Assembly (NCBI GenBank): GCA_029866205.1
Contig: JARWZT010000008.1
Span: forward strand, 310,001-374,000
Reading direction: 5' to 3'
From: Rhodoferax sp.
GTDB taxonomy: Bacteria > Pseudomonadota > Gammaproteobacteria > Burkholderiales > Burkholderiaceae_C
DNA: 64,000 nucleotides
Shown here: piece after piece, positions 1-64,000 of the stretch
Numbering within the stretch: the first letter of the stretch is position 1
How the letters are laid out: each line of letters opens with the position of its first letter
The notes under the pieces: generated by a model
What the model was told of the DNA's origin: nothing
Database searches by the model: none
The model's input: only the letters and a program-made list of their open reading frames with translations
Position numbers and translations under genes: made by a program

Positions 1-578
1 CTCCAGAACGCACCCAGCTCGAACGGGCAGTCTGCCAGTTCGTCATAGTCGGCCGCTTGGTAGCGGCCAAAACCGGCTTTGTCACCCTCCAGCGCATGCA
101 AGCCCGTGGCCACGCTCCAGCCTTGCATGTCGGGGTGGCGAACGATGTCGATCGCGTGGGCTTGGTCGGTAGCGCCCTCCGCCATGAGGCACAGGCTGGT
201 CGCGTTAAAAAAGCCGCGCGCCGAGTCCAGCCAACTGGTGCGCACCGAGTTGTCCAGTGCGTAAACCTCGTACTGCACTTGCAGGGCTTGGTCAGGGTCG
301 CAAGGCACTTGCCAACGGGCTTTGTCGGTCTGACTGGCGGCCAGCGGCCGGTTGTTTTGGCGGCACTGCAGATTTTGCAGGTGCTTGGAAAACTCGCGCA
401 CCATGTAGCTACCCGGAATCCAGACCGGCAGACGCAGCGTTTGCACTGCAGCCGGATGGGCGATGGTCATGGTGACGCGCCACAAGTGGGCGTGCAGGCT
501 GGCCGCTTCGACTCGGTAGTGGACCTCCCAGCCTGCCGGGCTGCGGCCCGCCGCCGGACGCTTAGCCTTTGGCGGCAT
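1..578 (-). CDS. M61 family glycyl-aminopeptidase-like protein, N-terminal part (runs off window start)
   Basis: This is a partial gene whose 3' end lies before base 1. An ATG at 576-578 opens an uninterrupted frame of 192 codons to the window edge. The start overlaps the 3' end of dsbC by 17 bases. After a short Lys/Arg/Pro-rich leader, the translation reads EVHYRVE, LRLPVWIPGSYMVREFSKH and DNSVRTSWLD. This pattern is typical of the N-terminal beta-sandwich domain of M61 (glycyl aminopeptidase, often PDZ-containing) peptidases. The catalytic HExxH domain would lie outside the window, so activity cannot be judged. The overlap suggests it is co-transcribed with dsbC. Confidence 0.75.
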   Translation of the reverse strand, partial: MPPKAKRPAAGRSPAGWEVHYRVEAASLHAHLWRVTMTIAHPAAVQTLRLPVWIPGSYMVREFSKHLQNLQCRQNNRPLAASQTDKARWQVPCDPDQALQVQYEVYALDNSVRTSWLDSARGFFNATSLCLMAEGATDQAHAIDIVRHPDMQGWSVATGLHALEGDKAGFGRYQAADYDELADCPFELGAFW

Positions 579-1287
579 CGGAGAGCATCTGTTCAATTTT
601 CTTGCTGTCCACCGCGCCGGGTACACGCGCACCATTGGTAAACAACAAGGTGGGCGTGCCGGTGATTTTGTGCTTGTGGCCTAACTCGACATTGCGGGCC
701 AAGGCACTGGTGTCACACATGGCAGCCGCCGCTGGGGCGTTTTGGTCACGCAACATCCAGTCTTGCCATGCCGCCACCCGGTCTTTGGCGCACCAGATCG
801 ACTTGGACTTTTCAGTGGAGTCGGCGCCCAGAATCGGGTACAAAAACAAGTACACGGTCACGTTATCTACCTTTTGCAGGTCGCGCTCAAAACGCTTGCA
901 GTAGCCACAGTTCGGATCTTCAAAGACCGCAATCTTTCGCTCACCGTTGCCACGCACGATGGTGAAAGCGTCTTTGAGCGGCAGACTCTCAAACTTGATG
1001 GCGGTCAGCTTTTCGACCCGCTCCTCCGTCAGGTTGCGCCGGTTGCGGGTGTCAATCAGGTTGCCCTCAATCAGGTAGTTGGCCTGGGCATCGGTGTAGT
1101 AAATCTCGGTGCCGTTGACGCGCAACTCAAACAAACCCGGTATGTCGGTTTTGCGAACCTCGTCAATCGCCTTGAGTTGGGGTAGGCGGGCGGCCATGTT
1201 TTTGCGGATGGCCGCTTCTTGGGCCAGCGCACCCAGACTGAAGGCGGCGAGCAGCGCAAGCAGCAAGATTTTGAAAAGTTTTGGCAT
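562..1287 (-). CDS. dsbC: DsbC-type periplasmic disulfide isomerase
   Basis: This is a predicted periplasmic thiol:disulfide isomerase of 241 residues. It has a clear signal peptide (about residues 1-22, LLLALLAAFSLGALAQ), a DsbC N-terminal dimerisation region, and a thioredoxin-fold domain. The active-site motif CGYC is at 127-130, preceded by FEDPNC. The cis-proline loop TGTPTLLF is at about 209-216. Two further cysteines (166 and 191) match the second disulfide of DsbC. Length and architecture match the family. The UbiH-like gene lies 40 bases upstream on the same strand, and the M61 peptidase gene overlaps its 3' end. DsbC is normally recycled by DsbD, which is not in this window. Confidence 0.93.
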   Translation of the reverse strand: MPKLFKILLLALLAAFSLGALAQEAAIRKNMAARLPQLKAIDEVRKTDIPGLFELRVNGTEIYYTDAQANYLIEGNLIDTRNRRNLTEERVEKLTAIKFESLPLKDAFTIVRGNGERKIAVFEDPNCGYCKRFERDLQKVDNVTVYLFLYPILGADSTEKSKSIWCAKDRVAAWQDWMLRDQNAPAAAAMCDTSALARNVELGHKHKITGTPTLLFTNGARVPGAVDSKKIEQMLSDAAKG

Positions 1288-1327
1288 CGTGAAGGCAGGT
1301 AGTAAAAAAGGGGGAGCAGCGCAAGCG

Positions 1328-2476
1328 TCAATGGCCGCGCAAGCCCATGGCGCGTTCCGCGACCCAGGTTTTCAGCGGGCCGCTGCGCTCAAAGGCGCGC
1401 ATGCCCGCATTGCGCAGGCTACGGACCCAGGTGCTGTCGCGCGAAAAAAGCTGTTGCAACGCATCGCCCGCACCGCCAATCAGGGCCCACTCGGCCTTGC
1501 GCGCGCGCTCGTAAGTGCGCAGGAGGCGCAGATCGCCCACGCCGCGCCAATAGGGGCGAGACTCCAAAACAGCCGCGAGTTCGGCTACATCGCCCAAACC
1601 CAGGTTCAGGCCTTGGCCCGCCAAGGGGTGGACGGTATGGGCTGCATCGCCCGCCAGGGCCCAAGACCCTTGTGCACCCAAACCGCACCAGTGCACCGCT
1701 TGGGAATGCTGCAAAGGCCAGGTTTGGCGCTCGCTGCTCAGGTGCATGTCGCCCAAGGCGTGGTGGCTCGCAGCTTGCAGCTGCAGGCAAAACTCCTGCG
1801 CGTCCATGGCCTGCAGCGCTTGCGTGCGCTCGGGTGGTGCGGACCATACCAGTGCACAGCGACGGCCGTGGGCACCCTCCAGCGGCAGTAAGGCGACGAT
1901 TTCACCGTGGCCTTCGGGCTGCGAAAACCACTGGCGCGCCACCTGGCCATGCGCCACGGCGCAGTCCACGCGCGCCGCCAGCGCCCATTGCGCATAGGGC
2001 TGGGCAATGAACTCCACGCCAAACTCTTCCCGTGTCAGGCTGGCCTTGCCCTCGCACACCACGGTCAGCGGCGCGGTCTGTGGCGTGCTGGCCACGTCAA
2101 TCAGGCTTTGAAAACCCAGGGCCGCGCCCAGCAGTCTTTCGAGTTCGGGCACATCCACGATCCAGTTCAAGGCCTCAGAGGGGGAGTCGGAGGCTTCAAA
2201 TCGGGTGGAGCCTCCGGCGTCGCCCACCACGTCCATGGCCCGCACCGGCGTGGCGTGCAGCGCATCGGGCCAGCAGCGCAGGCCTTGCAGCAATGTGCGG
2301 GAAGCGGGATTCAGCGCATAGGCGCGCACATCGCTGTGGCCATCCGTCGAGGCGGCAGACTCGCCCAATCGGTGGTCCACCAGCGCCACCCGCAGCCGCT
2401 GGGACGCCAGTTGCAGGGCCAGCGCGCGGCCCACAATGCCGGCGCCGCGAATACAAACGTCATAAGGTCGTGCCAT
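1328..2476 (-). CDS. UbiH/UbiF/COQ6-family FAD-dependent monooxygenase
   Basis: This 382-residue flavoprotein is of the ubiquinone-biosynthesis hydroxylase type. The N-terminal dinucleotide-binding motif GAGIVG is at residues 11-16. The second FAD motif GDAAHTVHPLAGQGLNLGLGD lies in the C-terminal third and is diagnostic of UbiH/UbiF/VisC. The middle DG motif is atypical (CEGKAS where the family usually has a GADG-like sequence). The ATG at 2474-2476 (MARPYDVC) is chosen because the glycine motif then falls at the usual distance. An in-frame extension to 2614 would add 46 residues without family character. Which ring position it hydroxylates cannot be decided from sequence alone. It is likely co-transcribed with dsbC. 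Confidence 0.85.
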   Translation of the reverse strand: MARPYDVCIRGAGIVGRALALQLASQRLRVALVDHRLGESAASTDGHSDVRAYALNPASRTLLQGLRCWPDALHATPVRAMDVVGDAGGSTRFEASDSPSEALNWIVDVPELERLLGAALGFQSLIDVASTPQTAPLTVVCEGKASLTREEFGVEFIAQPYAQWALAARVDCAVAHGQVARQWFSQPEGHGEIVALLPLEGAHGRRCALVWSAPPERTQALQAMDAQEFCLQLQAASHHALGDMHLSSERQTWPLQHSQAVHWCGLGAQGSWALAGDAAHTVHPLAGQGLNLGLGDVAELAAVLESRPYWRGVGDLRLLRTYERARKAEWALIGGAGDALQQLFSRDSTWVRSLRNAGMRAFERSGPLKTWVAERAMGLRGH

Positions 2477-2628
2477 GGCGGGCATTGTAGGAGCGGCCCC
2501 ACCCGGGTGTGCCTGCGCCACCGCAGTTGGCCCCACATTCCGAGGGCAGCGACCACAGACCCCACGGGGCAATCGGGCTTCTGGCACAGTGCGGTCAAAG
2601 GCCTCCCTCGCCAAACCAGGAGAAAGCG

Positions 2629-2985
2629 ATGTTCCGATGGCTCCCCCTTGCCCTCAGCCTGGCTTTTGGCCTGTTGGTGGCGCACAGTGCCAGTGCCATG
2701 AGCTTGCGCGAGCTGCGCACGCTGGAGAAAAACGAAAAACCAGGCGACGTGTATGCCTTGTATTACCTGGTGGGCGTGATGGAAGGCACCCTGGAGTCGC
2801 ATGCCAAGGCAGTGCGCATGGGGGCCAAGCCCAGCATTTGCCTGCTTGGGCGACGCCTGGAGCCGCGCATGGCCCGCGAGCTATTCGACAGCGAGTTGCG
2901 GCGCCAGGCCGATTTGTACGAGGCAGACATGCCGGCGCAACTCGTGATGGTGAACGCCTTGGCCACGGTGTATCTGTGCAACTAG
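2629..2985 (+). CDS. Small exported protein, possibly Rap1a/Tai-like
   Basis: This 118-residue protein begins with a signal peptide (residues 1-23, ending in AHSASA). The start at 2629 is supported by AGGAGA at 2618-2623. The mature part reads YALYYLVGVMEGTLESH, then a central ICLLG cysteine, then a helical stretch and a terminal YLCN. A central and a C-terminal cysteine around a small helical domain resemble the Rap1a/Tai immunity-protein fold, but the match is loose. The gene stands alone, divergent from the UbiH-like gene and ahead of ychF. Function unknown. Confidence 0.65.
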   Translation: MFRWLPLALSLAFGLLVAHSASAMSLRELRTLEKNEKPGDVYALYYLVGVMEGTLESHAKAVRMGAKPSICLLGRRLEPRMARELFDSELRRQADLYEADMPAQLVMVNALATVYLCN

Positions 2986-3128
2986 CTGCGATGGACGCCG
3001 CCTGGCTGGGAGCCAAGGCTTGCGCGGGTGCCGCTTATTACAATCAGCGGCTCGCTGGCCAGACCGGCCACTGTGCAGCGCCACCGGGCTGACTGCGCAG
3101 TGCACTCACTCCATCCAAAGGACACTTC

Positions 3129-4214
3129 ATGAAATGCGGCATCGTAGGCCTGCCCAATGTCGGTAAATCGACCCTGTTTAACGCGCTGACCAAGGCGGGT
3201 ATTGCGGCCGAAAACTACCCTTTTTGCACCATTGAACCCAATGTGGGGGTGGTTGAGGTGCCGGATCCACGCCTGCAGCAGCTCGCCTCCATCATCACCC
3301 CGGAGCGGATTGTGCCGGCGATTGTGGAGTTCGTGGACATTGCCGGTCTGGTGGCAGGCGCCAGCACCGGTGAAGGCCTGGGCAACAAGTTTTTGGCCCA
3401 TATCCGTGAGACCGATGCCACGATCAACGTGGTGCGCTGCTTTGAAGACGACAACGTCATCCATGTGGCGGGTCGGGTCGATCCGATTGCGGACATTGAG
3501 GTGATCCAGACCGAGCTCTGCCTGGCAGACCTGAGCGCCGTAGAGAAAGCACTGCATCGCGTGACCAAACTGGCCCGCTCGGGCGACAAGGAGTCGATCA
3601 AGCTGGTGACCATTTTGGAAAAGTGCCAGGCGGCGCTGAACGAAGCCAAACCGGTACGCACCATCGATTTTTCCAAGGAAGAGATGCCCTTGCTCAAGCA
3701 GTTCTTCCTGATTACCGCCAAACCGGCCATGTTTGTGGCCAATGTGGCGGAGGACGGATTTGAGAACAACCCCATGCTGGACCGCCTGAAGGCATTCGCT
3801 GACGCGCAAAAAGCCCCGGTGGTGGCCATCAGCGCCAAGCTGGAAGCCGAAATGAGCGAGATGAGCGACGAGGATCGCCAGATGTTTCTGGAAGAACTCG
3901 GCCAGACCGAGCCGGGCCTGAACCGACTGATCCGCGCCGCCTACACGCTGCTCGGCCTGCAAACCTATTTCACCGCAGGGGTGAAAGAGGTGCGCGCCTG
4001 GACCATTCATGTGGGCGACACCGGGCCGCAGGCGGCCGGCGTCATTCATACCGACTTTGAAAAAGGCTACATTCGCGCCCAGACTATTGCTTTTGACGAC
4101 TTCATCGCCTTCAAGGGTGAGCAAGGCGCCAAGGACGCGGGCAAGATGCGCGCCGAGGGCAAAGACTACGTCGTGAAAGACGGCGACGTGATGAATTTCT
4201 TGTTTAGCTCGTAA
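3129..4214 (+). CDS. ychF: Redox-regulated ATPase YchF
   Basis: This universally conserved Obg-related P-loop protein has 361 residues, the usual length. The P-loop GLPNVGKST is at residues 7-15. The switch II motif DIAGLV follows, and the G4-like motif is degenerate (YchF prefers ATP over GTP). The C-terminal TGS-like domain ends [14 protein letters not shown], the family hallmark. It acts in the cytoplasm at the ribosome and in the oxidative-stress response. RBS AAAGGA lies at 3117-3122. It probably forms its own transcription unit, with an aminotransferase gene starting 26 bases downstream. Confidence 0.97.
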
Positions 4215-4240
4215 TTTGTAATCACAACCAGGAGACAACC

Positions 4241-5380
4241 ATGGCCGGACTAGTGAAAGAGATCGATCCCGACGGTTTGCTAGAGTTTTCGGTGGTCTAC
4301 ACCGACCGCGCGCTCAACCACATGTCGCAACGCTTTCAGGGCGTGATGCGCGACATCTCGGGCATCCTCAAGTCGGTCTACCACGCTCCTTCGAGTGTGT
4401 TGGTTCCTGGCAGCGGCACATTTGGCATGGAAGCGGTCGCGCGCCAGTTTGCGACGGGCAAAAAAGCGCTGGTACTGCGCAACGGTTGGTTCAGCTACCG
4501 CTGGACGCAGATTTTTGACATGGGCCAGATCCCGGCGCAGACCATCGTACTGAAGGCACGCCGCACGTCGGACGCTTCGCAGTCGCCCTGGGTCCCCTGC
4601 CCGATCGACGAGGTGGTGGCCACCATCCTGGCAGAAAAACCCGATGTGGTTTTCGCCCCCCACGTGGAAACCTCTGCCGGCATGATCTTGCCGGACGACT
4701 ATTTGCGTGCCGTGGCCGACGCGGTCCACCAGGTGGGCGGACTGTTTGTGCTGGACTGTATTGCCTCGGGCACGATCTGGGTTGACATGGAAGCCACCGG
4801 CGTGGATGTACTGGTAACCGCCCCCCAAAAGGGCTGGAGTGGCTCGCCGTGCTGCGCCATGGTGATGCTGAGCGCCCGCGCCCGCACCGCCATCGACAGC
4901 ACCACCAGCAGCAGTTTTGCCTGCGACCTGAAGAAGTGGCTGCAAGTGATGGAGGCCTATGAGAACGGCACCCACATGTACCACACCACCATGCCCACCG
5001 ATGCCCTGACGCGCCTGCGCGAGGTGATGATGGAAACGCAAGACTACGGCTTCGATAAAGTGCGCTCTGAGCAGTTCGAACTGGGCCAAAAAGTGCGTGC
5101 ACTGATGGAAAGCCGTGGTCTGATCAGTGTGGCCGCCGAGGGCTTCAAGGCACCGGGCGTGGTGGTCAGCTACACCACCGACCCTGGCATGCACAACAGC
5201 AAGAAGTTTATGGCGCTGGGCCTGCAAACGGCTGCAGGTGTGCCGCTGCAATGCGACGAACCGGCCGACTTCATGACCTTTCGTATTGGCTTGTTTGGTC
5301 TGGAAAAACTGCACAACGTGGACCGCAGCGTGGGCCATCTGGCGGCAGCACTCGACCAAATGGATCTGGCCGCGCACTAA
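4241..5380 (+). CDS. Class V PLP-dependent aminotransferase (alanine/serine-glyoxylate type)
   Basis: This is a fold-type I PLP enzyme of 379 residues. The PLP-lysine region reads TAPQKGWSGSPC, with Lys in the position used by alanine-glyoxylate and serine-glyoxylate aminotransferases. GSGTFGMEAVARQF near residue 60 forms the cofactor-phosphate region, and VLDCIASGTIWVDMEATGVD supplies the PLP-ring aspartate. The start is supported by AGGAGA at 4231-4236. The amino donor is not determinable from sequence; glyoxylate is the usual acceptor in this subfamily. A VOC-family gene follows 95 bases downstream and may be co-transcribed. Confidence 0.85.
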   Translation: MAGLVKEIDPDGLLEFSVVYTDRALNHMSQRFQGVMRDISGILKSVYHAPSSVLVPGSGTFGMEAVARQFATGKKALVLRNGWFSYRWTQIFDMGQIPAQTIVLKARRTSDASQSPWVPCPIDEVVATILAEKPDVVFAPHVETSAGMILPDDYLRAVADAVHQVGGLFVLDCIASGTIWVDMEATGVDVLVTAPQKGWSGSPCCAMVMLSARARTAIDSTTSSSFACDLKKWLQVMEAYENGTHMYHTTMPTDALTRLREVMMETQDYGFDKVRSEQFELGQKVRALMESRGLISVAAEGFKAPGVVVSYTTDPGMHNSKKFMALGLQTAAGVPLQCDEPADFMTFRIGLFGLEKLHNVDRSVGHLAAALDQMDLAAH

Positions 5381-5475
5381 CGCAGGTCGCAGCTGCCCGG
5401 CCCCTGGCAAGCGGGCTCGGGCCGGTTTTCTGCGGATTTCAACCCGCCCTGACAAGGGCATTCAAGGAGACAAGC

Positions 5476-5856
5476 ATGTTCAGTCATGTCATGTTGGGCG
5501 TGAGCGATTTGGCGCGTTCGCAAAAGTTTTACGACGCACTCTTGGGCACCTTGGGCCTGGGCCCCGGCTTTGCCAACAAGAACCGGTTTTTCTACCGCAG
5601 CCCGACCGGCACGTTTGCCATCAGCACCCCGATCAACGGTGAGCCCGCATGCCACGGCAACGGCAGCACCATTGGTTTTGCGATGCAATCCGTCGAGCAA
5701 TGCGATACCTTCCATGCCGCAGGGATCGCCAACGGTGGCACCACCTGCGAAGACCCCCCCGGGTTTCGCGAAGGTCCGACCGGCAGCATCTATCTGGCCT
5801 ACCTGCGTGACCCCGACGGCAACAAGATTTGCGGCTTGTACCGCCCGGTGAAATAA
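5476..5856 (+). CDS. VOC-superfamily (glyoxalase/dioxygenase-fold) protein
   Basis: This 126-residue single-domain protein opens with MFSHVMLGVSDLARSQKFYD, the standard first beta-alpha unit of the vicinal oxygen chelate fold. It closes with LRDPDGNKICGLYRP, the standard last strand. His4 is a possible metal ligand. The glutamate usually found in the final strand is not obvious (CGLYR), so metal-dependent catalysis is uncertain. The ATG at 5476 has a strong RBS, AAGGAGA, at 5464-5470. Substrate unknown. Confidence 0.85.
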   Translation: MFSHVMLGVSDLARSQKFYDALLGTLGLGPGFANKNRFFYRSPTGTFAISTPINGEPACHGNGSTIGFAMQSVEQCDTFHAAGIANGGTTCEDPPGFREGPTGSIYLAYLRDPDGNKICGLYRPVK

Positions 5857-5959
5857 GCGACGCAACGGCGGCAACATCGGCCGCCGAAGCAGACTCCAAA
5901 GTGCTTGGGCGTTATTTGACAAACCAGCGCTGTCGGTGACCCTGGTCATTTTCTCTTTG

Positions 5960-6169
5960 CGATGACTGCCCTACATTCAAACCGTGTCTTGCGAAGAAGG
6001 CGAAACCGGATCCGCAAGACACAAGCTGAGGGGGTTGAGTAATCAACCGAGTTCCGGTGTTCGACACTGGAACAAGGATGGGAACGTCCCTCAGACGTGC
6101 CGGGCCAATACCTTGGCATGGGGTTCCCGCCAAACCGCCAGCCCGTAACACGGCTGGCGGTTCTTTTTT
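5960..6169 (+). ncRNA. Unassigned structured RNA with Rho-independent terminator
   Basis: This fills the only long gap between the VOC gene and xerC. It contains a perfect 10-bp hairpin (5984-5993 with 6013-6022). A 7-bp closing helix (6026-6032 with 6088-6094) encloses two further hairpins, 6033-6048 (6 bp, perfect) and 6051-6073 (10 bp with one G-U). The element ends in a strong intrinsic terminator. A TTGACA at 5916-5921 could be a -35 box, although no good -10 box is seen. The 5' end is therefore a guess. The fold is multi-branched and does not look like 6S RNA, SRP RNA or tmRNA. Family unknown. Confidence 0.55.
6133..6169 (+). terminator. Rho-independent terminator
   Basis: An 11-bp perfect stem (6133-6143 with 6152-6162) with an 8-base loop runs into a T-rich tract ending at 6169. 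The T-tract is on the + strand only, so it ends rightward transcription, that of the structured RNA. On the minus strand the stem is followed by TTTGGCGGG, so it is a poor terminator for xerC. Confidence 0.85.
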
Positions 6170-6181
6170 GGCTACGGGCTT

Positions 6182-7171
6182 TCAGGCCCCTCCCTTTTTT
6201 GCCTTGGCCCTCGGGTGCGCCGCGTCATAGGCTTTGGCCAGATGCTGAAAGTCCAGCCGCGTGTAGACCTGGGTGGTGCTGATGTTGGCGTGCCCCAACA
6301 GCTCTTGCACACCACGCAGGTCACTGCTGGACTGGAGCACATGGCTGGCAAAGGAGTGGCGCAGCATGTGCGGGTGGACCGGTGTTGCCATGCCCGCCTG
6401 CAGGCTGCGCCGCTGCAAACGCTGCCACACCGATTGCGCCGTCAGGCGGGTGCCATGGCGCCCCTGAAACAGTGCAGCGGAGGCCTGGGCTTGTTTTTCT
6501 TGTGCCGCAGATTGCGTCACCGCTGCAGGTACGCCCGGACCGCGCAGCGCCAACCACCGCTCCAGCGCGCGCAAGGCGACGGCTCCCACCGGTACGCTGC
6601 GCCGCTTGGAGCCCTTGCCCAAGACATGGGCCTGGGCCTCCTGCATATCAATCCAGCCTTTGGCCTGCGGGCTGGCCACGACATCCAGGCCCACCAGTTC
6701 GCCCACGCGCAGACCGCTGCCGTACAGCAGCTCCACCATGGCGGCATCGCGTGCCTCCAGCCAGGCGTCGTCATCGCTGCGGAAATCGGCAAACTGCACG
6801 GCGTCGTCCACGCCCAAGGCCTTGGGCAGGGGCTTGGGCGCTTTGGGCGAACGCACGTCCTGTACCGGGTTGCTGGCCACCTGCCCCTGGCGGCCCAACC
6901 AGCCATAAAAGCCGCGCCAGCCGCTCAGGATCAGGGCAATGCCGCGCCCGCTGCGCCCGCCGCTGTGCATGGAAGCCACCCAGCGACGGATATGGTGGTT
7001 TTTGACGTCCGTCAGCGCCACGCCTGGGCCCGTGGGGCCCGCTGCGGCGGCGGCATAAGCCTTCAGCTTGGCCAAATCCAGCGCATACAACTCCACGGTA
7101 CGCGCCGCCAGCCGCTTTTCGACGCGGACATGCTCCAGATAGCCCTCTATCAGTGCGCTATCGGCTTGCAC
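6182..7171 (-). CDS. xerC: Tyrosine recombinase XerC
   Basis: This 329-residue site-specific recombinase is predicted to resolve chromosome dimers at dif together with XerD. An N-terminal SAM-like core-binding domain occupies about residues 5-95. The catalytic domain shows the full active-site set: Arg155 in GSGLRVGEL, Lys186 in LGKGSKRR, His268 and Arg271 in HPHMLRHSF, His294 in LLGHANISTTQ, and nucleophile Tyr303 in VYTRL. Position after dapF and a DUF484 gene on the same strand is the classic dapF-yigA-xerC order, which separates XerC from XerD or phage integrases. A 21-base gap separates it from the DUF484 gene. Confidence 0.94.
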   Translation of the reverse strand: MQADSALIEGYLEHVRVEKRLAARTVELYALDLAKLKAYAAAAAGPTGPGVALTDVKNHHIRRWVASMHSGGRSGRGIALILSGWRGFYGWLGRQGQVASNPVQDVRSPKAPKPLPKALGVDDAVQFADFRSDDDAWLEARDAAMVELLYGSGLRVGELVGLDVVASPQAKGWIDMQEAQAHVLGKGSKRRSVPVGAVALRALERWLALRGPGVPAAVTQSAAQEKQAQASAALFQGRHGTRLTAQSVWQRLQRRSLQAGMATPVHPHMLRHSFASHVLQSSSDLRGVQELLGHANISTTQVYTRLDFQHLAKAYDAAHPRAKAKKGGA

Positions 7172-7192
7172 GGCACTCGCGGTTTAGGGGAA

Positions 7193-7891
7193 TCAGCGCA
7201 GGCGGCTGAGCGCCGCACTGGCCACTTCGCCAATCCGGGCCAAAAAGTCGGTTCCCATACCGCCGTGAAAACGCTGGGTGTCCATCGACGCCAGCACCAG
7301 CAAACCAAAAGCAGGCGCACTGCTACCGGCCTCGCCGCTGCGCAGGGGAATCAAGGCCACCGAACTGGCGGCTTCAGGCTTGTCCAACCAGGCCGCTACT
7401 TCAAAGCCCGTGTTCAGGCCACAAAAGGGCTCCGACAACGATGAGGCAAACAACTTGGCCTCGTCGGTCACGCCTTGTACGTAGTCTGCGTCGGCATGCT
7501 CGCTGGCCAGGCCCCAGAGGCGCACGCCCACCTGAGGCACCGAGAACTGCTCCTTGATGTCCTGCGCAATCAGCCCAGGCAGAGTGTCGGCTTGGGGCAC
7601 CAGCAACAGGCCACGCGCCCAGCGCAAGATCTTGTCGGACAGGAGCACGTTTTCGTTGCCGTGGCGAATCATTTCCATGATGCGCACTTCAAGCAGTTTG
7701 ATTTTTTCGCGCAGCATTTCGGCCTGGCGCTCTTGCAGGCTGACCGCACGGTTGCTGTGCGGGCTGGTGAGCTGCACCGCTGCCAGCAGTTCAGAGTGGC
7801 GCAGGAAAAAGTCTGGCGTGTTGGCCAGATAGTTGGCAATATCGTCTTCGGTGATCGGGTTGTTCAGGGTTTGGTCGGTCAGCTGGCTCAT
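7193..7891 (-). CDS. DUF484 family protein (GAF-like)
   Basis: This 232-residue cytoplasmic protein belongs to the family found between dapF and xerC in many proteobacteria. The N-terminus ITEDDIANYLANTPDFFLRHSELL is the DUF484 signature. A helical, coiled-coil-like segment (residues about 50-85, ERQAEMLREKIKLLEVRIMEM) precedes a GAF-like domain. The start at 7891 (MSQLTDQ) gives the usual family N-terminus; an in-frame ATG five codons upstream (7906) is an alternative. The biochemical role of the family is not established. Confidence 0.85.
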   Translation of the reverse strand: MSQLTDQTLNNPITEDDIANYLANTPDFFLRHSELLAAVQLTSPHSNRAVSLQERQAEMLREKIKLLEVRIMEMIRHGNENVLLSDKILRWARGLLLVPQADTLPGLIAQDIKEQFSVPQVGVRLWGLASEHADADYVQGVTDEAKLFASSLSEPFCGLNTGFEVAAWLDKPEAASSVALIPLRSGEAGSSAPAFGLLVLASMDTQRFHGGMGTDFLARIGEVASAALSRLR

Positions 7892-7917
7892 GGTGGTTCC
7901 GGTCAAGAAATAAAAGT

Positions 7918-8787
7918 TTACAGGTTGGAGGGAAGATCAATCTCCCCCCGAAAAACGGCCACAGCAGGCCCGGTCATCCGCACGGGTGCGGTGCCGCCCT
8001 CCCAGGCAATGGTGAGCACGCCACCGCGGGTGTGCACGTCCACGCGGGCGTCGAGCAGGCCCCAGCGGATACCTGCGACGACAGCGGCACAGGCGCCGGT
8101 GCCGCAGGCCAGCGTCTCGCCCACGCCGCGCTCGTACACGCGCAACCGGATCTGGCTGCGGCTCACAATTTGCATGAAGCCGGCGTTGACATGGCGCGCA
8201 AAGCGCGGGTGTTGTTGCACCAGCTGGCCCTGGCTCTCCACGGGAGCGGTGTCGACATCGGCGACGCGCTGCACCGCATGGGGGTTGCCCATCGACACCG
8301 CCGCAATCCACACGGTGGCGCCGATGTCCGCCAGGTCCAGCGGCCAGCTTTGCCAGTCGCCATCCGGTTTGGCGACCAGACCCTGGGTATCAAACGGAAG
8401 CTGCGCAGGCTCAAACACTGGCGCGCCCATGTCCACGGTCACCCGGCCGTCCGGTGTGAGTTCGGGTTCGATCACGCCTTTCATGGTTTGAACGCGCAAG
8501 CGGTCTTTGCCGCTGAGGCCTTGGTCGCGCACAAAGCGCGCAAAACAACGCGCGCCATTGCCGCACTGCTCCACTTCAGCGCCATCGGCGTTGTGAATGA
8601 TGTATTCAAAGTCAATGCCAGGGCCGGGCGAGGGGCGCACCGTCAGAATCTGGTCGGCGCCCACGCCAAAGTGCCGGTCGCCCAAAAACCGGTAGTGCGC
8701 AGCCGTCAAACCCAGCGGACCGTGGGTTTCGTCCAGCACCACAAAGTCATTGCCAGCGCCTTGCATTTTGATAAAGGGAATTCGCAT
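7918..8787 (-). CDS. dapF: Diaminopimelate epimerase
   Basis: This enzyme interconverts LL- and meso-diaminopimelate for lysine and peptidoglycan synthesis. The 289-residue protein starts [19 protein letters not shown], the standard DapF N-terminus. The two active-site cysteines are in EQCGNGARC and LACGTGACA, both flanked by canonical sequence. The ATG at 8785-8787 is chosen because it gives the family start. The open frame continues upstream to 9174, but that part is antisense to the metallo-beta-lactamase-fold gene and has no family character. The start faces the divergent hydrolase gene across about 78 bases, which must hold both promoters. Confidence 0.95.
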
Positions 8788-8865
8788 AGGCGCAATTATC
8801 GACGCGCGCGGTCGCCGTGGGACGGCGGACCGCTCCCACCCCGGTTTTGGCTGCAAAATGTCCCC

Positions 8866-9801
8866 ATGCCACGACACTCTCAAATACTTGCTTCCGCGTC
8901 CGGTCCTCTGCCCGCCCCTGCCGACTGGCAAACCCATGAACCGGTACCCTTGTTGCGCAATGTGCTGCGCCTGACTGCGCCCAACCCCGGCTTCATGACT
9001 GGTCCCGGCACCAATAGCTATCTGGTGGGCGATGCCCACACCGGTTTTATTGCCATTGACCCCGGTCCGGCCGGCACCGAACACGTGGCCCGCCTTTGGG
9101 CGGCGGCCACCTACCCGGACGGCAGTGGCGGCAATCTGGCGCTGATCGTCTGCACGCACTCGCACTCGGACCATTCGCCAGGCGCCGCGCCCTTGCAGGC
9201 TTTGTGCGCGATGGCGGGCACATCCGTGCCGATTTTGGGACTGGCATCAGCGCCCACGGCACGCGCCAATAGCCACTTCGTGCCCGACGCAACGCTTGCA
9301 CATGGTCAGCGCCTGGTCTTGTCCGCGTCTGAGGGCAATGCAGCCGTACACACACTGCAGGCCATCCACACACCGGGCCACGCAGCCAACCATGTTTGCC
9401 TGCTGCTCGAAGAAGACGGGCTGCTGTTTTCGGGTGACCACATCCTGAACGGCAGCACGACCGTGATTGACCCGCCCGATGGCCACATGGGGGATTACCT
9501 GGATTCGCTGGACTTGTTGCATGACGCCTGCACCGCATTTGGCGTGCAATTCATTTTGCCGGCGCACGGCCATCCGCTGCCCGATGCACTGGGGGCGATT
9601 GCGCACCTCAAGGCGCACCGCCTGAGCCGGGAAGCCAAAATCGCCGCCGTCATGCAAGCCAACCCCGACGGCACCCCCGACCAGTGGTTGCCCCTGGCCT
9701 ACGACGACGTCAACCCGCGCCTGTGGCCGGTCGCCAAGCGCTCCCTGTTGGCGCATGTGGAACATATCCAGTGGCTGCAATCCGGCGGAGCCGCTGCATG
9801 A
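8866..9801 (+). CDS. Metallo-beta-lactamase-fold hydrolase (LACTB2-like)
   Basis: This 311-residue metal hydrolase shows all the expected metal motifs: [10 protein letters not shown] (HxHxDH), [22 protein letters not shown] and [10 protein letters not shown]. The N-terminal [16 protein letters not shown] and C-terminal winged-helix-like tail ([13 protein letters not shown]) resemble the LACTB2/glyoxalase II-like branch. Members include RNases and hydrolases of small thioesters, so the substrate is open. The stop overlaps the next gene's start by four bases (ATGA), indicating translational coupling with the pseudouridine synthase-like protein. An RNA-related role would fit this coupling but is only inference. 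Confidence 0.85.
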
Positions 9802-10598
9802 GCGGCCAAAAGCCCCAGGGGCTGGAAGGTGAACGTCTGGCCAAGCGCGTAGCGCACATGCTGGGCTGCTCGCGCAGCGAGGCGGAACAGTACATTGAAG
9901 GCGGATTTGTGCAGGTGAATGGCGTGGTGGTCGAGGACCCGCCCTTTCGGGTGCAACAGCAGACCGTCACCGTTGACGCTGATGCCAGTTTGCTGAACCT
10001 GAGTGCGGTGACGCTGGTGCTGAACAAGCCACCCGCTTGGTTGGACGGGCTGACCGAAGCGCCCATTCCGAGTCCCCACTACAAGGGCAAAAAACCCAAG
10101 ATCCACACCGCGCGTGAACTGCTCACGCCTGCGCACCGCAGCCCCACCGATGCCAGCGACACGCGCGTGCTCAAGCGCCACTTCACCACCCTGGAAGCCA
10201 GTGTCGAGCTGGAAACCGGCGCCAGCGGTTTGGTGGTGTTTACCCAAGACTGGCGCACCCAGCGCAAACTCACCGAAGACCTGGCGGTCATGGAGCATGA
10301 GCTGATTGCCGAGGTACAAGGCGAAGTCCCGCCCGAAGCGTTGGTACCCATCGAGCGCGCGTTACGCGACGAGCGCAACCGCCTGCCACACGCCAAGATC
10401 AGCGTCGGTAGCTCGGGCCCGCAGGGAAGCAAGTTGCGCCTGGCGGTCAAAGGCGCGCACCCCGGCCTGGCCGCCCACCTGTGCGAAATCGCCGGACTGA
10501 ACCTGGTCGGCCTGCGCCGCATTCGCTTGGGTCGCGTGGGTTTGGGCGATGTGGCGCCAGGCCAGTGGCGCTACTTGGGCGCGCACGAGCGGTTTTAG
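9798..10598 (+). CDS. S4-domain RsuA/RluB-family pseudouridine synthase-like protein, catalytic Asp replaced
   Basis: This 266-residue protein has an N-terminal S4 RNA-binding domain (RLAKRVAHMLGCSRSEAEQYI...GGFVQVNG, about residues 11-50). A pseudouridine-synthase-like domain follows. The family's catalytic motif is RLDxxTSGLLLLTxDG. The aligned segment here reads ELETGASGLVVFTQDW, so the nucleophilic Asp position is Glu and the preceding Arg is lost. The rest of the fold, including the C-terminal GLRRIRLGRVGLGDVAPGQWR, is well preserved. It may be a non-catalytic RNA-binding paralogue or may use another residue. The start overlaps the upstream hydrolase stop (ATGA). Confidence 0.8.
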   Translation: MSGQKPQGLEGERLAKRVAHMLGCSRSEAEQYIEGGFVQVNGVVVEDPPFRVQQQTVTVDADASLLNLSAVTLVLNKPPAWLDGLTEAPIPSPHYKGKKPKIHTARELLTPAHRSPTDASDTRVLKRHFTTLEASVELETGASGLVVFTQDWRTQRKLTEDLAVMEHELIAEVQGEVPPEALVPIERALRDERNRLPHAKISVGSSGPQGSKLRLAVKGAHPGLAAHLCEIAGLNLVGLRRIRLGRVGLGDVAPGQWRYLGAHERF

Positions 10599-10644
10599 GG
10601 GCGGCGCGCAGAATGTCCCGCAACGTCTCCTCCCTGAGTCCGCT

Positions 10645-12423
10645 TTAGGCGTAGGTAACGGACATGTCCGCCGCACTAACGGTAACGGTCTTTCCGGTGC
10701 TCGCCACATAAGCGGTGGACTTGATCGTGTTCACATACACGTATTCGCCAGTGACCGACGCCGCTGTTGCTGTCATGAGCAAGTAGCCGCGACGAATGGT
10801 GTCCACATAGTTGAGGTCGTCCACCAGACCCAAGCCCATGCCATAGCCGCCAGGCACAACTGCCGTACCGTCGAGGGAACTCGCCAAGCCACCCAGACCT
10901 GCGCTTTCAAAACCAGGGGAGGTCACCGACGACCCGGCAAACTCCACACCTACTTTGACTCCTGTCAGTGTGGTGAGGTTGGTAAACCAGCCATTGTGAG
11001 AGTCGCCCGAGAGGGTAATGAACTTCTTGCCCTGCGCCTTGATCGTTTGGAGGATGGTTTCGCGCTGAATGGGATAACCATCCCAAGAATCTAGGTTGTA
11101 GGGCAGGCGAGGATTTTTGGTTGTGCTCAGCAAGTCTTTCTGGACGTCGTTCAACGCACTCTCACCCGCTGCCGCTCGCGTTCCTTTGGCCGTCAAAAAG
11201 GCGGAAATCGCGTCGAGAACCGCTTGGCCGTTGGCCGGCGTTGGGGCAATCGTTGCAGTAGCTTGGGCCTGCAAAACGCTGGCTGGGAACCACATGCGCG
11301 CCATGATGTCCTGGTTGCCCATGATCTGCCAAGTGGCTGTCGACGCGGCCATGCCGTTGGTCAACCAAGCCTGCTGGGTGGTGCTCATCATTCGGTGGGT
11401 GGCGTCGTCACCGCTGGTCAGCGCGGTGAGGTAGCGGGTGATACCGCCGTCCGAGTCGCCATAGGCATCGTATTGTTTGTCGCGGCCTTCGATGCGGGTA
11501 TCCACCATGTGCAAGGTGAAGATGTTGCCGAAATCAAAGCGACGGTAGATTTTGAAAAGGTTGGCGGCGTCTTGTACGCGGATGGGCATCCACTCGTGGT
11601 AGACGCGGGCCGCTATTGCCTTGCGCGCGCTCCAAGCGCCCTGTGTCGCACTGTCGTGATTTTCCGCCCCGTCAACCCAGGCGTTGTTGGCGAACTCGTG
11701 GTCGTCCCAAACGGTGATCCACGGCATGGTTGCATGCAGCGCCTTAAGGTTCGGATCACTGCGGTAGCGCGCGTAGCGGGTGCGGTAGTCGTCCAAGCTT
11801 ACGATTTCGTTTGCGGGAGCGGTCACGCGGTTCAAGGTCACAGCATCGCTGTTGCCGAACTTGGCTGGATCAGATCCATATTCATAGATGTAGTCACCCA
11901 GATGCACCGCATATTTGGCACCTGACTTCACTGCTGCATCGTAGGCATTGAAATATCCAGCGGAATACAGTGTGCAGGAGAAGACTGCAAACTTCACGCT
12001 CGTGACGTCGGTGGCGGGCAAGGTACGCGTGACACCGACCGGAGAAATCCATTTGCCCGAGACGAAGCGGAAATAGTATTCCCGCCCGGCGGTCAGTCCG
12101 GTAGCGTCCGCTTTTGCGGTGTAGCCCGTGCTCTCACTCGCCGTGACCATACCCGAGCTGACGATGCTGGCAAAGCTTGCATCGGTGGCGACCTGATAGG
12201 TGAGCGGTACGGAGTCTGGAAATCCGTCGTACTTTGCATGGGTCCAAAGAATGACCCGGTCCGCCAACGGGTCGCCGCTTGCCACGCCGTAGTTGAACTG
12301 CACCATGGCCCCGTCGCCTCCGCCACAGGCTGACAGCATAGAGCCGGCAGCCAACGCGCCAGAAACCGAGGCGAGTTTGATGATGAATTCGCGGCGGCTA
12401 TTTGGTATGGATGGTATGGACAT
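10645..12423 (-). CDS. phoD: PhoD-family alkaline phosphatase, Tat-exported lipoprotein-like
   Basis: This 592-residue extracytoplasmic phosphomonoesterase/phosphodiesterase releases phosphate from organic esters. The N-terminus has a Tat motif, SRREFI, a hydrophobic stretch, and MLSACGGG, which is both a signal end and a lipobox. An Ig-like N-terminal domain is followed by the PhoD metallophosphatase core: VHLGDYIYEYG, VWDDHEFANNAW and LSGDSHNGW carry the metal ligands. The ATG at 12421-12423 is chosen for AGAGG a few bases upstream; an in-frame extension to 12465 lacks support. It stands alone, convergent with the pseudouridine synthase-like gene. PhoD genes are commonly phosphate-starvation induced. 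Confidence 0.92.
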   Translation of the reverse strand: MSIPSIPNSRREFIIKLASVSGALAAGSMLSACGGGDGAMVQFNYGVASGDPLADRVILWTHAKYDGFPDSVPLTYQVATDASFASIVSSGMVTASESTGYTAKADATGLTAGREYYFRFVSGKWISPVGVTRTLPATDVTSVKFAVFSCTLYSAGYFNAYDAAVKSGAKYAVHLGDYIYEYGSDPAKFGNSDAVTLNRVTAPANEIVSLDDYRTRYARYRSDPNLKALHATMPWITVWDDHEFANNAWVDGAENHDSATQGAWSARKAIAARVYHEWMPIRVQDAANLFKIYRRFDFGNIFTLHMVDTRIEGRDKQYDAYGDSDGGITRYLTALTSGDDATHRMMSTTQQAWLTNGMAASTATWQIMGNQDIMARMWFPASVLQAQATATIAPTPANGQAVLDAISAFLTAKGTRAAAGESALNDVQKDLLSTTKNPRLPYNLDSWDGYPIQRETILQTIKAQGKKFITLSGDSHNGWFTNLTTLTGVKVGVEFAGSSVTSPGFESAGLGGLASSLDGTAVVPGGYGMGLGLVDDLNYVDTIRRGYLLMTATAASVTGEYVYVNTIKSTAYVASTGKTVTVSAADMSVTYA

Positions 12424-12477
12424 CGGTGGACCTCTTTTGGTAAAAAACCAAATATAGAAATCCACTGTGACTTTAAG

Positions 12478-12502
12478 ATGAATAAATGATTAAATTATTC
12501 AT
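12478..12502. promoter_or_regulatory. Perfect 8-bp inverted repeat upstream of phoD
   Basis: ATGAATAA (12478-12485) and its exact reverse complement TTATTCAT (12495-12502) are separated by nine AT-rich bases. The element lies 55 bases upstream of the phoD start, in the short gap between phoD and the 3' end of rnpB. Position and symmetry suggest an operator or an AT-rich promoter element. It does not match the Pho box well. No regulator can be named. Confidence 0.4.
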
Positions 12503-12572
12503 TTACCCAGCGCGCGCTGGCAGAGCCCGGACAGGCCTGAAAGCGCCATTTCATTTGATGCCCTGAAAAAGT

Positions 12573-12956
12573 GTGAAGCCCACCGTTACGCCGGATTCTG
12601 TGCATGCGGGGTTTCCCCTGCATGTGACCACCATTAATCTGGGCCCTTGGTCACCCAAGGGCTCGGTGCTACCTACCCGCCAACTCCGGGGGCCCCGGTC
12701 AGGACGCTGCGGCGAACCGCCTCGCTTTGCGTTGGCCTACTTGGTATTGCTGCGCGTAGAGATTGCCCGTTTCACCCGCTGCGGGTTGCCCCGCCGCGAC
12801 TCGTCTCTGTTGCTCTGATCCTCACCTTATGCCAGGCCCTTGCGGGCCTGGGTTTCAGTGGACAGCCGTTAGCTGCTACGCTGCCCTGCGCAGTCCGGAC
12901 GTTCCTCCAGTGCCTGGTTTCCCAGATTGCACCAGCGGTGGTCTGGTGGGCTTCAC
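12573..12956 (-). ncRNA. rnpB: RNase P RNA (class A)
   Basis: This is the catalytic RNA of RNase P, which matures tRNA 5' ends, read on the minus strand. The P1 helix is a perfect 12-bp pairing of 12945-12956 (5' end of the RNA) with 12573-12584 (3' end). The conserved cores are visible: GGAGGAACGTCCGGACTGC near the 5' end, AACAGAGACGAG, GGGTGAAACGG, and ACAGAATCCGGCGTAACGG near the 3' end. Length (about 385 nt) fits class A bacterial RNase P RNA. The open frames on both strands across this interval are spurious. Exact ends may be a few bases beyond P1. Confidence 0.95.
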
Positions 12957-13062
12957 CCCCCAATTATCGACGCACCGCATAACCATATAACCCGTGCCGT
13001 GTGCAATCTGGCTCAAAATAGTGCCACGCAAGCCTTTTTTCCACTTCACCGGAGACCCCACC

Positions 13063-13983
13063 ATGAGAGCCGACAACATCCTGCAAACCATTGGCAACAC
13101 GCCACATGTGCGCGTCAACCGCCTGTTTGGCAGCGCCGCCAACGTGTGGATCAAGTCCGAACGCAGTAACCCCGGCGGCTCTATCAAGGACCGGATCGCG
13201 CTCGCCATGGTGGAAGACGCTGAAAAAAGCGGTGCGCTCCAGCCAGGAGCCACCATCATTGAGCCCACCTCGGGCAATACCGGCGTGGGCCTGGCCATGG
13301 TGGCCGCGGTTAAAGGCTACAAACTGATTTTGGTGATGCCCGACAGTATGTCAGTGGAACGCCGCCGCCTGATGCTGGCGTATGGCGCCAAATTTGACCT
13401 GACCCCCCGCGCGCTGGGCATGAAGGGCGCCATCGCCCGGGCGCAAGAACTGTCTGCAGCCTTGCCCGGCAGCTGGATTCCCCAGCAGTTTGAGAATCCG
13501 GCCAACGTTGAAGTGCACACGCGCACGACGGCGCTGGAAATTCTGGCGGACTTTCCTGAAGGTCTGGACGCAATCATCACCGGCGTCGGCACAGGCGGCC
13601 ACATTACGGGGGTGGCGCAGGTCCTGAAAAAATACTGGCCCAAGCTCAAGGTCTTTGCCGTGGAACCCAGTCAAAGCCCGGTGATCAGCGGCGGTGCACC
13701 CGCGCCCCACCCTATTCAGGGGATTGGCGCCGGATTTATCCCCAAAAACCTGCATATCGACCTGCTGGACGGCGTGATTCAGGTCGAAGCCGAACCGGCG
13801 CGCGAAATGGCCCGCCGCAGCGCTGCCGAAGAAGGCATGCTGGTCGGTATTTCCAGTGGCGCGACCTTGGCGGCCATTGCCCAAAAATTGCCCGAACTGC
13901 CTGCCGGCGCCAAAGTGCTGGGCTTTAACTACGACACGGGCGAACGCTATTTGTCGATCGAAGGCTTTTTGCCCACCGAGTAA
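13063..13983 (+). CDS. cysK: Cysteine synthase A-type O-acetylserine sulfhydrylase
   Basis: This 306-residue fold-type II PLP enzyme makes cysteine from O-acetylserine and sulfide. The PLP lysine is Lys42 in NPGGSIKDR. The substrate-binding loop [12 protein letters not shown] and phosphate-binding [14 protein letters not shown] loop (here [11 protein letters not shown]) are intact. [12 protein letters not shown] favours the CysK over the CysM branch. The start at 13063 has GGAG at 13051-13054. An upstream in-frame ATG at 12994 would add 23 residues with no family match. The gene is divergent from rnpB and stands alone. Confidence 0.92.
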
Positions 13984-14007
13984 GTTGAAAACGCGGCGGG
14001 GGTGCGC

Positions 14008-14559
14008 CTAGGAAGGCGCGAGAACCCCTGCACCCTCAAACGCCTCGACGTAGGCTTGCTGCTTGTGGGTCTCTATCGCACCCGGGCGGTATTGGCGTAC
14101 GCGCGCAATTGCGGCCTCGGCGCTCCAGCCCCAAGCCATAAATAGCGTTGCCACCAGGGTGCCGGTGCGCCCCTTGCCATGGGCGCAGTGAATCAAGATG
14201 TTGCCTTTTTGCAGAATTTGCGTGAGGTGCGGCATCAAACGTTGCCACTGCGAGGTGACGGCCCGCGTAGGCACACCGAAATCTACCACTGGCAATTGGT
14301 GCCAGTCCATCGCGTGCAAGGCCAGGTGGTGCGGAAGATTTTTGGCTCCCAAGCGCTTGAGTTCAACGGTGTCCAGCAAGCTAACGACCGTCTGCACTCC
14401 GTGCGCGGCAATCTGACCCACATCAATTGACAGTTGGAGTTCCGCCTCGGGCCCGCCATGGGCGCTCCCGGCTCCCGGGCAGCGCGACATTCCAACCCGA
14501 CCCAGCCAGGGTGAGGGCGCAAAGTCAATACAAAAATCAGAACTCGCTACAAATGCCAT
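14008..14559 (-). CDS. Dual-specificity/tyrosine phosphatase-like protein
   Basis: This 183-residue protein contains the Cys-phosphatase P-loop HCAHGKGRTG (HCxxGxxRT), with the general-acid region probably in VVDFGVPT. The N-terminal MAFVASSDFCIDFAPSPWLGRVGMSRCPG and the fold order resemble the CDKN3/KAP-like bacterial phosphatases. Length fits a single catalytic domain. The substrate is unknown and could be a phosphoprotein, inositol phosphate or lipid phosphate. It is convergent with cysK. The next gene upstream on its strand belongs to the divergent side of a 54-base gap, so it is probably independently expressed. Confidence 0.8.
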   Translation of the reverse strand: MAFVASSDFCIDFAPSPWLGRVGMSRCPGAGSAHGGPEAELQLSIDVGQIAAHGVQTVVSLLDTVELKRLGAKNLPHHLALHAMDWHQLPVVDFGVPTRAVTSQWQRLMPHLTQILQKGNILIHCAHGKGRTGTLVATLFMAWGWSAEAAIARVRQYRPGAIETHKQQAYVEAFEGAGVLAPS

Positions 14560-14613
14560 GCCGTATTTTTATCTGGGGCATGCTACGGCGTCATGACAGG
14601 GGTCAACCCACGG

Positions 14614-15867
14614 TCATCCCAACAAATCTGCCAGCGCGCGCGCCACCACTTTGGTCGCGCGGCGCAAGTCCTCCAGCGCGATGTTTTCGTCGGCACGCTT
14701 GGCATTGCTCTCGGACACGGTACGCGGGCCGCAACCGTAAAGCACGGCTGGAATGCCGTGTTCGCAAAACAGGCGCGCGTCTGTATATAAAGGTGTACCG
14801 GAGGCTTCAATGGGCTCGCCAAAAACAGTGCTGGCATGTTGGCACAGGGCGTCCACGAGCGGCTGGTTACCCGGCAGGGGCTTGAGCGCGTGGGCCAACA
14901 ATATGCGTTTGACTTCGATGCTGATGCCCGCCGACTGCGCCACCGCGTCGGCGATCACCTGGCGCAGCGTAGCTTCCACTTCGGCCGGGTTTTCTTCGGG
15001 GATCATGCGGCGGTCCAGCTTGAGCACGACCTTGCCCGGCACCACGTTGGTGTTGGTGCCGCCTTCGATCAGGCCCACATTCAGGTAGGGATGATTGATG
15101 CCTTTGACCTGGCTGCTGATCTGTTGATACAGCGTGTTCTGGTGGTACAGCGCGTTCAGAATGCGGGTGGCGGCCTGCAGGGCGTCTACGCCCGTCTCGG
15201 GCACGGCGGCGTGGCCCATCTTGCCGTGCACCGTGACTTCCATTTGCAAACAGCCGTTGTGCCCGGTAATGACCTGGTAGCTAAAAGCCGCACCAATCAG
15301 CAAGTCGGGCTTGATCAGGCCTCGGCGCAGCAGCCAGCCAGGGCCAAGTTCGCCACCAAACTCTTCGTCGTAGGTGAAGTACAGCTCAACGCTGCCCTTG
15401 AGCGGTGCCCCCAGCGCCTCCAACGCGCGGGTGGCAAAGGTAAAGGTGGCGAAGTCGCACTTGCTTACCGCCGCTGCGCGACCATACAGGCGCCCATCTT
15501 CGACCTCGCCGCCGTAGGGGTCGTGCGTCCAGCCTTCACCAGGGGGGACCACGTCGCCGTGGGAATTGAGGCCCACCGTGCGGCCTGCACCGTATTTGCG
15601 GCGCACCACCAGATTGGTGATGCTTTGCAAGCCGGCTGCCTGAACTTCAGCCGCCGGTGGGGCAAGCTTTTCGGCTTCAAAGCCAAAGGCGTGAAGCAGT
15701 TCGGCGGTGCGCTCGGCATGGGGCGCATTGTTGCCAGGGGGCGTATCGGTGGGCACTTGCACGAGCTGCTGCAAAAAACGCACCTCTTCGTCAAAGTGGG
15801 CGTCGATCCAGGCGTCCAGGGCGGCGTACTGCGCAGGGTGTTTCTCAGGGTGTTGGAGCGTTGTCAT
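14614..15867 (-). CDS. M20 family metallohydrolase (ArgE/DapE-type deacylase)
   Basis: This 417-residue zinc-dependent amidohydrolase has GLNSHGDVVPPGEGW (first metal His and Asp), a second motif around LYGRAAAVSKCD, and TYDEEFGGELG with the Glu-Glu pair. The dimerisation domain GKMGHAAVPETGVDAL is typical. The gene is last in the ureide operon and overlaps the upstream allantoate-amidohydrolase fusion by four bases (ATGA). That context suggests a ureide or N-acyl/N-carbamoyl amino acid substrate, for example a late step of allantoate breakdown. Sequence alone cannot separate this from a general ArgE/DapE-like deacetylase. Confidence 0.85.
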   Translation of the reverse strand: MTTLQHPEKHPAQYAALDAWIDAHFDEEVRFLQQLVQVPTDTPPGNNAPHAERTAELLHAFGFEAEKLAPPAAEVQAAGLQSITNLVVRRKYGAGRTVGLNSHGDVVPPGEGWTHDPYGGEVEDGRLYGRAAAVSKCDFATFTFATRALEALGAPLKGSVELYFTYDEEFGGELGPGWLLRRGLIKPDLLIGAAFSYQVITGHNGCLQMEVTVHGKMGHAAVPETGVDALQAATRILNALYHQNTLYQQISSQVKGINHPYLNVGLIEGGTNTNVVPGKVVLKLDRRMIPEENPAEVEATLRQVIADAVAQSAGISIEVKRILLAHALKPLPGNQPLVDALCQHASTVFGEPIEASGTPLYTDARLFCEHGIPAVLYGCGPRTVSESNAKRADENIALEDLRRATKVVARALADLLG

Positions 15868-17645
15868 GCGTGTTCCGTAGCGAGTTGGTCAAGCAGGTTG
15901 GCAAAGGCGCGCACGCACAGGTCGGCGTCGTCGTTGGTCATGGATTCGAGTGGGTTGTGGCTGATACCGGCATTCAGGCCACGCACAAACAGCATGGCCT
16001 GGGGCATGATTTCGTGCAGCTTCATGGCGTCGTGGCCAGCGCCACTGGGCAGGTAAAACAGCGGCAGGCCCAGTCCCTGCACGGCCCTTTCCCACTGCTT
16101 TTGCCACGCCGCAGCGCTGGGCGCCGCAGCAGCGCGCATGGTTTCTTCCAGGGTGCAACGCAGACCCCGGCGCGCGCAAATGGCGTTGAGTTCAGCGCGG
16201 ATGTCGGCGGCGCAGGCATCACGCACCGCATCGGTGGTGGCACGCACATCCAGGCTAAAAGTGCAGCGACCAGGGACCACGTTCATGGAGCCATTGGGCA
16301 CGTGGAGCATGCCCATGGTCGCCACCGCATCAGGCACGGCGGCAGCCCGTTTTTCGGCAAATAGCACCAACTCAGCCACCGCCGTGGCGGCATCGCGTCG
16401 CTGGTCCATGGGCGTGGTGCCGGCGTGGCTGGCCATGCCAACCACTTCACCCAGATAGCGCACGCTGCCATTGATGGAGGTGACGATGCCCAGCGGCATG
16501 TCCAGCGCATTGAGCACCGGCCCTTGCTCGATATGCACTTCCACAAAGCCCTGGTAGCGCGCTGGGTCGCGCCGCAGTGCGGAAACATCAGCCGCGTTCA
16601 ATCCTGCGTGGGCCATGGCCTGGCGCATGGAAACGCCATCGGCATCGTGCTGGTCCAGCCAGGCCGGGTCAAACTGACCGGTGAGCGCCCCCGAACCCAA
16701 GAACACCGCCTTGTAGCGCTGGCCTTCTTCTTCCGAAAATCCGACGACCTCGATGTCGAAGGGCAGGCGCCGCCCGCTGCGATGCAAGGCACGCACACCG
16801 GCCAGGGGTACCAAAATCCCCAGCCGGCCGTCGTATTTGCCGCCGTTGCGCACCGTGTCAAAGTGGCTGCCGGTGAGCAGGCGTGGCGCCGTACGGTGGT
16901 GGCCGTGGTACACGCCCACCACGTTGCCCACGGCGTCTTGGGTCACCTCGTCAAAGCCGCACTCTGCCATTAAGGTCTGCAGGTCGCGAGCCACGGCGCG
17001 GTGGGCATCGGTCAGATACATGACGGTGAGCTCGCCACGTTCGGCGTAGCCCGGGTCGGAATGCACAGCCAGACGTTCGGCCCAGTCCCAAACCAAGTTG
17101 CCGAGTTCGGGCTCGTGGCCCAGTTTGTCGTTCAGGCGAATTTCAGCGATGCGGTGAATGTTGCGCAGGCATTCGGCCCGCTCAAAATCGGGGTGGTTGT
17201 CGAGTCGGCGTGCCAGGGTGGTAATGATCTCTGCCTTGCCCAAACCCAGCCCGCGCGGCCCACGCACTGCCAAAATGAACGGAAAGCCAAAGCGCGCGTT
17301 GTACGCTGCGTTGAGCTGCTGAATGCGGGCAAATTCTTCGGGCGTGCATTCGGTCAGACCGGCCTTGCCCTGCTCATTGCGCGACTCGGCTGTCAAGGTC
17401 TGGCTCACCATGGCTTTGCCGGCCAGCTCCGGATGGGCACGAATCAGCGCGAGCTGGGCGTCTTGCCCCCCTTCGCGCACCACTTGGGCGAGCACCAGCT
17501 TCAGGTGCACCAAGCTGGCAAAAGGCCGGTGTGCGGCCGCCGCGCGGGCAATCCAGGGGGAATGCTCGTAGGTGCCCTCCAGCAGGGCGACGCACTCGTC
17601 GGCCGTGGCGGCATTGAGTTGATCCAGGGTCAGTACAGCAGTCAC
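15864..17645 (-). CDS. uraD-allC: Fusion: OHCU decarboxylase (UraD) + allantoate amidohydrolase (AllC-type M20)
   Basis: This 593-residue protein covers two non-consecutive steps of purine breakdown. Residues about 1-175 are OHCU decarboxylase, which forms S-allantoin; the catalytic His71 lies in RAHPELAGKA, and FPFILAVRG precedes the terminal helix RNIHRIAEIRLNDKL. Residues about 183-593 are a zinc M20 amidohydrolase of the allantoate/ureidoglycolate/N-carbamoyl class, with GSHFDTV (261, 263), YDGRLG, SEEEGQRY and VHIEQGPVL. The GTG at 17645 is chosen because it begins seven bases after the puuE stop and gives the family N-terminus; an in-frame ATG at 17681 would overlap puuE. The intervening allantoinase step is done by PuuE, encoded immediately upstream. 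Confidence 0.88.
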   Translation of the reverse strand: MTAVLTLDQLNAATADECVALLEGTYEHSPWIARAAAAHRPFASLVHLKLVLAQVVREGGQDAQLALIRAHPELAGKAMVSQTLTAESRNEQGKAGLTECTPEEFARIQQLNAAYNARFGFPFILAVRGPRGLGLGKAEIITTLARRLDNHPDFERAECLRNIHRIAEIRLNDKLGHEPELGNLVWDWAERLAVHSDPGYAERGELTVMYLTDAHRAVARDLQTLMAECGFDEVTQDAVGNVVGVYHGHHRTAPRLLTGSHFDTVRNGGKYDGRLGILVPLAGVRALHRSGRRLPFDIEVVGFSEEEGQRYKAVFLGSGALTGQFDPAWLDQHDADGVSMRQAMAHAGLNAADVSALRRDPARYQGFVEVHIEQGPVLNALDMPLGIVTSINGSVRYLGEVVGMASHAGTTPMDQRRDAATAVAELVLFAEKRAAAVPDAVATMGMLHVPNGSMNVVPGRCTFSLDVRATTDAVRDACAADIRAELNAICARRGLRCTLEETMRAAAAPSAAAWQKQWERAVQGLGLPLFYLPSGAGHDAMKLHEIMPQAMLFVRGLNAGISHNPLESMTNDDADLCVRAFANLLDQLATEHA

Positions 17646-17652
17646 AGGCGGT

Positions 17653-18612
17653 TCACTTCCAGACAAAGGCGGTGGCCGCATCAAACGGATGCGTAGCTTT
17701 CCAGTGACGCGCAATATCCACCCGGCGCGCCACCCAGACCCGGTCGTGCAACTGCACATAGTCCAAAAACCGCTGCAGAGCGCGCATGCGCCCGGGCCGG
17801 CCCAGCAGTCGGCAGTGCATGCCAATGCTCATCATGGACGGGCGCTCGGCGCCTTCGGCGTAATGCACGTCAAAGGCGTCGCGCAGGTACTGAAAGAACG
17901 GGTCGCCATGGGAATAGCCCTGGGGCAAGGCAAAGCGCATGTCGTTGCAATCCAGCGTGTAGGGCACCACCAGATGGGGGGCAAGGGCGCCGTCGGTCTT
18001 TTGGACCTGCAGCCAAAACGGGAGGTCGTCGCCATAGTAGTCGCTGTCGTACTCCAGGCCGTGGTCGGCCACCAGGCGGCGGGTGTTGGGGCTGTCGCGC
18101 CCGGTGTACCAGCCCGCAGGCATCTGTCCGGTGAGGTTTTTGATGGCTTGCAGGCCGCGCGCCATGTGCTCAGCTTCCACCGATTCGTTGATGGTCTGGT
18201 AATTGATCCAGCGCCAGCCGTGACAGGCAATCTCGTGGCCCAGCTCGACAAACGCGGCGGCCACTTCAGGGCATCGCTCCAGCGCCATGCCCACGCCAAA
18301 CACCGTAAGCGGCAGACCGCGCTGCTCAAACTCCCGCAAAATGCGCCACACCCCGACGCGCGAGCCATATTCGTAAATACCTTCCATGGTCAGATGGCGG
18401 TCTGGAAACGCAGGCGGGCTGAACATCTCAGACAAAAACTGCTCGCTGCCCGCGTCACCGTGCAGCACCGAGTTTTCGCCCCCCTCTTCGTAGTTCAGCA
18501 CAAACTGCACCGCCACGCGGGCATTGGCCGGCCACTGGGCGTGCGGCGGCGTGCGACCGTAGCCCCGCAAGTCGCGCGGATATCGGGGAGCAGCAGGATC
18601 GGTGGTGCGCAT
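17653..18612 (-). CDS. puuE: Allantoinase PuuE (polysaccharide-deacetylase fold)
   Basis: This 319-residue enzyme hydrolyses allantoin to allantoate and belongs to the carbohydrate esterase 4-like family, unrelated to classical metal allantoinases. The N-terminus YPRDLRGYGRTPPHAQWP and the segment NYEEGGENSVLHGD are diagnostic of PuuE. IACHGWRWINYQTI and GWYTGRDSPNTRRLV carry further conserved positions. It lies between the GntR gene (7-base gap) and the UraD-AllC fusion gene (7-base gap), so the three are almost certainly one transcript. Its product is the substrate of the second domain of the fusion. Confidence 0.94.
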   Translation of the reverse strand: MRTTDPAAPRYPRDLRGYGRTPPHAQWPANARVAVQFVLNYEEGGENSVLHGDAGSEQFLSEMFSPPAFPDRHLTMEGIYEYGSRVGVWRILREFEQRGLPLTVFGVGMALERCPEVAAAFVELGHEIACHGWRWINYQTINESVEAEHMARGLQAIKNLTGQMPAGWYTGRDSPNTRRLVADHGLEYDSDYYGDDLPFWLQVQKTDGALAPHLVVPYTLDCNDMRFALPQGYSHGDPFFQYLRDAFDVHYAEGAERPSMMSIGMHCRLLGRPGRMRALQRFLDYVQLHDRVWVARRVDIARHWKATHPFDAATAFVWK

Positions 18613-18619
18613 GGAAACC

Positions 18620-19345
18620 TCAGGAAACAGGAAGCAGGGCCGCAGACAAGTCAGCGGTGTGGGGGTCTAAATGCAGGTTGTGCTCTACGGCAGCCAGATG
18701 GCTCGCCATCAGCTGCGCCGCGGCGTCCGGGTCGCGTTGCTCCAGCGCGTCAACAATGCGTTCATGCTCTTGCTGCGAGTGGGCCGCTGAATGCGACGAC
18801 TGGTACATCAATGCGATCAGCGAGGAGCGACTCAGCAGATCGGCAAGCAGCTGCGCCAGCACCTCATTACCGCCAATTCGCGCCAACACGCCATGAAAAT
18901 CCGCCAACAAACGGGTGCGCCCCGGCACATCAGTGCGGGCCACGGCCGCCGCTTCATCGCGCAAATGGGCGCGCAGATCGGCAATCTGGCGGTCGGTAAT
19001 CTGTGCGCACAGGCTGCGCACCATGGCGCACTCGAGCATGGCTCGAACCTGAAACACCTGGCGCGCCTCGGCCACACTGGGTGTGGCCACAAAGGCACCG
19101 CGCGCAGGCTCCAAGGTCACCAGCCGGTCGCGGCTCAACTGGTTGAGCGCCTGGCGCACCAGCGTGCGCGACACATGAAAAATGTCCGCAATTTTTTGCT
19201 CGGACAGCTTGGTGCCCGGCATCAGCCGCCGCTCAATGATGGCCGCAGTGACCGAATCCACAATGCGCGCCGCTGGGCTGGCCGGCGCCGAGCGGCTGGC
19301 GCTGGGGTTGGTGACCCGTTTGAGCGGGGAGCGGGCGATGGACAT
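18620..19345 (-). CDS. GntR family (FCD-type) transcriptional regulator, probable ureide regulator
   Basis: This 241-residue regulator has an N-terminal winged helix-turn-helix (RIVDSVTAAIIERRLMPGTKLSEQKIADIFHVSRTLVRQALNQL, about residues 28-75) and a C-terminal all-helical FCD effector domain. As first gene of the puuE operon it probably controls purine-ureide catabolism and itself. The ATG at 19343-19345 is preferred; the upstream in-frame start at 19369 is a TTG. A TGTATACA palindrome sits 36 bases upstream, matching the GT...AC symmetry of GntR operators. The effector (allantoin, allantoate or glyoxylate) is not known. Confidence 0.9.
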   Translation of the reverse strand: MSIARSPLKRVTNPSASRSAPASPAARIVDSVTAAIIERRLMPGTKLSEQKIADIFHVSRTLVRQALNQLSRDRLVTLEPARGAFVATPSVAEARQVFQVRAMLECAMVRSLCAQITDRQIADLRAHLRDEAAAVARTDVPGRTRLLADFHGVLARIGGNEVLAQLLADLLSRSSLIALMYQSSHSAAHSQQEHERIVDALEQRDPDAAAQLMASHLAAVEHNLHLDPHTADLSAALLPVS

Positions 19346-19380
19346 GCTGCACAGAAGGTCGACGAACAAACGTCGTTCAG

Positions 19381-19393
19381 TGTATACAGTTTT
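19381..19393. promoter_or_regulatory. Candidate GntR operator 1 (TGTATACAGTTTT)
   Basis: The palindrome TGTATACA at 19381-19388 is followed by GTTTT, 36 bases upstream of the gntR start. The identical 13-mer recurs at 19523-19535. FCD-type GntR proteins commonly bind GT(N)AC-type palindromes, so autoregulation is likely. Confidence 0.55.
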
Positions 19394-19522
19394 TAGCCGA
19401 AACTATGCCGAAATTCGCGCTATACCGGCTTGATTTTTTGAAAAATACAACCTGCATCCGACAAACGCGAGGGTGACTCACGGTATTTTCAGATCGGGTG
19501 CCCACAATCGCTATGTACGTTT

Positions 19523-19535
19523 TGTATACAGTTTT
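19523..19535. promoter_or_regulatory. Candidate GntR operator 2 (TGTATACAGTTTT)
   Basis: This is the second exact copy of the 13-mer, 142 bases from the first. That distance is close to 13.5 helical turns and could allow looping. It also lies about 190 bases upstream of the divergent CxxCxxCC-protein gene. The gap 19346-19710 otherwise shows only AT-rich promoter-like sequence and no gene. Confidence 0.5.
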
Positions 19536-19710
19536 CCAGGGACGCCGCCACGACGTGACGCTAAGCCATGGCATCGTCACGCATCTTTCGTCACTCTGCA
19601 ACGCTTATGTCATCGCTGCTTCAGAGAATGCGGAGGGTCATTTCTCAAGGGAGTGACAGGTTTTAAATTGAACGGGTTCGAAAAATGAAAATTCTCACGA
19701 GGTAACGCAC

Positions 19711-20226
19711 TTGCACAGCAATAGTCCACTCGCCTCACTGCCCCAAGCCACGCTGTCGAAGACATGGCGTCAACGCTTGGTCGTGTTGGCTGCCAACGCC
19801 TTTACATCAGCGTGCTTGCGCTTGGTTCCGCTGATGCCAGCGATCATGGCAGTGTTGCTTTTGGATCGGCGCTACCTCAGAGACTACCGTGTTCACCGTG
19901 CAAAGTTCGAGGTCCACTTTCAGGCCCTGAGCCAGGGACCCGTTGCACACTACCTCAGTGACGTATTCTTGCGCTTCAAGCACGTGCCGGTTACGGTCTA
20001 TGGCGAATGCGTGCAATGTGGCAATTGCTGCCTGAATCGCCAATGTGCATTCTTGGAGAGCCTCGATGGCGGCAAGTTCCAATGTGGGATTTACGGGCGC
20101 TACCTTCGACGCTTTTCCAACTGCGGCTCATTTCCATTGCATGCACATGACATTGAGCGCTACCAGTGCCCCAGCTATTTTGTCGAAGGTGACCCGCGGA
20201 TTCGCTGGCTCAAGGTCGAAAAATAG
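19711..20226 (+). CDS. CxxCxxCC-motif metal-binding protein (YkgJ-like), membrane-anchored
   Basis: This 171-residue protein carries CVQCGNCCLNRQC (CxxCxxCC) followed by CGIYGR, FSNCGSFP and YQCPSY. That is the cysteine pattern of the zinc/iron-chelating family PF03692. A hydrophobic segment near residues 33-51 (FTSACLRLVPLMPAIMAVLLL) suggests membrane anchoring. The start is a TTG at 19711 with GAGG at 19699-19702. The gene opens the lipid locus and is convergent with the glycosyltransferase gene. In several families such iron-sulfur or zinc modules accompany lipid or quinone enzymes, but no reaction is assignable. Confidence 0.75.
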   Translation: MHSNSPLASLPQATLSKTWRQRLVVLAANAFTSACLRLVPLMPAIMAVLLLDRRYLRDYRVHRAKFEVHFQALSQGPVAHYLSDVFLRFKHVPVTVYGECVQCGNCCLNRQCAFLESLDGGKFQCGIYGRYLRRFSNCGSFPLHAHDIERYQCPSYFVEGDPRIRWLKVEK

Positions 20227-20273
20227 CTAGCTTGCCCTCGGTGCATAGCGCAGCCGCGACGGGAGGCGCGAAC

Positions 20274-21500
20274 TCAGGCAATTTGCACGGGCCAAGCCCG
20301 TGCCACTGGAGCCCCTTGCTCCAGCAGTATCTTCTGAAAAATGGACTCGGTCATTTCGACAACCTTGGGCCAACCCAAGGCATGCGCAGTCCGACATCCT
20401 TGCTCTCCAATGGCGCGCATTCGACTGCGATCGCTCAAGAGGATTTGGGCCGCCATGGAAAAACCCGGATCATCGCTCGGCTCTGCGAGCATGCCGTTCA
20501 CACCCGACGTGATCAGTTCTCCTGCAGCCGCATGCCTGAACGCCACAACCGCCAAACCTGAGGCCATGGCCTCAATGGTGACGTTGCCAAAGGTTTCCGT
20601 TTTACTGGCAAACATGAACATGTCGGCACTGGCGTAGTGCTGCGCCAGGTCCTGGCCGACGCGAAAACCAGCAAAGACGATGTCCGGGTGCTTTTGCTGC
20701 AACTCAGCGCGCATGGGTCCGTCACCCACCAAGACCAATTTGAGGTCGGGGTGTTGCAGTTTCATCGCCCGGTAACACGCAATCACTGCACCCAAGTTCT
20801 TCTCCACTGCCAAGCGCCCCACGTAAATCATGACACGGTCTTGTTCTGCGGCACCCCAACTCTGTCGCAATTCTGGCACGCGCTGGGTAGGCGAAAACAG
20901 CCCGATATCGATACCGCGGGGAACCACCGACAGGCGCTTGAAGCCACTGGCGGCAAGCTCGCCTTCGAGCTGCGCGGTCGGCACCATGGTGGCATGGGCT
21001 GAATTGTGGAATTTTTTCATGTACGCCAAAATTGCGCCCCGCAACCAGCCGATGCCATAGTGCTGGCTGTAGGCGTGAAAGTTGGTTCTGAAGTCGGTAC
21101 TGATCGGCAATTTAAGCTTGCGCGCCACCTGCAACGCGGACCACCCCAATGGGCCCTCAGTGGCGATGTGTACGACATCGGGCCGCTGCCGAGTCCAAAG
21201 ACGCAACAGCTCACGCTTGGCCGGCAAGCCCAGGCGCAATTGGCGATAAAAAGGAATAGGCAAACCCCGAACCAGTAGTTCTTGGTAGCCGGCATGGGCC
21301 ATTGCGACATCGGTTCCCGGCTGACGTGGGCGCACCAGCCAAATGACATGGCCACGCGCCTGCAAGCCTTGCACGATTTTTGACAAGGTGTGCGCCACGC
21401 CGTTGATGTCGGGCGGATAGGTCTCGGTCACCACTGCGATGCTCAGCGCAGCTTGCGAATTGCTGATGCGCTCGACCTGAATCTGAGGTTCGGTAATCAT
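20274..21500 (-). CDS. GT4-family glycosyltransferase (possible diacylglycerol glycosyltransferase)
   Basis: This 408-residue GT-B fold retaining glycosyltransferase begins with AIVTETYPPDINGVAHTLSKI, the acceptor-side glycine-rich loop. It has the donor-binding E-x7-E motif in KTETFGNVTIEAMASG. VPRGIDIGLFSP and IYVGRLAVEKN are standard GT4 blocks. No signal peptide is present, so it acts at the cytoplasmic face. The ATG at 21498-21500 is chosen; the open frame extends to 21584 without family character. In other bacteria a GT4 enzyme (Agt) works with PlcP to convert diacylglycerol to glycolipid under phosphate limitation. The presence of a PlcP-like gene 4.6 kb away makes that role plausible but unproven. 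Confidence 0.88.
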   Translation of the reverse strand: MITEPQIQVERISNSQAALSIAVVTETYPPDINGVAHTLSKIVQGLQARGHVIWLVRPRQPGTDVAMAHAGYQELLVRGLPIPFYRQLRLGLPAKRELLRLWTRQRPDVVHIATEGPLGWSALQVARKLKLPISTDFRTNFHAYSQHYGIGWLRGAILAYMKKFHNSAHATMVPTAQLEGELAASGFKRLSVVPRGIDIGLFSPTQRVPELRQSWGAAEQDRVMIYVGRLAVEKNLGAVIACYRAMKLQHPDLKLVLVGDGPMRAELQQKHPDIVFAGFRVGQDLAQHYASADMFMFASKTETFGNVTIEAMASGLAVVAFRHAAAGELITSGVNGMLAEPSDDPGFSMAAQILLSDRSRMRAIGEQGCRTAHALGWPKVVEMTESIFQKILLEQGAPVARAWPVQIA

Positions 21501-21589
21501 GAAAGGACTTTGCCGCAGCAATGCGACCTTTTTATGAACCGATCGTGACGCGCAGATGACGCAAGCGAATTCAAAAACAAACACCTTGC

Positions 21590-21624
21590 AATGTCACTAA
21601 ATTTTCATGCAAAAGCGTGACATT
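21590..21624. promoter_or_regulatory. Inverted repeat AATGTCAC/GTGACATT and possible Pho box
   Basis: AATGTCAC (21590-21597) and its exact complement GTGACATT (21617-21624) lie in the divergent promoter region between the glycosyltransferase and the membrane-protein gene. Inside it, ATGTCAC-TAAA-TTTTCAT (21591-21608) matches the Pho box pattern CTGTCAT-N4-CTGTCAT at 5 of 7 positions in the first half and 4-5 in the second. It could be a PhoB site serving both genes; the match is imperfect. Confidence 0.35.
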
Positions 21625-21684
21625 TCTATGCCAAGGCACGTGGGCGTTGTCGCTCCAGCCTTTGCCTTTTAACCAGGAGTTTTC

Positions 21685-22299
21685 ATGCAATCGTTTTTCC
21701 AACTTGTTAATGTCCAGCGCTGGGACGACCACCGCTACTACCACCATAGCCGGGTTAACCAGGCCTTGCACCTGGTCAGCGCCTTGTCGTTTCTGGTGGC
21801 CTATGTGTTTTTGTTCATTGATCCTGTCGTCTCTGCCCTGATTGCCTGGTTGGTGTCGATGACGACCCGCCAAATCGGCCATTTCTTTTTTGAGCCTAAA
21901 GGTTACGACGAAGTCAACCAGGCTACCCACGAACACAAGGAAGACATCAAAGTGGGCTACAACCTGCAGCGAAAAATTGTGCTGCTGAGCGTCTGCGCCG
22001 CCATCCCGGTGCTGGCCTATTGGATGCCGCAATATCTGCAATGGGCGGTGCCAGAGGCCTACGAGGACACCCCCATCCGCATGACGGCCATGGCCTGGCT
22101 GATTTTGGGGGCCGCCGGACTCACCTTTCGCGTCTTGCAGCTCTGGAAGCAGGACAGCCTGATGGCTGGTCTAGCCTGGGGTTTCAAAATCATTACCGAC
22201 CCGGTGCACGACGTCAAGATGTACCACAAGTCCCCACTGTACCTGTTGCGCGGTCAGTGGCTCGACCCGATGGACCACGTCAAAGGCGCGCCCCATTAA
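21685..22299 (+). CDS. His-rich polytopic membrane protein (distantly DUF962/Mpo1-like)
   Basis: This 204-residue protein has about four membrane segments (near 27-45, 45-65, 93-112 and 130-147). It begins RWDDHRYYHHSRVNQALH and contains RQIGHFFFEPKGYDE. The spacing of His residues at the membrane edge (HxxxxNxxLH and GHxxFE) recalls the DUF962/Mpo1 family, whose yeast member is an iron-dependent fatty-acid alpha-oxidation dioxygenase. Similarity is limited to these motifs. The start has AGGAG at 21677-21681. The stop overlaps the convergent aminotransferase stop by four bases. A lipid-tail-modifying role is inference from motif and neighbourhood. Confidence 0.65.
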   Translation: MQSFFQLVNVQRWDDHRYYHHSRVNQALHLVSALSFLVAYVFLFIDPVVSALIAWLVSMTTRQIGHFFFEPKGYDEVNQATHEHKEDIKVGYNLQRKIVLLSVCAAIPVLAYWMPQYLQWAVPEAYEDTPIRMTAMAWLILGAAGLTFRVLQLWKQDSLMAGLAWGFKIITDPVHDVKMYHKSPLYLLRGQWLDPMDHVKGAPH

Positions 22300-23972
22300 G
22301 CCCCAGAAAACTTCGCCGCCAGCATCTCTTTAAGTACTTGGCGGCGGATTTTTTTACCGGTTTGGGCCTCCGCAACCCACCACCAACCGTCGGCCTGCAT
22401 GGCCTGGCAAGCCGCGACAAAGCGCTGGCAAAAGTCTTCAAAAGCCGCATTATCAAAATTGAAACTGAAAATCATGCGGCCCGTTCCCACCCAACTGAGG
22501 GCAATTCCTTGCGCTCGCAAATAGTATTGAAGCAACCAGTGGTAGCGACTGGGAATCTCGTACAACACCGACCAAACCGTCTCCATGCCTGCCACGCGGA
22601 CCGGTACGCCTGCAGCCCGAAGCTTGTTATTCAGCAGTACCTGGCGGTCACTCCAAGTTTGCGAGGCAGTCGCGTAGAGAGCCTGCACTTCAGGCGTGTC
22701 CAGCGACTTCAAAAATACGTTCATGGCGCACATCACATAGGGGTGGGCGTTGAAGGTACCGCGAGCGAAGCAAATGTCACCAGGTTTGTCATCCTGGAAG
22801 CGCTTCATCCAGTGCGCCTTTCCACAGATCACTCCCACGGGCAAACCGCCACCCAGTGTTTTGCCGTAGGTGACGAGATCCGCGCGCACACCAAAGTATT
22901 CCTGCGCGCCCCCTTTGGCCAGGCGGAAGCCCAAGAAAACCTCGTCGAAAATCAGTGCAATGCCTTTTGCGGTGCACACGGCACGCAGTTCTACCAACCA
23001 GGCGGTGTAAGCCGCGCGGTCGTAGGCGACATGGCGGGTGCCGTCGATGAGCGTGGAGTCTGTGGGTGCTGCGCGATTGAGGTGCATCGCCTGCAAGGGG
23101 TTGATCAGCACGCACGCTATATCACTGCGGTTGCGCAACACCCGCAGTGTGTTGGGGTGCATCTCATTGAGCGTCAGCGTGTCCTTGGAGGGCGGCATCG
23201 GGTTGCCCGGGCCGGGCTGAACATCGTCCCACCAACCGTGGTACGCGCCCGTAAACCGAACCAGTTTGCGCCTGCGTGTGTGGTAGCGGGCCAAACGCAC
23301 GGCCTGCATCACCGCCTCGGTGCCCGACATATGAAAGGACACCTCGTCCATGCCCGAAATCTTGCACAAGCGCTGGACGTTGTCCAATACGCTGGGGTGA
23401 TAGGAGCCCAGTACCAGGCCCAAAGGCTGCGCCATGGCCGCGCCCTCGGCCATGCTGGCCTTGTAATAGTCCGAGCCAAACAGGTTGACGCCATAGGATC
23501 CCGTGACGTCGATAAAGCGATTACCGTCCAAATCGGTCAGCCACACACCGCTGCTCTCACGCCAAAAGCTGCCAAGCTTGACATACTGGGCCAGCAACTG
23601 CCTGAACTGGTACGGCACGCGGTACTGGCTGATGAGCTGCAAGTCCGACAGCATGGGCCGTGCGGCATCACTGTGGGCCAGGGTCTGGGGGCTTTGCGCC
23701 TTCATCGTGCTGCCGAGTTGCGTCAAGGCGAGGCGGCGGCGTTGCTCGACTGCCAACGGTGCGCCATCAATCGCAAACCAAGTCTTGTCGGGATAGGTGT
23801 AGTTCGGAATCAGTTTGGAGACACGCTTGGCCATCCGCAAATGTCCGCCCAAAGACGGGTACTTCGCCAAAGACAGTTGCAAACGCTGCCATGCTTTGGG
23901 AAGGGTCAGGTAGGTCAACGAAGCCACGCCCGTCCAAACCGCTGCCGAGATAAATGTCTCTGAACCGTCCAT
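22296..23972 (-). CDS. Class III PLP aminotransferase (GSA-aminomutase-like) with N-terminal extension
   Basis: This 558-residue protein is over 100 residues longer than glutamate-1-semialdehyde aminomutase. The C-terminal part (from about residue 130) has the class III core: MSGTEAVMQAVRLAR, FTGAYHGWWDD, IFDEVFLGFRL (Asp343) and the PLP lysine Lys371 in TYGKTLGGGLPVG. The N-terminal 125 residues begin with a hydrophobic segment (ETFISAAVWTGVASLTYLTLP) and a basic region, suggesting membrane association. The start at 23972 is chosen because GGGAG precedes it by eight bases; ATG 23978 is too close to that RBS. A heme-pathway role is unlikely given the extension and the lipid neighbours. The substrate may be a lipid-linked or keto precursor. 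Confidence 0.8.
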   Translation of the reverse strand: MDGSETFISAAVWTGVASLTYLTLPKAWQRLQLSLAKYPSLGGHLRMAKRVSKLIPNYTYPDKTWFAIDGAPLAVEQRRRLALTQLGSTMKAQSPQTLAHSDAARPMLSDLQLISQYRVPYQFRQLLAQYVKLGSFWRESSGVWLTDLDGNRFIDVTGSYGVNLFGSDYYKASMAEGAAMAQPLGLVLGSYHPSVLDNVQRLCKISGMDEVSFHMSGTEAVMQAVRLARYHTRRRKLVRFTGAYHGWWDDVQPGPGNPMPPSKDTLTLNEMHPNTLRVLRNRSDIACVLINPLQAMHLNRAAPTDSTLIDGTRHVAYDRAAYTAWLVELRAVCTAKGIALIFDEVFLGFRLAKGGAQEYFGVRADLVTYGKTLGGGLPVGVICGKAHWMKRFQDDKPGDICFARGTFNAHPYVMCAMNVFLKSLDTPEVQALYATASQTWSDRQVLLNNKLRAAGVPVRVAGMETVWSVLYEIPSRYHWLLQYYLRAQGIALSWVGTGRMIFSFNFDNAAFEDFCQRFVAACQAMQADGWWWVAEAQTGKKIRRQVLKEMLAAKFSGA

Positions 23973-24022
23973 AACCACATCTCCCTAGTAAAGCCTTGTT
24001 TGTATGACTTCAAGGTTAAAAA

Positions 24023-24919
24023 ATGATGACTATCAAAAATACACTGCAATCCATAGGTGCCAACGAAAACCTGAATTTTTTGTTGACCAACCGAATCCCC
24101 CGGCTAGCACTGACCCGCTTTATGGGCTGGTTCAGCCAACGAACCAACCCCTGGGTGCGCGACCTGTCCATCGCCACCTGGAAGCTTTTTGCCGACCTGG
24201 ATCTGTCCGAGGCAAAAAAGCAACGCTTTGACAGCCTGCACGACTGCTTCATCCGCGAGCTCAAGCCTGGCGCCCGTTCGGTGAACCCTGATCCGCGCAC
24301 CTTGGTCAGCCCTTGTGACGGAATCGTCGGTGCCATGGGCCGGGTCGAAGGCGACCGGGTCTACCAGGCCAAGGGCTTTCCTTACAGTCTGACCGACCTG
24401 CTGGGCCCGCTGGGCGCCAACAGTCCGTGGGAAGACGGCATCTTTGTCACCATTCGCATCACCTCGTCGATGTACCACCGGTTCCACGCGCCTTTTGACT
24501 TGCGCCTGCACGATGTGGACTACTTTGCCGGTGACACATGGAATGTGAACCCGATTGCACTGAAGCGGGTAGAAAAGCTTTTTTGCAAGAATGAGCGCGC
24601 CTTGCTGCGCGCTGAAGTGGGCGCTGAGCGCTATCCCGTGGCGCTGGTACCGGTCGCCGCGGTGTTGGTGGCCAGCATCCGGCTGCATGCGCTGGGCGCG
24701 CTATTGGACGCACGCTACGAGGGGCCAGGCCATGTCGCCTGCGACGCGCATTACAAAAAAGGCGAAGAAATGGGCTGGTTCCAGCATGGCTCAACCATCC
24801 TGGTTTTTGCTCCCAAAGGCTTTGCATTTGCCCCAGGCATCGCAGAAGGAGCACCCCTACGAATGGGTCAAGCCCTTTTAAGTCTGCCAATCGCCCAGGC
24901 GCCCACTGGCACGGAGTGA
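24023..24919 (+). CDS. psd: Phosphatidylserine decarboxylase (proenzyme type)
   Basis: This 298-residue pyruvoyl-dependent decarboxylase would convert phosphatidylserine to phosphatidylethanolamine at the inner membrane. The self-cleavage site is GST at 256-258, where Ser257 would become the pyruvoyl group. Asp99 in SPCDGIV and His155 in YHRFHAPF are the expected triad partners. The start is ATGATG at 24023/24026. It is divergent from the aminotransferase across about 50 bases, and its last 42 bases overlap lplT tail-to-tail. Many betaproteobacteria keep another psd near pssA, so this may be a dedicated paralogue acting on a related amino-acid phospholipid; that is inference. Confidence 0.9.
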   Translation: MMTIKNTLQSIGANENLNFLLTNRIPRLALTRFMGWFSQRTNPWVRDLSIATWKLFADLDLSEAKKQRFDSLHDCFIRELKPGARSVNPDPRTLVSPCDGIVGAMGRVEGDRVYQAKGFPYSLTDLLGPLGANSPWEDGIFVTIRITSSMYHRFHAPFDLRLHDVDYFAGDTWNVNPIALKRVEKLFCKNERALLRAEVGAERYPVALVPVAAVLVASIRLHALGALLDARYEGPGHVACDAHYKKGEEMGWFQHGSTILVFAPKGFAFAPGIAEGAPLRMGQALLSLPIAQAPTGTE

Positions 24920-26125
24920 CCAGTAACGCCACTGCACGAAAGCCATGCCAGTGGCAACCAGCAGGCCCAATAGCCATGCCAGTTGGCCCACTTCCAACTG
25001 GGCGTACAGCAAGCCACTGTAAAGCCCCATCATGGCGAGCACGCTGGCGTTTTCATTGGTGTTCTGGACCGAGATCGAGCGCCCTGCGCTTAGCAACCGG
25101 ACGCCGCGGTGCTGCAGCAGCGCATTCATGGGGACGACGAAGTACCCACCCACTGCCCCCAAAACGGCGGTCAGTACCACCGCAGCCTGCCAGTCGTGGA
25201 TGAAAGACATCACGGGCATGAGCAATCCGAGCAAAATACCGACGCCCAAGACTTTGGGTGTTTGTTCCAAGGTGATGGTGCGCGCCGCTACCGCAGCACC
25301 TGCAACAACGCCCACAGCCGTGGCCGCCTGCAGGTAGGCTGCATGTTCCAGAGACAAATGCAAAGCCTCCTGCGCCCAGGCCAGCACCAGTAATTGCAAG
25401 GTGGCACCGACCCCCCAAAACAGCGTCGTGACGCTGAGGCTAATCGAACCCAAAGGGTCGCGCCACAGCGCGGACTGGTCCTGTACAAAACGGTACCCGA
25501 TCATGCGCACATTCCAATCACAATGCGCATTGCCCACGCCGCTGCCCGGGATCAGGACATTCAGTGCCGCGGCTACGCCGTACAAAACAAGCAACGCTGC
25601 GATTGACACAGCCAAAGTTCCCCAGGTCTGCAATCCACTGCCCAGCCAGAGGGAAAAGTCGGACGCCAGCCACAGCGGTCCCACCAAAAAGCCCCCGAGC
25701 ACCACCCCAAACAATGCGGCACATACCGTGCTCACCTCGATCCAGCCATTGGCCCGAACCAACCGGTGCGAAGGCTCCATTTCAGTAACGAGGCCATATT
25801 TCGCAGGCGCGTAGATCGCTGCCCCCAAACCGGCCATCCCAAAGGCCAAAATGGGATTCAAACCGAACAGCATGGCCAGGCAAGCAAGACACTTGATACC
25901 GTTTGCGCCCATCATGACCCACTGCTTGGGCCACCGATCGGCCCAAGCACCCACCCAGGGACCGAGTACCACATACGAAACGGTGAACATCAGCTTCAGC
26001 AGGGGAACCCAATGGGCCTCCTGGTGCTGCTCAAGGAGCGCCGCCATGGCAACCACCATCAGCGCGTTGTCGGCCAACGCCGAGACAAACTGCGCTGCGA
26101 GCAAGACGAAGAAGCCAGGCGCCAC
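24878..26125 (-). CDS. lplT: Lysophospholipid transporter LplT (MFS)
   Basis: This 415-residue major facilitator has about 12 membrane segments. It begins FFVLLAAQFVSALADNALMVVAMAALL and has ADRWPKQWVMMGANGIKC between segments 2 and 3, the LplT signature region, then AAIYAPAKYGLVTEM. LplT flips lysophospholipids inward across the cytoplasmic membrane for re-acylation. In enterobacteria it is paired with the acyltransferase Aas, which is absent here. It lies 19 bases downstream of the PlcP/LpxH-like gene on the same strand, so the two are likely co-transcribed. Its 3' end overlaps psd by 42 bases. Confidence 0.88.
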   Translation of the reverse strand: MAPGFFVLLAAQFVSALADNALMVVAMAALLEQHQEAHWVPLLKLMFTVSYVVLGPWVGAWADRWPKQWVMMGANGIKCLACLAMLFGLNPILAFGMAGLGAAIYAPAKYGLVTEMEPSHRLVRANGWIEVSTVCAALFGVVLGGFLVGPLWLASDFSLWLGSGLQTWGTLAVSIAALLVLYGVAAALNVLIPGSGVGNAHCDWNVRMIGYRFVQDQSALWRDPLGSISLSVTTLFWGVGATLQLLVLAWAQEALHLSLEHAAYLQAATAVGVVAGAAVAARTITLEQTPKVLGVGILLGLLMPVMSFIHDWQAAVVLTAVLGAVGGYFVVPMNALLQHRGVRLLSAGRSISVQNTNENASVLAMMGLYSGLLYAQLEVGQLAWLLGLLVATGMAFVQWRYWSLRASGRLGDWQT

Positions 26126-26144
26126 GGGCTCGGCCTGTCAGCGT

Positions 26145-26945
26145 CTAAGCAACTTCAGCAACGGCTACGGCTTCAGGTACGTGGGCCAAGGGGCGGGCGA
26201 CCGGTATCAGATCGAGCGACTGGTCCCAGTAAATCAATTCCAGGCGGCCATCCATATGTTCGACCAACGCAGATCGGCTTTCGACCCAATCTCCGTCATT
26301 GCAGTACAGCACGCCGTCAATCATGCGAATCTCTGCCCGGTGGATGTGACCACACACCACGCCTTGGTAGCCCCGCTTGTGGGCCTCGTGGGCAACCGCT
26401 TTCTCGAAATCTGCAATAAAGTTGAGCGCTTTCTTGACTTTGCTTTTCAGAAAAGCAGACAAGGACCAGTAGGGCATACCCAGCCGCGCGCGCGCCCGGT
26501 TGAAGTGGCGGTTCAGTCGCAGTGCGAATTCGTACAGATAATCACCCACATAGGCCAACCACTTTGCATACTTCACCACGGCATCGAAATAATCACCATG
26601 AATGAGCAACAAGCGCCGTCCATCCAGGAGCGTGTGACAGGCCTCCTCGGTGACCTCGATACCGCCGAAATGGTGTTCGACAAAACCACGGGCAAATTCG
26701 TCGTGATTTCCCGGGATATAGACGACATGGCAACCCTTGCGGGCCCGGCGCAATAGCTTTTGCACCACGTCGTTATGGGCCTGAGGCCAATACCACTTGC
26801 GCCGCAATTGCCAGCCGTCGACGATATCGCCCACCAGATAAAGGTGGTCGCTGGTGTGCGACTTCAAAAACTCGATCAGCGCTTCCGCTTGGCAGCCAGG
26901 CGTGCCCAGGTGCAAGTCAGAGATAAACACGGCTCGGTAATGCAT
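26145..26945 (-). CDS. Calcineurin-like metallophosphoesterase, PlcP/LpxH-like
   Basis: This 266-residue cytoplasmic enzyme has a full di-metal set: SDLHLGTPGCQAE, VGDIVDGW, PGNHDEFARG, LIHGDYFD and CGHIHRAE. The blocks WYWPQAHNDVVQKLLRRARKG and HLYLVGDIVDGW are what I recall of the phospholipase C PlcP, which strips head groups from phospholipids under phosphate starvation. The broader family is annotated UDP-2,3-diacylglucosamine hydrolase (LpxH). Co-location with a GT4 gene, lplT and psd, rather than lpx genes, favours the lipid-remodelling reading. It is transcribed with lplT. A Pho-box-like site lies about 90 bases upstream. Confidence 0.8.
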   Translation of the reverse strand: MHYRAVFISDLHLGTPGCQAEALIEFLKSHTSDHLYLVGDIVDGWQLRRKWYWPQAHNDVVQKLLRRARKGCHVVYIPGNHDEFARGFVEHHFGGIEVTEEACHTLLDGRRLLLIHGDYFDAVVKYAKWLAYVGDYLYEFALRLNRHFNRARARLGMPYWSLSAFLKSKVKKALNFIADFEKAVAHEAHKRGYQGVVCGHIHRAEIRMIDGVLYCNDGDWVESRSALVEHMDGRLELIYWDQSLDLIPVARPLAHVPEAVAVAEVA

Positions 26946-27031
26946 CCGGTCCTCATTTGTACATATTAAAAGGAGCTACCCGGTAACAGAATCCGCTCCC
27001 CTACAACCGCTCCGGAGAATATTCAATTTGT

Positions 27032-27049
27032 ATGACCGAATGATGAACA
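27032..27049 (-). promoter_or_regulatory. Possible Pho box upstream of the PlcP-like gene
   Basis: On the minus strand the sequence TGTTCAT-CATT-CGGTCAT matches CTGTCAT-N4-CTGTCAT at 4 and 6 of 7 positions. It lies about 87 bases upstream of the PlcP-like start, in a 135-base gap with no gene. Weak on its own; it gains interest from the phosphate theme of the region. Confidence 0.3.
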
Positions 27050-27080
27050 GCACATCCGAGGGCGCTCGTCCGCCATCCAT

Positions 27081-27659
27081 TCAGGTCACCACAGACAGCC
27101 GCAGGCCGGTGTGGGCCTGCAGCAACTCGCACAACTCCTGCGCCGTGGCCTCCAGAGCGCCCGCGTTGACAACACTTAAATCGCCAGGTGCCAGGGGCAC
27201 ACTGGCGGACTGCGAGCGCTGGATTCGCGCTTCCACTTCTGCAGATGTTTCGCGCTGGCGCGCCGTCAGGCGGGCACGCACCGCGGCCTCCGGCGCACTG
27301 ACGTGGAGTACCGCCAGACCTTCAAACAATGCGCGCGCCTGATCGACATAGGCGCGTGAACCGTTGACCATCACCCAGCCGCCACGCCCCTGGATTTCCG
27401 CATGGCGTACACCGTAGTGCAGTCCGTGAGCCTGCCAGTTCAGGGCAAATGCTCCAGCCTGCTGAAGCGCCGAAAATTCATCCACGGTTACGGCCTCATG
27501 GTCTTCGTTGGAGTTACCGCTGCTGCGCGTGACCGTTCGTCTGGCGAAGTACAAGGCAGGCGGTAATGGCAAGCTACGCACATGCCCGCGCAGCCAATTA
27601 AGCAAGCTGTCCTTGCCCACGCCTGAGGGCCCCACCACAAAAATAATTTTTGCACTCAT
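27081..27659 (-). CDS. phnN: Ribose 1,5-bisphosphate phosphokinase PhnN
   Basis: This 192-residue P-loop kinase is predicted to phosphorylate ribose 1,5-bisphosphate to PRPP, the salvage end of the C-P lyase route. The Walker A motif GPSGVGKDS is at residues 10-18, in a guanylate-kinase-like fold. ARRTVTR and the substrate region SSGNSNEDHEAV are typical of PhnN. The start overlaps the DUF1045 stop by four bases, so the pair is translationally coupled. The pair is divergent from phnGHIJKLM. Confidence 0.93.
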   Translation of the reverse strand: MSAKIIFVVGPSGVGKDSLLNWLRGHVRSLPLPPALYFARRTVTRSSGNSNEDHEAVTVDEFSALQQAGAFALNWQAHGLHYGVRHAEIQGRGGWVMVNGSRAYVDQARALFEGLAVLHVSAPEAAVRARLTARQRETSAEVEARIQRSQSASVPLAPGDLSVVNAGALEATAQELCELLQAHTGLRLSVVT

Positions 27660-28372
27660 GAGGCAAATTCAAAACGCCGCACCCACTGAAAATCAGCACC
27701 CGGCGTTTCTTCGGCAAACCATGAAAGCGCGTCTATCTGCAGGCCGTCGGCCAACACGGGCGCAAACCAGTCTTTTGCATGCTGCAGCACCTGTGCGATT
27801 TGGTCTGGCGACAGGCCATCCAGAATGCCCGTCAGAGTCATATGGAACGCAAAGTCCTGCATGACATAGGGATAGCCCCATTGCTCAAGCATCTGCATTT
27901 GGCGGGCGCTCAGACCGCCGCGGCTTCGACGCGCAATTTCGGTGGCCGGCAAGGGCGCAGCACACGGGTGCAAGTGGCGCACGCAGACTTCGGCTAATGC
28001 TTGTAACTGCGGGCAGGGTTGCTTGGGCACCAGAGCCAAGAAATTCCCAACCTTTGCCAACTCCACTGCCACAGTAAAAGGCCCAGCCAACCCCGCAGCC
28101 ACCTCAGCGAAACGGGAATTCAAGGACTGCACATTGCAATCTGCAGCCAATGAAAATGGCGCTTTAAGCGTGCCATGCCAACCGTAACGCCGGGGTTCTT
28201 GGGTCAGCTGCGCAAAGGTGGCAGGCGTCCAACCGTCCACCAGTGGCTGCGTCAGGGCCTGGGCGCTGCGCGGGCACCGTCCCAGCCATTGCGCACCCAA
28301 GAGCCAGCCTGGGCTTTCAGGCGCAGGCGCAAAGTAAGCCGCATGGCGGTAGGCAGATGTCGGGTAATGCAT
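27656..28372 (-). CDS. DUF1045 phosphonate-metabolism protein (2H phosphoesterase-like)
   Basis: This 238-residue protein belongs to the family repeatedly found in C-P lyase clusters (TIGR03223). Two H-x-T motifs, WHGTLKAPF and FHMTLTG, are the paired signatures of 2H phosphoesterases, which cleave cyclic nucleotide phosphates. No phnP (the usual 5-phosphoribosyl 1,2-cyclic phosphodiesterase) is present. This protein, fused by overlap to phnN, could supply that step; this is inference. The ATG at 28370-28372 (MHYPTSAYRHAAYFAP) is the family N-terminus; an in-frame frame extends to 28462 but would overlap phnG antisense. Confidence 0.88.
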   Translation of the reverse strand: MHYPTSAYRHAAYFAPAPESPGWLLGAQWLGRCPRSAQALTQPLVDGWTPATFAQLTQEPRRYGWHGTLKAPFSLAADCNVQSLNSRFAEVAAGLAGPFTVAVELAKVGNFLALVPKQPCPQLQALAEVCVRHLHPCAAPLPATEIARRSRGGLSARQMQMLEQWGYPYVMQDFAFHMTLTGILDGLSPDQIAQVLQHAKDWFAPVLADGLQIDALSWFAEETPGADFQWVRRFEFAS

Positions 28373-28387
28373 GTCTGAGACACAGCG

Positions 28388-28401
28388 TTTGTGGTCACAA
28401 A
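28388..28401. promoter_or_regulatory. Inverted repeat in the divergent phn promoter region
   Basis: TTTGTG-GT-CACAAA is a 6-bp inverted repeat with a two-base spacer. It is centred between the DUF1045 start (28372) and the phnG start (28451). Its location fits an operator controlling both phn transcripts. No phnF regulator gene is in the locus, so the binding protein is unknown. Confidence 0.4.
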
Positions 28402-28450
28402 AGAGAAATATCCACGCCTTAGAGTCCGGCGTAACAACGATAACCCGCGC

Positions 28451-28975
28451 ATGTTGCACCACGATTACAAACCTGCAGACACCGGGTCAAACAGCAACTC
28501 CCTTGGACGCTCCGATTGGATGGCCTTGTTGGCACGCGCGCCAGAGTCGTGGCTGGAGATCCATTTGGCCACCCAATGCGCGGGCGACTTGCAGTGGCTG
28601 CGCCCCTTGGAAACTGGATTGATGATGGTTCAAGGTCGCGCCGGGGGCAGCGGACAGCGATTCAATCTGGGCGAAGTGCGCGTGACCCGCTGCGTGCTCA
28701 AGCCCGACCCGGCGCACACCGGCTGCCACCAGGTCGGCGTGGCCTATGTGATGGGTGGCTCTCACAGGCACGCCCAGCTCGCTGCAATGGCCGACGCCTT
28801 ATTGCAAGAGCCCGCACTGCATGCCCATTGGAGCCATGTGCTGCTGCAACCCCTAAAGCAAATGCAAGATGCCCAGCGGCAGCAGAAAAATGCCCAAGCA
28901 CAGGCGACGCGCGTGGAGTTCTTCACTGTCGCCCGTGAAGCGGGAAATGGTTCCGACGACGAGGGCGATTTTTGA
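28451..28975 (+). CDS. phnG: C-P lyase subunit PhnG
   Basis: This 174-residue subunit of the PhnGHIJ core helps attach the phosphonate to the ribose of ATP. Conserved blocks are LETGLMMVQGRAGGSGQRFNLGEVRVTRC, VMGGSHRHAQLAAMADALLQ and RVEFFTVAR near the C-terminus. It is somewhat longer than E. coli PhnG (150), mainly at the N-terminus. ATG 28451 is chosen; MALLARAPE further in is a possible shorter start. The stop overlaps the phnH start by one base (TGATG). Confidence 0.9.
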   Translation: MLHHDYKPADTGSNSNSLGRSDWMALLARAPESWLEIHLATQCAGDLQWLRPLETGLMMVQGRAGGSGQRFNLGEVRVTRCVLKPDPAHTGCHQVGVAYVMGGSHRHAQLAAMADALLQEPALHAHWSHVLLQPLKQMQDAQRQQKNAQAQATRVEFFTVAREAGNGSDDEGDF

Positions 28976-29592
28976 TGCAGCTGGAACTCAAGAACCTGGG
29001 GCGTGGCTTTGCACAGCCCGCACTGTGCAGCCAGACCGTGTTCCGTCAAGCGTTGGACGCACTCTCGCTGCCCGGACGTGTGCAAGCGCTGGACGCCTCG
29101 AATACCCTGAGCGGCATGCAAGCACCCCAAGCAGCACACCCTGCGGCAGCGGCCTTGTTGTTGGCGCTGCTGGACCAGGATTGCCGGCTGTGGTTGTCGC
29201 CGAGCTTGGCACAGGGCGACGCAGCAGCTTGGTTGCGCTTTCACACCGGTTGCCTGGTGGTGTCGGACCCGGGACAGGCAGACTTTGCCTGGATTGCGTC
29301 GGCGTCCGAGATGCCAGCGTTTGGGGTTTTCGCCCAGGGCACTGCGGAATACCCGGACCAGTCTGCGACCTGCATCTTCCAAGTGGAAAGCCTGAGCGCT
29401 GCTGCACCGCACTGGACCTTGCGCGGGCCGGGCATCAAGGAGCACCTGCAGCTGTGTATCGGCGGACTCCCGCTAGATTTTGCGGCGCAATGGCGCGCTG
29501 GCCAAACGCATTTTCCTTGCGGCATCGATGTCTTTTTCACGCAGGGTGAGGCCTTTGTGGGCCTGCCACGCTCCACCTTGATTGAAGGCTGA
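28975..29592 (+). CDS. phnH: C-P lyase subunit PhnH
   Basis: This 205-residue subunit of the C-P lyase core complex has a PLP-transferase-like fold but no PLP lysine. The N-terminus FRQALDALSLPGRVQAL and the C-terminal PCGIDVFFTQGEAFVGLPRST are characteristic. The ATG at 28975 overlaps the phnG TGA. phnI follows after a five-base gap. It acts in the cytoplasm as a PhnG2H2I2J2 assembly. Confidence 0.94.
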   Translation: MQLELKNLGRGFAQPALCSQTVFRQALDALSLPGRVQALDASNTLSGMQAPQAAHPAAAALLLALLDQDCRLWLSPSLAQGDAAAWLRFHTGCLVVSDPGQADFAWIASASEMPAFGVFAQGTAEYPDQSATCIFQVESLSAAAPHWTLRGPGIKEHLQLCIGGLPLDFAAQWRAGQTHFPCGIDVFFTQGEAFVGLPRSTLIEG

Positions 29593-29597
29593 ACCGC

Positions 29598-30692
29598 ATG
29601 TACGTTGCCGTCAAAGGAGGCGAATCGGCCATTCTGGCCAGCTACGATTTGCTGGCCCAGCAGCGCCGGGGTGACCCTGCGGTAGCCGAGCTAAGCGTCA
29701 CCCAGATCTGCGAACAACTCCGCCTGGCGGTAGACCGGGTGATGACCGAGGGCTCGGTCTACGACCCGCAACTCGCCGCCTTGGCTATCAAGCAAAGCGC
29801 AGGCGACCTCGTTGAAGCGATCTTCTTGCTGCGTGCCTACCGTGCCACGCTCCCGCGCCTGGGGTACAGCGAACCACTGGACACCGGTGCCATGCACATT
29901 GAGCGGCGCATCTCTGCCGCATTTAAAGACTTGCCTGGAGGCCAGGTGCTCGGCCCCACCTATGACTACACCCAACGCCTGCTGGACTTCAGCCTGCTCG
30001 CAAGCGGCGGCACCTTGCCGGCGCCGCGACAGGCCGCAGTCAGCACCGAGGCCACACCGCGGGTGGTCGATCTTTTGCACCATGAAAGCCTGCTGGAAAC
30101 CCAGCTTCCACCCGCAGGCGACCCTGATCCTTTTGACCTGACGCGCCAGCCCCTGCGATTTCCAGCGGATCGCTCAGCGCGCCTTCAAAACCTGGCGCGT
30201 GCCGACGAAGGATTTTTGCTGGCCATGGCCTATTCCACGCAGCGCGGGTACTCGGAAACACACCCCTTTGTCGGGGAAATTCGCTTTGGTGCGGTGGAGT
30301 TGTGCGTCACACCTGAAGAGTTGGGCTTCAGCATTTCGGTGGGCGATCTGGCGGTAACCGAGTGCCAGATGATCAACCAATTTCAGGGCAGCCAGAGCGA
30401 GCCGCCGCAGTTCACCCGCGGCTACGGCCTGGCCTTTGGCCACAGTGAACGCAAATCCATGGCCATGAGCCTGGTGGACCGTGCGTTGCGGGCCGAAGAA
30501 CTTGGCGAAGCAGTCACCTCGCCCGCCCAGATGCAGGAGTTTGTGATGTCGCACAGTGACAGCTTGGAGAGCTCGGGCTTTGTGCAGCACCTGAAACTGC
30601 CGCACTATGTGGACTTTCAGTCCGAACTGGAACTGGTGCGCAAAATGCGCCATGCCATCGCCAAGCAAGGAAACACAGATGCAGCCCCCTGA
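29598..30692 (+). CDS. phnI: C-P lyase subunit PhnI
   Basis: This 364-residue nucleosidase-like subunit displaces adenine from ATP by phosphonate, with PhnG, PhnH and PhnL. The start MYVAVKGGESAILASYDLLAQQRRG and the blocks GYSETHPFVGEIRFG and ITQFQGSQSEPPQFTRGYG-like (here NQFQGSQSEPPQFTRGYGL) are standard PhnI. Length matches the family. The 3' end overlaps phnJ by 14 bases. Confidence 0.95.
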   Translation: MYVAVKGGESAILASYDLLAQQRRGDPAVAELSVTQICEQLRLAVDRVMTEGSVYDPQLAALAIKQSAGDLVEAIFLLRAYRATLPRLGYSEPLDTGAMHIERRISAAFKDLPGGQVLGPTYDYTQRLLDFSLLASGGTLPAPRQAAVSTEATPRVVDLLHHESLLETQLPPAGDPDPFDLTRQPLRFPADRSARLQNLARADEGFLLAMAYSTQRGYSETHPFVGEIRFGAVELCVTPEELGFSISVGDLAVTECQMINQFQGSQSEPPQFTRGYGLAFGHSERKSMAMSLVDRALRAEELGEAVTSPAQMQEFVMSHSDSLESSGFVQHLKLPHYVDFQSELELVRKMRHAIAKQGNTDAAP

Positions 30693-31590
30693 GTTTTCTG
30701 GCGCAGCGCCAGCACGCGACCCGAACATCAATTTTGCTTACTTGGACGAGCGCACCAAGCGCATGATCCGCCGCGCCATCCTCAAAGCGGTGGCCATTCC
30801 CGGCTACCAGGTGCCATTTGGCTCCCGCGAAATGCCGCTCCCCTACGGTTGGGGCACGGGCGGCATCCAGGTCACGGCATCCATCATCGGGCCGGACGAT
30901 GTGCTCAAGGTCATTGACCAAGGCTCAGACGATACGGTCAACGCTGTCAATATCCGGCGCTTTTTTCAGCGTACGACCGGAGTGGACGTGACCACCGACA
31001 CCCTACGCGCCAGCATCATCCAAACCCGTCACCGCATTCCCGAGACGCCCCTGCGCGAAGGTCAGGTGCTGGTCTACCAGGTGCCGGTGCCCGAGCCCAT
31101 GCAACATTTGGAGCCCCGGGAGGTGGAAACCCGCAAGCTGCACGCCCTGCAAGAGTACGGTCTGATGCACGTGAACCTGTTTGAGGACCTGGCCCACTAC
31201 GGCCACATCGCCACGACCTACGACTATCCCGTGCTGGTGAATGGCCGCTACATCATGTCGCCCTCACCGATTCCCAAATTCGACAACCCCAAAATGCATC
31301 TCAACCCGGCCCTGCAACTCTTTGGCGCAGGACGTGAAAAACGCATCTACGCGGTTCCACCCTACACGCCGGTGGAAAGCCTGGGCTTTGAAGACCACCC
31401 GTTCGAGGTGCAGCGCTGGGACCATGCCTGCGAGCTGTGCGGATCGGACCAGAGCTATCTGGATGAAGTGCTGGTGGACGACCGTGGTGGGCGCATGTTT
31501 GTCTGTTCGGACAGCGACTACTGCGCAAAGCGCCAGGCCGCATCAATGGCCCCACCCGGCGTGCTACGGACCGAGGTCGGCGCATCATGA
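30679..31590 (+). CDS. phnJ: C-P lyase catalytic radical-SAM subunit PhnJ
   Basis: This 303-residue subunit cleaves the carbon-phosphorus bond using a 4Fe-4S cluster, S-adenosylmethionine and a glycyl radical. Cysteines 251, 254, 276 and 282 have exactly the spacing of the E. coli cluster/catalytic cysteines (241, 244, 266, 272). Gly42 corresponds to E. coli radical-bearing Gly32 at the same +10 offset. The insertion of ten residues is at the N-terminus. The gene overlaps phnI by 14 bases and phnK by four. Confidence 0.96.
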   Translation: MQPPEFSGAAPARDPNINFAYLDERTKRMIRRAILKAVAIPGYQVPFGSREMPLPYGWGTGGIQVTASIIGPDDVLKVIDQGSDDTVNAVNIRRFFQRTTGVDVTTDTLRASIIQTRHRIPETPLREGQVLVYQVPVPEPMQHLEPREVETRKLHALQEYGLMHVNLFEDLAHYGHIATTYDYPVLVNGRYIMSPSPIPKFDNPKMHLNPALQLFGAGREKRIYAVPPYTPVESLGFEDHPFEVQRWDHACELCGSDQSYLDEVLVDDRGGRMFVCSDSDYCAKRQAASMAPPGVLRTEVGAS

Positions 31591-32375
31591 CGGATCGCGA
31601 CACGCCGCCACCGCTGCTGCGGGTGCACAAGCTGTGCTGCGCCTACGGTGCGCGCACGGTGGTTCGGGATATCTCCTTTGACCTTTGGCCTGGCGAAGTG
31701 CTGGCCGTGGTGGGCGAATCTGGCTCAGGCAAGAGCACGCTGCTGAATGCGGTCGCAGCGCGGCACACGCCCAGCAGCGGCGAAGTGGGTTTTGCGCTCA
31801 AAAGCGGCGAACACCATGACATCTATGCCATGACCGAGGCGCAGCGGCGCATGCTGGCACGCACGGATTGGGGATTTGTCCATCAGAACGCAGCCGATGG
31901 CCTGCGCATGAATGTTTCTGCAGGCGCCAATGTCGCGGAACGTCTGATGGCATTGGGCCAACGCCACTACGGCAACCTGCGCGCGCAGGCCACCGACTGG
32001 CTGGAGCGCGTTGAAATCAACCCCAGCCGCATTGACGATCGGCCCGATACGTTTTCGGGCGGCATGCGCCAGCGCTTGCAAATCGCACGCAACCTGATCA
32101 CCCAACCCCGATTGGTGTTCATGGACGAGCCCACCTCCGGTTTGGACGTGTCCGTGCAGGCACGGCTTTTGGACATGCTGCGCATGCTCACGCGCCAAAT
32201 GGGGCTGGCCGCCATCATCGTCACCCACGACTTGGCGGTGGCGCGCCTGTTGGCGCAGCGCATGCTGGTCATGCAGGGTGGCATAGCGGTGGAGAGCGGC
32301 CTGACCGATCAGCTGCTAGACGACCCCCAGCACCCCTATACCCAACTCCTGGTTTCCTCGGTACTGCAACCATGA
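31587..32375 (+). CDS. phnK: C-P lyase ABC-type ATPase PhnK
   Basis: This 262-residue ABC ATPase binds the PhnGHIJ core and is not a transporter component. Walker A is GESGSGKST near residues 44-52, the signature is FSGGMRQRLQ, and Walker B is RLVFMDEPTSGLD. The Q-loop reads FVHQN. The gene overlaps phnJ and phnL by four bases each, so subunit synthesis is coupled. Confidence 0.95.
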   Translation: MTDRDTPPPLLRVHKLCCAYGARTVVRDISFDLWPGEVLAVVGESGSGKSTLLNAVAARHTPSSGEVGFALKSGEHHDIYAMTEAQRRMLARTDWGFVHQNAADGLRMNVSAGANVAERLMALGQRHYGNLRAQATDWLERVEINPSRIDDRPDTFSGGMRQRLQIARNLITQPRLVFMDEPTSGLDVSVQARLLDMLRMLTRQMGLAAIIVTHDLAVARLLAQRMLVMQGGIAVESGLTDQLLDDPQHPYTQLLVSSVLQP

Positions 32376-33100
32376 CCGCCTTTGCCACTTCCACGCCCTT
32401 GCTGACCATGCAAGCGGTCAGCAAACAATTTGTACTGCATCTGCAAAACAGTACCTCGTTGCCGGTTCTGAACAATTTTTCTTTGCAATTGTCGGCCGGC
32501 GAATGTGTGCGACTGAGTGGACCCTCAGGCATGGGCAAGAGCACCGTTCTCAAGTTGGTCTTTGCCAACTACCGCGCTACATCGGGACACATTTATGTGC
32601 GCTCCACCGACGGCACGATGGTCGACATTACGCAGGCTAACGCACGTACCGTGTTGCATCTTCGCAGCCACGCCATGGGCTATGTGAGCCAGTTCTTGCG
32701 CGTCATACCGCGCGTTGCGGCGATTGATATTGTGGCGGAGCCCCTGCTGGAAGGACCTGATTCCGCGTTTAGCCCAGCCCAGGCACGCGAACTTGCGGCG
32801 CTGTGGCTAGAGCGACTGCGCATCGCACCGTCCCTGTGGCAGTTGCCTCCGGCGACGTTCTCCGGTGGGGAGCAGCAGCGCATCAACATCGCGCGCAGCT
32901 TCATCAAGCCCCGGCCCCTGTTGCTGCTGGACGAACCCACGGCTTCGCTCGACCCGGAAAACACCCAAACCGTGATCGAACTGATCTCGGAAGCCCGCGC
33001 TCAAGGCGTCGGCATTCTCGGAATTTTCCACGACCAGCTGGTTGCCCAGGCCGTGGCCAGCCGCACCGTGGCCATGCAACCCCTCTCCATCGCACCATGA
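32372..33100 (+). CDS. phnL: C-P lyase ABC-type ATPase PhnL
   Basis: This 242-residue second non-transport ABC ATPase of the C-P lyase system is needed for phosphonate attachment to ribose. Walker A is GPSGMGKST, the signature FSGGEQQRINIARSF and Walker B LLLLDEPTASLD. FVLHLQNSTSLPVLNNFSLQL at the N-terminus is typical of PhnL. It overlaps phnK and phnM by four bases each. Confidence 0.95.
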   Translation: MTAFATSTPLLTMQAVSKQFVLHLQNSTSLPVLNNFSLQLSAGECVRLSGPSGMGKSTVLKLVFANYRATSGHIYVRSTDGTMVDITQANARTVLHLRSHAMGYVSQFLRVIPRVAAIDIVAEPLLEGPDSAFSPAQARELAALWLERLRIAPSLWQLPPATFSGGEQQRINIARSFIKPRPLLLLDEPTASLDPENTQTVIELISEARAQGVGILGIFHDQLVAQAVASRTVAMQPLSIAP

Positions 33101-34266
33101 ATACTCCTACGGCGGCACCTGTCACTTTTACCAATGCGCGCTTGGTGCTGGCCGACGAGGTCGTGCACGGCAGCCTCCTATGCCAAAGCGGCACCATCCG
33201 GTCGGTTGATCAGGGAGACTGTGCCTCGGCTGCTGCCATGGACCTGCAAGGCGACTACCTGATACCCGGCATGGTGGAAGTACACACCGACAACTTTGAA
33301 CGCCACCTGATGCCGCGCCCCAAGGTGCGTTGGGATGACGCGCCAGCACTGTTGGCCCACGATGCTGAAATTGCCGCGGCAGGCATCACCACCGTGCTCG
33401 ATGCGCTGGGTGTCGGCGAATCGGACCCCGACAGCGTGAGGGGTAGCGAGTGGGACACGGTGCTTGAATGTCTGAGCGACTTTTCAGCGCGGGGGGTCTT
33501 GCGCGCCGATCATTTGCTGCATGTGCGCTGCGAACTGCCCGCGCCCAACACCCTGGAACTGTTTGCGCCATTCAAGGACAACCCCATGGTGCGCATGGTG
33601 TCGCTGATGGACCACACGCCCGGCCAGCGCCAGTGGGAAAACATCGAGCACGCCTGGATCTATTTCACTGGCAAGAAGGGCTGGAGTCAGGCCAAGTTTG
33701 AAGAGCGCGTGGCCCAATCCAAAGAACACCAGGCCCGCTATGCACAACCGCACCGCGCCTACTTCACAGCCTATTGCAAGCAGCATGGCATCACCTTGGC
33801 CAGTCACGATGACACCACCGTAGCACACGTTGAGGAAGCATTTTCCGAGGGTGCTACGGTAAGCGAGTTCCCCACCACCATCGCGGCAGCGCAAGCCGCC
33901 CGCGCGCGCAACATGGCCACCATCATGGGCGGACCCAATGTCGTACGGGGCGGGTCACACTCGGGAAACGTGTCAGCCATTGAACTCGCACGCCTGGGTC
34001 TGGTGGATATTTTGTCGTCGGATTACGTGCCCGGAAGCCTGCTGTCAGCCGTCGTGCGCCTGACCGAAACTGCGGGCCTGAGCCTGCCGCAGGCCGTAGC
34101 ACTGGCAAGCAGCAAGCCCGCGCGGTCTATCGGCCTGCACGATCGCGGCGCCATCGCCCAGGGCTTGCGCGCTGACTTGGTTCAGGTACGCATGACCGCG
34201 CTGGCCGACGGTCGCCAACAGCCCGTCGTGCGGGCGGTGTGGCGTGGTGGTGTGCGTGTGGCCTAG
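33097..34266 (+). CDS. phnM: Alpha-D-ribose 1-methylphosphonate 5-triphosphate diphosphatase PhnM
   Basis: This 389-residue amidohydrolase-fold enzyme removes pyrophosphate from the PhnGHIL product before PhnJ acts. The metal site shows as [16 protein letters not shown], followed by [15 protein letters not shown] and [10 protein letters not shown]. The ATG at 33097 overlaps the phnL stop; a longer frame upstream is in the wrong register for phnL and is rejected. It closes the phnGHIJKLM block. Confidence 0.95.
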
Positions 34267-34346
34267 GTTTAGTCACCTCGCTGACACACATGCTGCTTAA
34301 AGTCGCGGTCTCCGCTGACCCAAAGGGGGCGTCCCCGACCTCAGAA

Positions 34347-35177
34347 ATGCCTATGCACACACTTCACCTTCGCAATCTGAGCAAGCGCTTTGGCAACACC
34401 ACGGCGGTGGACGGCGTGTCACTTTCGTTGTCGTCGGGCAGCTTCGTGGGCATCATTGGCCGCTCGGGTGCCGGCAAGTCCACGTTATTGCGAATGATCA
34501 ACCGCCTGAATGAACCCACTTCCGGCATAGTGGAATTTGACGGCGCGGTGGTGACCGATCTGCAGGGCGTGGCCTTGCGCCAGTGGCGTCGCAACTGCGC
34601 CATGGTGTTTCAGCAATTTAATCTGATCGGGCGCCTAGACGTGCTCACCAACGTGCTGATGGGCCGATTGACCAGCGTGCCAACCTGGCGCTCGCTGCTC
34701 ACGCTGTGGAGCGATGCGGACAAGCTCGCCGCCCTCGAAGCACTGGACCGCTTTGGGATGGCCGACTTTGCCGCCCAGCGTTGCGACCAATTGTCCGGCG
34801 GCCAGCAGCAGCGCGTCGCCCTTTGCCGCGCGCTGGTGCAGCAACCCAAAATCATCTTGGCTGATGAGCCCATTGCCTCACTGGACCCCCGCAACACCCA
34901 GGTGGTGATGGACGCCCTGGCGAGCATCAACCGCGATCTGGGTATCACGGTGCTCTGCAATTTGCATGCCCTGGATGTGGCGCGCAATTACTGTGACCGC
35001 TTGGTGGGTATGTCGGCTGGACGGGTTGTTTTTGACGGCGCTCCTGCCGAACTGACAGACCGCGTCGTGCAGGACCTTTATGGCTTGGAAGCTGCGCAGG
35101 TCATGCCCATGCCAGCGCCTCCGGAGTCCCACGGTGCCACGGTGTTGCCCTTTGTCAGGGCGGCCCAATCGGCCTGA
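34347..35177 (+). CDS. phnC: Phosphonate ABC transporter ATP-binding protein PhnC
   Basis: This 276-residue ABC ATPase of the phosphonate importer has Walker [11 protein letters not shown]-loop MVFQQFNLI, signature [15 protein letters not shown] and Walker [13 protein letters not shown]. The ATG at 34347 ([10 protein letters not shown]) is chosen; M at 34353 is equally possible and 34290 would add an uncharacteristic leader. It follows phnM after 80 bases, so it may have its own promoter. It partners with PhnD and two PhnE permeases. Confidence 0.93.
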
Positions 35178-35231
35178 TTTCTCACCATTTTTCCATTCCC
35201 TTTTGCTTTTTTTCTAACCTAGGAATTTGTT

Positions 35232-36131
35232 ATGTTCAATCGCCGCGTTCTCCTCGCAATCGCCGCCTCCAGCGCCCTGATGGCTTCTGCCCAAGCGCAG
35301 GACTGGAAGGCCAAATACCCCGAGCTGGTGTTTTCCAGCATCCCCGACGAAAACGCGGCCCAGGTGACCGAGCGCTATACAGACTTTGTCGCCTACCTGT
35401 CGCGGGAAATCGGTGTGCCGGTCAAGCTGCGCATCGCTGGTGACTATGCGGCAGTCATCGAAGGCCAGCGCGCCGAGCAAATCCATTTCGCCTACTACGG
35501 CCCGGCATCGTATGCACGCGCCCGCATGATCGGCGTCAAGACCACGCCGTTTGCCATCGAGGTGAACAAGGGCGGAGTCAAAGGCTACCACTCGGTGTTT
35601 TATGTCAAGGCAAATTCGCCTTACCAAAAGGTCGAAGATCTCAAAGGCAAGAGCATCGCTTTGGTCGACCCCAACTCCACCTCGGGTAACAACGTGCCCC
35701 GATACGCCATGGACAAGATGGGTATCAAACCAGAAGAGTTCTTTGGCAAGGTCGTCTACAGCGGCAGCCACGTGAACGCCGTCATGGCGCTCAACCAGGG
35801 AACCGTCGACGTGGCGGCCAACTGGTGGAACAACGAAACCGACTCTGAACTCATTCGCATGGCCGACAAGGGCATGGTGAAGCGCGAAGACTTCCGCATC
35901 ATTTACAAGTCAGACCAGATCGTGAACTCGCCCATTGCGTATCTCGACAGTCTCCCCGCAGACCTGAAAAAGAAGATCGAGCAAGCCTTCTTTGACGCGC
36001 CCAAGAAGGACAAGGCAGCCTTCGAGAAACTCTCAGGCGGAAAGAACGAGCCCTTCCAGCCGGTCACCCACGAGGCCTATCTGCCCGTGGTCGAGCTCAA
36101 CAAGTTTGTCGACGCACTGCGCAAGAAGTAA
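35232..36131 (+). CDS. phnD: Phosphonate ABC transporter substrate-binding protein PhnD
   Basis: This 299-residue periplasmic binding protein has a signal peptide (residues 1-22, RRVLLAIAASSALMASAQAQ). The phosphonate-binding fold shows as FSSIPDENAAQVTERYTDFVAYLSR, FAYYGPASYARAR, YHSVFYVKANSPYQKVEDLKGK and DPNSTSGNNVPRY, where the last provides phosphonate contacts in the family. AGGA at 35221-35224 is the likely RBS. The gene sits between phnC and phnE1. Confidence 0.95.
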   Translation: MFNRRVLLAIAASSALMASAQAQDWKAKYPELVFSSIPDENAAQVTERYTDFVAYLSREIGVPVKLRIAGDYAAVIEGQRAEQIHFAYYGPASYARARMIGVKTTPFAIEVNKGGVKGYHSVFYVKANSPYQKVEDLKGKSIALVDPNSTSGNNVPRYAMDKMGIKPEEFFGKVVYSGSHVNAVMALNQGTVDVAANWWNNETDSELIRMADKGMVKREDFRIIYKSDQIVNSPIAYLDSLPADLKKKIEQAFFDAPKKDKAAFEKLSGGKNEPFQPVTHEAYLPVVELNKFVDALRKK

Positions 36132-36137
36132 TCCCGT

Positions 36138-36995
36138 ATGGCAGCGCCACGCACGCACAGCCAAGCCTATGCCGAAGCGGTGGCGGCCAAACGCCACCAG
36201 CTTTGGAGCGGTCTGCTGCTGCTTGGCGTGTGTGTGCTGCTTTCGGGATGGGTGGCAGAGGTCTCGTTCAGCAAGTTTTTTGACAATATCGGGAGCTTCA
36301 CAAGCTACATCGATCGGATCAGCCATCTGGAGAGCGGTCAGTGGGTAGTGAGCGACCCGGTGGAGTGGTTTTGGGGTTGGAAGAAGTGGCTGGCCCTGAT
36401 GGGCGAGACCTTGCTGATGGCCTATGTGGGCACAGTACTGGGCGCCTTCGGCGCACTGGTACTGTGTTTTTTGGCCAGCAAAAATATGACAGAACGCGCC
36501 TGGCTGGTGTTTGCCACACGCCGTCTGCTCGAGTTTTCACGCACGGTCCCAGAGATGGTGTTTGCGCTGATTTTTGTGGCTGCCTTCAGCCTGGGACCAC
36601 TGCCCGGCATTCTGGCTTTGGCCATTCACACCATGGGGGCCTTGGGCAAACTGTTTGCCGAGGTGGTGGAAAACATTGACATGAAGCCGGTTGACGGCGT
36701 ACTGGCTACCGGCGGCAACTGGCTGCAAAAGGTGCGCTTTGCGGTTTTGCCCCAAGTGGCTTCCAACTTTGCCAGCTACGCCTTGCTGCGCTTTGAGATC
36801 AATGTGCGCAGCGCCGCAGTGTTGGGATTCGTGGGTGCTGGAGGCATAGGGCAGACCTTGCTCGAGGTGGTCCGCAAGTTTTATTACGCAGATGTCAGCG
36901 CCCTGTTGGTGCTCATTATCGGCAGCGTCATGGTGATCGATGCACTGACCGAGCGTGTCCGCCACCGCCTGCTGGGAAAAGAGGGGCGCCCATGA
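36138..36995 (+). CDS. phnE: Phosphonate ABC transporter permease PhnE (first copy)
   Basis: This 285-residue inner-membrane permease has about six membrane segments (starting LWSGLLLLGVCVLLSGWVAEV). The ABC coupling loop EVVENIDMKPVDGVLATGGNWLQKVRFAVLPQ contains the EAA-like motif. ARTVPEM-like sequence (here FSRTVPEMVFALIFV) is a PhnE hallmark. It overlaps the second copy by four bases. Confidence 0.94.
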   Translation: MAAPRTHSQAYAEAVAAKRHQLWSGLLLLGVCVLLSGWVAEVSFSKFFDNIGSFTSYIDRISHLESGQWVVSDPVEWFWGWKKWLALMGETLLMAYVGTVLGAFGALVLCFLASKNMTERAWLVFATRRLLEFSRTVPEMVFALIFVAAFSLGPLPGILALAIHTMGALGKLFAEVVENIDMKPVDGVLATGGNWLQKVRFAVLPQVASNFASYALLRFEINVRSAAVLGFVGAGGIGQTLLEVVRKFYYADVSALLVLIIGSVMVIDALTERVRHRLLGKEGRP

Positions 36996-37849
36996 GCACA
37001 CAGTTGTCGGCGTCCCAACGCTCTGCGGCGCTGCGCCAGCGCTATGGTGTGCACTTTCAGCCGGTCTATCACGGACGCCTGCGCAGCGTGCTTTTGACCT
37101 TTGTGGCCGTTGCCGTATTTCTCTATGGTCTGCACAGTCTGGACATGTCCTACGCCCGCATCACGGGCGGCCTGGGTGAACTCGGCGCTATGGTAGTGCG
37201 CATGTTGCCGCCCCACCCCGGTAGTGCGTCACTGGCTGGCATTTATGCCTACGCCATGCTGGAGACCCTGGCGATCGCGCTGGTGGGCACCCTCATGGCG
37301 GCCGTCGTGGCATTTCCACTGGGATTTTTGGCGGCGCGCAACACGACGATCAACCGTGTCGTGCAGTTCTTTGCGCGGCGCGGTTTTGACACCTTGCGCG
37401 GCGTGGACATCCTGATCTGGGCTCTGATCTGGATTAACGTCGTCGGGTTGGGGCCTTTTGCCGGGGTACTGGCCTTGTTCATGTCCGATCTGGGCAGTTT
37501 CGGCAAACTGTTTTCCGAGGCCATCGAGGCAGCGGACGACAAGCCAGTCGAAGGTGTTTTGTCCACCGGCGGTTCGGGCATGTCTGCTGTTCGCTTTGGC
37601 ATCTTGCCGCAGATGCTGCCTGTGCTGTTGAGTCAGGTGCTGTATGCCTTTGAGTCCAACACCCGCAGCGCCTCCATCATTGGCATCGTCGGCGCCGGCG
37701 GCATTGGCCTGATTTTGTCTGAGCAAATACGCACGCTGGAGTTACAGCAAATGGCGTTTGTGATCCTTCTGATCTGGGCCACGGTGTCTTTGATCGACTA
37801 TTTTTGCTCCAGGATTCGCTTCTCGATCATTGGCGTGCGGGCCCTGTAA
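36992..37849 (+). CDS. phnE: Phosphonate ABC transporter permease PhnE (second copy)
   Basis: This is the second 285-residue permease; the pair probably forms a heterodimer. The coupling loop EAIEAADDKPVEGVLSTGGSGMSAVRFGILPQ parallels copy one, and FDTLRGVDILIWALIWINVVG replaces the FSRTVPEM block. Two PhnE genes are common outside E. coli. A 40-base gap with GGAGA at 37880-37884 leads to the HD-domain gene. Confidence 0.94.
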   Translation: MSTQLSASQRSAALRQRYGVHFQPVYHGRLRSVLLTFVAVAVFLYGLHSLDMSYARITGGLGELGAMVVRMLPPHPGSASLAGIYAYAMLETLAIALVGTLMAAVVAFPLGFLAARNTTINRVVQFFARRGFDTLRGVDILIWALIWINVVGLGPFAGVLALFMSDLGSFGKLFSEAIEAADDKPVEGVLSTGGSGMSAVRFGILPQMLPVLLSQVLYAFESNTRSASIIGIVGAGGIGLILSEQIRTLELQQMAFVILLIWATVSLIDYFCSRIRFSIIGVRAL

Positions 37850-37889
37850 GCCTGTTCACTGAGCCACCACCCCTTACCCGGAGAACTCC

Positions 37890-38453
37890 ATGTCACTGAC
37901 TGTTCCTGAAATCGTCGAGCTGCTCAGTAGCCGCGCCACAACCTGGTATGGCCAGGAGGCGGTAAGCCAGCTGGAGCATGCCTTGCAATGTGCGCATTTG
38001 GCCGAGCGAGCCAACGAAGCGCCTGAGACGGTGGTTGCCGCGCTTTTGCACGACCTGGGTCACATGCTGGGCGCTAACCGGGAAGCTTCTGTCGATAACG
38101 ATGCTGCGCCAACCAAGGACGACTTGCACCAATTTGTCGCGCTGCCGTTTTTGCGCGGTCGGTTTCCCGATGCGGTGCTCGAACCCATCCGGCTGCACGT
38201 CGACGCCAAGCGCTATTTGTGCGCGGTGGATGCCGGCTATTGGGCCGGCCTGTCGCCGGCCTCCAAGCACAGTCTGGAATTGCAGGGTGGGCGCTACGAC
38301 GACGTGCAGGTTCGCGACTTTGAAAACCTGACCTTTTATGCCGAAGCGGTGCGGCTGCGCCGGTACGACGATCAGGCCAAGGTGCCCGGACAGGTCACGC
38401 CACCCCTGAGCCACTATGCCGATTTGATGGCTGAAATCAGCGACCGCGGCTAA
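37890..38453 (+). CDS. HD-domain phosphonate-associated oxygenase-like protein (PhnZ-like)
   Basis: This 187-residue HD-domain protein belongs to the phosphonate-degradation HDIG family. Histidine/aspartate ligands are seen in LEHALQCAHLAE, LLHDLGHML and IRLHVDAKRYL. WYGQE gives Tyr20 and Glu23, with the three-residue spacing of the Tyr24/Glu27 pair of the mixed-valent di-iron oxygenase PhnZ. No phnY or tmpA partner is visible, so its substrate may be a phosphonate intermediate outside the classical hydroxy-AEP route. It appears to be the last gene of the phn operon. The following 68 bases hold an imperfect hairpin without a T-tract. Confidence 0.85.
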   Translation: MSLTVPEIVELLSSRATTWYGQEAVSQLEHALQCAHLAERANEAPETVVAALLHDLGHMLGANREASVDNDAAPTKDDLHQFVALPFLRGRFPDAVLEPIRLHVDAKRYLCAVDAGYWAGLSPASKHSLELQGGRYDDVQVRDFENLTFYAEAVRLRRYDDQAKVPGQVTPPLSHYADLMAEISDRG

Positions 38454-38521
38454 CACCCAATCGCTCGCTTGCAACCCCGCCGATAGCGGCAAGGCAAGCA
38501 GGCTCGCAGTCTTAGAGCTCT

Positions 38522-39298
38522 CTAAACCGCCACGCCACCCCGACCCGCCCCTTGGGCAAAGCGCGTGGCGCCCGCGCTGAACTCGCCGCTGGCCAACGTC
38601 GCCTGGCCGTGGCTAAATTCGTTGCGCAATGCGGCGTCCAGCGTCAGACCGTCTTGCTCGTAGGCACTCAGGCGGTCGTGGCGCAGGCAGGTTTGGGGCA
38701 GTTCTGCCAGCTGCTGGGCCAGTGCCATAGCGGCGTCCAAGGCTTGTCCATCGTCCACCACGCGGTTTGCCAGCCCCATGGCCAGGGCTTCTTCGGCACC
38801 CACGGCACGGCCAGTCAGAATCAGGTCGAGCGCATGCGACAGGCCAATCAGGCGCGGCAGGCGCACCGTGCCGCCGTCAATCAGGGGCACACCAAAGCGG
38901 CGACAAAACACGCCCAACACGGCTGAGCGCTCCACCACCCGCAGGTCACACCACAGCGCCAGCTCCAGCCCACCGGCCACGGCGTGGCCGCTGATGGCCC
39001 CCACCACCGGTTTGGACAAGAGCATGCGGGTCGGGCCCATGGGCGCGTCGCCCTCAGGCTCCAGGCGGTTGCGCCGCTCAGCGTCATTCATGGCTTTGAG
39101 GTCGGCGCCCGCGCAAAACGTGGCGTGGGCACCGTGCAGCACTGCCACACGGGCACCAGCGTCGGCATCAAAAGCGCGAAACGCGTCGGCAAGCGCCTGC
39201 GCGGTGGCGCGGTCAACCGCGTTACGCGCCTGTTGGCGGTTAATGGTGATCACGGTAATCGCACCGTGGTGCGTCACCAATACAGGGCTGTCTGACAT
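38522..39298 (-). CDS. Enoyl-CoA hydratase/isomerase family protein
   Basis: This 258-residue crotonase-fold protein has an oxyanion-hole motif AGADLKAM and a second-hole segment GHAVAGGLELALWCDLRV. The catalytic-Glu position around RRFGVPLIDGGTVRLPRLIG has Asp where many hydratases have Glu (DGG), so hydratase activity is less certain. The ATG at 39296-39298 (MSDSPVLVTHHG) is chosen; the frame runs on to 39547 without family character. It is convergent with the phn locus. The pathway is unknown. Confidence 0.82.
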   Translation of the reverse strand: MSDSPVLVTHHGAITVITINRQQARNAVDRATAQALADAFRAFDADAGARVAVLHGAHATFCAGADLKAMNDAERRNRLEPEGDAPMGPTRMLLSKPVVGAISGHAVAGGLELALWCDLRVVERSAVLGVFCRRFGVPLIDGGTVRLPRLIGLSHALDLILTGRAVGAEEALAMGLANRVVDDGQALDAAMALAQQLAELPQTCLRHDRLSAYEQDGLTLDAALRNEFSHGQATLASGEFSAGATRFAQGAGRGGVAV

Positions 39299-39402
39299 AA
39301 GGATAGGGCCTCCATACGCGGGGGTAGACCCAAGCCCACGGTGCACGGAATTGCGCGGCGCGGCCTGGCATGCAGGCGCAGTATGGCAGCGCGGCTGACG
39401 CC

Positions 39403-39777
39403 TTAGACCAATGCGGGATCCAAGCCCATTTGGTCGAGCTTTTTGAAGTATTTGCGTGCCAGGGCGACGACTTGGGCGTCGCTGGGATGGTCGCTGGGGA
39501 TGCTGTCGGCAATAGCCCCGGCCACCAGCACACTGTGGCTCTTGCACCAGAGTGAAAACTCGTCGCGCGCCATGCCCGGGCCGGTCAGGAGTACTTCATG
39601 CACACCGGCGAGCGCGACGGCCACGTCCGTAAATAAGGCCTTGCTGTCTTGCTGCTTGCCTTGGTGCTTGTGGTGGGTGCGGGAGTGAATGCGTTGGGAT
39701 TGCATGTGTTCGCGGTCAAACATCATGACGTGGGCTTCCTGGTGATCGATCCAGACAACAGCGTGAAAAGTGGACAT
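39403..39777 (-). CDS. Conserved small protein, 'translational machinery protein'-like (eRF1-domain related)
   Basis: This 124-residue protein starts STFHAVVWIDHQEAHVMMFDRE, contains a His-rich HSRTHHKHQGK segment, and then VLLTGPGMARDEFSLWCKSH. This order resembles small proteins related to the release-factor eRF1 C-domain found in betaproteobacteria. I recognise the type but know no proven function. It follows the TraR/DksA-like gene by ten bases and is presumably expressed with it. Confidence 0.6.
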   Translation of the reverse strand: MSTFHAVVWIDHQEAHVMMFDREHMQSQRIHSRTHHKHQGKQQDSKALFTDVAVALAGVHEVLLTGPGMARDEFSLWCKSHSVLVAGAIADSIPSDHPSDAQVVALARKYFKKLDQMGLDPALV

Positions 39778-39787
39778 GGGCGCTTTC

Positions 39788-40168
39788 TTAAGAATGGGTT
39801 GAACGGGCTGGGTGCTCTGCCTGTTCCTGGCAGGTCATGCAACGGGCGGCTTGGGGCGTGGCGCGCAGGCGCGCTGCGGGTATCGTGGTACCGCACTCGG
39901 TGCAGCTGCCATAGGTTCCCGAGTCGAGCCGCACCAAGGCGTCGGCAATTTGTCCCAGCTCGGCGGTCTCGCGCTCGTTGAGGGCAAACTCCACATCGCG
40001 CTCGCTGGCCACCTGGGCCGGTGAGTCTTCAGAATGGGCGAAATGCTCTTCGGCCACTTCAGCGCGACCGCGGGTGCCGCCGCGCTGTTGCGCTATTTGT
40101 GCCAGCAGCGCGGTGCGCTGTGCGATCAGCGCCTGTCGGTAGCTGTCAGTTAGGTCAGGATGCGTCAA
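39788..40168 (-). CDS. TraR/DksA-family zinc-finger protein
   Basis: This 126-residue protein has an N-terminal helical hairpin and a C-terminal C4 zinc finger, CTECGTTIPAARLRATPQAARCMTCQ. Such proteins bind the RNA polymerase secondary channel. The acidic coiled-coil tip DxxDxA of true DksA is not evident, so activity may differ. The start is a TTG at 40166-40168. Its RBS AAGGAG is locked in a 9-bp hairpin just upstream, and an FNR-like palindrome lies further out. Confidence 0.82.
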   Translation of the reverse strand: MTHPDLTDSYRQALIAQRTALLAQIAQQRGGTRGRAEVAEEHFAHSEDSPAQVASERDVEFALNERETAELGQIADALVRLDSGTYGSCTECGTTIPAARLRATPQAARCMTCQEQAEHPARSTHS

Positions 40169-40170
40169 GT

Positions 40171-40194
40171 GAACTCCTTGGTCATAAGGAGTTC
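40171..40194 (-). promoter_or_regulatory. Hairpin sequestering the RBS of the TraR/DksA-like gene
   Basis: GAACTCCTT (40186-40194 on the minus strand) pairs perfectly with AAGGAGTTC (40171-40179) around a six-base loop, ATGACC. The 3' arm contains the RBS AAGGAG, six bases before the TTG start. The loop ATG opens a six-codon frame (MTKEFT) whose TGA overlaps that TTG. This geometry fits an RNA thermometer or translational switch. Confidence 0.55.
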
Positions 40195-40220
40195 ATGCTA
40201 GGCCGATGGCGTTAAAGCTC

Positions 40221-40235
40221 TTAGACCTAGGTCAA
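40221..40235 (-). promoter_or_regulatory. FNR/CRP-like palindrome
   Basis: The minus strand reads TTGACCTAGGTCTAA. The core GACCTAGGTC is a perfect 10-bp palindrome. The whole approximates the FNR/ANR site TTGAY-N4-RTCAA with one inserted base in the right half. It lies about 55 bases upstream of the TraR/DksA-like start, suitable for control by an FNR-type regulator. Confidence 0.4.
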
Positions 40236-40320
40236 TGGCTTGCAACAAAGCCATGGATAAGTCGCAGCCAACCCATTGCGGCACATTGCAGCCCGGTACG
40301 GCGTGTTGCCGATATTGCGC

Positions 40321-41709
40321 TCAGCGCTGCAGTGCCGCGTTGACCACCTCCAACTGCGCATCGCCCAGCGTGCCCGCCAAGGCCTGAAGCTGCAGACGCG
40401 ACAGCAACAGTTCGCTGCGGGCCTGCACCAAAGCCAGCGCGGCTGCGGCGGCATCGTTCTCGGCTTGCAACAGGTCCAGCGTAGTGCGGTCGCCAACCTG
40501 ACGCCCGAGCTGGGTGGCACCCAGACGCGCGGTGCTGGCGTGGTGGGCGGCGTCCAGCGCGGCCAAGCGGGCCGGTCCGGTTTGCAACGCCAGCCAGACG
40601 CTTTGGACTTGCTGCGCCGTTTGCTGGCGCGCCTGCTCCCACTCCGCTTGGGCCTGGTATTGCAGCCGCAGCGCTTCTTGCTGACGCGCGCCGCGCATGC
40701 CACCGGTAAACAACGGCATGGACCACTGCACGCCCACCATGCGCTGGCCGTTGGCGTTGCTGGCGCTGCCGAAGTCACCCTCGCCGCTGATGCGCTCCTG
40801 GCTTATGTGCGCCACTAAATCGAGGCTTGCACTGGCTTGGGCGCTGTACTTGGCCGCTTCTTCTTGCGCGTTTTGCACCCGTAGGGCATGCAGGCGCAAA
40901 CCGAGGTTGCTGCTTTGCGCCAGGTCCTGCCATTGTTCGAGACTCTGGGGCGCGGTGGCGTCCCCACCTGCTGCGCCGGCGGGCTGCAGGACTTGCAATT
41001 GCGCTTCTGTCAGACCCGTGGACCGGGCCAGCACGCGCAGGGCCACAGACAACACGTTCTCGGCACCCAACACCTGGGCTTGCAAGGCAAAAGCGCGGGC
41101 GCGGGCCTCATAGGTGTCGGTGACAGGTTTGTCGCCCAGGGTAAAGCGGTCTTGCGCTTCGGTCAGTGCCCGGTGAACAGCGGTTTGTTGCTGTCGCAGC
41201 AGGTCCAGGTTGCGCTGGGCCAGCACCACATCAAAGTAGCGCCGCGCGGTCAGCAGCATCAGGTCCGTCTGGGCACTTTGGGCTTGCAGCTCAGCCATGT
41301 CAGCCGCCAGCTCCAGTTGACGGGCCTGTGCCGTGCGCTCGCCACTGCGCAAAGGCTGGCGTGCAGAGACCGACCAGCGCGTGCTGATGCCACTGTTGAC
41401 GGAAGTATTGAAATCCACCCCGCTGGATGCTGGTATTGCGGGCGCGGCAAAGTGTGCCCCTGTGCTCGCCGAGTCTGCGCCCGCCAGACCGGCAGAGGCA
41501 CCCACCATGACAGAGGGCCGCCAGAGCGCTGCAGCTTGTTGGCGGCGTGTGGCGCCGGCTTGGGCCGCCGCGCTTGCCACGGCCACCTGCGGGTCGCTGG
41601 ACTGTGCAGCGCGCCAGGCCTGCGTCAGGTCCAGCGCATGGGCACCGGCCGCGCTGGCGGCAAGCAGCAAGACCAGTGTCGCCCGGGCCACGGGTTTGCG
41701 GATTTTCAT
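40321..41709 (-). CDS. TolC-family outer-membrane efflux protein
   Basis: This 462-residue channel protein has a signal peptide (about residues 1-26, VLLLAASAAGAHA). Two repeats of the outer-membrane efflux domain follow, rich in long amphipathic helices (ARQLELAADMAELQAQSAQTDLMLLTARRYFDVVLAQ and its C-terminal counterpart). It would form the exit duct for the RND pump encoded upstream. Its start overlaps the trxC stop by four bases, so it is the last gene of the operon. Confidence 0.88.
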   Translation of the reverse strand: MKIRKPVARATLVLLLAASAAGAHALDLTQAWRAAQSSDPQVAVASAAAQAGATRRQQAAALWRPSVMVGASAGLAGADSASTGAHFAAPAIPASSGVDFNTSVNSGISTRWSVSARQPLRSGERTAQARQLELAADMAELQAQSAQTDLMLLTARRYFDVVLAQRNLDLLRQQQTAVHRALTEAQDRFTLGDKPVTDTYEARARAFALQAQVLGAENVLSVALRVLARSTGLTEAQLQVLQPAGAAGGDATAPQSLEQWQDLAQSSNLGLRLHALRVQNAQEEAAKYSAQASASLDLVAHISQERISGEGDFGSASNANGQRMVGVQWSMPLFTGGMRGARQQEALRLQYQAQAEWEQARQQTAQQVQSVWLALQTGPARLAALDAAHHASTARLGATQLGRQVGDRTTLDLLQAENDAAAAALALVQARSELLLSRLQLQALAGTLGDAQLEVVNAALQR

Positions 41710-42143
41710 TGGGGGGCTCCTGGGGACACCTGGGCTTGCACCCAGGCTTTCAACTCACGTGCGGGCATGGCACCGGCCACGCGGGCGCGCTCGACGCCAC
41801 CCTCAAACAAGAGCAAGCTGGGAATGCTGCGAATCGCGTACTTGCGGCTGGCCTGCGGTGCGGCATCGGTGTCGACCTTGACAAAGCGCACCAGCGGCAA
41901 ATCGCGCGCCACGCTTTCAAACGCAGGTGCCATGGCTTTGCACGGGCCGCACCAGGCGGCCCAAAAGTCCACCACCACGGGCAGTTCGGTGCCCGCAATA
42001 AAGCGCTCAAAGGCGGTGTCGCTCAGGGCCACCGGCTTTGCCGCCAGGAGGTCGGCGCTACATTTGCCACAAGCCACCTCAAAGTGCAGCTTGTCGGCAC
42101 CCACGCGGTTTTTGGTGCCGCACACCGGGCAGACCAATTGCAT
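41706..42143 (-). CDS. trxC: Thioredoxin 2 (TrxC)
   Basis: This 145-residue oxidoreductase has an N-terminal zinc finger, CPVCGTKNRVGADKLHFEVACGKC (two CxxC pairs), and a thioredoxin domain with active site WCGPC in FWAAWCGPCKAMAP. The cis-proline is in IRSIPSLLLFEGG. Zinc-finger thioredoxin 2 reduces cytosolic disulfides under oxidative stress. It is embedded between the DUF2892 gene (12-base gap) and tolC (4-base overlap) in the efflux operon, which is unusual for trxC. Confidence 0.93.
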   Translation of the reverse strand: MQLVCPVCGTKNRVGADKLHFEVACGKCSADLLAAKPVALSDTAFERFIAGTELPVVVDFWAAWCGPCKAMAPAFESVARDLPLVRFVKVDTDAAPQASRKYAIRSIPSLLLFEGGVERARVAGAMPARELKAWVQAQVSPGAPQ

Positions 42144-42155
42144 GATCGGTCTGCC

Positions 42156-42365
42156 TCAGTTGCCGACGCTGAAGCCGACTTTGCGCATGATGGTTTCCAT
42201 TAGGCACCAGCGGGTGATGGCGCTCTGAAACAGGTTCAGGCCAACAAACGCGGTAAACGCCAACCACCATTCGCTCACAAACACCGGGCTGCCCGGAATA
42301 CCCATGGCCAGCGAAGCCAGGATAAACACACCCGCCACCAGACGAACCATTTGCCAAGAGGTCAT
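42156..42365 (-). CDS. DUF2892 small membrane protein (YgaP-TM-like)
   Basis: This 69-residue protein has two membrane segments (about 8-30, LVAGVFILASLAMGI, and 33-50, WWLAFTAFVGLNLFQSA). The ending CLMETIMRKVGF matches the DUF2892 family, which includes the membrane part of the rhodanese YgaP. The rhodanese domain itself is missing. It lies between the RND pump and trxC. Family members often accompany sulfur-stress and thiol genes. Confidence 0.85.
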   Translation of the reverse strand: MTSWQMVRLVAGVFILASLAMGIPGSPVFVSEWWLAFTAFVGLNLFQSAITRWCLMETIMRKVGFSVGN

Positions 42366-42399
42366 AAAAATACTCCTTTAAGAAAACTAAAAAACAAAA

Positions 42400-45300
42400 T
42401 CAGACAGACGCTTGCTCGGGCACCAGCACATGGGGGCGCTTGCGATAAGCGGCGTAGTACAGCGTAGGAATCACCACCAGCGTGAGCACGGTGGACACCG
42501 AGATGCCAAAGATCAGCGAGATCGCCAGTCCGTTGAAGATCGGGTCATCCAAGATGAAGAAAGCGCCCAGCATGGCGGCCAGACCGGTCAGCATGATGGG
42601 TTGGGCACGGGTAATGGCCGACTGCACCACGGCTTGTTTAAATGGCAGGCCCTGACGCACCAAAAGGTTGATGAAGTCCACCAGCAAAATCGAGTTGCGC
42701 ACAATGATGCCGGCCAATGCAATCATGCCGATCATGCTGGTGGCGGTGTACTGCGCGCCCATCAGTGCGTGGCCGGGCATGACGCCAATGATGGTGAGCG
42801 GAATGGGCGCCATGATGATCAGGGGCGTGAGGTACGAGCCAAACTGGGCCACCACCAGCAGATAAATCAACACCAAGCCCACCGCATAGGCGGCACCCAT
42901 GTCGCGGAAGGTCTCATAGGTCACCTGCGACTCGCCGTCCCACTTGAGCGAGTAGCCACGCAGCGGGTCACTGGGCTGCTTCACAAAAAACTCGGCCAGT
43001 GTGCCGCCGCCGGGCGTGGGAATGGCGGCAATCTGGCTGCGCATCTGGAACACGCCGTAGAGCGGGCTGTCGAGCGTGCCCGCCATGTCGGCAACCACCC
43101 TATTGAGGGGTAACAAGTCCTTGTGGTAGATCGGCTGCTCGCGCAGACTGTCGCTTACGGTGACCAGCTCACGAATCGGCACCAAGGCACCACTGGCAGA
43201 ACGCACGCGCAGGGATAGCAGGGTGTTCAGGTCACCATGGCTCTCGGGCGGCAGTTGCAGCACCACAGGCGCCGGGTACTTGCTGGCGTCGTGCAAATAG
43301 GTGGCAGATTCACCCGCCAAACCCGTGCGCAACGTGCTGACAATGGCTTGCTGCGGCACGCCTAAAAGAGAGGCTTTGCGGCGGTCCACCAGCAGAAGCT
43401 TGCGCGGGGCGCTGGCGATGCTGCTGTCGTCCACGTCCACGATGCCGGGGGTTTTCTCGAACACGGCGCGCACGGCTTGTGCCACTTCGCGCCGACCCGC
43501 CGCCTCGGGGCCATAAATCTCGGCCACGATGGGCGAGAGCACCGGCGGGCCGGGCGGCACTTCCACCACTTTGACATTGGCGCCATAGAGTTTGCCAATG
43601 CGCTGCAACTCAGGACGCACCTGGGTGGCAATGGCGTGACTTTGGGCCGCGCGGTCGTGCTTGTCCACCAGGTTGACCTGGATGTCGCCCACCTCGCCAC
43701 CCGCACGCAGGTAGTACTGGCGCACCAAGCCATTGAAGTTGATGGGCGCAGCCGTGCCGGCGTAGGCTTGGTAGTCGGTCACCTCGGGCACGGTGGCCAG
43801 ATGGGCACCCAGCGCGTGCAAGACGGTTGCGGTTTGCTCTAGCGGCGTGCCTGCAGGCATGTCCACCACCACCTGAAACTCGGACTTGTTGTCAAACGGC
43901 AGCATCTTGAGCAGCACCAAGCCCGTGGCGGGCAGCGCTACAGACACCGCAATCAGCACCGCCACGCCCAGACCCAGCAGGCCCCGATTGCGGCCACCGC
44001 GTTGCTCGTCGAGCAAGGGCTTGAACACACGCTCAAACAAGGGTGCGAGCTTGGCGCTGAGACCACTGTGGCTGTGCTCGGCGTGGGCGGCCGCACCGGG
44101 GGCGCTGGGCTTCATCCAGATGCGCGCCAGCCAAGGCGTAACGACAAAGGCAATCGCCAACGACAGGAGCATGCCCATGCTGGCGTTGATCGGAATCGGG
44201 CTCATGTACGGGCCCATCAGGCCGGACACAAAGGCCATGGGCAGCAGCGCGGCAATTACGGTGAGCGTGGCCAGAATGGTGGGGCCACCGACTTCGTCCA
44301 CCGCGCCGGGAATCAGTTGGGCCAGGGTTTTTTGCGGGTAGAGCTGCTGGTGCCGGTGGATGTTTTCCACCACCACAATGGCATCGTCCACCAGGATACC
44401 GATCGAGAAAATCAACGCAAACAGCGACACCCGGTTCAGGGTAAAGCCCCAAGCCCAAGAGGCGAACAGGGTCACGGTGAGTGTCAGCACCACGGCCACG
44501 CCCACGATCGCCGCCTCGCGCTTGCCCAAGGCCAGAAACACCAGCACCACCACAGAGGCAGTCGCAAACAGGAGCTTTTGAATCAGCTTTTGCGCCTTGG
44601 CGTTGGCCGACGCGCCGTAGTTGCGGGTCTCGGCCACTTGCACGTTGTCGGGCACTACGGTGTTGCGCAGCTGCTCGACGCGCGCCATGACGGCGTTGGC
44701 CACGTCAATCGCGTTTTCGCCCGGTTTTTTGGTAATGCTGAGCGTCACTGCCGGGTATTCCCCACCGCCGCTTTTGTCAGCCTGGCCATGCCAGACATAG
44801 CGCGCCGCAGGCAATGGGCCGTCTTTGACCACGGCCACGTCGCCCAGAAATACGGGTTTGCCATTGCGCACGCCCACCACCAGTTCGGCCACCTCTAGCG
44901 CATCGCGCAAATAGGGACCAGATTCCACCGCCACAGTTTGGTTACCGGCAATGAGTTCGCCCACGGGCAAGCCCAGGTTGGCCGACTGCAAAGCCACGCC
45001 AAGGTCTGCTGCAGTGACGCCCGAACCTGCCATGCGCGCGGGGTCCAGTGCGACCATCACGGCGCGTCCCGGACCGCCAATGGTTTGGACTTCGCGGGTG
45101 CCGGGCACGCGTTTGAGGTCCAACTCCATGCTGTGCGCCATGCGTTCCAGGTCAAAGGCGCCGGTGTCCGCGTCTTTGCTGAACAGGGTCAGGGTGACGA
45201 TGGGCACATCATCAATCCCCTTGGGTTTGATGATCGGTTCGAGCACGCCCAGATTTTTGGGCAGCCAGTCGGCGTTGGAGCGCAGCGTATCGTGCAGACG

Positions 45301-45645
45301 CACCAGCGCCTCGGTGCGTGGCACACCCACTTTGAATTGCACGGTAATCACCGCCAAGCCGGGGCGCGAAAGCGACATCACGTGCTCGGTGCCGGCCATT
45401 TGCGAGAGAACCTGCTCCGCCGGAATGGCCACCATCTGTTCCACATCGGCCACGCTAGCCCCCGGAAAAGGGATCAGCACGTTGGCCATGGTCACGTTGA
45501 TTTGCGGCTCTTCTTCGCGTGGCGTGACCAACACGGCAAACGCGCCCAGCAGTAAGGCCATCAGGGCCAGCAGCGGCGTAATGTGCGCGCGCTGGAACAG
45601 GGCCGCAATGCGACCCGACACGCCCAAGTGGTGAATGGACTTCAT
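42400..45645 (-). CDS. RND-family efflux transporter permease (HAE-type)
   Basis: This 1081-residue inner-membrane proton antiporter has two sets of membrane helices and two large periplasmic loops. It starts ALFQRAHITPLLALMALLLGAFAVLVTPREEEPQI. SIGILVDDAIVVVENIHRH and the equivalent second-half GIIVRNSILLVDFINL are RND signatures. The EEEPQI and PGASVADVEQMV motifs are typical of the divalent/drug HAE branch. ATG 45645 follows the adaptor stop after one base. Substrate unknown; charged AcrB-type residues in TM4 (DD) are present. Confidence 0.92.
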   Translation of the reverse strand: MKSIHHLGVSGRIAALFQRAHITPLLALMALLLGAFAVLVTPREEEPQINVTMANVLIPFPGASVADVEQMVAIPAEQVLSQMAGTEHVMSLSRPGLAVITVQFKVGVPRTEALVRLHDTLRSNADWLPKNLGVLEPIIKPKGIDDVPIVTLTLFSKDADTGAFDLERMAHSMELDLKRVPGTREVQTIGGPGRAVMVALDPARMAGSGVTAADLGVALQSANLGLPVGELIAGNQTVAVESGPYLRDALEVAELVVGVRNGKPVFLGDVAVVKDGPLPAARYVWHGQADKSGGGEYPAVTLSITKKPGENAIDVANAVMARVEQLRNTVVPDNVQVAETRNYGASANAKAQKLIQKLLFATASVVVLVFLALGKREAAIVGVAVVLTLTVTLFASWAWGFTLNRVSLFALIFSIGILVDDAIVVVENIHRHQQLYPQKTLAQLIPGAVDEVGGPTILATLTVIAALLPMAFVSGLMGPYMSPIPINASMGMLLSLAIAFVVTPWLARIWMKPSAPGAAAHAEHSHSGLSAKLAPLFERVFKPLLDEQRGGRNRGLLGLGVAVLIAVSVALPATGLVLLKMLPFDNKSEFQVVVDMPAGTPLEQTATVLHALGAHLATVPEVTDYQAYAGTAAPINFNGLVRQYYLRAGGEVGDIQVNLVDKHDRAAQSHAIATQVRPELQRIGKLYGANVKVVEVPPGPPVLSPIVAEIYGPEAAGRREVAQAVRAVFEKTPGIVDVDDSSIASAPRKLLLVDRRKASLLGVPQQAIVSTLRTGLAGESATYLHDASKYPAPVVLQLPPESHGDLNTLLSLRVRSASGALVPIRELVTVSDSLREQPIYHKDLLPLNRVVADMAGTLDSPLYGVFQMRSQIAAIPTPGGGTLAEFFVKQPSDPLRGYSLKWDGESQVTYETFRDMGAAYAVGLVLIYLLVVAQFGSYLTPLIIMAPIPLTIIGVMPGHALMGAQYTATSMIGMIALAGIIVRNSILLVDFINLLVRQGLPFKQAVVQSAITRAQPIMLTGLAAMLGAFFILDDPIFNGLAISLIFGISVSTVLTLVVIPTLYYAAYRKRPHVLVPEQASV

Positions 45646-45646
45646 A

Positions 45647-46705
45647 TCAGCGCACCTGTGCGGCAGCTTGGGGGTCGGTGGCAACCTTGTCGCCTGCACG
45701 CACACCACTCAAAACCTCCACCCGGTCACCCTGCACCCGACCCAGACGCACTTGGCGCAGTGCGGGTCGACCCTCGGCGTCCACGAGGTAAAGGGCAGTC
45801 AATTCGGCGCGTCGCACCACCGCTGTGACGGGTACAAAAAGCCGGTCAACCCCACCTGACGCACCGGTTACGGCGGGCAGCCAGACGCGGGCAAACATTC
45901 CGGGTGCCACGCCGCTGAGCGCTGGCAACTTGAAGCGTACCTGCACACTGTGCGTAGCGGCGTCCACCAAGGGCAGCACGCTGGCACCGCTGGCGCTCAT
46001 CAGACCGGTGCTGCCACTCCAACCGGGCAGCTCAAACTGGAGCTTTTCCAGGCTGGCGGGTACGGCGCTTTGGGCCACACTGGCCGTCACGCGCAAGCTC
46101 GACGGGTCGTGCAGGGTAAGCAAGGGGCGACCGGGCATGGCCATGTCGCCCACGGCCACCGGAACATCGCTCACCACGCCTGCAAAAGGCGCTTGGATCA
46201 CAAAAAAGCGCTGCTGAGTTTGCGCCGCTTCAGACTGCGCTTGCAGCGCCTTGACCTGCGCCTGCGCCGCATCAAACTGGGATTGGGAGCGCTCAAGGGC
46301 CGCCTGGCTGATGTACTGTTTTTGCAGCAACTGCTGCTGGCGCTCAAAGTCTTTACCCGCCACCGCCAAGGCCGCCCGTGCGGCGTCGACCTGGGCAGCG
46401 CTGGCCTGGGCGTTTTGGCCAGCGGCGCGCGCGTCTATGCGCGCCAGTTCTTGCCCGGCCCGGACGGAGTCGCCCACTTTGACCGACAAGGACACGATCG
46501 ACCCAGCCACCTGCGCCGCCAATGTGGCCTGACGGACCGGCTCAACCACGCCATCGAAGCTTTGCAAATCTGCGCGCTGACTGGCACCGCCCTGCACTTG
46601 CGCTGTGGCCAATGCCGCGCCTGCCGACCAAGCGGACAGCGGCGCCAGCAAGCTCGTCGCGCAAAGCAGCGCGGCAGCACAGGGGATTTTCCAAGTGGGG
46701 GTCAT
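45647..46705 (-). CDS. RND efflux periplasmic adaptor (membrane fusion protein)
   Basis: This 352-residue protein has a signal peptide (from MTPTWKIPCAAALLCATSLLAPLSAWSA). The lipoyl/barrel halves read GVVEPVRQATLAAQVAGSIVSL and QAPFAGVVSDVPVAVGDM, flanking a coiled-coil hairpin (about residues 85-165, AALERSQSQFDAAQAQVKALQAQSEAAQ). It bridges the pump and TolC. ATG 46705 is preferred over 46741 because the signal peptide then starts normally. First gene of the operon, divergent from arsR. Confidence 0.9.
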   Translation of the reverse strand: MTPTWKIPCAAALLCATSLLAPLSAWSAGAALATAQVQGGASQRADLQSFDGVVEPVRQATLAAQVAGSIVSLSVKVGDSVRAGQELARIDARAAGQNAQASAAQVDAARAALAVAGKDFERQQQLLQKQYISQAALERSQSQFDAAQAQVKALQAQSEAAQTQQRFFVIQAPFAGVVSDVPVAVGDMAMPGRPLLTLHDPSSLRVTASVAQSAVPASLEKLQFELPGWSGSTGLMSASGASVLPLVDAATHSVQVRFKLPALSGVAPGMFARVWLPAVTGASGGVDRLFVPVTAVVRRAELTALYLVDAEGRPALRQVRLGRVQGDRVEVLSGVRAGDKVATDPQAAAQVR

Positions 46706-46754
46706 GGCGCGGTCCTGGGTACGTTGAATGCGAGTGGTCATTTGTATATTTAAC

Positions 46755-46768
46755 TAATTACGTAATTA
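46755..46768. promoter_or_regulatory. Perfect 14-bp palindrome TAATTACGTAATTA (ArsR-type operator)
   Basis: This AT-rich perfect palindrome lies midway in the 147-base gap between the adaptor and arsR starts. It is of the size and composition bound by ArsR/BigR-type winged-helix dimers. It probably represses both directions. Confidence 0.6.
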
Positions 46769-46852
46769 ATCAAATAATACACTAAAATCTGTTCAGTGCT
46801 CTGCGTCATGTCAAACGCCGCTCTCAAACCCTAAGATTCAGGATGCCCGACC

Positions 46853-47191
46853 ATGGAAAACCTGCCCCCCGAAGCCTTGCAAGACGTGGCCAGCTACTTT
46901 CAGGCCCTGTCGGAGCCCACGCGGCTGCAAATCCTGAACATCCTGCGCGAAGGCGAGCGCAACGTCGGTGAGCTGGCGCAAATGTGCGGCTCCACGGCGG
47001 CCAATATTTCGCGTCACCTCAGCCTGCTGACCAAGCACGGCATGGTGCGCCGCGAAAGCCGGGGTACCAGTGCCTATTACTGCATTGCCGACGAAGCGGT
47101 CTATGCGCTGTGCGATTTGGTCTGCGGCAATATTGCGCGCCAAATGGAGCGCGCCAACAAAACACGCCAGGCCTTTACCCTGACGCCCTGA
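46853..47191 (+). CDS. ArsR/SmtB-family regulator with four cysteines (BigR/SqrR-like candidate)
   Basis: This 112-residue winged-helix repressor has SEPTRLQILNILREGERNVGELAQMCGSTAANISRHLSLLTKHGMVRRES as its DNA-binding part. Cysteines occur at 45, 77, 87 and 91. One pair could act as a thiol/persulfide switch as in BigR/SqrR, or coordinate a metal; sequence cannot decide. The location opposite an efflux operon containing trxC and DUF2892 favours redox or sulfur sensing. The hyi gene follows after 27 bases and may be read through. Confidence 0.88.
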   Translation: MENLPPEALQDVASYFQALSEPTRLQILNILREGERNVGELAQMCGSTAANISRHLSLLTKHGMVRRESRGTSAYYCIADEAVYALCDLVCGNIARQMERANKTRQAFTLTP

Positions 47192-47218
47192 GCTTTCTCA
47201 ACCCAACCGCCAGACGCC

Positions 47219-48031
47219 ATGCCCCGCTTTGCCGCCAATCTTTCGATGCTCTACAACGAGCACGCCTTTCTGGACCGCTTTGCCGCCGCTGCCGCCGACG
47301 GTTTTGGTGCCGTGGAATACCTGTTTCCCTATGCGTTTGAGGCCCGGGCGTTGCAAAGCCGCCTGCAAGACCACGGCTTGCAACAAGTGCTGTTCAACGC
47401 GCCGCCCGGCGACTGGGACGCGGGCGAGCGCGGCCTGGCCTGCCTGCCTGGCCGCGAGGCAGAGTTCCGGGCTGGTTTTGACCGCGCGCTGGAGTACGCA
47501 CACGTTTTGGCCTGCCCGCGCATCCACGTCATGGCCGGTATTGCGCCACCCGGTGCCGATCCCGCAGCCCTTCAAGCTACCTACCGCGCCAACTTGGCTT
47601 GGGCTGCAGACCAAGCCAGCAGCATGGGCTGCGACGTGCTGATCGAGCCCATCAATACGCGCGATATGCCGGGCTTTTTTCTTAACCACCAGGAAGCCGC
47701 GCACGCGCTGGTGCAAGAGATTGGCGCGCCTCACCTCAAAGTGCAGTTTGACCTGTACCACTGCCAAATCATGGAGGGTGACGTGGCCACCAAGCTGCGC
47801 CATTACCTGCCCACCGGCCGCGTGGGCCACATCCAGATCGCCGGCGTGCCCGAACGCCATGAACCCAACGTGGGCGAGCTGAACTATGGCTACTTGTTTG
47901 ACGTGATCGACGCGGTATCGGCCCAATGCGGCTGGAACGGCTGGGTCGGCTGCGAATACCGCCCCGCCCTGGGAGCCGTGGCGGGCGCTACGACCGCAGG
48001 GCTGGGCTGGCGCGGCGCGGGCCCCGACTAA
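47219..48031 (+). CDS. hyi: Hydroxypyruvate isomerase
   Basis: This 270-residue TIM-barrel protein is of the Hyi/OtnI type. [20 protein letters not shown] opens the family. [15 protein letters not shown] carries a metal-binding Glu, [15 protein letters not shown] the next Asp, and VGCEYRP the last Glu. The enzyme interconverts hydroxypyruvate and tartronate semialdehyde, connecting glyoxylate to glycerate. That would suit disposal of glyoxylate from ureide breakdown, although the genes are far apart. It overlaps fhs tail-to-tail by four bases. Confidence 0.88.
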
Positions 48032-49701
48032 AAAAGGCCGACCACTTTGCCTTGGGCGTCAATGTCGATGTGTTCGGACGAAGGCACCTTGGGCAAACCC
48101 GGCATGGTCATGATGTCGCCGCAAACCATGACCACAAACTCGGCCCCGGCCGCCAGGCGCACTTCGCGAACATTGACCCCATGGCCGCTGGGTGCGCCGC
48201 GGCGTGTAGGGTCGGTGGAGAAAGAATACTGCGTCTTGGCCACACACACCGGATAGTGGCCATAGCCAGAGTCTTGCAGGCGTTGGATTTCGGCGCGCAC
48301 TTTGGAGTCGGCCGTAATGTCATCGGCGCCATAGATCTTGGTCGCCACCGCTTTCATCTTGTCCCACAAAGGCAGGGCGTCGTCGTAGACAAAGCGAAAG
48401 CCATCGTCCTTTTTGGACGCCAGTTCCACCACCGCATGGGCCACCGCCTCGGCACCTGCACCACCGTCGGCCCAATGGCGGGCTGACAGGACCGGCACCT
48501 GCAAATGTGCCAGTTTGGTTTGCAACAGTTCCAGTTCAGCGGCGGTATCAAAGGTGAAGTGGTTCATGGACACCACGCAGGGCAAGCCGTAGTGGTTGCG
48601 CACGTTGTTCACGTGACGCTCCAGATTGGCTATCCCTTTTTCAAGGGCACTCAGGTTTTCCTGGTTGACCTCCTTAAGGTCGCAGCCTCCGTGGTACTTG
48701 AGCGCCCGAATGGTGCCCACCAGCACCACGGCCGAGGGCCGCAGTCCCGACTTTCGGCACTTGATGTCGACAAACTTTTCGGCGCCCAGGTCGGCACCAA
48801 AACCCGCCTCGGTGACCACGTAGTCAGCCAGCTTGAGCGCCATCTTGGTGGCCAGCACCGAGTTGCAGCCATGCGCGATGTTGGCAAACGGGCCGCCATG
48901 AATGAAGGCCGGGTTGTTCTCCAGGGTTTGCACCAGATTGGGTTTGAGCGCTTCGCGCAGCAGGACCGTCATGGCACCGTGGGCATTGAGATCACGCGCG
49001 CACACCGGCCTGAGGCTGGTGGTGTAGCCGATCACGATGTTGCCCAAGCGCTCTTTGAGGTCGGCAAGGCTAGTGGCCAGACAAAAAATAGCCATGACCT
49101 CCGACGCCACCACAATGTCAAAACCATCCTGGCGGGGATAGCCATTTCCGGGGCCGCCCAACGAACACGTGATATCTCGTAGCGCACGGTCGTTCATGTC
49201 CATCACCCGCTTCCAGGTAATGCGCCGCACGTCAATGCCCAGTGCGTTGCCGTGGTGAATGTGGTTATCGATCAGCGCGGCCAGCAGGTTGTTGGCGAGC
49301 GCAATGGCGTTGAAGTCGCCGGTGAAGTGCAAGTTGATGTCTTCCATGGGAACCACCTGTGCACGGCCGCCACCCGCAGCGCCGCCCTTCATGCCAAATA
49401 CGGGCCCCAAACTGGGCTCGCGCAGGCAGATGATGGTCTTCTTGCCGATGCGATTGAGTGCATCGCCCAAGCCCACGGTGGTGGTGGTCTTGCCCTCGCC
49501 CGCCGGGGTGGGGCTGATGGCAGACACCAAAATCAATTTACCGTCGGGGCGGTCAGCCAGGCTGTTGACATAGTCCAGCGAGATCTTGGCTTTGTAGCGG
49601 CCGTACATGTCAACCGCGTCATCAGGAATACCCAGCCCTTGCGAAATCTGGCTGATAGGCAACATGTGGGCCGCTTGGGCAATTTCGATGTCTGAAAGCA
49701 C
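48028..49701 (-). CDS. fhs: Formate-tetrahydrofolate ligase
   Basis: This 557-residue ATP-dependent enzyme loads formate onto tetrahydrofolate to give 10-formyl-THF. The P-loop [19 protein letters not shown] lies near residues 65-83. [23 protein letters not shown] and the folate region [19 protein letters not shown] are invariant blocks. Length is the family standard. ygfA follows 68 bases downstream on the same strand, giving a small one-carbon unit. C-P lyase and purine breakdown elsewhere in the window can release formate or one-carbon units, but the link is speculative. Confidence 0.96.
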
Positions 49702-49769
49702 GTGGTTCTCCTGTTGAAGTGATAACGACCTGAATCAAAAATCCAAATTCTTGAGCCACGGGCAAGCCG

Positions 49770-50447
49770 CTACGGCGCGCGGGTTTGCGGCCGTGGCAGA
49801 CCTCGGGCGCGCGCCAGTGCCTGCAGCTTGGCCGCAGCTTGCCCCACGTCCAGGCGCTGCAGGGCTCCACCCTCCGGGCCCTGAACACCTGTTTCGGTGA
49901 CCACCACGTCCATCAATATGTCGTGGTCTTGCGGATGCGTGGTGGGCACGCGTGAGAGTTCAAAAGCCGTAGCGATGGTGACAGGGGGTGGCGCAATGGC
50001 CGCCAGGGTGCGGTCAAAAAAACCACCGCCATAGCCCAGGCGGTCGCCCGCAGCGCCAATTCCTATCGGCGGCACCAGCAGCACATCGGGCACCAGCGCC
50101 TCGGTGTTCACCGGCACCGGAATGTCGTACACGCCCGCAGCCATTGCCACCCCAGGCCACCAGGCCCGAAACTCCAAGGGTTGACCACGGGCCACCACCA
50201 CCGGCAAGGCCAGCTGCACCCCACGCGCGTGCAGCCAGGTGGCAAAGGGACGGGCGTCAAATTCCGCCTGGTAAGGCCAGCAAAATCCGACCACCCAAGG
50301 AGCCTCCAGCCCAAAGGCCTCGCGCAGCGTGGCCTCTATTGCGGCACTCCAGCGCGCATGGTCGGTGGCGCTGGCCGCGCAGCGCTGGGCCAGCAGCGTG
50401 CTGCGCTGGGTTTTGCGCCACAGGGCAAGCTCTGGGGTCAAGGACAT
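49770..50447 (-). CDS. ygfA: 5-formyltetrahydrofolate cyclo-ligase
   Basis: This 225-residue enzyme converts 5-formyl-THF to 5,10-methenyl-THF using ATP. LALWRKTQRSTLLAQR is the N-terminal signature and RLGYGGGFFDRTLA the ATP/metal motif. VPPIGIGAAGDRLGYGG spans the active-site loop. The ATG at 50445-50447 is chosen over an in-frame start at 50480. The gap 50448-50560 contains an imperfect hairpin (GGTG/CACC inside CGCTT/AAGCG). 6S RNA often precedes this gene in other bacteria, but I cannot support one here. Confidence 0.9.
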   Translation of the reverse strand: MSLTPELALWRKTQRSTLLAQRCAASATDHARWSAAIEATLREAFGLEAPWVVGFCWPYQAEFDARPFATWLHARGVQLALPVVVARGQPLEFRAWWPGVAMAAGVYDIPVPVNTEALVPDVLLVPPIGIGAAGDRLGYGGGFFDRTLAAIAPPPVTIATAFELSRVPTTHPQDHDILMDVVVTETGVQGPEGGALQRLDVGQAAAKLQALARARGLPRPQTRAP

Positions 50448-50560
50448 AAAGGCAGTGCCTTTCGCAGCTGAATTGCCCACTATGGTGCACGTGAACGCAG
50501 CGCTTCGGTGAGCGGGTAAACACCAGTAAGCGACCGCTTTGGCCCGGCGGCGCGGGCAAG

Positions 50561-51793
50561 CTAGCCGAAGCGGCCGGGCGCAAAAGGCGTCAAGTCCAGT
50601 CCTGGCGTGCGCCCGCCCACCAAATCGGCCACGAGGCTGCCGGTGACGCCCCCCAAAGTCAGGCCAATGTGCTGGTGACCAAAGGCATAGACCACCCGCT
50701 GCGAGGCGCGCGAGTGCCCGATCACCGGCAGCCCATCGGGCAATGTGGGCCGAAAACCCAGCCAGGGTTCGGTGGCCGCAGGCAGCCCCGGCAAGGCGCG
50801 CTGCGAGGAATGTTCGAGCAGCTTGAGCAATCCGGCGTGTTTATCGGGCTTGAGGCCGGCCAGTTCCACACTGCCCGCCACGCGGATACCGCGCGCCATG
50901 GGCGTCATGTAAAACCCCCTTTCAGCCCACCCTACCGGGCGCTGTATCAGCGCGCTGGTGTTCGGGTAGAGCAAGTGGTAGCCGCGCTCGGTGTCCAGGG
51001 GAATGGCATCGCCGCATTGAGCGGCCAGCGCCCGGGAATAAGCGCCTGCGCACAGCGCCACTTGGTCAAAACGCTGCGTGCCGTCGGTGCAGTCCACCAC
51101 GACCTCGCGGGGGCCCGGCCGCAAATGGGTGACCGCACTTTGCACCACGCGCAGCCCCCGCCCCTGCAAATCGGTTTGCAAGGTTTGCAAAAAGCCGCCG
51201 GGGTCCGACAAATACCAGGATCCACGGAACAAGACACCGCGCTCGAAAATAGGGCTCAAATTAGGCTCCAGCGCCTGTACCTGGTCACGCTCCAGCACGT
51301 CCAGCACCACGCCCAGCGTCTGGCGCAGCGCCAGGTCGGCCTGCGACTGTGCAAAAGCCCGGCTGCTGGAATACAAGTAAAGGCACTCACGCGGGCGCAC
51401 AAACTGCGCCAGGCCCGGCGCCTGCAACATGGCGTCGTAACCCGCCTGCGCGCGCGCCAGCAACTGCGCCAGCGCCCGGGAGGTGTGTTGCGAACGCGCC
51501 GCCGTGGAATGCAACAAAAAGCGTGCAAGCCAAGGCGCAAGCTGCGGCAGGTAAGCCAGACGCAAGCGAAACGGACTGCGCGCGTCCAGCAAAAAGTGCG
51601 GAATGTCGCGAAACACCGAGGGGTTGTTGACCGGAATGCAGGCATAGGTGGCAAAGGTGCCGGCATTGCCAAAAGAGGCGCCACCAGCGGCGCCCACAGG
51701 GTCATACAAAGTGACGGTGTGGCCATCGCGCATCAAATGCCAGGCGGTGGACAAACCCACAAAACCGGCGCCAATGACTGCTGTCTGTGCCAT
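50561..51793 (-). CDS. FAD-dependent D-amino-acid dehydrogenase-like oxidoreductase
   Basis: This 410-residue DAO-fold flavoprotein resembles DadA. The FAD motif VIGAGFVGLSTAWHLMRDG is at residues 5-23. GGASFGNAGTFATYACIPVNNP matches the DadA-type N-terminal block. VGWAERGFYMTPMARGIRVAG and RPTLPDGLPVIG lie near the C-terminus. It would feed electrons from amino-acid deamination to the respiratory chain at the membrane. Substrate chirality is not readable from sequence. It is 113 bases upstream of ygfA and may be co-transcribed. Confidence 0.85.
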   Translation of the reverse strand: MAQTAVIGAGFVGLSTAWHLMRDGHTVTLYDPVGAAGGASFGNAGTFATYACIPVNNPSVFRDIPHFLLDARSPFRLRLAYLPQLAPWLARFLLHSTAARSQHTSRALAQLLARAQAGYDAMLQAPGLAQFVRPRECLYLYSSSRAFAQSQADLALRQTLGVVLDVLERDQVQALEPNLSPIFERGVLFRGSWYLSDPGGFLQTLQTDLQGRGLRVVQSAVTHLRPGPREVVVDCTDGTQRFDQVALCAGAYSRALAAQCGDAIPLDTERGYHLLYPNTSALIQRPVGWAERGFYMTPMARGIRVAGSVELAGLKPDKHAGLLKLLEHSSQRALPGLPAATEPWLGFRPTLPDGLPVIGHSRASQRVVYAFGHQHIGLTLGGVTGSLVADLVGGRTPGLDLTPFAPGRFG

Positions 51794-51854
51794 GGATGAA
51801 AAGCCTCGCTCTTATTTGCTGTGGTTTGCCGGGTTGTTGCCGCACCAACAGGGG

Positions 51855-53153
51855 TCAGGGACGGGTGGCTGGATCGTCCACCAGCACACGCGGGTCTTTG
51901 CTTTCGGGCGCCAGCAGGTCATTGACCGCCTGGTCAAAACGGGCAAGCACCAGCGGCACCACGCCAGCGTCCCGAGGCTGGTCGGCTACGGTCAACACGC
52001 CTGCACTGTAGCGGTAGCCCATCTTCAGGCCACCGGGAACCTCTTGAACGTAGCCGCTTTGTATCGCCCTTTGCACCTGCTCGGGCGTCAGCATGCCACC
52101 CTTGACCACGATTTCTCCCGACGATTGCAGCTGCCTGACCAGCGCCACCTCGCCATGGGCGTTGGGCAACAACTCCAGTTCCAGCCGGGCGTCCACGCTG
52201 GAGTCTGCGTCGCGCGCCTTGAATTTGGAGATGCCGATTTTTAAACCCGCACTCAGCAGGGCACTGATCGTCTGACGGGCCAGCGCCGACTTTTCGGGGT
52301 CCAGGGCGGCAAAGCCACATTGGTCCTTGAAGAGCACCGCCAGCGTCTGGGCGCTTTTGGCATGCACCCCTGTCACCCCAGCCTCCAGCACCACATCGCT
52401 CAGCGTGCGGCCCATCCACTCCATCTGACGCACAGCCAAGCCCTGCTTGTAGTTCAGCCCGCCCGCAAGCTCACCGACTTCGGTGCGCAGGCTCAGCCCC
52501 TGCAAGGACGTGGCACCCGCAGTGGCCGCGTCCAAGTCCAGCGCCAAATTGCCGCTGGTCCGCTGCAGATCATTGAGCGCCAGCACCATGCGAGCGCCGT
52601 GCAGGTCAAGCAGGGAGTCGCGCGTTGTGTAGGCGATGTCGGCAACATTCCATTGCAAATGAAGCGCGTTACCGTCTAAGCGGACCCGTCCTTTGGAGGC
52701 GGCGAGCTTGATGTTTTGGGAGCTCACGCCAAAGGTCAGTGCGGGCAATGCCATGTCCGCCTGCAAAACCCCGTCGTAGCCCACCGTCCCACCCGCTGTC
52801 AGGCCAGCGGCCTCCGCGGCGGCACCCTTGGGGAACAGTGTCCAGGAAAATTGACTCAAACCACCCCGACTGGGCAGGTGACTGATACGGTAGGCCAACG
52901 CAAAGGACAAGGGCTCCTGATCTGCGTCCTGCGGACACACCGATCGCCACTGCAACTCGGCCGTGCCACCAGACGAAAACAACCCGGCCTGGTGCGACAC
53001 CTTGTGCAAGCGCCATGGCCCCTGCTCCGACCGGGCGGCCCACGCCAGAATCTGCGTCTCGTATTGGTGTGCGCTGTACCAGGGTATTGCCAGAGCGCCT
53101 GCAGCAAGGAGGACACCCAGGAGTGCCATGGCAAATTTGAGCCGAAGTTTCAC
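51855..53153 (-). CDS. DUF945 (YdgA-like) family protein
   Basis: This 432-residue protein has an N-terminal membrane anchor or signal (residues 5-23, LKFAMALLGVLLAAGALAI). It continues PWYSAHQYETQI and LHKVSHQAGLFSSGGTAEL, the DUF945/YdgA opening. The rest is beta-rich, ending GGLKMGYRYSAGVLTVADQP. The family is periplasm-facing and its function is not established. It is transcribed toward the D-amino-acid-dehydrogenase-like gene, with 61 bases between. The 179 bases upstream, to dnaE2, hold nothing recognisable. Confidence 0.82.
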   Translation of the reverse strand: MKLRLKFAMALLGVLLAAGALAIPWYSAHQYETQILAWAARSEQGPWRLHKVSHQAGLFSSGGTAELQWRSVCPQDADQEPLSFALAYRISHLPSRGGLSQFSWTLFPKGAAAEAAGLTAGGTVGYDGVLQADMALPALTFGVSSQNIKLAASKGRVRLDGNALHLQWNVADIAYTTRDSLLDLHGARMVLALNDLQRTSGNLALDLDAATAGATSLQGLSLRTEVGELAGGLNYKQGLAVRQMEWMGRTLSDVVLEAGVTGVHAKSAQTLAVLFKDQCGFAALDPEKSALARQTISALLSAGLKIGISKFKARDADSSVDARLELELLPNAHGEVALVRQLQSSGEIVVKGGMLTPEQVQRAIQSGYVQEVPGGLKMGYRYSAGVLTVADQPRDAGVVPLVLARFDQAVNDLLAPESKDPRVLVDDPATRP

Positions 53154-53332
53154 GCGGTGTTTTTTTTCATAAATTCAAAACTGTTTCAGGGGGTCGACAA
53201 ACGACCCAAGGCATCGCGCCCAGCCATTCTGGTTCGTTCATCCCCCGATTATTGACAGGAAGCGCGTGGCCCCGGCTGCAGCCCGGGCACTGCAGGCGGC
53301 CAACCAAGGCCAGGCCTGGCTTTTCGCCTTGG

Positions 53333-56300
53333 TCAATGGAAATCTCGGCTGTCCGCCGACAGATCTCCCAGCAAATGCGACAGGTCCACCAGGCGTTTGG
53401 CCACCAAATGGCGTACTTGACCGTCGCCATCCGAGTCGCGTTGCCATACGCCATAGACCGCCAGCAGGCGCGCGCGGTAAAGCGCGGGGCGAAAGGCTTC
53501 TTTGACCGCCTTCCAGACAATCACATTCACACTGCCGGTCTCGTCTTCGAGCGTCACAAAAATAACGCCCTTGGCCGTCTGCGGCTGCTGGCGCATGGTG
53601 ACGATGCCGCAGGCGCGCGCCAGGCGCCCGTGCGGAAAGTCACGCATCTGGGCCGCACTGAGCAGCTTTTGCGCAGCCAGCTGGGGGCGCAAAAATGCCA
53701 CCGGATGGCGGCGCAAGCTCAGGCCGGTGGCGGCGTAGTCGAACACCACCTCTTCAGCCTCGCGGGCCGCAGGCAGCGCCAGCGCGTCTTCTGCCACCGG
53801 CACACCGCGAAACAGCGCAGGCGCGGCGTGCAGGGCAGAGGCGTCCCAAACCTGCTGGCGGCGGTGACCGCTCAAGCTGCGCAGCGCGTCCGCACTGGCC
53901 AGCGCCTTGAGGTCGCCCGCATCGAGGGCGCAGCGCAGCGCCAGATCGTGCGTGCTGGTAAACGGCGCACTGGCTCGCTCCTGCGCAATACGCTGCCCCA
54001 CCTCCTGGCGCAATCCACTGACCATACGCAGACCCAGGCGGATGGCGGGGTGGGGTTGGTCGTGGGCTGGTAGGGGTGGCGCGTGGCCGCCAATGGGGTC
54101 AGAGCCCGATTTCGTTATCGACCCTGCGCTTCGAACAGGCTGCTGTCCTGAATCGGGATCTGACCCCATCCGCTCTGACTCCATGGGCTCTGGCTCCCAT
54201 TTTTCCAGCGTGCAATCCCAGTCGCTGTGGCTGACGTCCGCAGGGCGGACCTGTATGCCGTGGCGGCGGGCGTCTTGGACGAGTTGGCTGGGGCCGTAAA
54301 AGCCCAGGGGTTGGCTGTTGAGCATGGCCGCAAGAAAACAGGCGGGCTCGTGGCGTTTGAGCCAGCAGCTCACATAAACCAAGAGCGCGAAGCTGGCGGC
54401 GTGGCTTTCGGGGAAGCCGTATTCGCCAAAGCCTTCGATCTGCTTGAACAGGCCATCGGCAAATTCCTGGGTGTAGCCGTTGGCCACCATGGCGCCAACC
54501 AGTCGATCATAAAAATGGTGCACGCCACCCTTGCGCTTCCAGGCCGCCATGGAACGGCGCAAGCTGTCCGCCTCGCCACCGCTAAAGTTGGCCGCCGCCA
54601 TGGCGATTTGCATGACCTGCTCCTGAAAAATCGGCACACCCAGGGTGCGTTTGAGCACCTCTTCAAGGGCCGGGCTGGCGTATTGCACGGCGCCGGGGTT
54701 GGCGCGTGCCAGCAAATACGGATGCACCATGCCGCCCTGAATCGGACCGGGACGCACGATGGCCACTTGCACCACCAGGTCGTAAAAGCAGCGGGGTTTC
54801 AGGCGCGGCAACATGCTCATTTGCGCGCGACTCTCAATTTGGAACACGCCCACCGTATCGGCACGGCACACCATGTCGTAGGTGGCCGGGTCTTCAGGCG
54901 GAATATCTTGCAGGCGCAGCGGTCTGCCGCGCCACTGGCCCACCATGTCCAGGCAGCGGTGAATGGCGCTGAGCATGCCCAGCGCCAGCACGTCCACCTT
55001 CAACAGGCCCACGGCGTCCAGATCGTCTTTGTCCCACTGGATGATGCTGCGCTCGGGCATGGCGGCGTTTTCTACCGGCACCAAGCGCGTGAGCCGCCCC
55101 TGTGTCAGGACAAAGCCGCCCACGTGCTGGCTCAGGTGGCGCGGAAAGCGCTGCAACTGGTGTGACAGCTCCAGCCACTGAGCCAGACGTTTGGCATTGG
55201 GAAGGGCGACACGCTCGCCGTGCAGTTCGTGCACCCGGGCAATGGCAGACTCCAGGCGCTCGGCCAGCACGCTGCGGCTGTACATACCGGGGTGTTCTTT
55301 GCTGAAGGCGGCGATCAACGCGTCGGGGATTTGCAGTGCCCGTCCCACATCGCGCAAGGCACTGCGCGGCCGGTAACGGGTGACCACGGCGGTAATGGCT
55401 GCTCGCTCGCGGCCATATTTGGCGTAGATGTACTGAATCACTTCTTCGCGCCGCTGGTGCTCAAAGTCGACATCAATATCGGGCGGCTCGTCGCGCTCCC
55501 GCGAGATAAAGCGCTCAAACAGCACACTCATGCGGGCCGGGTCGACCTCGGTCACACCCAGGCAATAGCACACCGCCGAATTGGCCGCCGATCCCCGGCC
55601 CTGGCACAAGATGCCTTGGCTGCGGGCGAAGCGCACGATGTCGTGCACCGTCAGAAAATACATCTCGTACTTCAGCTCGGCGATCAGCACCAGCTCGTGC
55701 TCCACTTGGGCGCGCACGCTCGGCGGCATGCCGCTGGGGTAACGCACGCGCGCACCTTCTTCGGCGTACTGGCGCAGAGTTTGCGCCGGGGTATGGCCGG
55801 GCAGCACGGCCTCTAAAGGGTAGTGGTAGCGCAGGCTGTCCAGCGAGAAGCTGCAGCGGCTGGCGATCACCAAAGTGTTGTCCAATTGCGCGGCACCGAA
55901 CAAAGTGCCCAGGCGCGCGCGACTGCGCAAATGGCGCTCGGCGTTGGACTGCAGGCCACGCCCGCACTGCGCCACCGGCAACCCCAGGTTCACGGCGGTC
56001 AGCACATCGTGCAGGGGCTTGCGCGAGCGCAAATGCATGCGCACCCCGCCAGTGGCCACCAGCGGCACGCCGGTGAACTGCGCAATTTGCTCCAGACGCA
56101 GGGCGTGCAACGCGTCTTGCACGCCCAAGCTGCGCCCCAGGCCCAACCAGACCGCAGCGCCGTAGCGCGCTTTGGCTGCCGCGGCGATGGCGCAGGCCTG
56201 CTCGATCGACAAGTCAGGCGGCAGCAGCAAGATGATTTCGTTGCCCTGCAGTGTGGGCCACGCCTCAAAAGCGCCCTCGCCTGCCTGCGACTGCCAGCAC

Positions 56301-56713
56301 AGCGCATATTCCCCCTTGGGCGCGGCACGGCGGGCGCTGGTGATGAACTCGCACAGAGGGCCCCAGCCATCCAGATCGTGCGCAAGGGCGACAAAGCGAA
56401 ACAACACTTTGGAGGAGCCTCCCACCCTGCCCCCCCCGTGGGCGGCAGGCGCCACGGCAAACTCGGCGCCCGGCAGCAACTGCAAGCCCAGGCGCTTGGC
56501 CTCCAAGTGCGCGCGCACCATGCCCGCCACCGAACATTCATCGGTCAGCGCCAGCGCCCGGTAGCCCAGCGCGTGGGCGCGCTGCACCAGCTCCTCGGGC
56601 AGGGAAGCTCCGCGCTGGAAGCTAAAGGCCGACAAACAATGCAGTTCGGCGTAGTCGGGCGGGGGCGATGCCTGCAGGGGCGCAGCGGCGGTCAACAAAG
56701 ACGGGGGTTCCAT
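53333..56713 (-). CDS. dnaE2: Error-prone DNA polymerase DnaE2 with in-frame repeat insertion
   Basis: This 1126-residue C-family polymerase alpha-like protein acts in SOS mutagenesis. A PHP domain (YAELHCLSAFSFQRGAS) is followed by the palm, with QGRGSAANSAVCYCLG and PPDIDVDFEHQRREEVI carrying catalytic aspartates. GFPESHAASFALLVYVSCWLKRHEPACF and the C-terminal HLVAKRLVDLSHLLG are typical DnaE2. Residues about 836-874 are a low-complexity insertion encoded by a palindromic repeat, between the DCTLE and PAIRLGLRMVSGL family blocks. Its usual partners imuA and imuB are not adjacent. A LexA box lies 58 bases upstream of the start. Confidence 0.93.
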   Translation of the reverse strand: MEPPSLLTAAAPLQASPPPDYAELHCLSAFSFQRGASLPEELVQRAHALGYRALALTDECSVAGMVRAHLEAKRLGLQLLPGAEFAVAPAAHGGGRVGGSSKVLFRFVALAHDLDGWGPLCEFITSARRAAPKGEYALCWQSQAGEGAFEAWPTLQGNEIILLLPPDLSIEQACAIAAAAKARYGAAVWLGLGRSLGVQDALHALRLEQIAQFTGVPLVATGGVRMHLRSRKPLHDVLTAVNLGLPVAQCGRGLQSNAERHLRSRARLGTLFGAAQLDNTLVIASRCSFSLDSLRYHYPLEAVLPGHTPAQTLRQYAEEGARVRYPSGMPPSVRAQVEHELVLIAELKYEMYFLTVHDIVRFARSQGILCQGRGSAANSAVCYCLGVTEVDPARMSVLFERFISRERDEPPDIDVDFEHQRREEVIQYIYAKYGRERAAITAVVTRYRPRSALRDVGRALQIPDALIAAFSKEHPGMYSRSVLAERLESAIARVHELHGERVALPNAKRLAQWLELSHQLQRFPRHLSQHVGGFVLTQGRLTRLVPVENAAMPERSIIQWDKDDLDAVGLLKVDVLALGMLSAIHRCLDMVGQWRGRPLRLQDIPPEDPATYDMVCRADTVGVFQIESRAQMSMLPRLKPRCFYDLVVQVAIVRPGPIQGGMVHPYLLARANPGAVQYASPALEEVLKRTLGVPIFQEQVMQIAMAAANFSGGEADSLRRSMAAWKRKGGVHHFYDRLVGAMVANGYTQEFADGLFKQIEGFGEYGFPESHAASFALLVYVSCWLKRHEPACFLAAMLNSQPLGFYGPSQLVQDARRHGIQVRPADVSHSDWDCTLEKWEPEPMESERMGSDPDSGQQPVRSAGSITKSGSDPIGGHAPPLPAHDQPHPAIRLGLRMVSGLRQEVGQRIAQERASAPFTSTHDLALRCALDAGDLKALASADALRSLSGHRRQQVWDASALHAAPALFRGVPVAEDALALPAAREAEEVVFDYAATGLSLRRHPVAFLRPQLAAQKLLSAAQMRDFPHGRLARACGIVTMRQQPQTAKGVIFVTLEDETGSVNVIVWKAVKEAFRPALYRARLLAVYGVWQRDSDGDGQVRHLVAKRLVDLSHLLGDLSADSRDFH
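54093..54208. repeat. REP-like palindromic element inserted in frame in dnaE2
   Basis: Four degenerate copies of a (A)TGGGGTCAGAGC-type motif are present. One is at 54093-54112 (+ orientation). Inverted copies lie at 54151-54169, about 54171-54183, and about 54190-54208. The first two form an inverted repeat: GGGGTCAGAGCCCGATT against AATCGGGATCTGACCCC, one mismatch. The type resembles REP/RAYT-associated repeats in betaproteobacteria. It keeps the reading frame of dnaE2 open. Confidence 0.7.
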
Positions 56714-56770
56714 AGAAATTCAGCAGAAAACCGGCGCTTGCCCAATGGGGAAGCGGGACTCTGTCGTTTT

Positions 56771-56790
56771 TACTGTTTATAAAAACAGTA
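56771..56790. promoter_or_regulatory. LexA (SOS) box upstream of dnaE2
   Basis: TACTGTTTATAAAAACAGTA fits the LexA consensus CTG-N10-CAG (CTG at 56773, CAG ending 56788) and has 8-bp symmetric arms. It lies 58 bases upstream of the dnaE2 ATG. It predicts DNA-damage induction of dnaE2. Confidence 0.85.
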
Positions 56791-56914
56791 TGGTAAACCT
56801 ATCGCCAAACGCCTGCCAAAAGGTGGCTGAATCCGATCGGACGGGTGTGCAAGCGCCCGTCTCAACTAGGCCGTACTGTCAACTTGGCACGAATCAAGGC
56901 GCAGTTTCGATACC

Positions 56915-56980
56915 ATGCGTCTTTTCGAATTCGACGCCGCAAAAAGCGATTCCAATCGTGTGAAGCATGGAGCCTCGGTT
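56915..56980 (+). pseudogene. BrnT toxin remnant (N-terminus only)
   Basis: ATG at 56915 opens MRLFEFDAAKSDSNRVKHGA, then SV. This closely follows the BrnT toxin start (FEWDxxKxxxNxxKHGVSF). After about 22 codons the similarity stops where the neighbouring pseudopilin gene ends on the other strand. The frame closes shortly afterward. No brnA antitoxin is seen. It looks like a truncated type II toxin-antitoxin remnant at a rearrangement junction. Confidence 0.55.
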
Positions 56981-56988
56981 TTGCGAAC

Positions 56989-57462
56989 CTACTCCCGCTG
57001 GGCCAAACCCTCGTCAAACAGCCACTCGCGGTAATAGCGCTTACTGACAAAGTCTGCGTACTTGGGTTTGAATGTGGTACGCACCGCCCGCAGATCGGAC
57101 AAAGAGTGAAACGCGTCAATGCCAGGTTCGCTCTGAGAGAGGAGCTCACCCCACAGTGCTTGCCCCGTCATCGGATCCAGCGGCACGCGGCGCAGGTGAC
57201 GCACTATCATTTTGGGAAACCGCGGGTCACGCAGCAAGTCCTCCATCCGTTGGGGACGCGGGTTCTTACCTGGCGGCGTGGCGAGAGCGTAGGTGCGCAG
57301 GGCGTTCGCCAGTTCGCTGCCCGCATCCAGCAACGCCTCCTCCGCTCCGTAGCGTTGCATGACTGCGCCAGTACGCAGCAGCCCCGCACTCAGTGTGGCG
57401 GTCACTGCCACCAGGACCAACAGACCAATATAGGTGTAGCCCTGCTGCGACCGGCGCTTCAT
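56989..57462 (-). CDS. Type II secretion/type IV pilus pseudopilin-like protein
   Basis: This 157-residue protein begins MKRRSQQGYTYIGLLVLVAV. That is a degenerate prepilin leader in which G-Y-T-Y replaces G-F-T-L and the usual Glu+5 is Gly. A hydrophobic helix follows, then PGKNPRPQRMEDLLRDPRFP and DPMTGQALWG, as in GspG-like minor pilins. The prepilin peptidase might not process it normally. The start overlaps the upstream stop by one base (TGATG). It is the last gene of the operon. Confidence 0.75.
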   Translation of the reverse strand: MKRRSQQGYTYIGLLVLVAVTATLSAGLLRTGAVMQRYGAEEALLDAGSELANALRTYALATPPGKNPRPQRMEDLLRDPRFPKMIVRHLRRVPLDPMTGQALWGELLSQSEPGIDAFHSLSDLRAVRTTFKPKYADFVSKRYYREWLFDEGLAQRE

Positions 57463-57854
57463 CAGAGTGCCCCGTAGGCCACGCCCAAGTGGTTATTGCC
57501 CAGAGCGCTACTGCGCAGGTTGTAAACCTTGCCTTTGGTCCCCTCTTGGGGTGGCTCCAGCACCCATGCAGAACTGCTTGAGCGAACGGGGTCAAACGGT
57601 AAGCTCTTGAGGTATTTTTTTTCTACCAACTCCTCCAGAGATTCGGGGTAACGACCGGTGTCGCCATAAAACGTGTCCAAAACGGCACGTGTGGTGCGCA
57701 AGTTGTCCACCAAGACCGCGTCGCGCGCGGCGTCAATGCTCTGGAAATAGCGTGGCACTGCCAGCGTGAGCAGCAATGACACGATCGACAGCACCACCAA
57801 CAGCTCAATCAGGGTAAAACCCCTCCAAGCGCGAACTCTAGGTAACGTCTTCAT
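57462..57854 (-). CDS. GspG-like pseudopilin
   Basis: This 130-residue protein has a canonical prepilin cleavage region, RGFTLIELLVVLSIVSLLL, with Glu+5 intact. DNLRTTRAVLDTFYGDTGRYPESLEELVEKKYLKSLPFDPV is the GspG-type globular start with the calcium-loop-like region. The ATG at 57852-57854 is chosen because it directly precedes the leader. A longer upstream frame overlaps the previous pseudopilin and is rejected. Confidence 0.85.
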   Translation of the reverse strand: MKTLPRVRAWRGFTLIELLVVLSIVSLLLTLAVPRYFQSIDAARDAVLVDNLRTTRAVLDTFYGDTGRYPESLEELVEKKYLKSLPFDPVRSSSSAWVLEPPQEGTKGKVYNLRSSALGNNHLGVAYGAL

Positions 57855-57858
57855 AGCC

Positions 57859-58329
57859 CTACCAGCTGCTGTAAGCCGCGCCGTTGAGACCCAGCTTGTT
57901 GGAACGGGAACGCACGTCGTACACGTCGTCTCCCTCTTGGGGCTCTGCCGCCTCGCTGGCGTAGCTGCGCAAAGCCCAGGTGGCGGCGGCGGGCAGATCC
58001 CTCCTAGGCTCCATGGGGTCCCGCGGCAGACTGCGCAGCAGATACAGCTTTCCTTTACGTTCTTTGTCTCTGAATGCCACACCTTCGGCCAAAACCTGCA
58101 AGTTAGGCGGATAGCCCGAGGCTTCAGGCCGTGTGTCGATGACACCGGCGTCGACGGCCGCCTTGTAGGCATCCAAGGCACCGCGAATCTCGCGCAGGGC
58201 TTGACGTAAATCAGCCTCGCGGGCACGTTGCCGGCTGACTTCGAGCACCGGAAGCGACAGGGTGGCCAATACCGCGATGATGGCCACGGTCACCATCAGC
58301 TCGATCAACGTAAAGCCGCGTTGCACCAC
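57859..58329 (-). CDS. Type II secretion-type pseudopilin
   Basis: This 156-residue protein begins MVQRGFTLIELMVTVAIIAVLATLSLPV, a short leader with intact Glu+5. A long helix (RQRAREADLRQALREIRGALDAYK) and a C-terminal segment LPRDPMEPRRD resemble GspG/GspH-type pilins. It follows the secretin after nine bases and precedes the GspG-like gene by four, clearly one transcript. Confidence 0.85.
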   Translation of the reverse strand: MVQRGFTLIELMVTVAIIAVLATLSLPVLEVSRQRAREADLRQALREIRGALDAYKAAVDAGVIDTRPEASGYPPNLQVLAEGVAFRDKERKGKLYLLRSLPRDPMEPRRDLPAAATWALRSYASEAAEPQEGDDVYDVRSRSNKLGLNGAAYSSW

Positions 58330-58338
58330 AACTTAGAC

Positions 58339-60228
58339 TCAGGGTTTGTCGGTGGCTGGCGGGGCTTCGGGCACTGGCGCCGCAGTGGAAGGCGGCACCA
58401 GGGGCGCAACAGGAGCGTTCGGTGCCGCAGGTGCGACAGGCGCCGCAAGCGCGCTGCCCCCGCCCAGAGCTCGACTTTCTGTGCCGGTGCGAAATTCACT
58501 AAACCGCCCCTCGGGCCGCTGGCTGTTACGCACAATGCGTGGAGTAATCGACAGTACGATCTCCGAGCGCTTATCCGAATCCGCGCTGGAACCAAAAATT
58601 CTTTTCAAGCCCGGCAGATCACCCAGACCCGGCACTTTGTCGGCCGTCTTACGGTCTTCGTTATTGATCAGACCCGCCAGCACCTGGTTCTCGCCATCGT
58701 GCAAGCGCAGCACGGTCGTGGCGTTGCGGGTTCCGATGGTGTAGTAAGTCGAGCCCAAGTTGCTTTTCTGGGGGTTCAGGGCGTTGCTTACCTCCAGCCC
58801 CAGTTTGATCGTGACGTCATTGCCGCGGTAAATGACCGGCTCAACTTCTAGCTTGAGGCCCACATCCATATAGGTCACGGTCTCTGAAGATCCGCCTTGC
58901 GGCGTAGTCACAGCGGTCAAAACTGGTATTTTGTCGCCAATCATGATCTTTGCTTTTTCGCGGCTCAGCACCCGAATACGGGGATTCGCTAAGAGGTTGA
59001 CATCGGTATCTTTTTTTTCTGCGTTCAATTGCAAGCCCCCCAAACCAACGCCTGTCGTGCTGGCGTTAAGGTTTTGCAAATCCGCCAGCGTAAGGCCCAC
59101 GCCGCTGGCGCTGGCCAAGGGACTCAGGCTCAGGGCGGTAGGCCATTTGATGCCCAAGGTTTCCAGACGGTCACGCGCGACCTCAAGCACCTCGAGCTCC
59201 AGCATCACCTCCGACTCTGGCACGTCATAAGTGGCGACCAGGCGCTCCAGCAGGTCCAGCATCTCAGGCGTGTCACGGGCAATCAGCGCATTGAGCTTGT
59301 CGTCGACCACGACATCGCGGCCCTTGAACAGGGTCTTGATGGCGGCGCCCACCCCCTTGGCCTCGCTAAACATCAGCGGAAAGGTGCGCACATTGAGTTC
59401 TTGGTAATCCTTGAGCTTGCCCGGAGTGTTGGGAAAGACAATGATGGTGTTGGCGTTGACCACCTGCTTTTCTAACTGATTGCTCACCAAGAGCAGGTTG
59501 AGCGCTTCTTCGATAGTGGTATTCCGCACCAGCAAACTTGCTTTGAGCTCCGGCTTGATATCTTTGTCCAGCACAAAATTCAAGCCACTCCCGCGCGCCA
59601 AGCTCTCAAAAATCTGGCGCACCGAAGCGTCGCGAAATTCCAAAGAAATCGGTTGGCGAAACGCCTTGCTCAGCGCACTGGTGCTGTTGGCGGCGATCGC
59701 GATTTTTTCGAGGGCGGTGGCTTGCAGGGCTTGGGCGTCCAGATGGGTGGCATCGTCCCGCAAGACGGCCTGAGCGTAGCTGCGCGCCGACTCCCAGTCT
59801 TTCGCCTGTGCCGCCTGCTGTCCTTGCTCGAGCGTGCGGGCTACGCGCTCTTGCTGGCGAACCCGTTGCAATCCCCTGCGGGCCAAGTCGTCATCAGGAT
59901 AGATCGTCAACACCCGCTCCAACAGGGAGGCGGCAGCGACCCAGTCCTTGCGCTGCATGCGGGCCTGGGCCTGGGCCAGCCAGGACTGCGCCGCAAGGCG
60001 CTGCCCCGTCAGAAAGGCGGTTTTGTATTCAACGTTGTTTGGTGTGCTGCGCGCTAGCGTCTCCAGCGCCTGCAAGCCAGCGTCCGTTTGGCCTTGCTCC
60101 ATCAGGGTCCGGCCTGCCTGAGTCGGCGACTGCACGGCGCAACCCGCAACCAGAAAAACCAAGGTCAGCGCGAGACCCGCGCCGGTACGGGCAAAGGCTA
60201 AGGCCACGGGCTTATTGCAGGGGCTCAC
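58339..60228 (-). CDS. Secretin (GspD/PilQ/MshL-like) outer-membrane pore, lipoprotein
   Basis: This 629-residue secretin starts with GTG at 60226-60228, overlapping the previous TAG by one base. The leader ends with a lipobox, LVAGCAVQ. TPR-like helices (residues about 40-160) precede the short N-domain ISLEFRDASVRQIFESLARGSGLNFVLD and an N1-type domain (VVVDDKLNALIARDTPEML). The secretin core with the VPGLGDLPGLKRIFG lip motif follows. A proline/alanine-rich tail (from about residue 590) is unusual. The TPR-plus-lipobox layout resembles MshL-type secretins. Confidence 0.9.
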   Translation of the reverse strand: MSPCNKPVALAFARTGAGLALTLVFLVAGCAVQSPTQAGRTLMEQGQTDAGLQALETLARSTPNNVEYKTAFLTGQRLAAQSWLAQAQARMQRKDWVAAASLLERVLTIYPDDDLARRGLQRVRQQERVARTLEQGQQAAQAKDWESARSYAQAVLRDDATHLDAQALQATALEKIAIAANSTSALSKAFRQPISLEFRDASVRQIFESLARGSGLNFVLDKDIKPELKASLLVRNTTIEEALNLLLVSNQLEKQVVNANTIIVFPNTPGKLKDYQELNVRTFPLMFSEAKGVGAAIKTLFKGRDVVVDDKLNALIARDTPEMLDLLERLVATYDVPESEVMLELEVLEVARDRLETLGIKWPTALSLSPLASASGVGLTLADLQNLNASTTGVGLGGLQLNAEKKDTDVNLLANPRIRVLSREKAKIMIGDKIPVLTAVTTPQGGSSETVTYMDVGLKLEVEPVIYRGNDVTIKLGLEVSNALNPQKSNLGSTYYTIGTRNATTVLRLHDGENQVLAGLINNEDRKTADKVPGLGDLPGLKRIFGSSADSDKRSEIVLSITPRIVRNSQRPEGRFSEFRTGTESRALGGGSALAAPVAPAAPNAPVAPLVPPSTAAPVPEAPPATDKP

Positions 60229-60782
60229 TAGGGCGCTCCAATCTCAAGAGTTTGACGCTCATTGAGCGGCAGATAGGTAAAGACAATTTGCGGCGGCGCG
60301 ATGGAATCCACACGGTATCGGCCATCAATGACGGTATTCACTTGGGCAAGCCGCATTTCTTCACCGAGCGCCAGGTAAACCTGCCAGGCTCCTGCCTGCC
60401 ACTGTTTGCCCAAAAAACTAAACGGCAGGGGTGGGGCTTGCGGCACCACCGGCTCAGGGGGTGGCGGTGGTGGAGTCCAAGACCGCGCACCGAAAGCCAT
60501 CGCCAGTGATTGACGGGCATCCGGCGGTGGCGCCGGAGCGCGTTCCGCCAAGGCCAGCACGGCCTCAGGGCCCGCGGAGTCTTGGTTTGCAGGTTTGGAC
60601 GCGCGGTTGAGACCCCTATCCCTGTTGGCGGCGTCCACCAGCAAAGGTGCGGGCGCGCGCGCGGTATCGGAGCGGGTGGGAACCACCAATTTATCGTCGC
60701 TGCTGGGTGTTTTGTCCGCAAAAAATGCCAGCCAAGTTGATGCCAACAACGCCGCCAACCCCATGTATTGCCGCATTTTCAT
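60228..60782 (-). CDS. PilP/GspC-like inner-membrane secretion protein
   Basis: This 184-residue protein has one N-terminal membrane segment (residues about 5-22) and a Pro-rich linker (WTPPPPPPEPVVPQAPPLP). A small beta domain, FSFLGKQWQAGAWQVYLALGEEMRLAQVNTVIDGRYRVDSI, resembles the homology region of GspC/PilP. This domain usually links the inner-membrane platform to the secretin. It overlaps the PilO-like gene by four bases. Confidence 0.72.
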   Translation of the reverse strand: MKMRQYMGLAALLASTWLAFFADKTPSSDDKLVVPTRSDTARAPAPLLVDAANRDRGLNRASKPANQDSAGPEAVLALAERAPAPPPDARQSLAMAFGARSWTPPPPPPEPVVPQAPPLPFSFLGKQWQAGAWQVYLALGEEMRLAQVNTVIDGRYRVDSIAPPQIVFTYLPLNERQTLEIGAP

Positions 60783-61411
60783 GGCGCACCACCGGCCATC
60801 GGCAACGGCGCTTGGTAGAGCGTCCAGCGCAGGTTTACCTCTAATGCGTCAGCGGCAGCAGCATCGCGCTTGAAAGCGGCGCCATCGAGTGCCAAGGTGG
60901 GCAGAGCCTGTAAGGCATCTTGTACAAAGCCGCGAACCGCCGAGTAAGTACCCACCACGGGCAGTTGCATTCGGTAGCTACACGACACGCCACTGTCATC
61001 ACAGGCTTGTTTGTACTGACCCTGTGGCAGCTCGAGGTCCCAGCGCTGGGCCAATGCAAACATGGTTTGCTGCGCGCCCTCCGGCAAGGGAGCCTGCGCG
61101 AGCAGCGCTTTGAATTGGGCCGCGTTGCGCTGGCTAGCCTCTGTCTCAGACAAGGGTAGCGATAAGCCGGATACGCCGTTTTGCAAAACAGCTTGGGCCT
61201 GCTGGGCATTGGCAGCTTGGGCTTGCAACAGTGCCTCTTGGTCTTGCACAAGCCCTGCATATTGCGCTGGCAGCAGGCTCGCAACCAACACCAGCGCCAC
61301 CAGCCACAGTGCCACAGCCAACCCCACCAGCGGGCTGGCACGACCCGCGCGCAAACCGGTGTCTTGCGCCCACTGAAGCAATCTGCGGCCAAGGTCTGCG
61401 GAGTGGATCAT
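60779..61411 (-). CDS. PilO-like assembly protein
   Basis: This 210-residue protein has one membrane helix (PLVGLAVALWLVALVLVASLLPAQY) and a coiled-coil stretch. The C-terminal ferredoxin-like region reads SYRMQLPVVGTYSAVRGFVQDALQALPTLALDG, typical of PilO/GspM. ATG 61411 is preferred because it overlaps the PilN-like stop (ATGA); ATG 61429 is six codons longer. Confidence 0.7.
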   Translation of the reverse strand: MIHSADLGRRLLQWAQDTGLRAGRASPLVGLAVALWLVALVLVASLLPAQYAGLVQDQEALLQAQAANAQQAQAVLQNGVSGLSLPLSETEASQRNAAQFKALLAQAPLPEGAQQTMFALAQRWDLELPQGQYKQACDDSGVSCSYRMQLPVVGTYSAVRGFVQDALQALPTLALDGAAFKRDAAAADALEVNLRWTLYQAPLPMAGGAP

Positions 61412-62001
61412 GGCTTGGCCTGGGTCCAACGCAGGTTAAGCTCAAATCGCAGGGGCCGGTTCGGGTCTTGCGCGTTGACTTGGTGAGACATCAAAACAAC
61501 GGTCTCAAAAAAGGGCTCGTTGCGCAATTGGCGGACAAAGCCCAGCATGTCGGCACTGTCCTTCGCTTCGGCCAGCAGGCGCAGCCCCTGTGCGCCCCCG
61601 GGCTCCTGCTCCGCAGATGTCGCTTCGGGTCGCATTTCCAAGATCGCCACCTGAATTCCTGGGGCGCTGGACACCCGTTCCAACGCATCCCAAAGCTTGG
61701 ACCACGGACGGTTGAGCGCCAGCAAGGCCTGATTCATGGTTTTGACCTGCGCCGCATCGATTTTCTGTGCACCGGTCACTGCAGGTGTAGCGCCGCCCCG
61801 CACAGAGGTAGTCGGTGGAATCACCGCGCGTGCCAGCGTCTCTTGTAAACCCAGGCGTTCAGCGCGCACCGCAGCGAAAGCCCACAAGCCAGCGCCCAAG
61901 GCCAGCATCGCGCCGACCAGCGCAGCCCACACCATAAGGCTGGCGCGCGCGCTCCAAAAACGGAAATTGCGTGGCGCAAAGTCCAGCTCTAAGCGATTCA
62001 T
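61408..62001 (-). CDS. PilN-like assembly protein
   Basis: This 197-residue protein starts MNRLELDFAPRNFRFW, with an LDF-x-P sequence resembling the PilN cytoplasmic tail that binds PilM. A membrane helix (LMVWAALVGAMLALGAGLWAF) and a GspL/PilN-like periplasmic domain follow (NRPWSKLWDALERVSSAPGIQVAILE). The start overlaps the PilM-like stop by four bases (ATGA). Confidence 0.72.
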   Translation of the reverse strand: MNRLELDFAPRNFRFWSARASLMVWAALVGAMLALGAGLWAFAAVRAERLGLQETLARAVIPPTTSVRGGATPAVTGAQKIDAAQVKTMNQALLALNRPWSKLWDALERVSSAPGIQVAILEMRPEATSAEQEPGGAQGLRLLAEAKDSADMLGFVRQLRNEPFFETVVLMSHQVNAQDPNRPLRFELNLRWTQAKP

Positions 62002-62807
62002 AGCTGCACGCCCCACAGGCCCAGAGCGTCACCCACGGCCCCAAGGTAGGCCGTCTCAGGACCGCTCTGCGGGCCAGCCGTCACCGGGGCTGCCTGGCGC
62101 CACGCAAGGGGTACGGCTCCGCAAAGTGCCACCGCCGAGGGTGCGGGAACGCCAAGGCGCAAGGCCTCGCGCTGCACCGCGTCGCCCGGCCAGTGCGGCT
62201 CTTGGGCGTTTGCCGGTACAAATTCCAGGCGGCGGATCTGCTCCACGTGGTGGTTCGGCGCAATGCACAGGGTCAGCGCGCCGGTGCGGCAAATGCCCAG
62301 CCACTGTCCCGGCGCCAAAGCGGCGTGCCAATGGTTCCATACGGCAGCAAACAGAGGCTGCACCGACACCAGGTGCAGCCCATACCGCTGAGACTGCTCG
62401 CGGAGCTGGTCGAGCAAGACGCTGCGTAGCGCGCTGGCGACAAACCGTCCCGCAACGCGTGGCTCGCTCGCGGTCTCCCATCCGGTGGCTGCGTCAGTCA
62501 CCGTCCGAAGGCGCATTGCCACTGCAGCTTTCAAGTCCGCCAGCGTGCTCGCGTTCACCGGCGGCTGCACGCTCGTGCTAGGTACCCACAGGTCGTCCAC
62601 CAAAACCGTCAACGCACCGCCTGCGGTGGCGTGGCGCATTAACAACTCGTCGAGTACGTCACCGCGCTGTGCATCACTGGCCTGCGCCGACCACGCCAGT
62701 GACCCCAGCAGGCGGTAGCGCGGGCGCCACAGGCCACTGCGCAAAGCCAATTGCGCGCCTTGCGGCCCCAGACTGAGCGAGAAGCGGTCGCCAATAGGAT
62801 TAAGCAT
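61998..62807 (-). CDS. PilM-like (actin-fold) assembly protein
   Basis: This 269-residue soluble protein has no signal peptide. It occupies the PilM position between the ATPase and PilN-like genes. It contains LYGLHLVSVQPLFAAVWNHW-like sequence (here RYGLHLVSVQPLFAAVW) matching the subdomain joining PilM/GspL-type actin folds. Canonical nucleotide-binding motifs are not clear. It overlaps the ATPase gene by eight bases. Confidence 0.6.
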   Translation of the reverse strand: MLNPIGDRFSLSLGPQGAQLALRSGLWRPRYRLLGSLAWSAQASDAQRGDVLDELLMRHATAGGALTVLVDDLWVPSTSVQPPVNASTLADLKAAVAMRLRTVTDAATGWETASEPRVAGRFVASALRSVLLDQLREQSQRYGLHLVSVQPLFAAVWNHWHAALAPGQWLGICRTGALTLCIAPNHHVEQIRRLEFVPANAQEPHWPGDAVQREALRLGVPAPSAVALCGAVPLAWRQAAPVTAGPQSGPETAYLGAVGDALGLWGVQL

Positions 62808-64000
62808 TGAGCGTCACCCGGTTAACTTCGGCCAGGGTGGTCTCGCCGCGGCGCGCCAAAGCCAGGGCGGCATCGCGCAGACTACGGGTACCTTGTCGAT
62901 GCGCCGTCTCCTTGATTTTTCGAATAGGCGCTTTCTCGATAATCAGTTCGCGCAGTTCGTCATTGAGCAACAAGATTTCGGCGATGGCGCGACGTCCTTT
63001 GTAGCCGGTGCCACGGCAGTCACCGCAGCCGCGGCCCACCTTCCATATCGCCGCGCTATCGCTGTGCGTCAGACCGGCACTCTCACACTCCTGCACACTG
63101 GGAGTGTGGGCCACGCTGCAATGCGGACAAATGACGCGCAGCAGGCGCTGGGCCCAAATTCCATTGAGCGCCGATACAAACGAATAGGGGTCGATGCCCA
63201 TGTGCACAAAGCGCCCCAGCACGTCAAACACGTTGTTGGCGTGCACCGTGGTAAGCACCAGGTGGCCGGTCAGGGCCGACTGCACGGCGATCTCTGCGGT
63301 CTCGTTGTCGCGAATCTCGCCCACCATGATCTTGTCCGGATCGTGGCGCAGGATGGAGCGCAGGCCCTTGGCAAAGGTCAGCCCCTTTTTCTCGTTGACG
63401 GGAATCTGCAGCACGCCGGGCAGTTGGTATTCCACCGGGTCTTCGATGGTGATGATTTTGCTGCGTCCGTCGTGAATTTCGGTCAGCGCACCGTATAAGG
63501 TGGTCGTTTTTCCCGAGCCGGTGGGGCCGGTCACCAGCAGCATGCCGTAGGGCTCTTGCGCCAGCCGGCGCAGCACCGAAAGGGACGCAGCGTCAAAGCC
63601 CAGGGCGTCCAGGGACAGCGCGCCATAGGTCTCAATCATGGCGCGCTTGTCCAGCACGCGGATCACCGCGTCCTCGCCGTGGATGCTGGGCATGATGGAC
63701 AGGCGCAAATCAATATCCCGCTCCGCGTCGGAGACCATAAAGCTGCCGTCTTGCGGCACGCGGCGCTCGGAAATATCCAACTCGGCCACCACCTTGAGGC
63801 GCGAAATGACGTATTCAGCCAGTTCTACGCCCTGGACCGTGAGCGCAGGGTCGAGCACACCGTCGATACGGAACTTGACGCTCATGCCCGTGGCCGTGGA
63901 CTCAATATGGATGTCCGACGCCCCGGACTTGAGGGCGTCATACAAGATCGAATTCACCAGCTTGACGGCGGGGCTGGCCGATTCGCCCAAAGCCGACAGA
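62800..64000 (-). CDS. GspE/PilB-type assembly ATPase (5' end outside window)
   Basis: This partial gene of about 400 visible residues continues past base 64000 in the same frame. It has an N2-type domain (PAVKLVNSILYDALKSGASDIHIES), Walker A GPTGSGKTTTLYGAL, Asp box IITIEDPVEYQL, Walker B LRSILRHDPDKIMVGEIRD and His box TGHLVLTTVHANN. The C4 zinc finger reads CPHC...CGDC. It powers pilus or pseudopilus assembly at the inner membrane. No platform protein (GspF/PilC) is within the window; it may lie upstream. Confidence 0.93.
   Translation of the reverse strand, partial: LSALGESASPAVKLVNSILYDALKSGASDIHIESTATGMSVKFRIDGVLDPALTVQGVELAEYVISRLKVVAELDISERRVPQDGSFMVSDAERDIDLRLSIMPSIHGEDAVIRVLDKRAMIETYGALSLDALGFDAASLSVLRRLAQEPYGMLLVTGPTGSGKTTTLYGALTEIHDGRSKIITIEDPVEYQLPGVLQIPVNEKKGLTFAKGLRSILRHDPDKIMVGEIRDNETAEIAVQSALTGHLVLTTVHANNVFDVLGRFVHMGIDPYSFVSALNGIWAQRLLRVICPHCSVAHTPSVQECESAGLTHSDSAAIWKVGRGCGDCRGTGYKGRRAIAEILLLNDELRELIIEKAPIRKIKETAHRQGTRSLRDAALALARRGETTLAEVNRVTLNA

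Follow-up and report, generated by a model that had tools for sequence, protein, structure and literature searches.

Genes and layout of the locus

The locus spans positions 19711 to 26945 of the window, the 64,000-nucleotide stretch of Rhodoferax sp. DNA that was analysed. An earlier note had proposed seven lipid-themed genes here, and the open frames of all seven (A–G) are at the coordinates given. Gene A (19711..20226, + strand) is an open frame for a cysteine-rich CxxCxxCC protein of 171 aa, an occasional neighbour without a hit in Pfam or NCBIfam at E ≤ 0.001. Gene B (20274..21584, - strand) encodes a GT4 glycosyltransferase (PF13692, PF00534, PF13439), whose conserved start, judged by alignment, is the ATG near 21500, at residue 29 of the listed frame. 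The two best NCBIfam models of B are both lipid glycosyltransferases, with scores under the cut-off (149 of 480 and 113 of 400 bits). A divergent promoter gap with three PhoB-box-like sites (21501..21684) separates B from gene C (21685..22299, + strand), which encodes a His-rich membrane protein of 204 aa with remote likeness to Mpo1. Gene D (22296..23978, - strand) encodes a class III PLP aminotransferase of 560 aa (PF00202) with an N-terminal hydrophobic helix, and gene E (24023..24919, + strand) a second phosphatidylserine-decarboxylase-type enzyme (Psd2) with an HGST motif. Gene F (24878..26125, - strand) encodes an LplT-type lysophospholipid transporter, scoring 451 bits against the LplT model NF008397 (cut-off 297); another LplT-like gene lies elsewhere in the same genome (G000:C21). 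Gene G (26145..26945, - strand) encodes a PlcP-like metallophosphoesterase of the calcineurin-like type. The family calls made previously by eye were borne out by profile for the GT4 enzyme, the class III aminotransferase, the psd, lplT and the phosphoesterase, while the Mpo1-like match of C is sub-threshold.

The alternating strands rule out A–G as a single operon, and since B (-), C (+), D (-) and E (+) themselves alternate, these four are no single operon in the window either. The C-P lyase genes PhnN, PhnG, PhnH, PhnI, PhnJ and PhnK (27081-32375) and PhoD (10645-12465) neighbour the locus, as had been claimed; PhnN scores 155.9 bits against a cut-off of 156.

Conservation and co-occurrence

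Genes B, C, D and E occur together in all 14 fetched relatives and in every one of the 54 named loci whose flanks are long enough. Curvibacter, Limnohabitans and Variovorax sp. OV329 are, beside Rhodoferax, among the bacteria with this core. Among 60 genomes of the family, C and E are present in exactly the same 15 as D; the chance of one such match would be 1.9e-14 if genomes were independent, which they are not. The cluster copy of B is found at E ≤ 1e-118 in all 15. In the wider phylum, C and E stand beside D in 23 of 24 loci, and in the 24th the contig end was reached first. The GT4 of these wider loci differs in kind and position, and it is absent from the fetched stretch in four of them (L225, L235, L236, L239). 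As controls, 40 regions of 20 kb were hand-picked, at round coordinates, from 12 genomes that carry the cluster. None of the 40 contains any of A–G; therefore, the clustering exceeds chance.

The aminotransferase and the second psd were rightly counted as part of the set: both are kept with B and C in relatives, and C and E track D across genomes. The proposal that all seven genes form one set that co-occurs in relatives stood for B-C-D-E and failed for the rest. A homologue of A is near or inside the cluster in only 13 of 80 named loci, and A was rejected as a core member on this count. LplT is found in 46 and G in 35 of the same 80 loci. Outside the core, then, LplT and the phosphoesterase are often present and A occasionally. 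An LplT copy at 50% identity or more, a line set after data inspection, is present in 9 of the 15 genomes with D and in 4 of the 45 without it. For G, these numbers are 15/15 and 27/45, and a G-type gene lies within 10 kb of a pstS scoring over its cut-off in 10 of the 42 genomes holding G.

Other lipid and phosphate families recur beside the cluster. In 57 loci against the 40 controls, UDP-glucose dehydrogenase was counted 21 times versus once, OlsB-type genes 12 versus 0, and PPK2 11 versus 0; these and the other neighbour families were found and counted in the same loci, and only the 40 controls are independent. A Pmt-type gene, not present in the window, adjoins C in 14 of the 24 wider loci, these being all 14 that come from families f38, f45 and f48. 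Two of these Pmt-type proteins had PmtA as their best model, yet at 156 and 138 of 390 bits they fall below the curated cut-off. In locus L237, an OlsF gene scoring over its cut-off directly follows C, and in locus L248 a match 87% identical to this OlsF also comes after C.

Family membership of the encoded proteins

The earlier note had left it to be checked whether the phosphoesterase goes with LpxH, the name that sources use for relatives of G. It does not: G stays far under each of the two LpxH cut-offs (52.8 of 134 and 44.6 of 190.35 bits) and is 28% identical over 140 aa to the LpxH-like protein of its own genome, a separate gene that itself scores 188.9 bits, just short of 190.35. LpxH was rejected as the identity of G on these grounds. 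The one S. meliloti match shares 55% identity with G over 239 aa; it adjoins AHL-synthase and LuxR-type genes and, taking these to be sinI and sinR, we assume it to be SMc00171. PMC3596328 places SMc00171 in the Pho regulon as a phospholipase C. Judged by profile scores and by identity to this one match, G is of the PlcP type rather than LpxH.

E scores 145.8 bits against TIGR00163 (cut-off 111.75) and falls in the PS_Dcarbxylase family. D99, H152, H155 and S257 are invariant in 14 sequences, and a GS cleavage site is present. We take these Asp, His and Ser residues to be the Psd catalytic residues, and with them E has the marks of the Psd family, as have the solved Psd structures 6l06 and 7cnw. 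Unlike those, E forms a separate subfamily with the HGST motif and three further invariant residues, C75, C188 and C240, which are missing from the aligned solved Psd. E is 32% identical to the other Psd match of the same genome. Sources name it archaetidylserine decarboxylase; E could be no more than a PS decarboxylase.

D has an extension of about 130 residues ahead of the Pfam match, and Y371-G372-K373 and D345 are invariant. It shares the class III fold and the PLP lysine region with HemL (glutamate-1-semialdehyde 2,1-aminomutase), but it reaches only 168.4 of the 527.3 bits of the HemL cut-off and forms its own clade apart from the HemL-type sequences in a midpoint-rooted tree (split 97/95). 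HemL was therefore rejected for D. A separate HemL-like match lies in the same genome (G000:C23). By both sequence and fold, the nearest solved relative of D is the AMT domain of mycosubtilin synthase (6kfm, 6kfu). AMT domains aminate keto-acyl chains and sit in PKS/NRPS megaenzymes, whereas D is free-standing, without a carrier protein attached, and has its hydrophobic N-terminal helix.

The C protein of the window scores 22.3 bits against PF06127, short of the family cut-off of 24. The window's sequence is among the 29 of 37 aligned C sequences that match PF06127 at E ≤ 0.001, and H16, H20, H29, H66 and E70 are invariant in all 37. The predicted structure (pLDDT 87) matched no PDB fold at E ≤ 0.001, and a search of viral models was also fruitless. 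Taken together, the sequences weakly suggest that C, a family labelled hypothetical or uncharacterized by sources, is related to Mpo1. Yeast Mpo1 is a 2-hydroxy-fatty-acid dioxygenase.

Phosphate-type promoter motif and the proposed pathway

A PhoB-type PWM was trained on 30 pstS promoters. In the B-C gap of the window it finds sites at 21544 (+, 9.2 bits), 21592 (-, 10.1 bits) and 21616 (+, 13.4 bits), which are three of the six sites of at least 9 bits in the whole 64 kb. Of 95 loci, 21 were excluded from the B-C count and 8 from the E-D count, the gene being missing or the pair not divergent. A score of at least 10 bits was reached in 48 of 74 B-C gaps, compared with about 1% of 285 controls, while the other 26 scored lower. 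For E-D gaps, the number was 20 of 87; the one in the window scores 1.7 bits. The enrichment at B-C suggests that the module is under PhoB control.

The motif enrichment at B-C, the PlcP-like G and the conservation of the core together give good support to the idea of phosphate-starvation lipid remodelling, put forward earlier and further backed by the nearby UDP-glucose dehydrogenase, OlsB-type and PPK2 genes. We consider it very probable that the locus is a phosphate-starvation membrane-lipid remodelling module. It shares a PlcP-like phosphoesterase and a GT4 enzyme with the PlcP-Agt lipid renovation of Sinorhizobium, Phaeobacter, SAR11 and Pseudomonas. In the available parts of PMC8528852 and PMC4796936, that system too has PhoB-type boxes, often with UDP-glucose dehydrogenase and ornithine-lipid genes near. 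The aminotransferase, the Mpo1-like membrane protein and the second Psd of the core are, in contrast, unmentioned for the PlcP-Agt pathway in those parts.

Herein, we propose a PhoB-controlled module of two arms. In the first arm, of known type, G would cut phospholipid to diacylglycerol when phosphate runs out, B would add a sugar to form a phosphorus-free glycolipid, and F would return lysophospholipids for re-use. The second arm would consist of C, D and E acting in turn on one membrane-bound substrate to give it an amine, with a phosphorus-free amino-lipid as the predicted product. C, as an Mpo1-like His-rich membrane oxygenase, would create a carbonyl; membrane-anchored D would transaminate it; and E, a Psd-family enzyme of the pyruvoyl decarboxylase type, would strip the carboxylate to leave the amine. 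In some lineages, e.g. Sphingomonas, an adjacent Pmt-type enzyme may then N-methylate it. The product of C-D-E would most likely be an amine-bearing lipid. As a whole, the two-arm statement is tentative, and we hold it at somewhat under even confidence. Less likely still is the broader view that C-D-E is a widespread pathway to a phosphorus-free amino-headgroup lipid, replacing PE or PC under phosphate starvation by means of an oxygenase, an AMT-type aminotransferase, a repurposed Psd and, in some lineages, methylation. Such a pathway could be one source of the unassigned AAL2-4 aminolipids of P-starved marine bacteria in a figure legend of PMC4796936. As far as we searched, this arm has no earlier description: none of the literature matches listed describes the C-D-E set, the main text of the aminolipid review PMC11631085 had no match to the terms sought, and PMC9239053, in its available part, concerns an ornithine lipid. 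Plasmalogen, hopanoid-amine and serinol-lipid chemistry were dropped, no supporting gene being seen.

Alternatively, E is a plain PS decarboxylase under phosphate control that raises the turnover of PE (and, via Pmt, PC) for PlcP, with D and C altering acyl chains or a long-chain keto lipid, for instance into a sphingoid-like or beta-amino form. That E passes the curated Psd cut-off and keeps the catalytic residues fits this, as do the Pmt-type genes next to C and the nearness of D to AMT domains with their keto-acyl substrates. However, all 15 genomes with E hold another Psd match (in one only a fragment at a contig end); extra PE would be odd under phosphate shortage; and E has its HGST motif and three invariant cysteines, the latter missing from the solved Psd. 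We regard this reading as rather unlikely. If instead C-D-E worked independently in some other membrane or small-molecule process, its closeness to phosphate genes in betaproteobacteria would be a later addition. LplT accompanies D in two of the 24 wider loci and G does so in one, all three cases coming from the window's own family or order (L221, L223), and the varying kind and place of the GT4 agrees with this. Against it, 17 of these 24 (one at the limit) have a Pho-like site of at least 10 bits upstream of one of the genes B, C and D, where roughly 10% would be expected from 3.5% of 114 random windows and up to three chances per locus, and we judge it improbable. That the target of the set is lipopolysaccharide or lipid A, altered by dephosphorylation, glycosylation and amine decoration rather than glycerolipids, would suit the GT4, the phosphoesterase, the nearby UDP-glucose dehydrogenase and the lptF/lptG genes near the copy in the alphaproteobacterium Sphingomonas, but is very unlikely given a PlcP-like rather than LpxH-like G, the glycerolipid and aminolipid roles of LplT, Psd, Pmt, OlsB and OlsF, and the lipid glycosyltransferase models, though below cut-off, that fit B best.

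In poor waters and soils, many microbes get by with phosphorus-free membranes. If C, D and E do make an amino-lipid, they would provide a gene marker for it across many betaproteobacteria and several families of other classes, and the C protein family would gain a function. The names LpxH for G and archaetidylserine decarboxylase for E, both misleading, would be put right as well.

A conserved core among seven neighbouring genes

All seven genes that the earlier note had described at 19711–26945 were found: A, encoding a CxxCxxCC protein (+ strand); B, a GT4 glycosyltransferase (−); C, a His-rich membrane protein (+); D, a class III aminotransferase (−); E, a Psd-type enzyme (+); F, LplT (−); and G, a metallophosphoesterase (−). 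A and C were recognized as open frames, and the others as open frames with a family match. From the strands, B/C and D/E are divergent pairs. The GTG start listed for B is probably too early, because the Met that is invariant in the alignment is residue 29 of that frame; counted from the later start, the B–C gap comprises 184 bases (21501–21684).

Within the family, 60 genomes were searched, including the genome under study. D orthologues (E <= 1e-200) were present in 15, and the next-best match (1.5e-47) lay inside a very long frame. C and the E type (E <= 7.5e-93) occurred in precisely these 15 genomes. B-type GT4 (E <= 1e-60) was found in 15/15 genomes with D versus 2/45 without D, the latter with lower scores. 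A further Psd match (E <= 5.6e-26) was present in 14 of the 15; in the exception, G036, the second match is only a partial gene where a contig ends. B, C, D and E lay close together in all 14 fetched relatives.

A scan of species genomes revealed at least 582 stretches encoding some D relative. Locus counts were based on the best 80 of these, which are the closest relatives and therefore not independent: D was present in 80, C in 79, E in 77 and B in 71, while F, G and A were found in 46, 35 and 13, respectively. Only part of the seven-gene set is conserved: among the 54 of these 80 loci with at least 4 kb on either side, B, C, D and E were present in 54/54, while F (36), G (29) and A (10) were not constant. 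In L058 (one of the 54), L059 and L071, the B match may be another GT4, since it is merely 31–36% identical. A, mostly absent, adjoins D or sits between D and C in three loci (L101, L103, L121), and thus may be an optional part of the cluster.

In this survey, the cluster was otherwise found among environmental betaproteobacteria. Two MAGs that also carry it (L067, L111) are labelled Bordetella parapertussis and Akkermansia muciniphila, probably wrongly.

The aminotransferase and its partners

Both the nearest solved sequence (E 2.1e-63) and the nearest fold (Foldseek rank 1) to D were the AMT domain of mycosubtilin synthase, which ranked above the GSA aminomutases. In a 41-row tree, rooted at the midpoint and with L020 on a long branch, D formed one clade (100/99), and the HemL-like rows split off with 97/95. 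The PLP lysine region of D is invariant in the alignment. The D model (pLDDT 83.9) begins with a helix at residues 6–39, which by eye looks hydrophobic as far as residue 30 or so.

In 14 E sequences, D99, H152, H155 and S257 are invariant, as are Cys 75, 188 and 240, where the aligned solved Psd (6l06, 7cnw; presumably that of E. coli) has no cysteine. The HGST motif and these three cysteines set E apart as a Psd subfamily, which may have a metal site or an altered pocket. C has four invariant histidines and E70 (37 sequences) and a weak Mpo1-like match. Its model is helical (pLDDT 87), with no PDB fold match better than E 1.2. Among the 120 C relatives listed, of at least 8000 scored, none had a Pfam domain, and those named were hypothetical proteins and one uncharacterized membrane protein.

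D (E <= 1e-60; actual values all <= 2.2e-178) was present in 25/398 genomes of the phylum, our own included. The other 24 came from the same family (2), order (1) and class (1), and from other classes (20). C and E occurred together with D in 23/24 of these wider loci; in the 24th, L173, the contig ends inside the gene next to D. LplT matches were found in two wider loci and G in one, all in our own family or order (L221, L223). A Pmt-type methyltransferase was present in 14/24, all from families f38, f45 and f48, versus 0/94 loci L031–L124 and 1/40 controls. In seven loci of families f39 and f13 (L173, L237, L238, L240, L244, L248, L249), a protein of ~950 residues with a GT4 C-terminal part lies beside D on the same strand, in place of a separate GT4; the L173 copy is cut by the contig end. 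By eye its N-terminal part resembles PHP, and Pfam reported no PHP domain there. If it is a hydrolase–GT4 fusion, it would mirror the G and B pair. OlsF, an ornithine-lipid synthase, directly follows C in L237 (841 bits, cut-off 620), and a match 87% identical to it comes after C in L248. A named instance is on a plasmid record of the alphaproteobacterium Sphingomonas parapaucimobilis YK209, where the genes are annotated as archaetidylserine decarboxylase, aminotransferase, hypothetical protein and methyltransferase.

Probable phosphate control, the phosphoesterase and the neighbourhood

A Pho motif was learned by EM from the promoters of 30 pstS genes in the family. The motif, TGTCAY-N4-CTGTCAYA, had a site in 30/30 promoters and agrees with the Pho box consensus CTGTCATNNNNCTGTCAT given in an extract of PMC8528852. 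With this matrix, 48/74 B–C gaps reached 10 bits, compared to ~1% of 285 random 250-base stretches and 5/740 mononucleotide shuffles, while 20/87 E–D gaps did so; loci with a gene missing or a non-divergent pair were left out (21/95 for B–C, 8/95 for E–D). The E–D gap of the window scored 1.7 bits, below this threshold. Of the six sites of at least 9 bits on either strand of the 64-kb window, the B–C gap holds three, including the best. In 17/24 wider loci, B, C or D had an upstream site of at least 10 bits (in one locus just at this limit), versus 3.5% of 114 random windows; there was more than one opportunity per locus, however, and start codons overlap with some of the sites.

G is 55% identical over 239 aa to its sole S. 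meliloti match (E <= 1e-40, one record), and 28% over 140 aa to the LpxH-like protein of its own genome. Thus, the call of G as PlcP/LpxH-like can be narrowed towards PlcP. The S. meliloti match adjoins AHL-synthase and LuxR-type genes. We take these to be sinI/sinR and the match to be SMc00171. The literature describes SMc00171 as a Pho-regulon phospholipase C (PMC3596328), and the validated P. aeruginosa PlcP as 46% identical to that of S. meliloti (PMC8528852). Where source databases give G relatives a name, it is LpxH or UDP-2,3-diacylglucosamine hydrolase/diphosphatase (120 listed of at least 8000 scored proteins). In the family, G was present in 15/15 genomes with D and 27/45 without, and in 10/42 G-bearing genomes a pstS scoring over its cut-off was no more than 10 kb away. 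The S. meliloti record that holds the PlcP homologue beside AHL-synthase genes (CP090106.1, L246) bears the title pSymB; judged by its size, 3.7 Mb, it is probably a mislabelled chromosome.

Neighbours were counted in 57 well-flanked loci (43 named and 14 further) and 40 control 20-kb regions, for families chosen from those same loci. UDP-glucose dehydrogenase was found in 21/57 versus 1/40, OlsB-type genes in 12/57 versus 0/40 and PPK2 in 11/57 versus 0/40; PhoX (7/57 versus 1/40) was not significant (p = 0.13). UDP-glucuronate, made by UDP-glucose dehydrogenase, is a donor in the PlcP–Agt pathway, according to PMC8528852.

A C-P lyase locus does lie next door, as had been noted: 27081–37849 encodes PhnN, a Phn-operon protein, PhnG, H, I, J and K, an amidohydrolase-family gene and a phosphonate-type ABC transporter. 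Close to the phosphonate genes is a PhoB-box-like site (34271–34288, − strand, 12.7 bits) that ranks second in the window, which fits phosphate control of the C-P lyase region. Purine/ureide breakdown genes occupy 15864–19369: an OHCU decarboxylase fused to an allantoate-amidohydrolase-type domain (15864–17825), PuuE allantoinase (17653–18612) and, by eye, a GntR-like frame (18620–19369). The genes to the right, at 48028–63990 (formate-THF ligase, DNA polymerase III alpha, type II/IV secretion with secretin and T2SSE), showed no apparent connection with the cluster.

Two proposed arms of the locus

The lipid-remodelling reading of the earlier note is supported in part. For one arm, G and B with F, family, promoter and neighbours suggest lipid replacement in the known PlcP–Agt style; the seven genes are not a single conserved set. 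C-D-E, which we infer to be a separate arm, is the new part of the locus. We found no description of this set in the open-access literature; it may be described in subscription papers, which lay mostly outside the search. The simplest rival is that E makes only PE. The tight linkage of C-D-E fits amine-making on a membrane lipid: a transaminase is grouped with a membrane protein that resembles oxygenases and with a decarboxylase of the amino-acid type, and certain lineages add an N-methyltransferase, others ornithine-lipid genes. In such amine-making, C, D and E would act in order on a membrane-lipid substrate, both order and substrate being those we infer.
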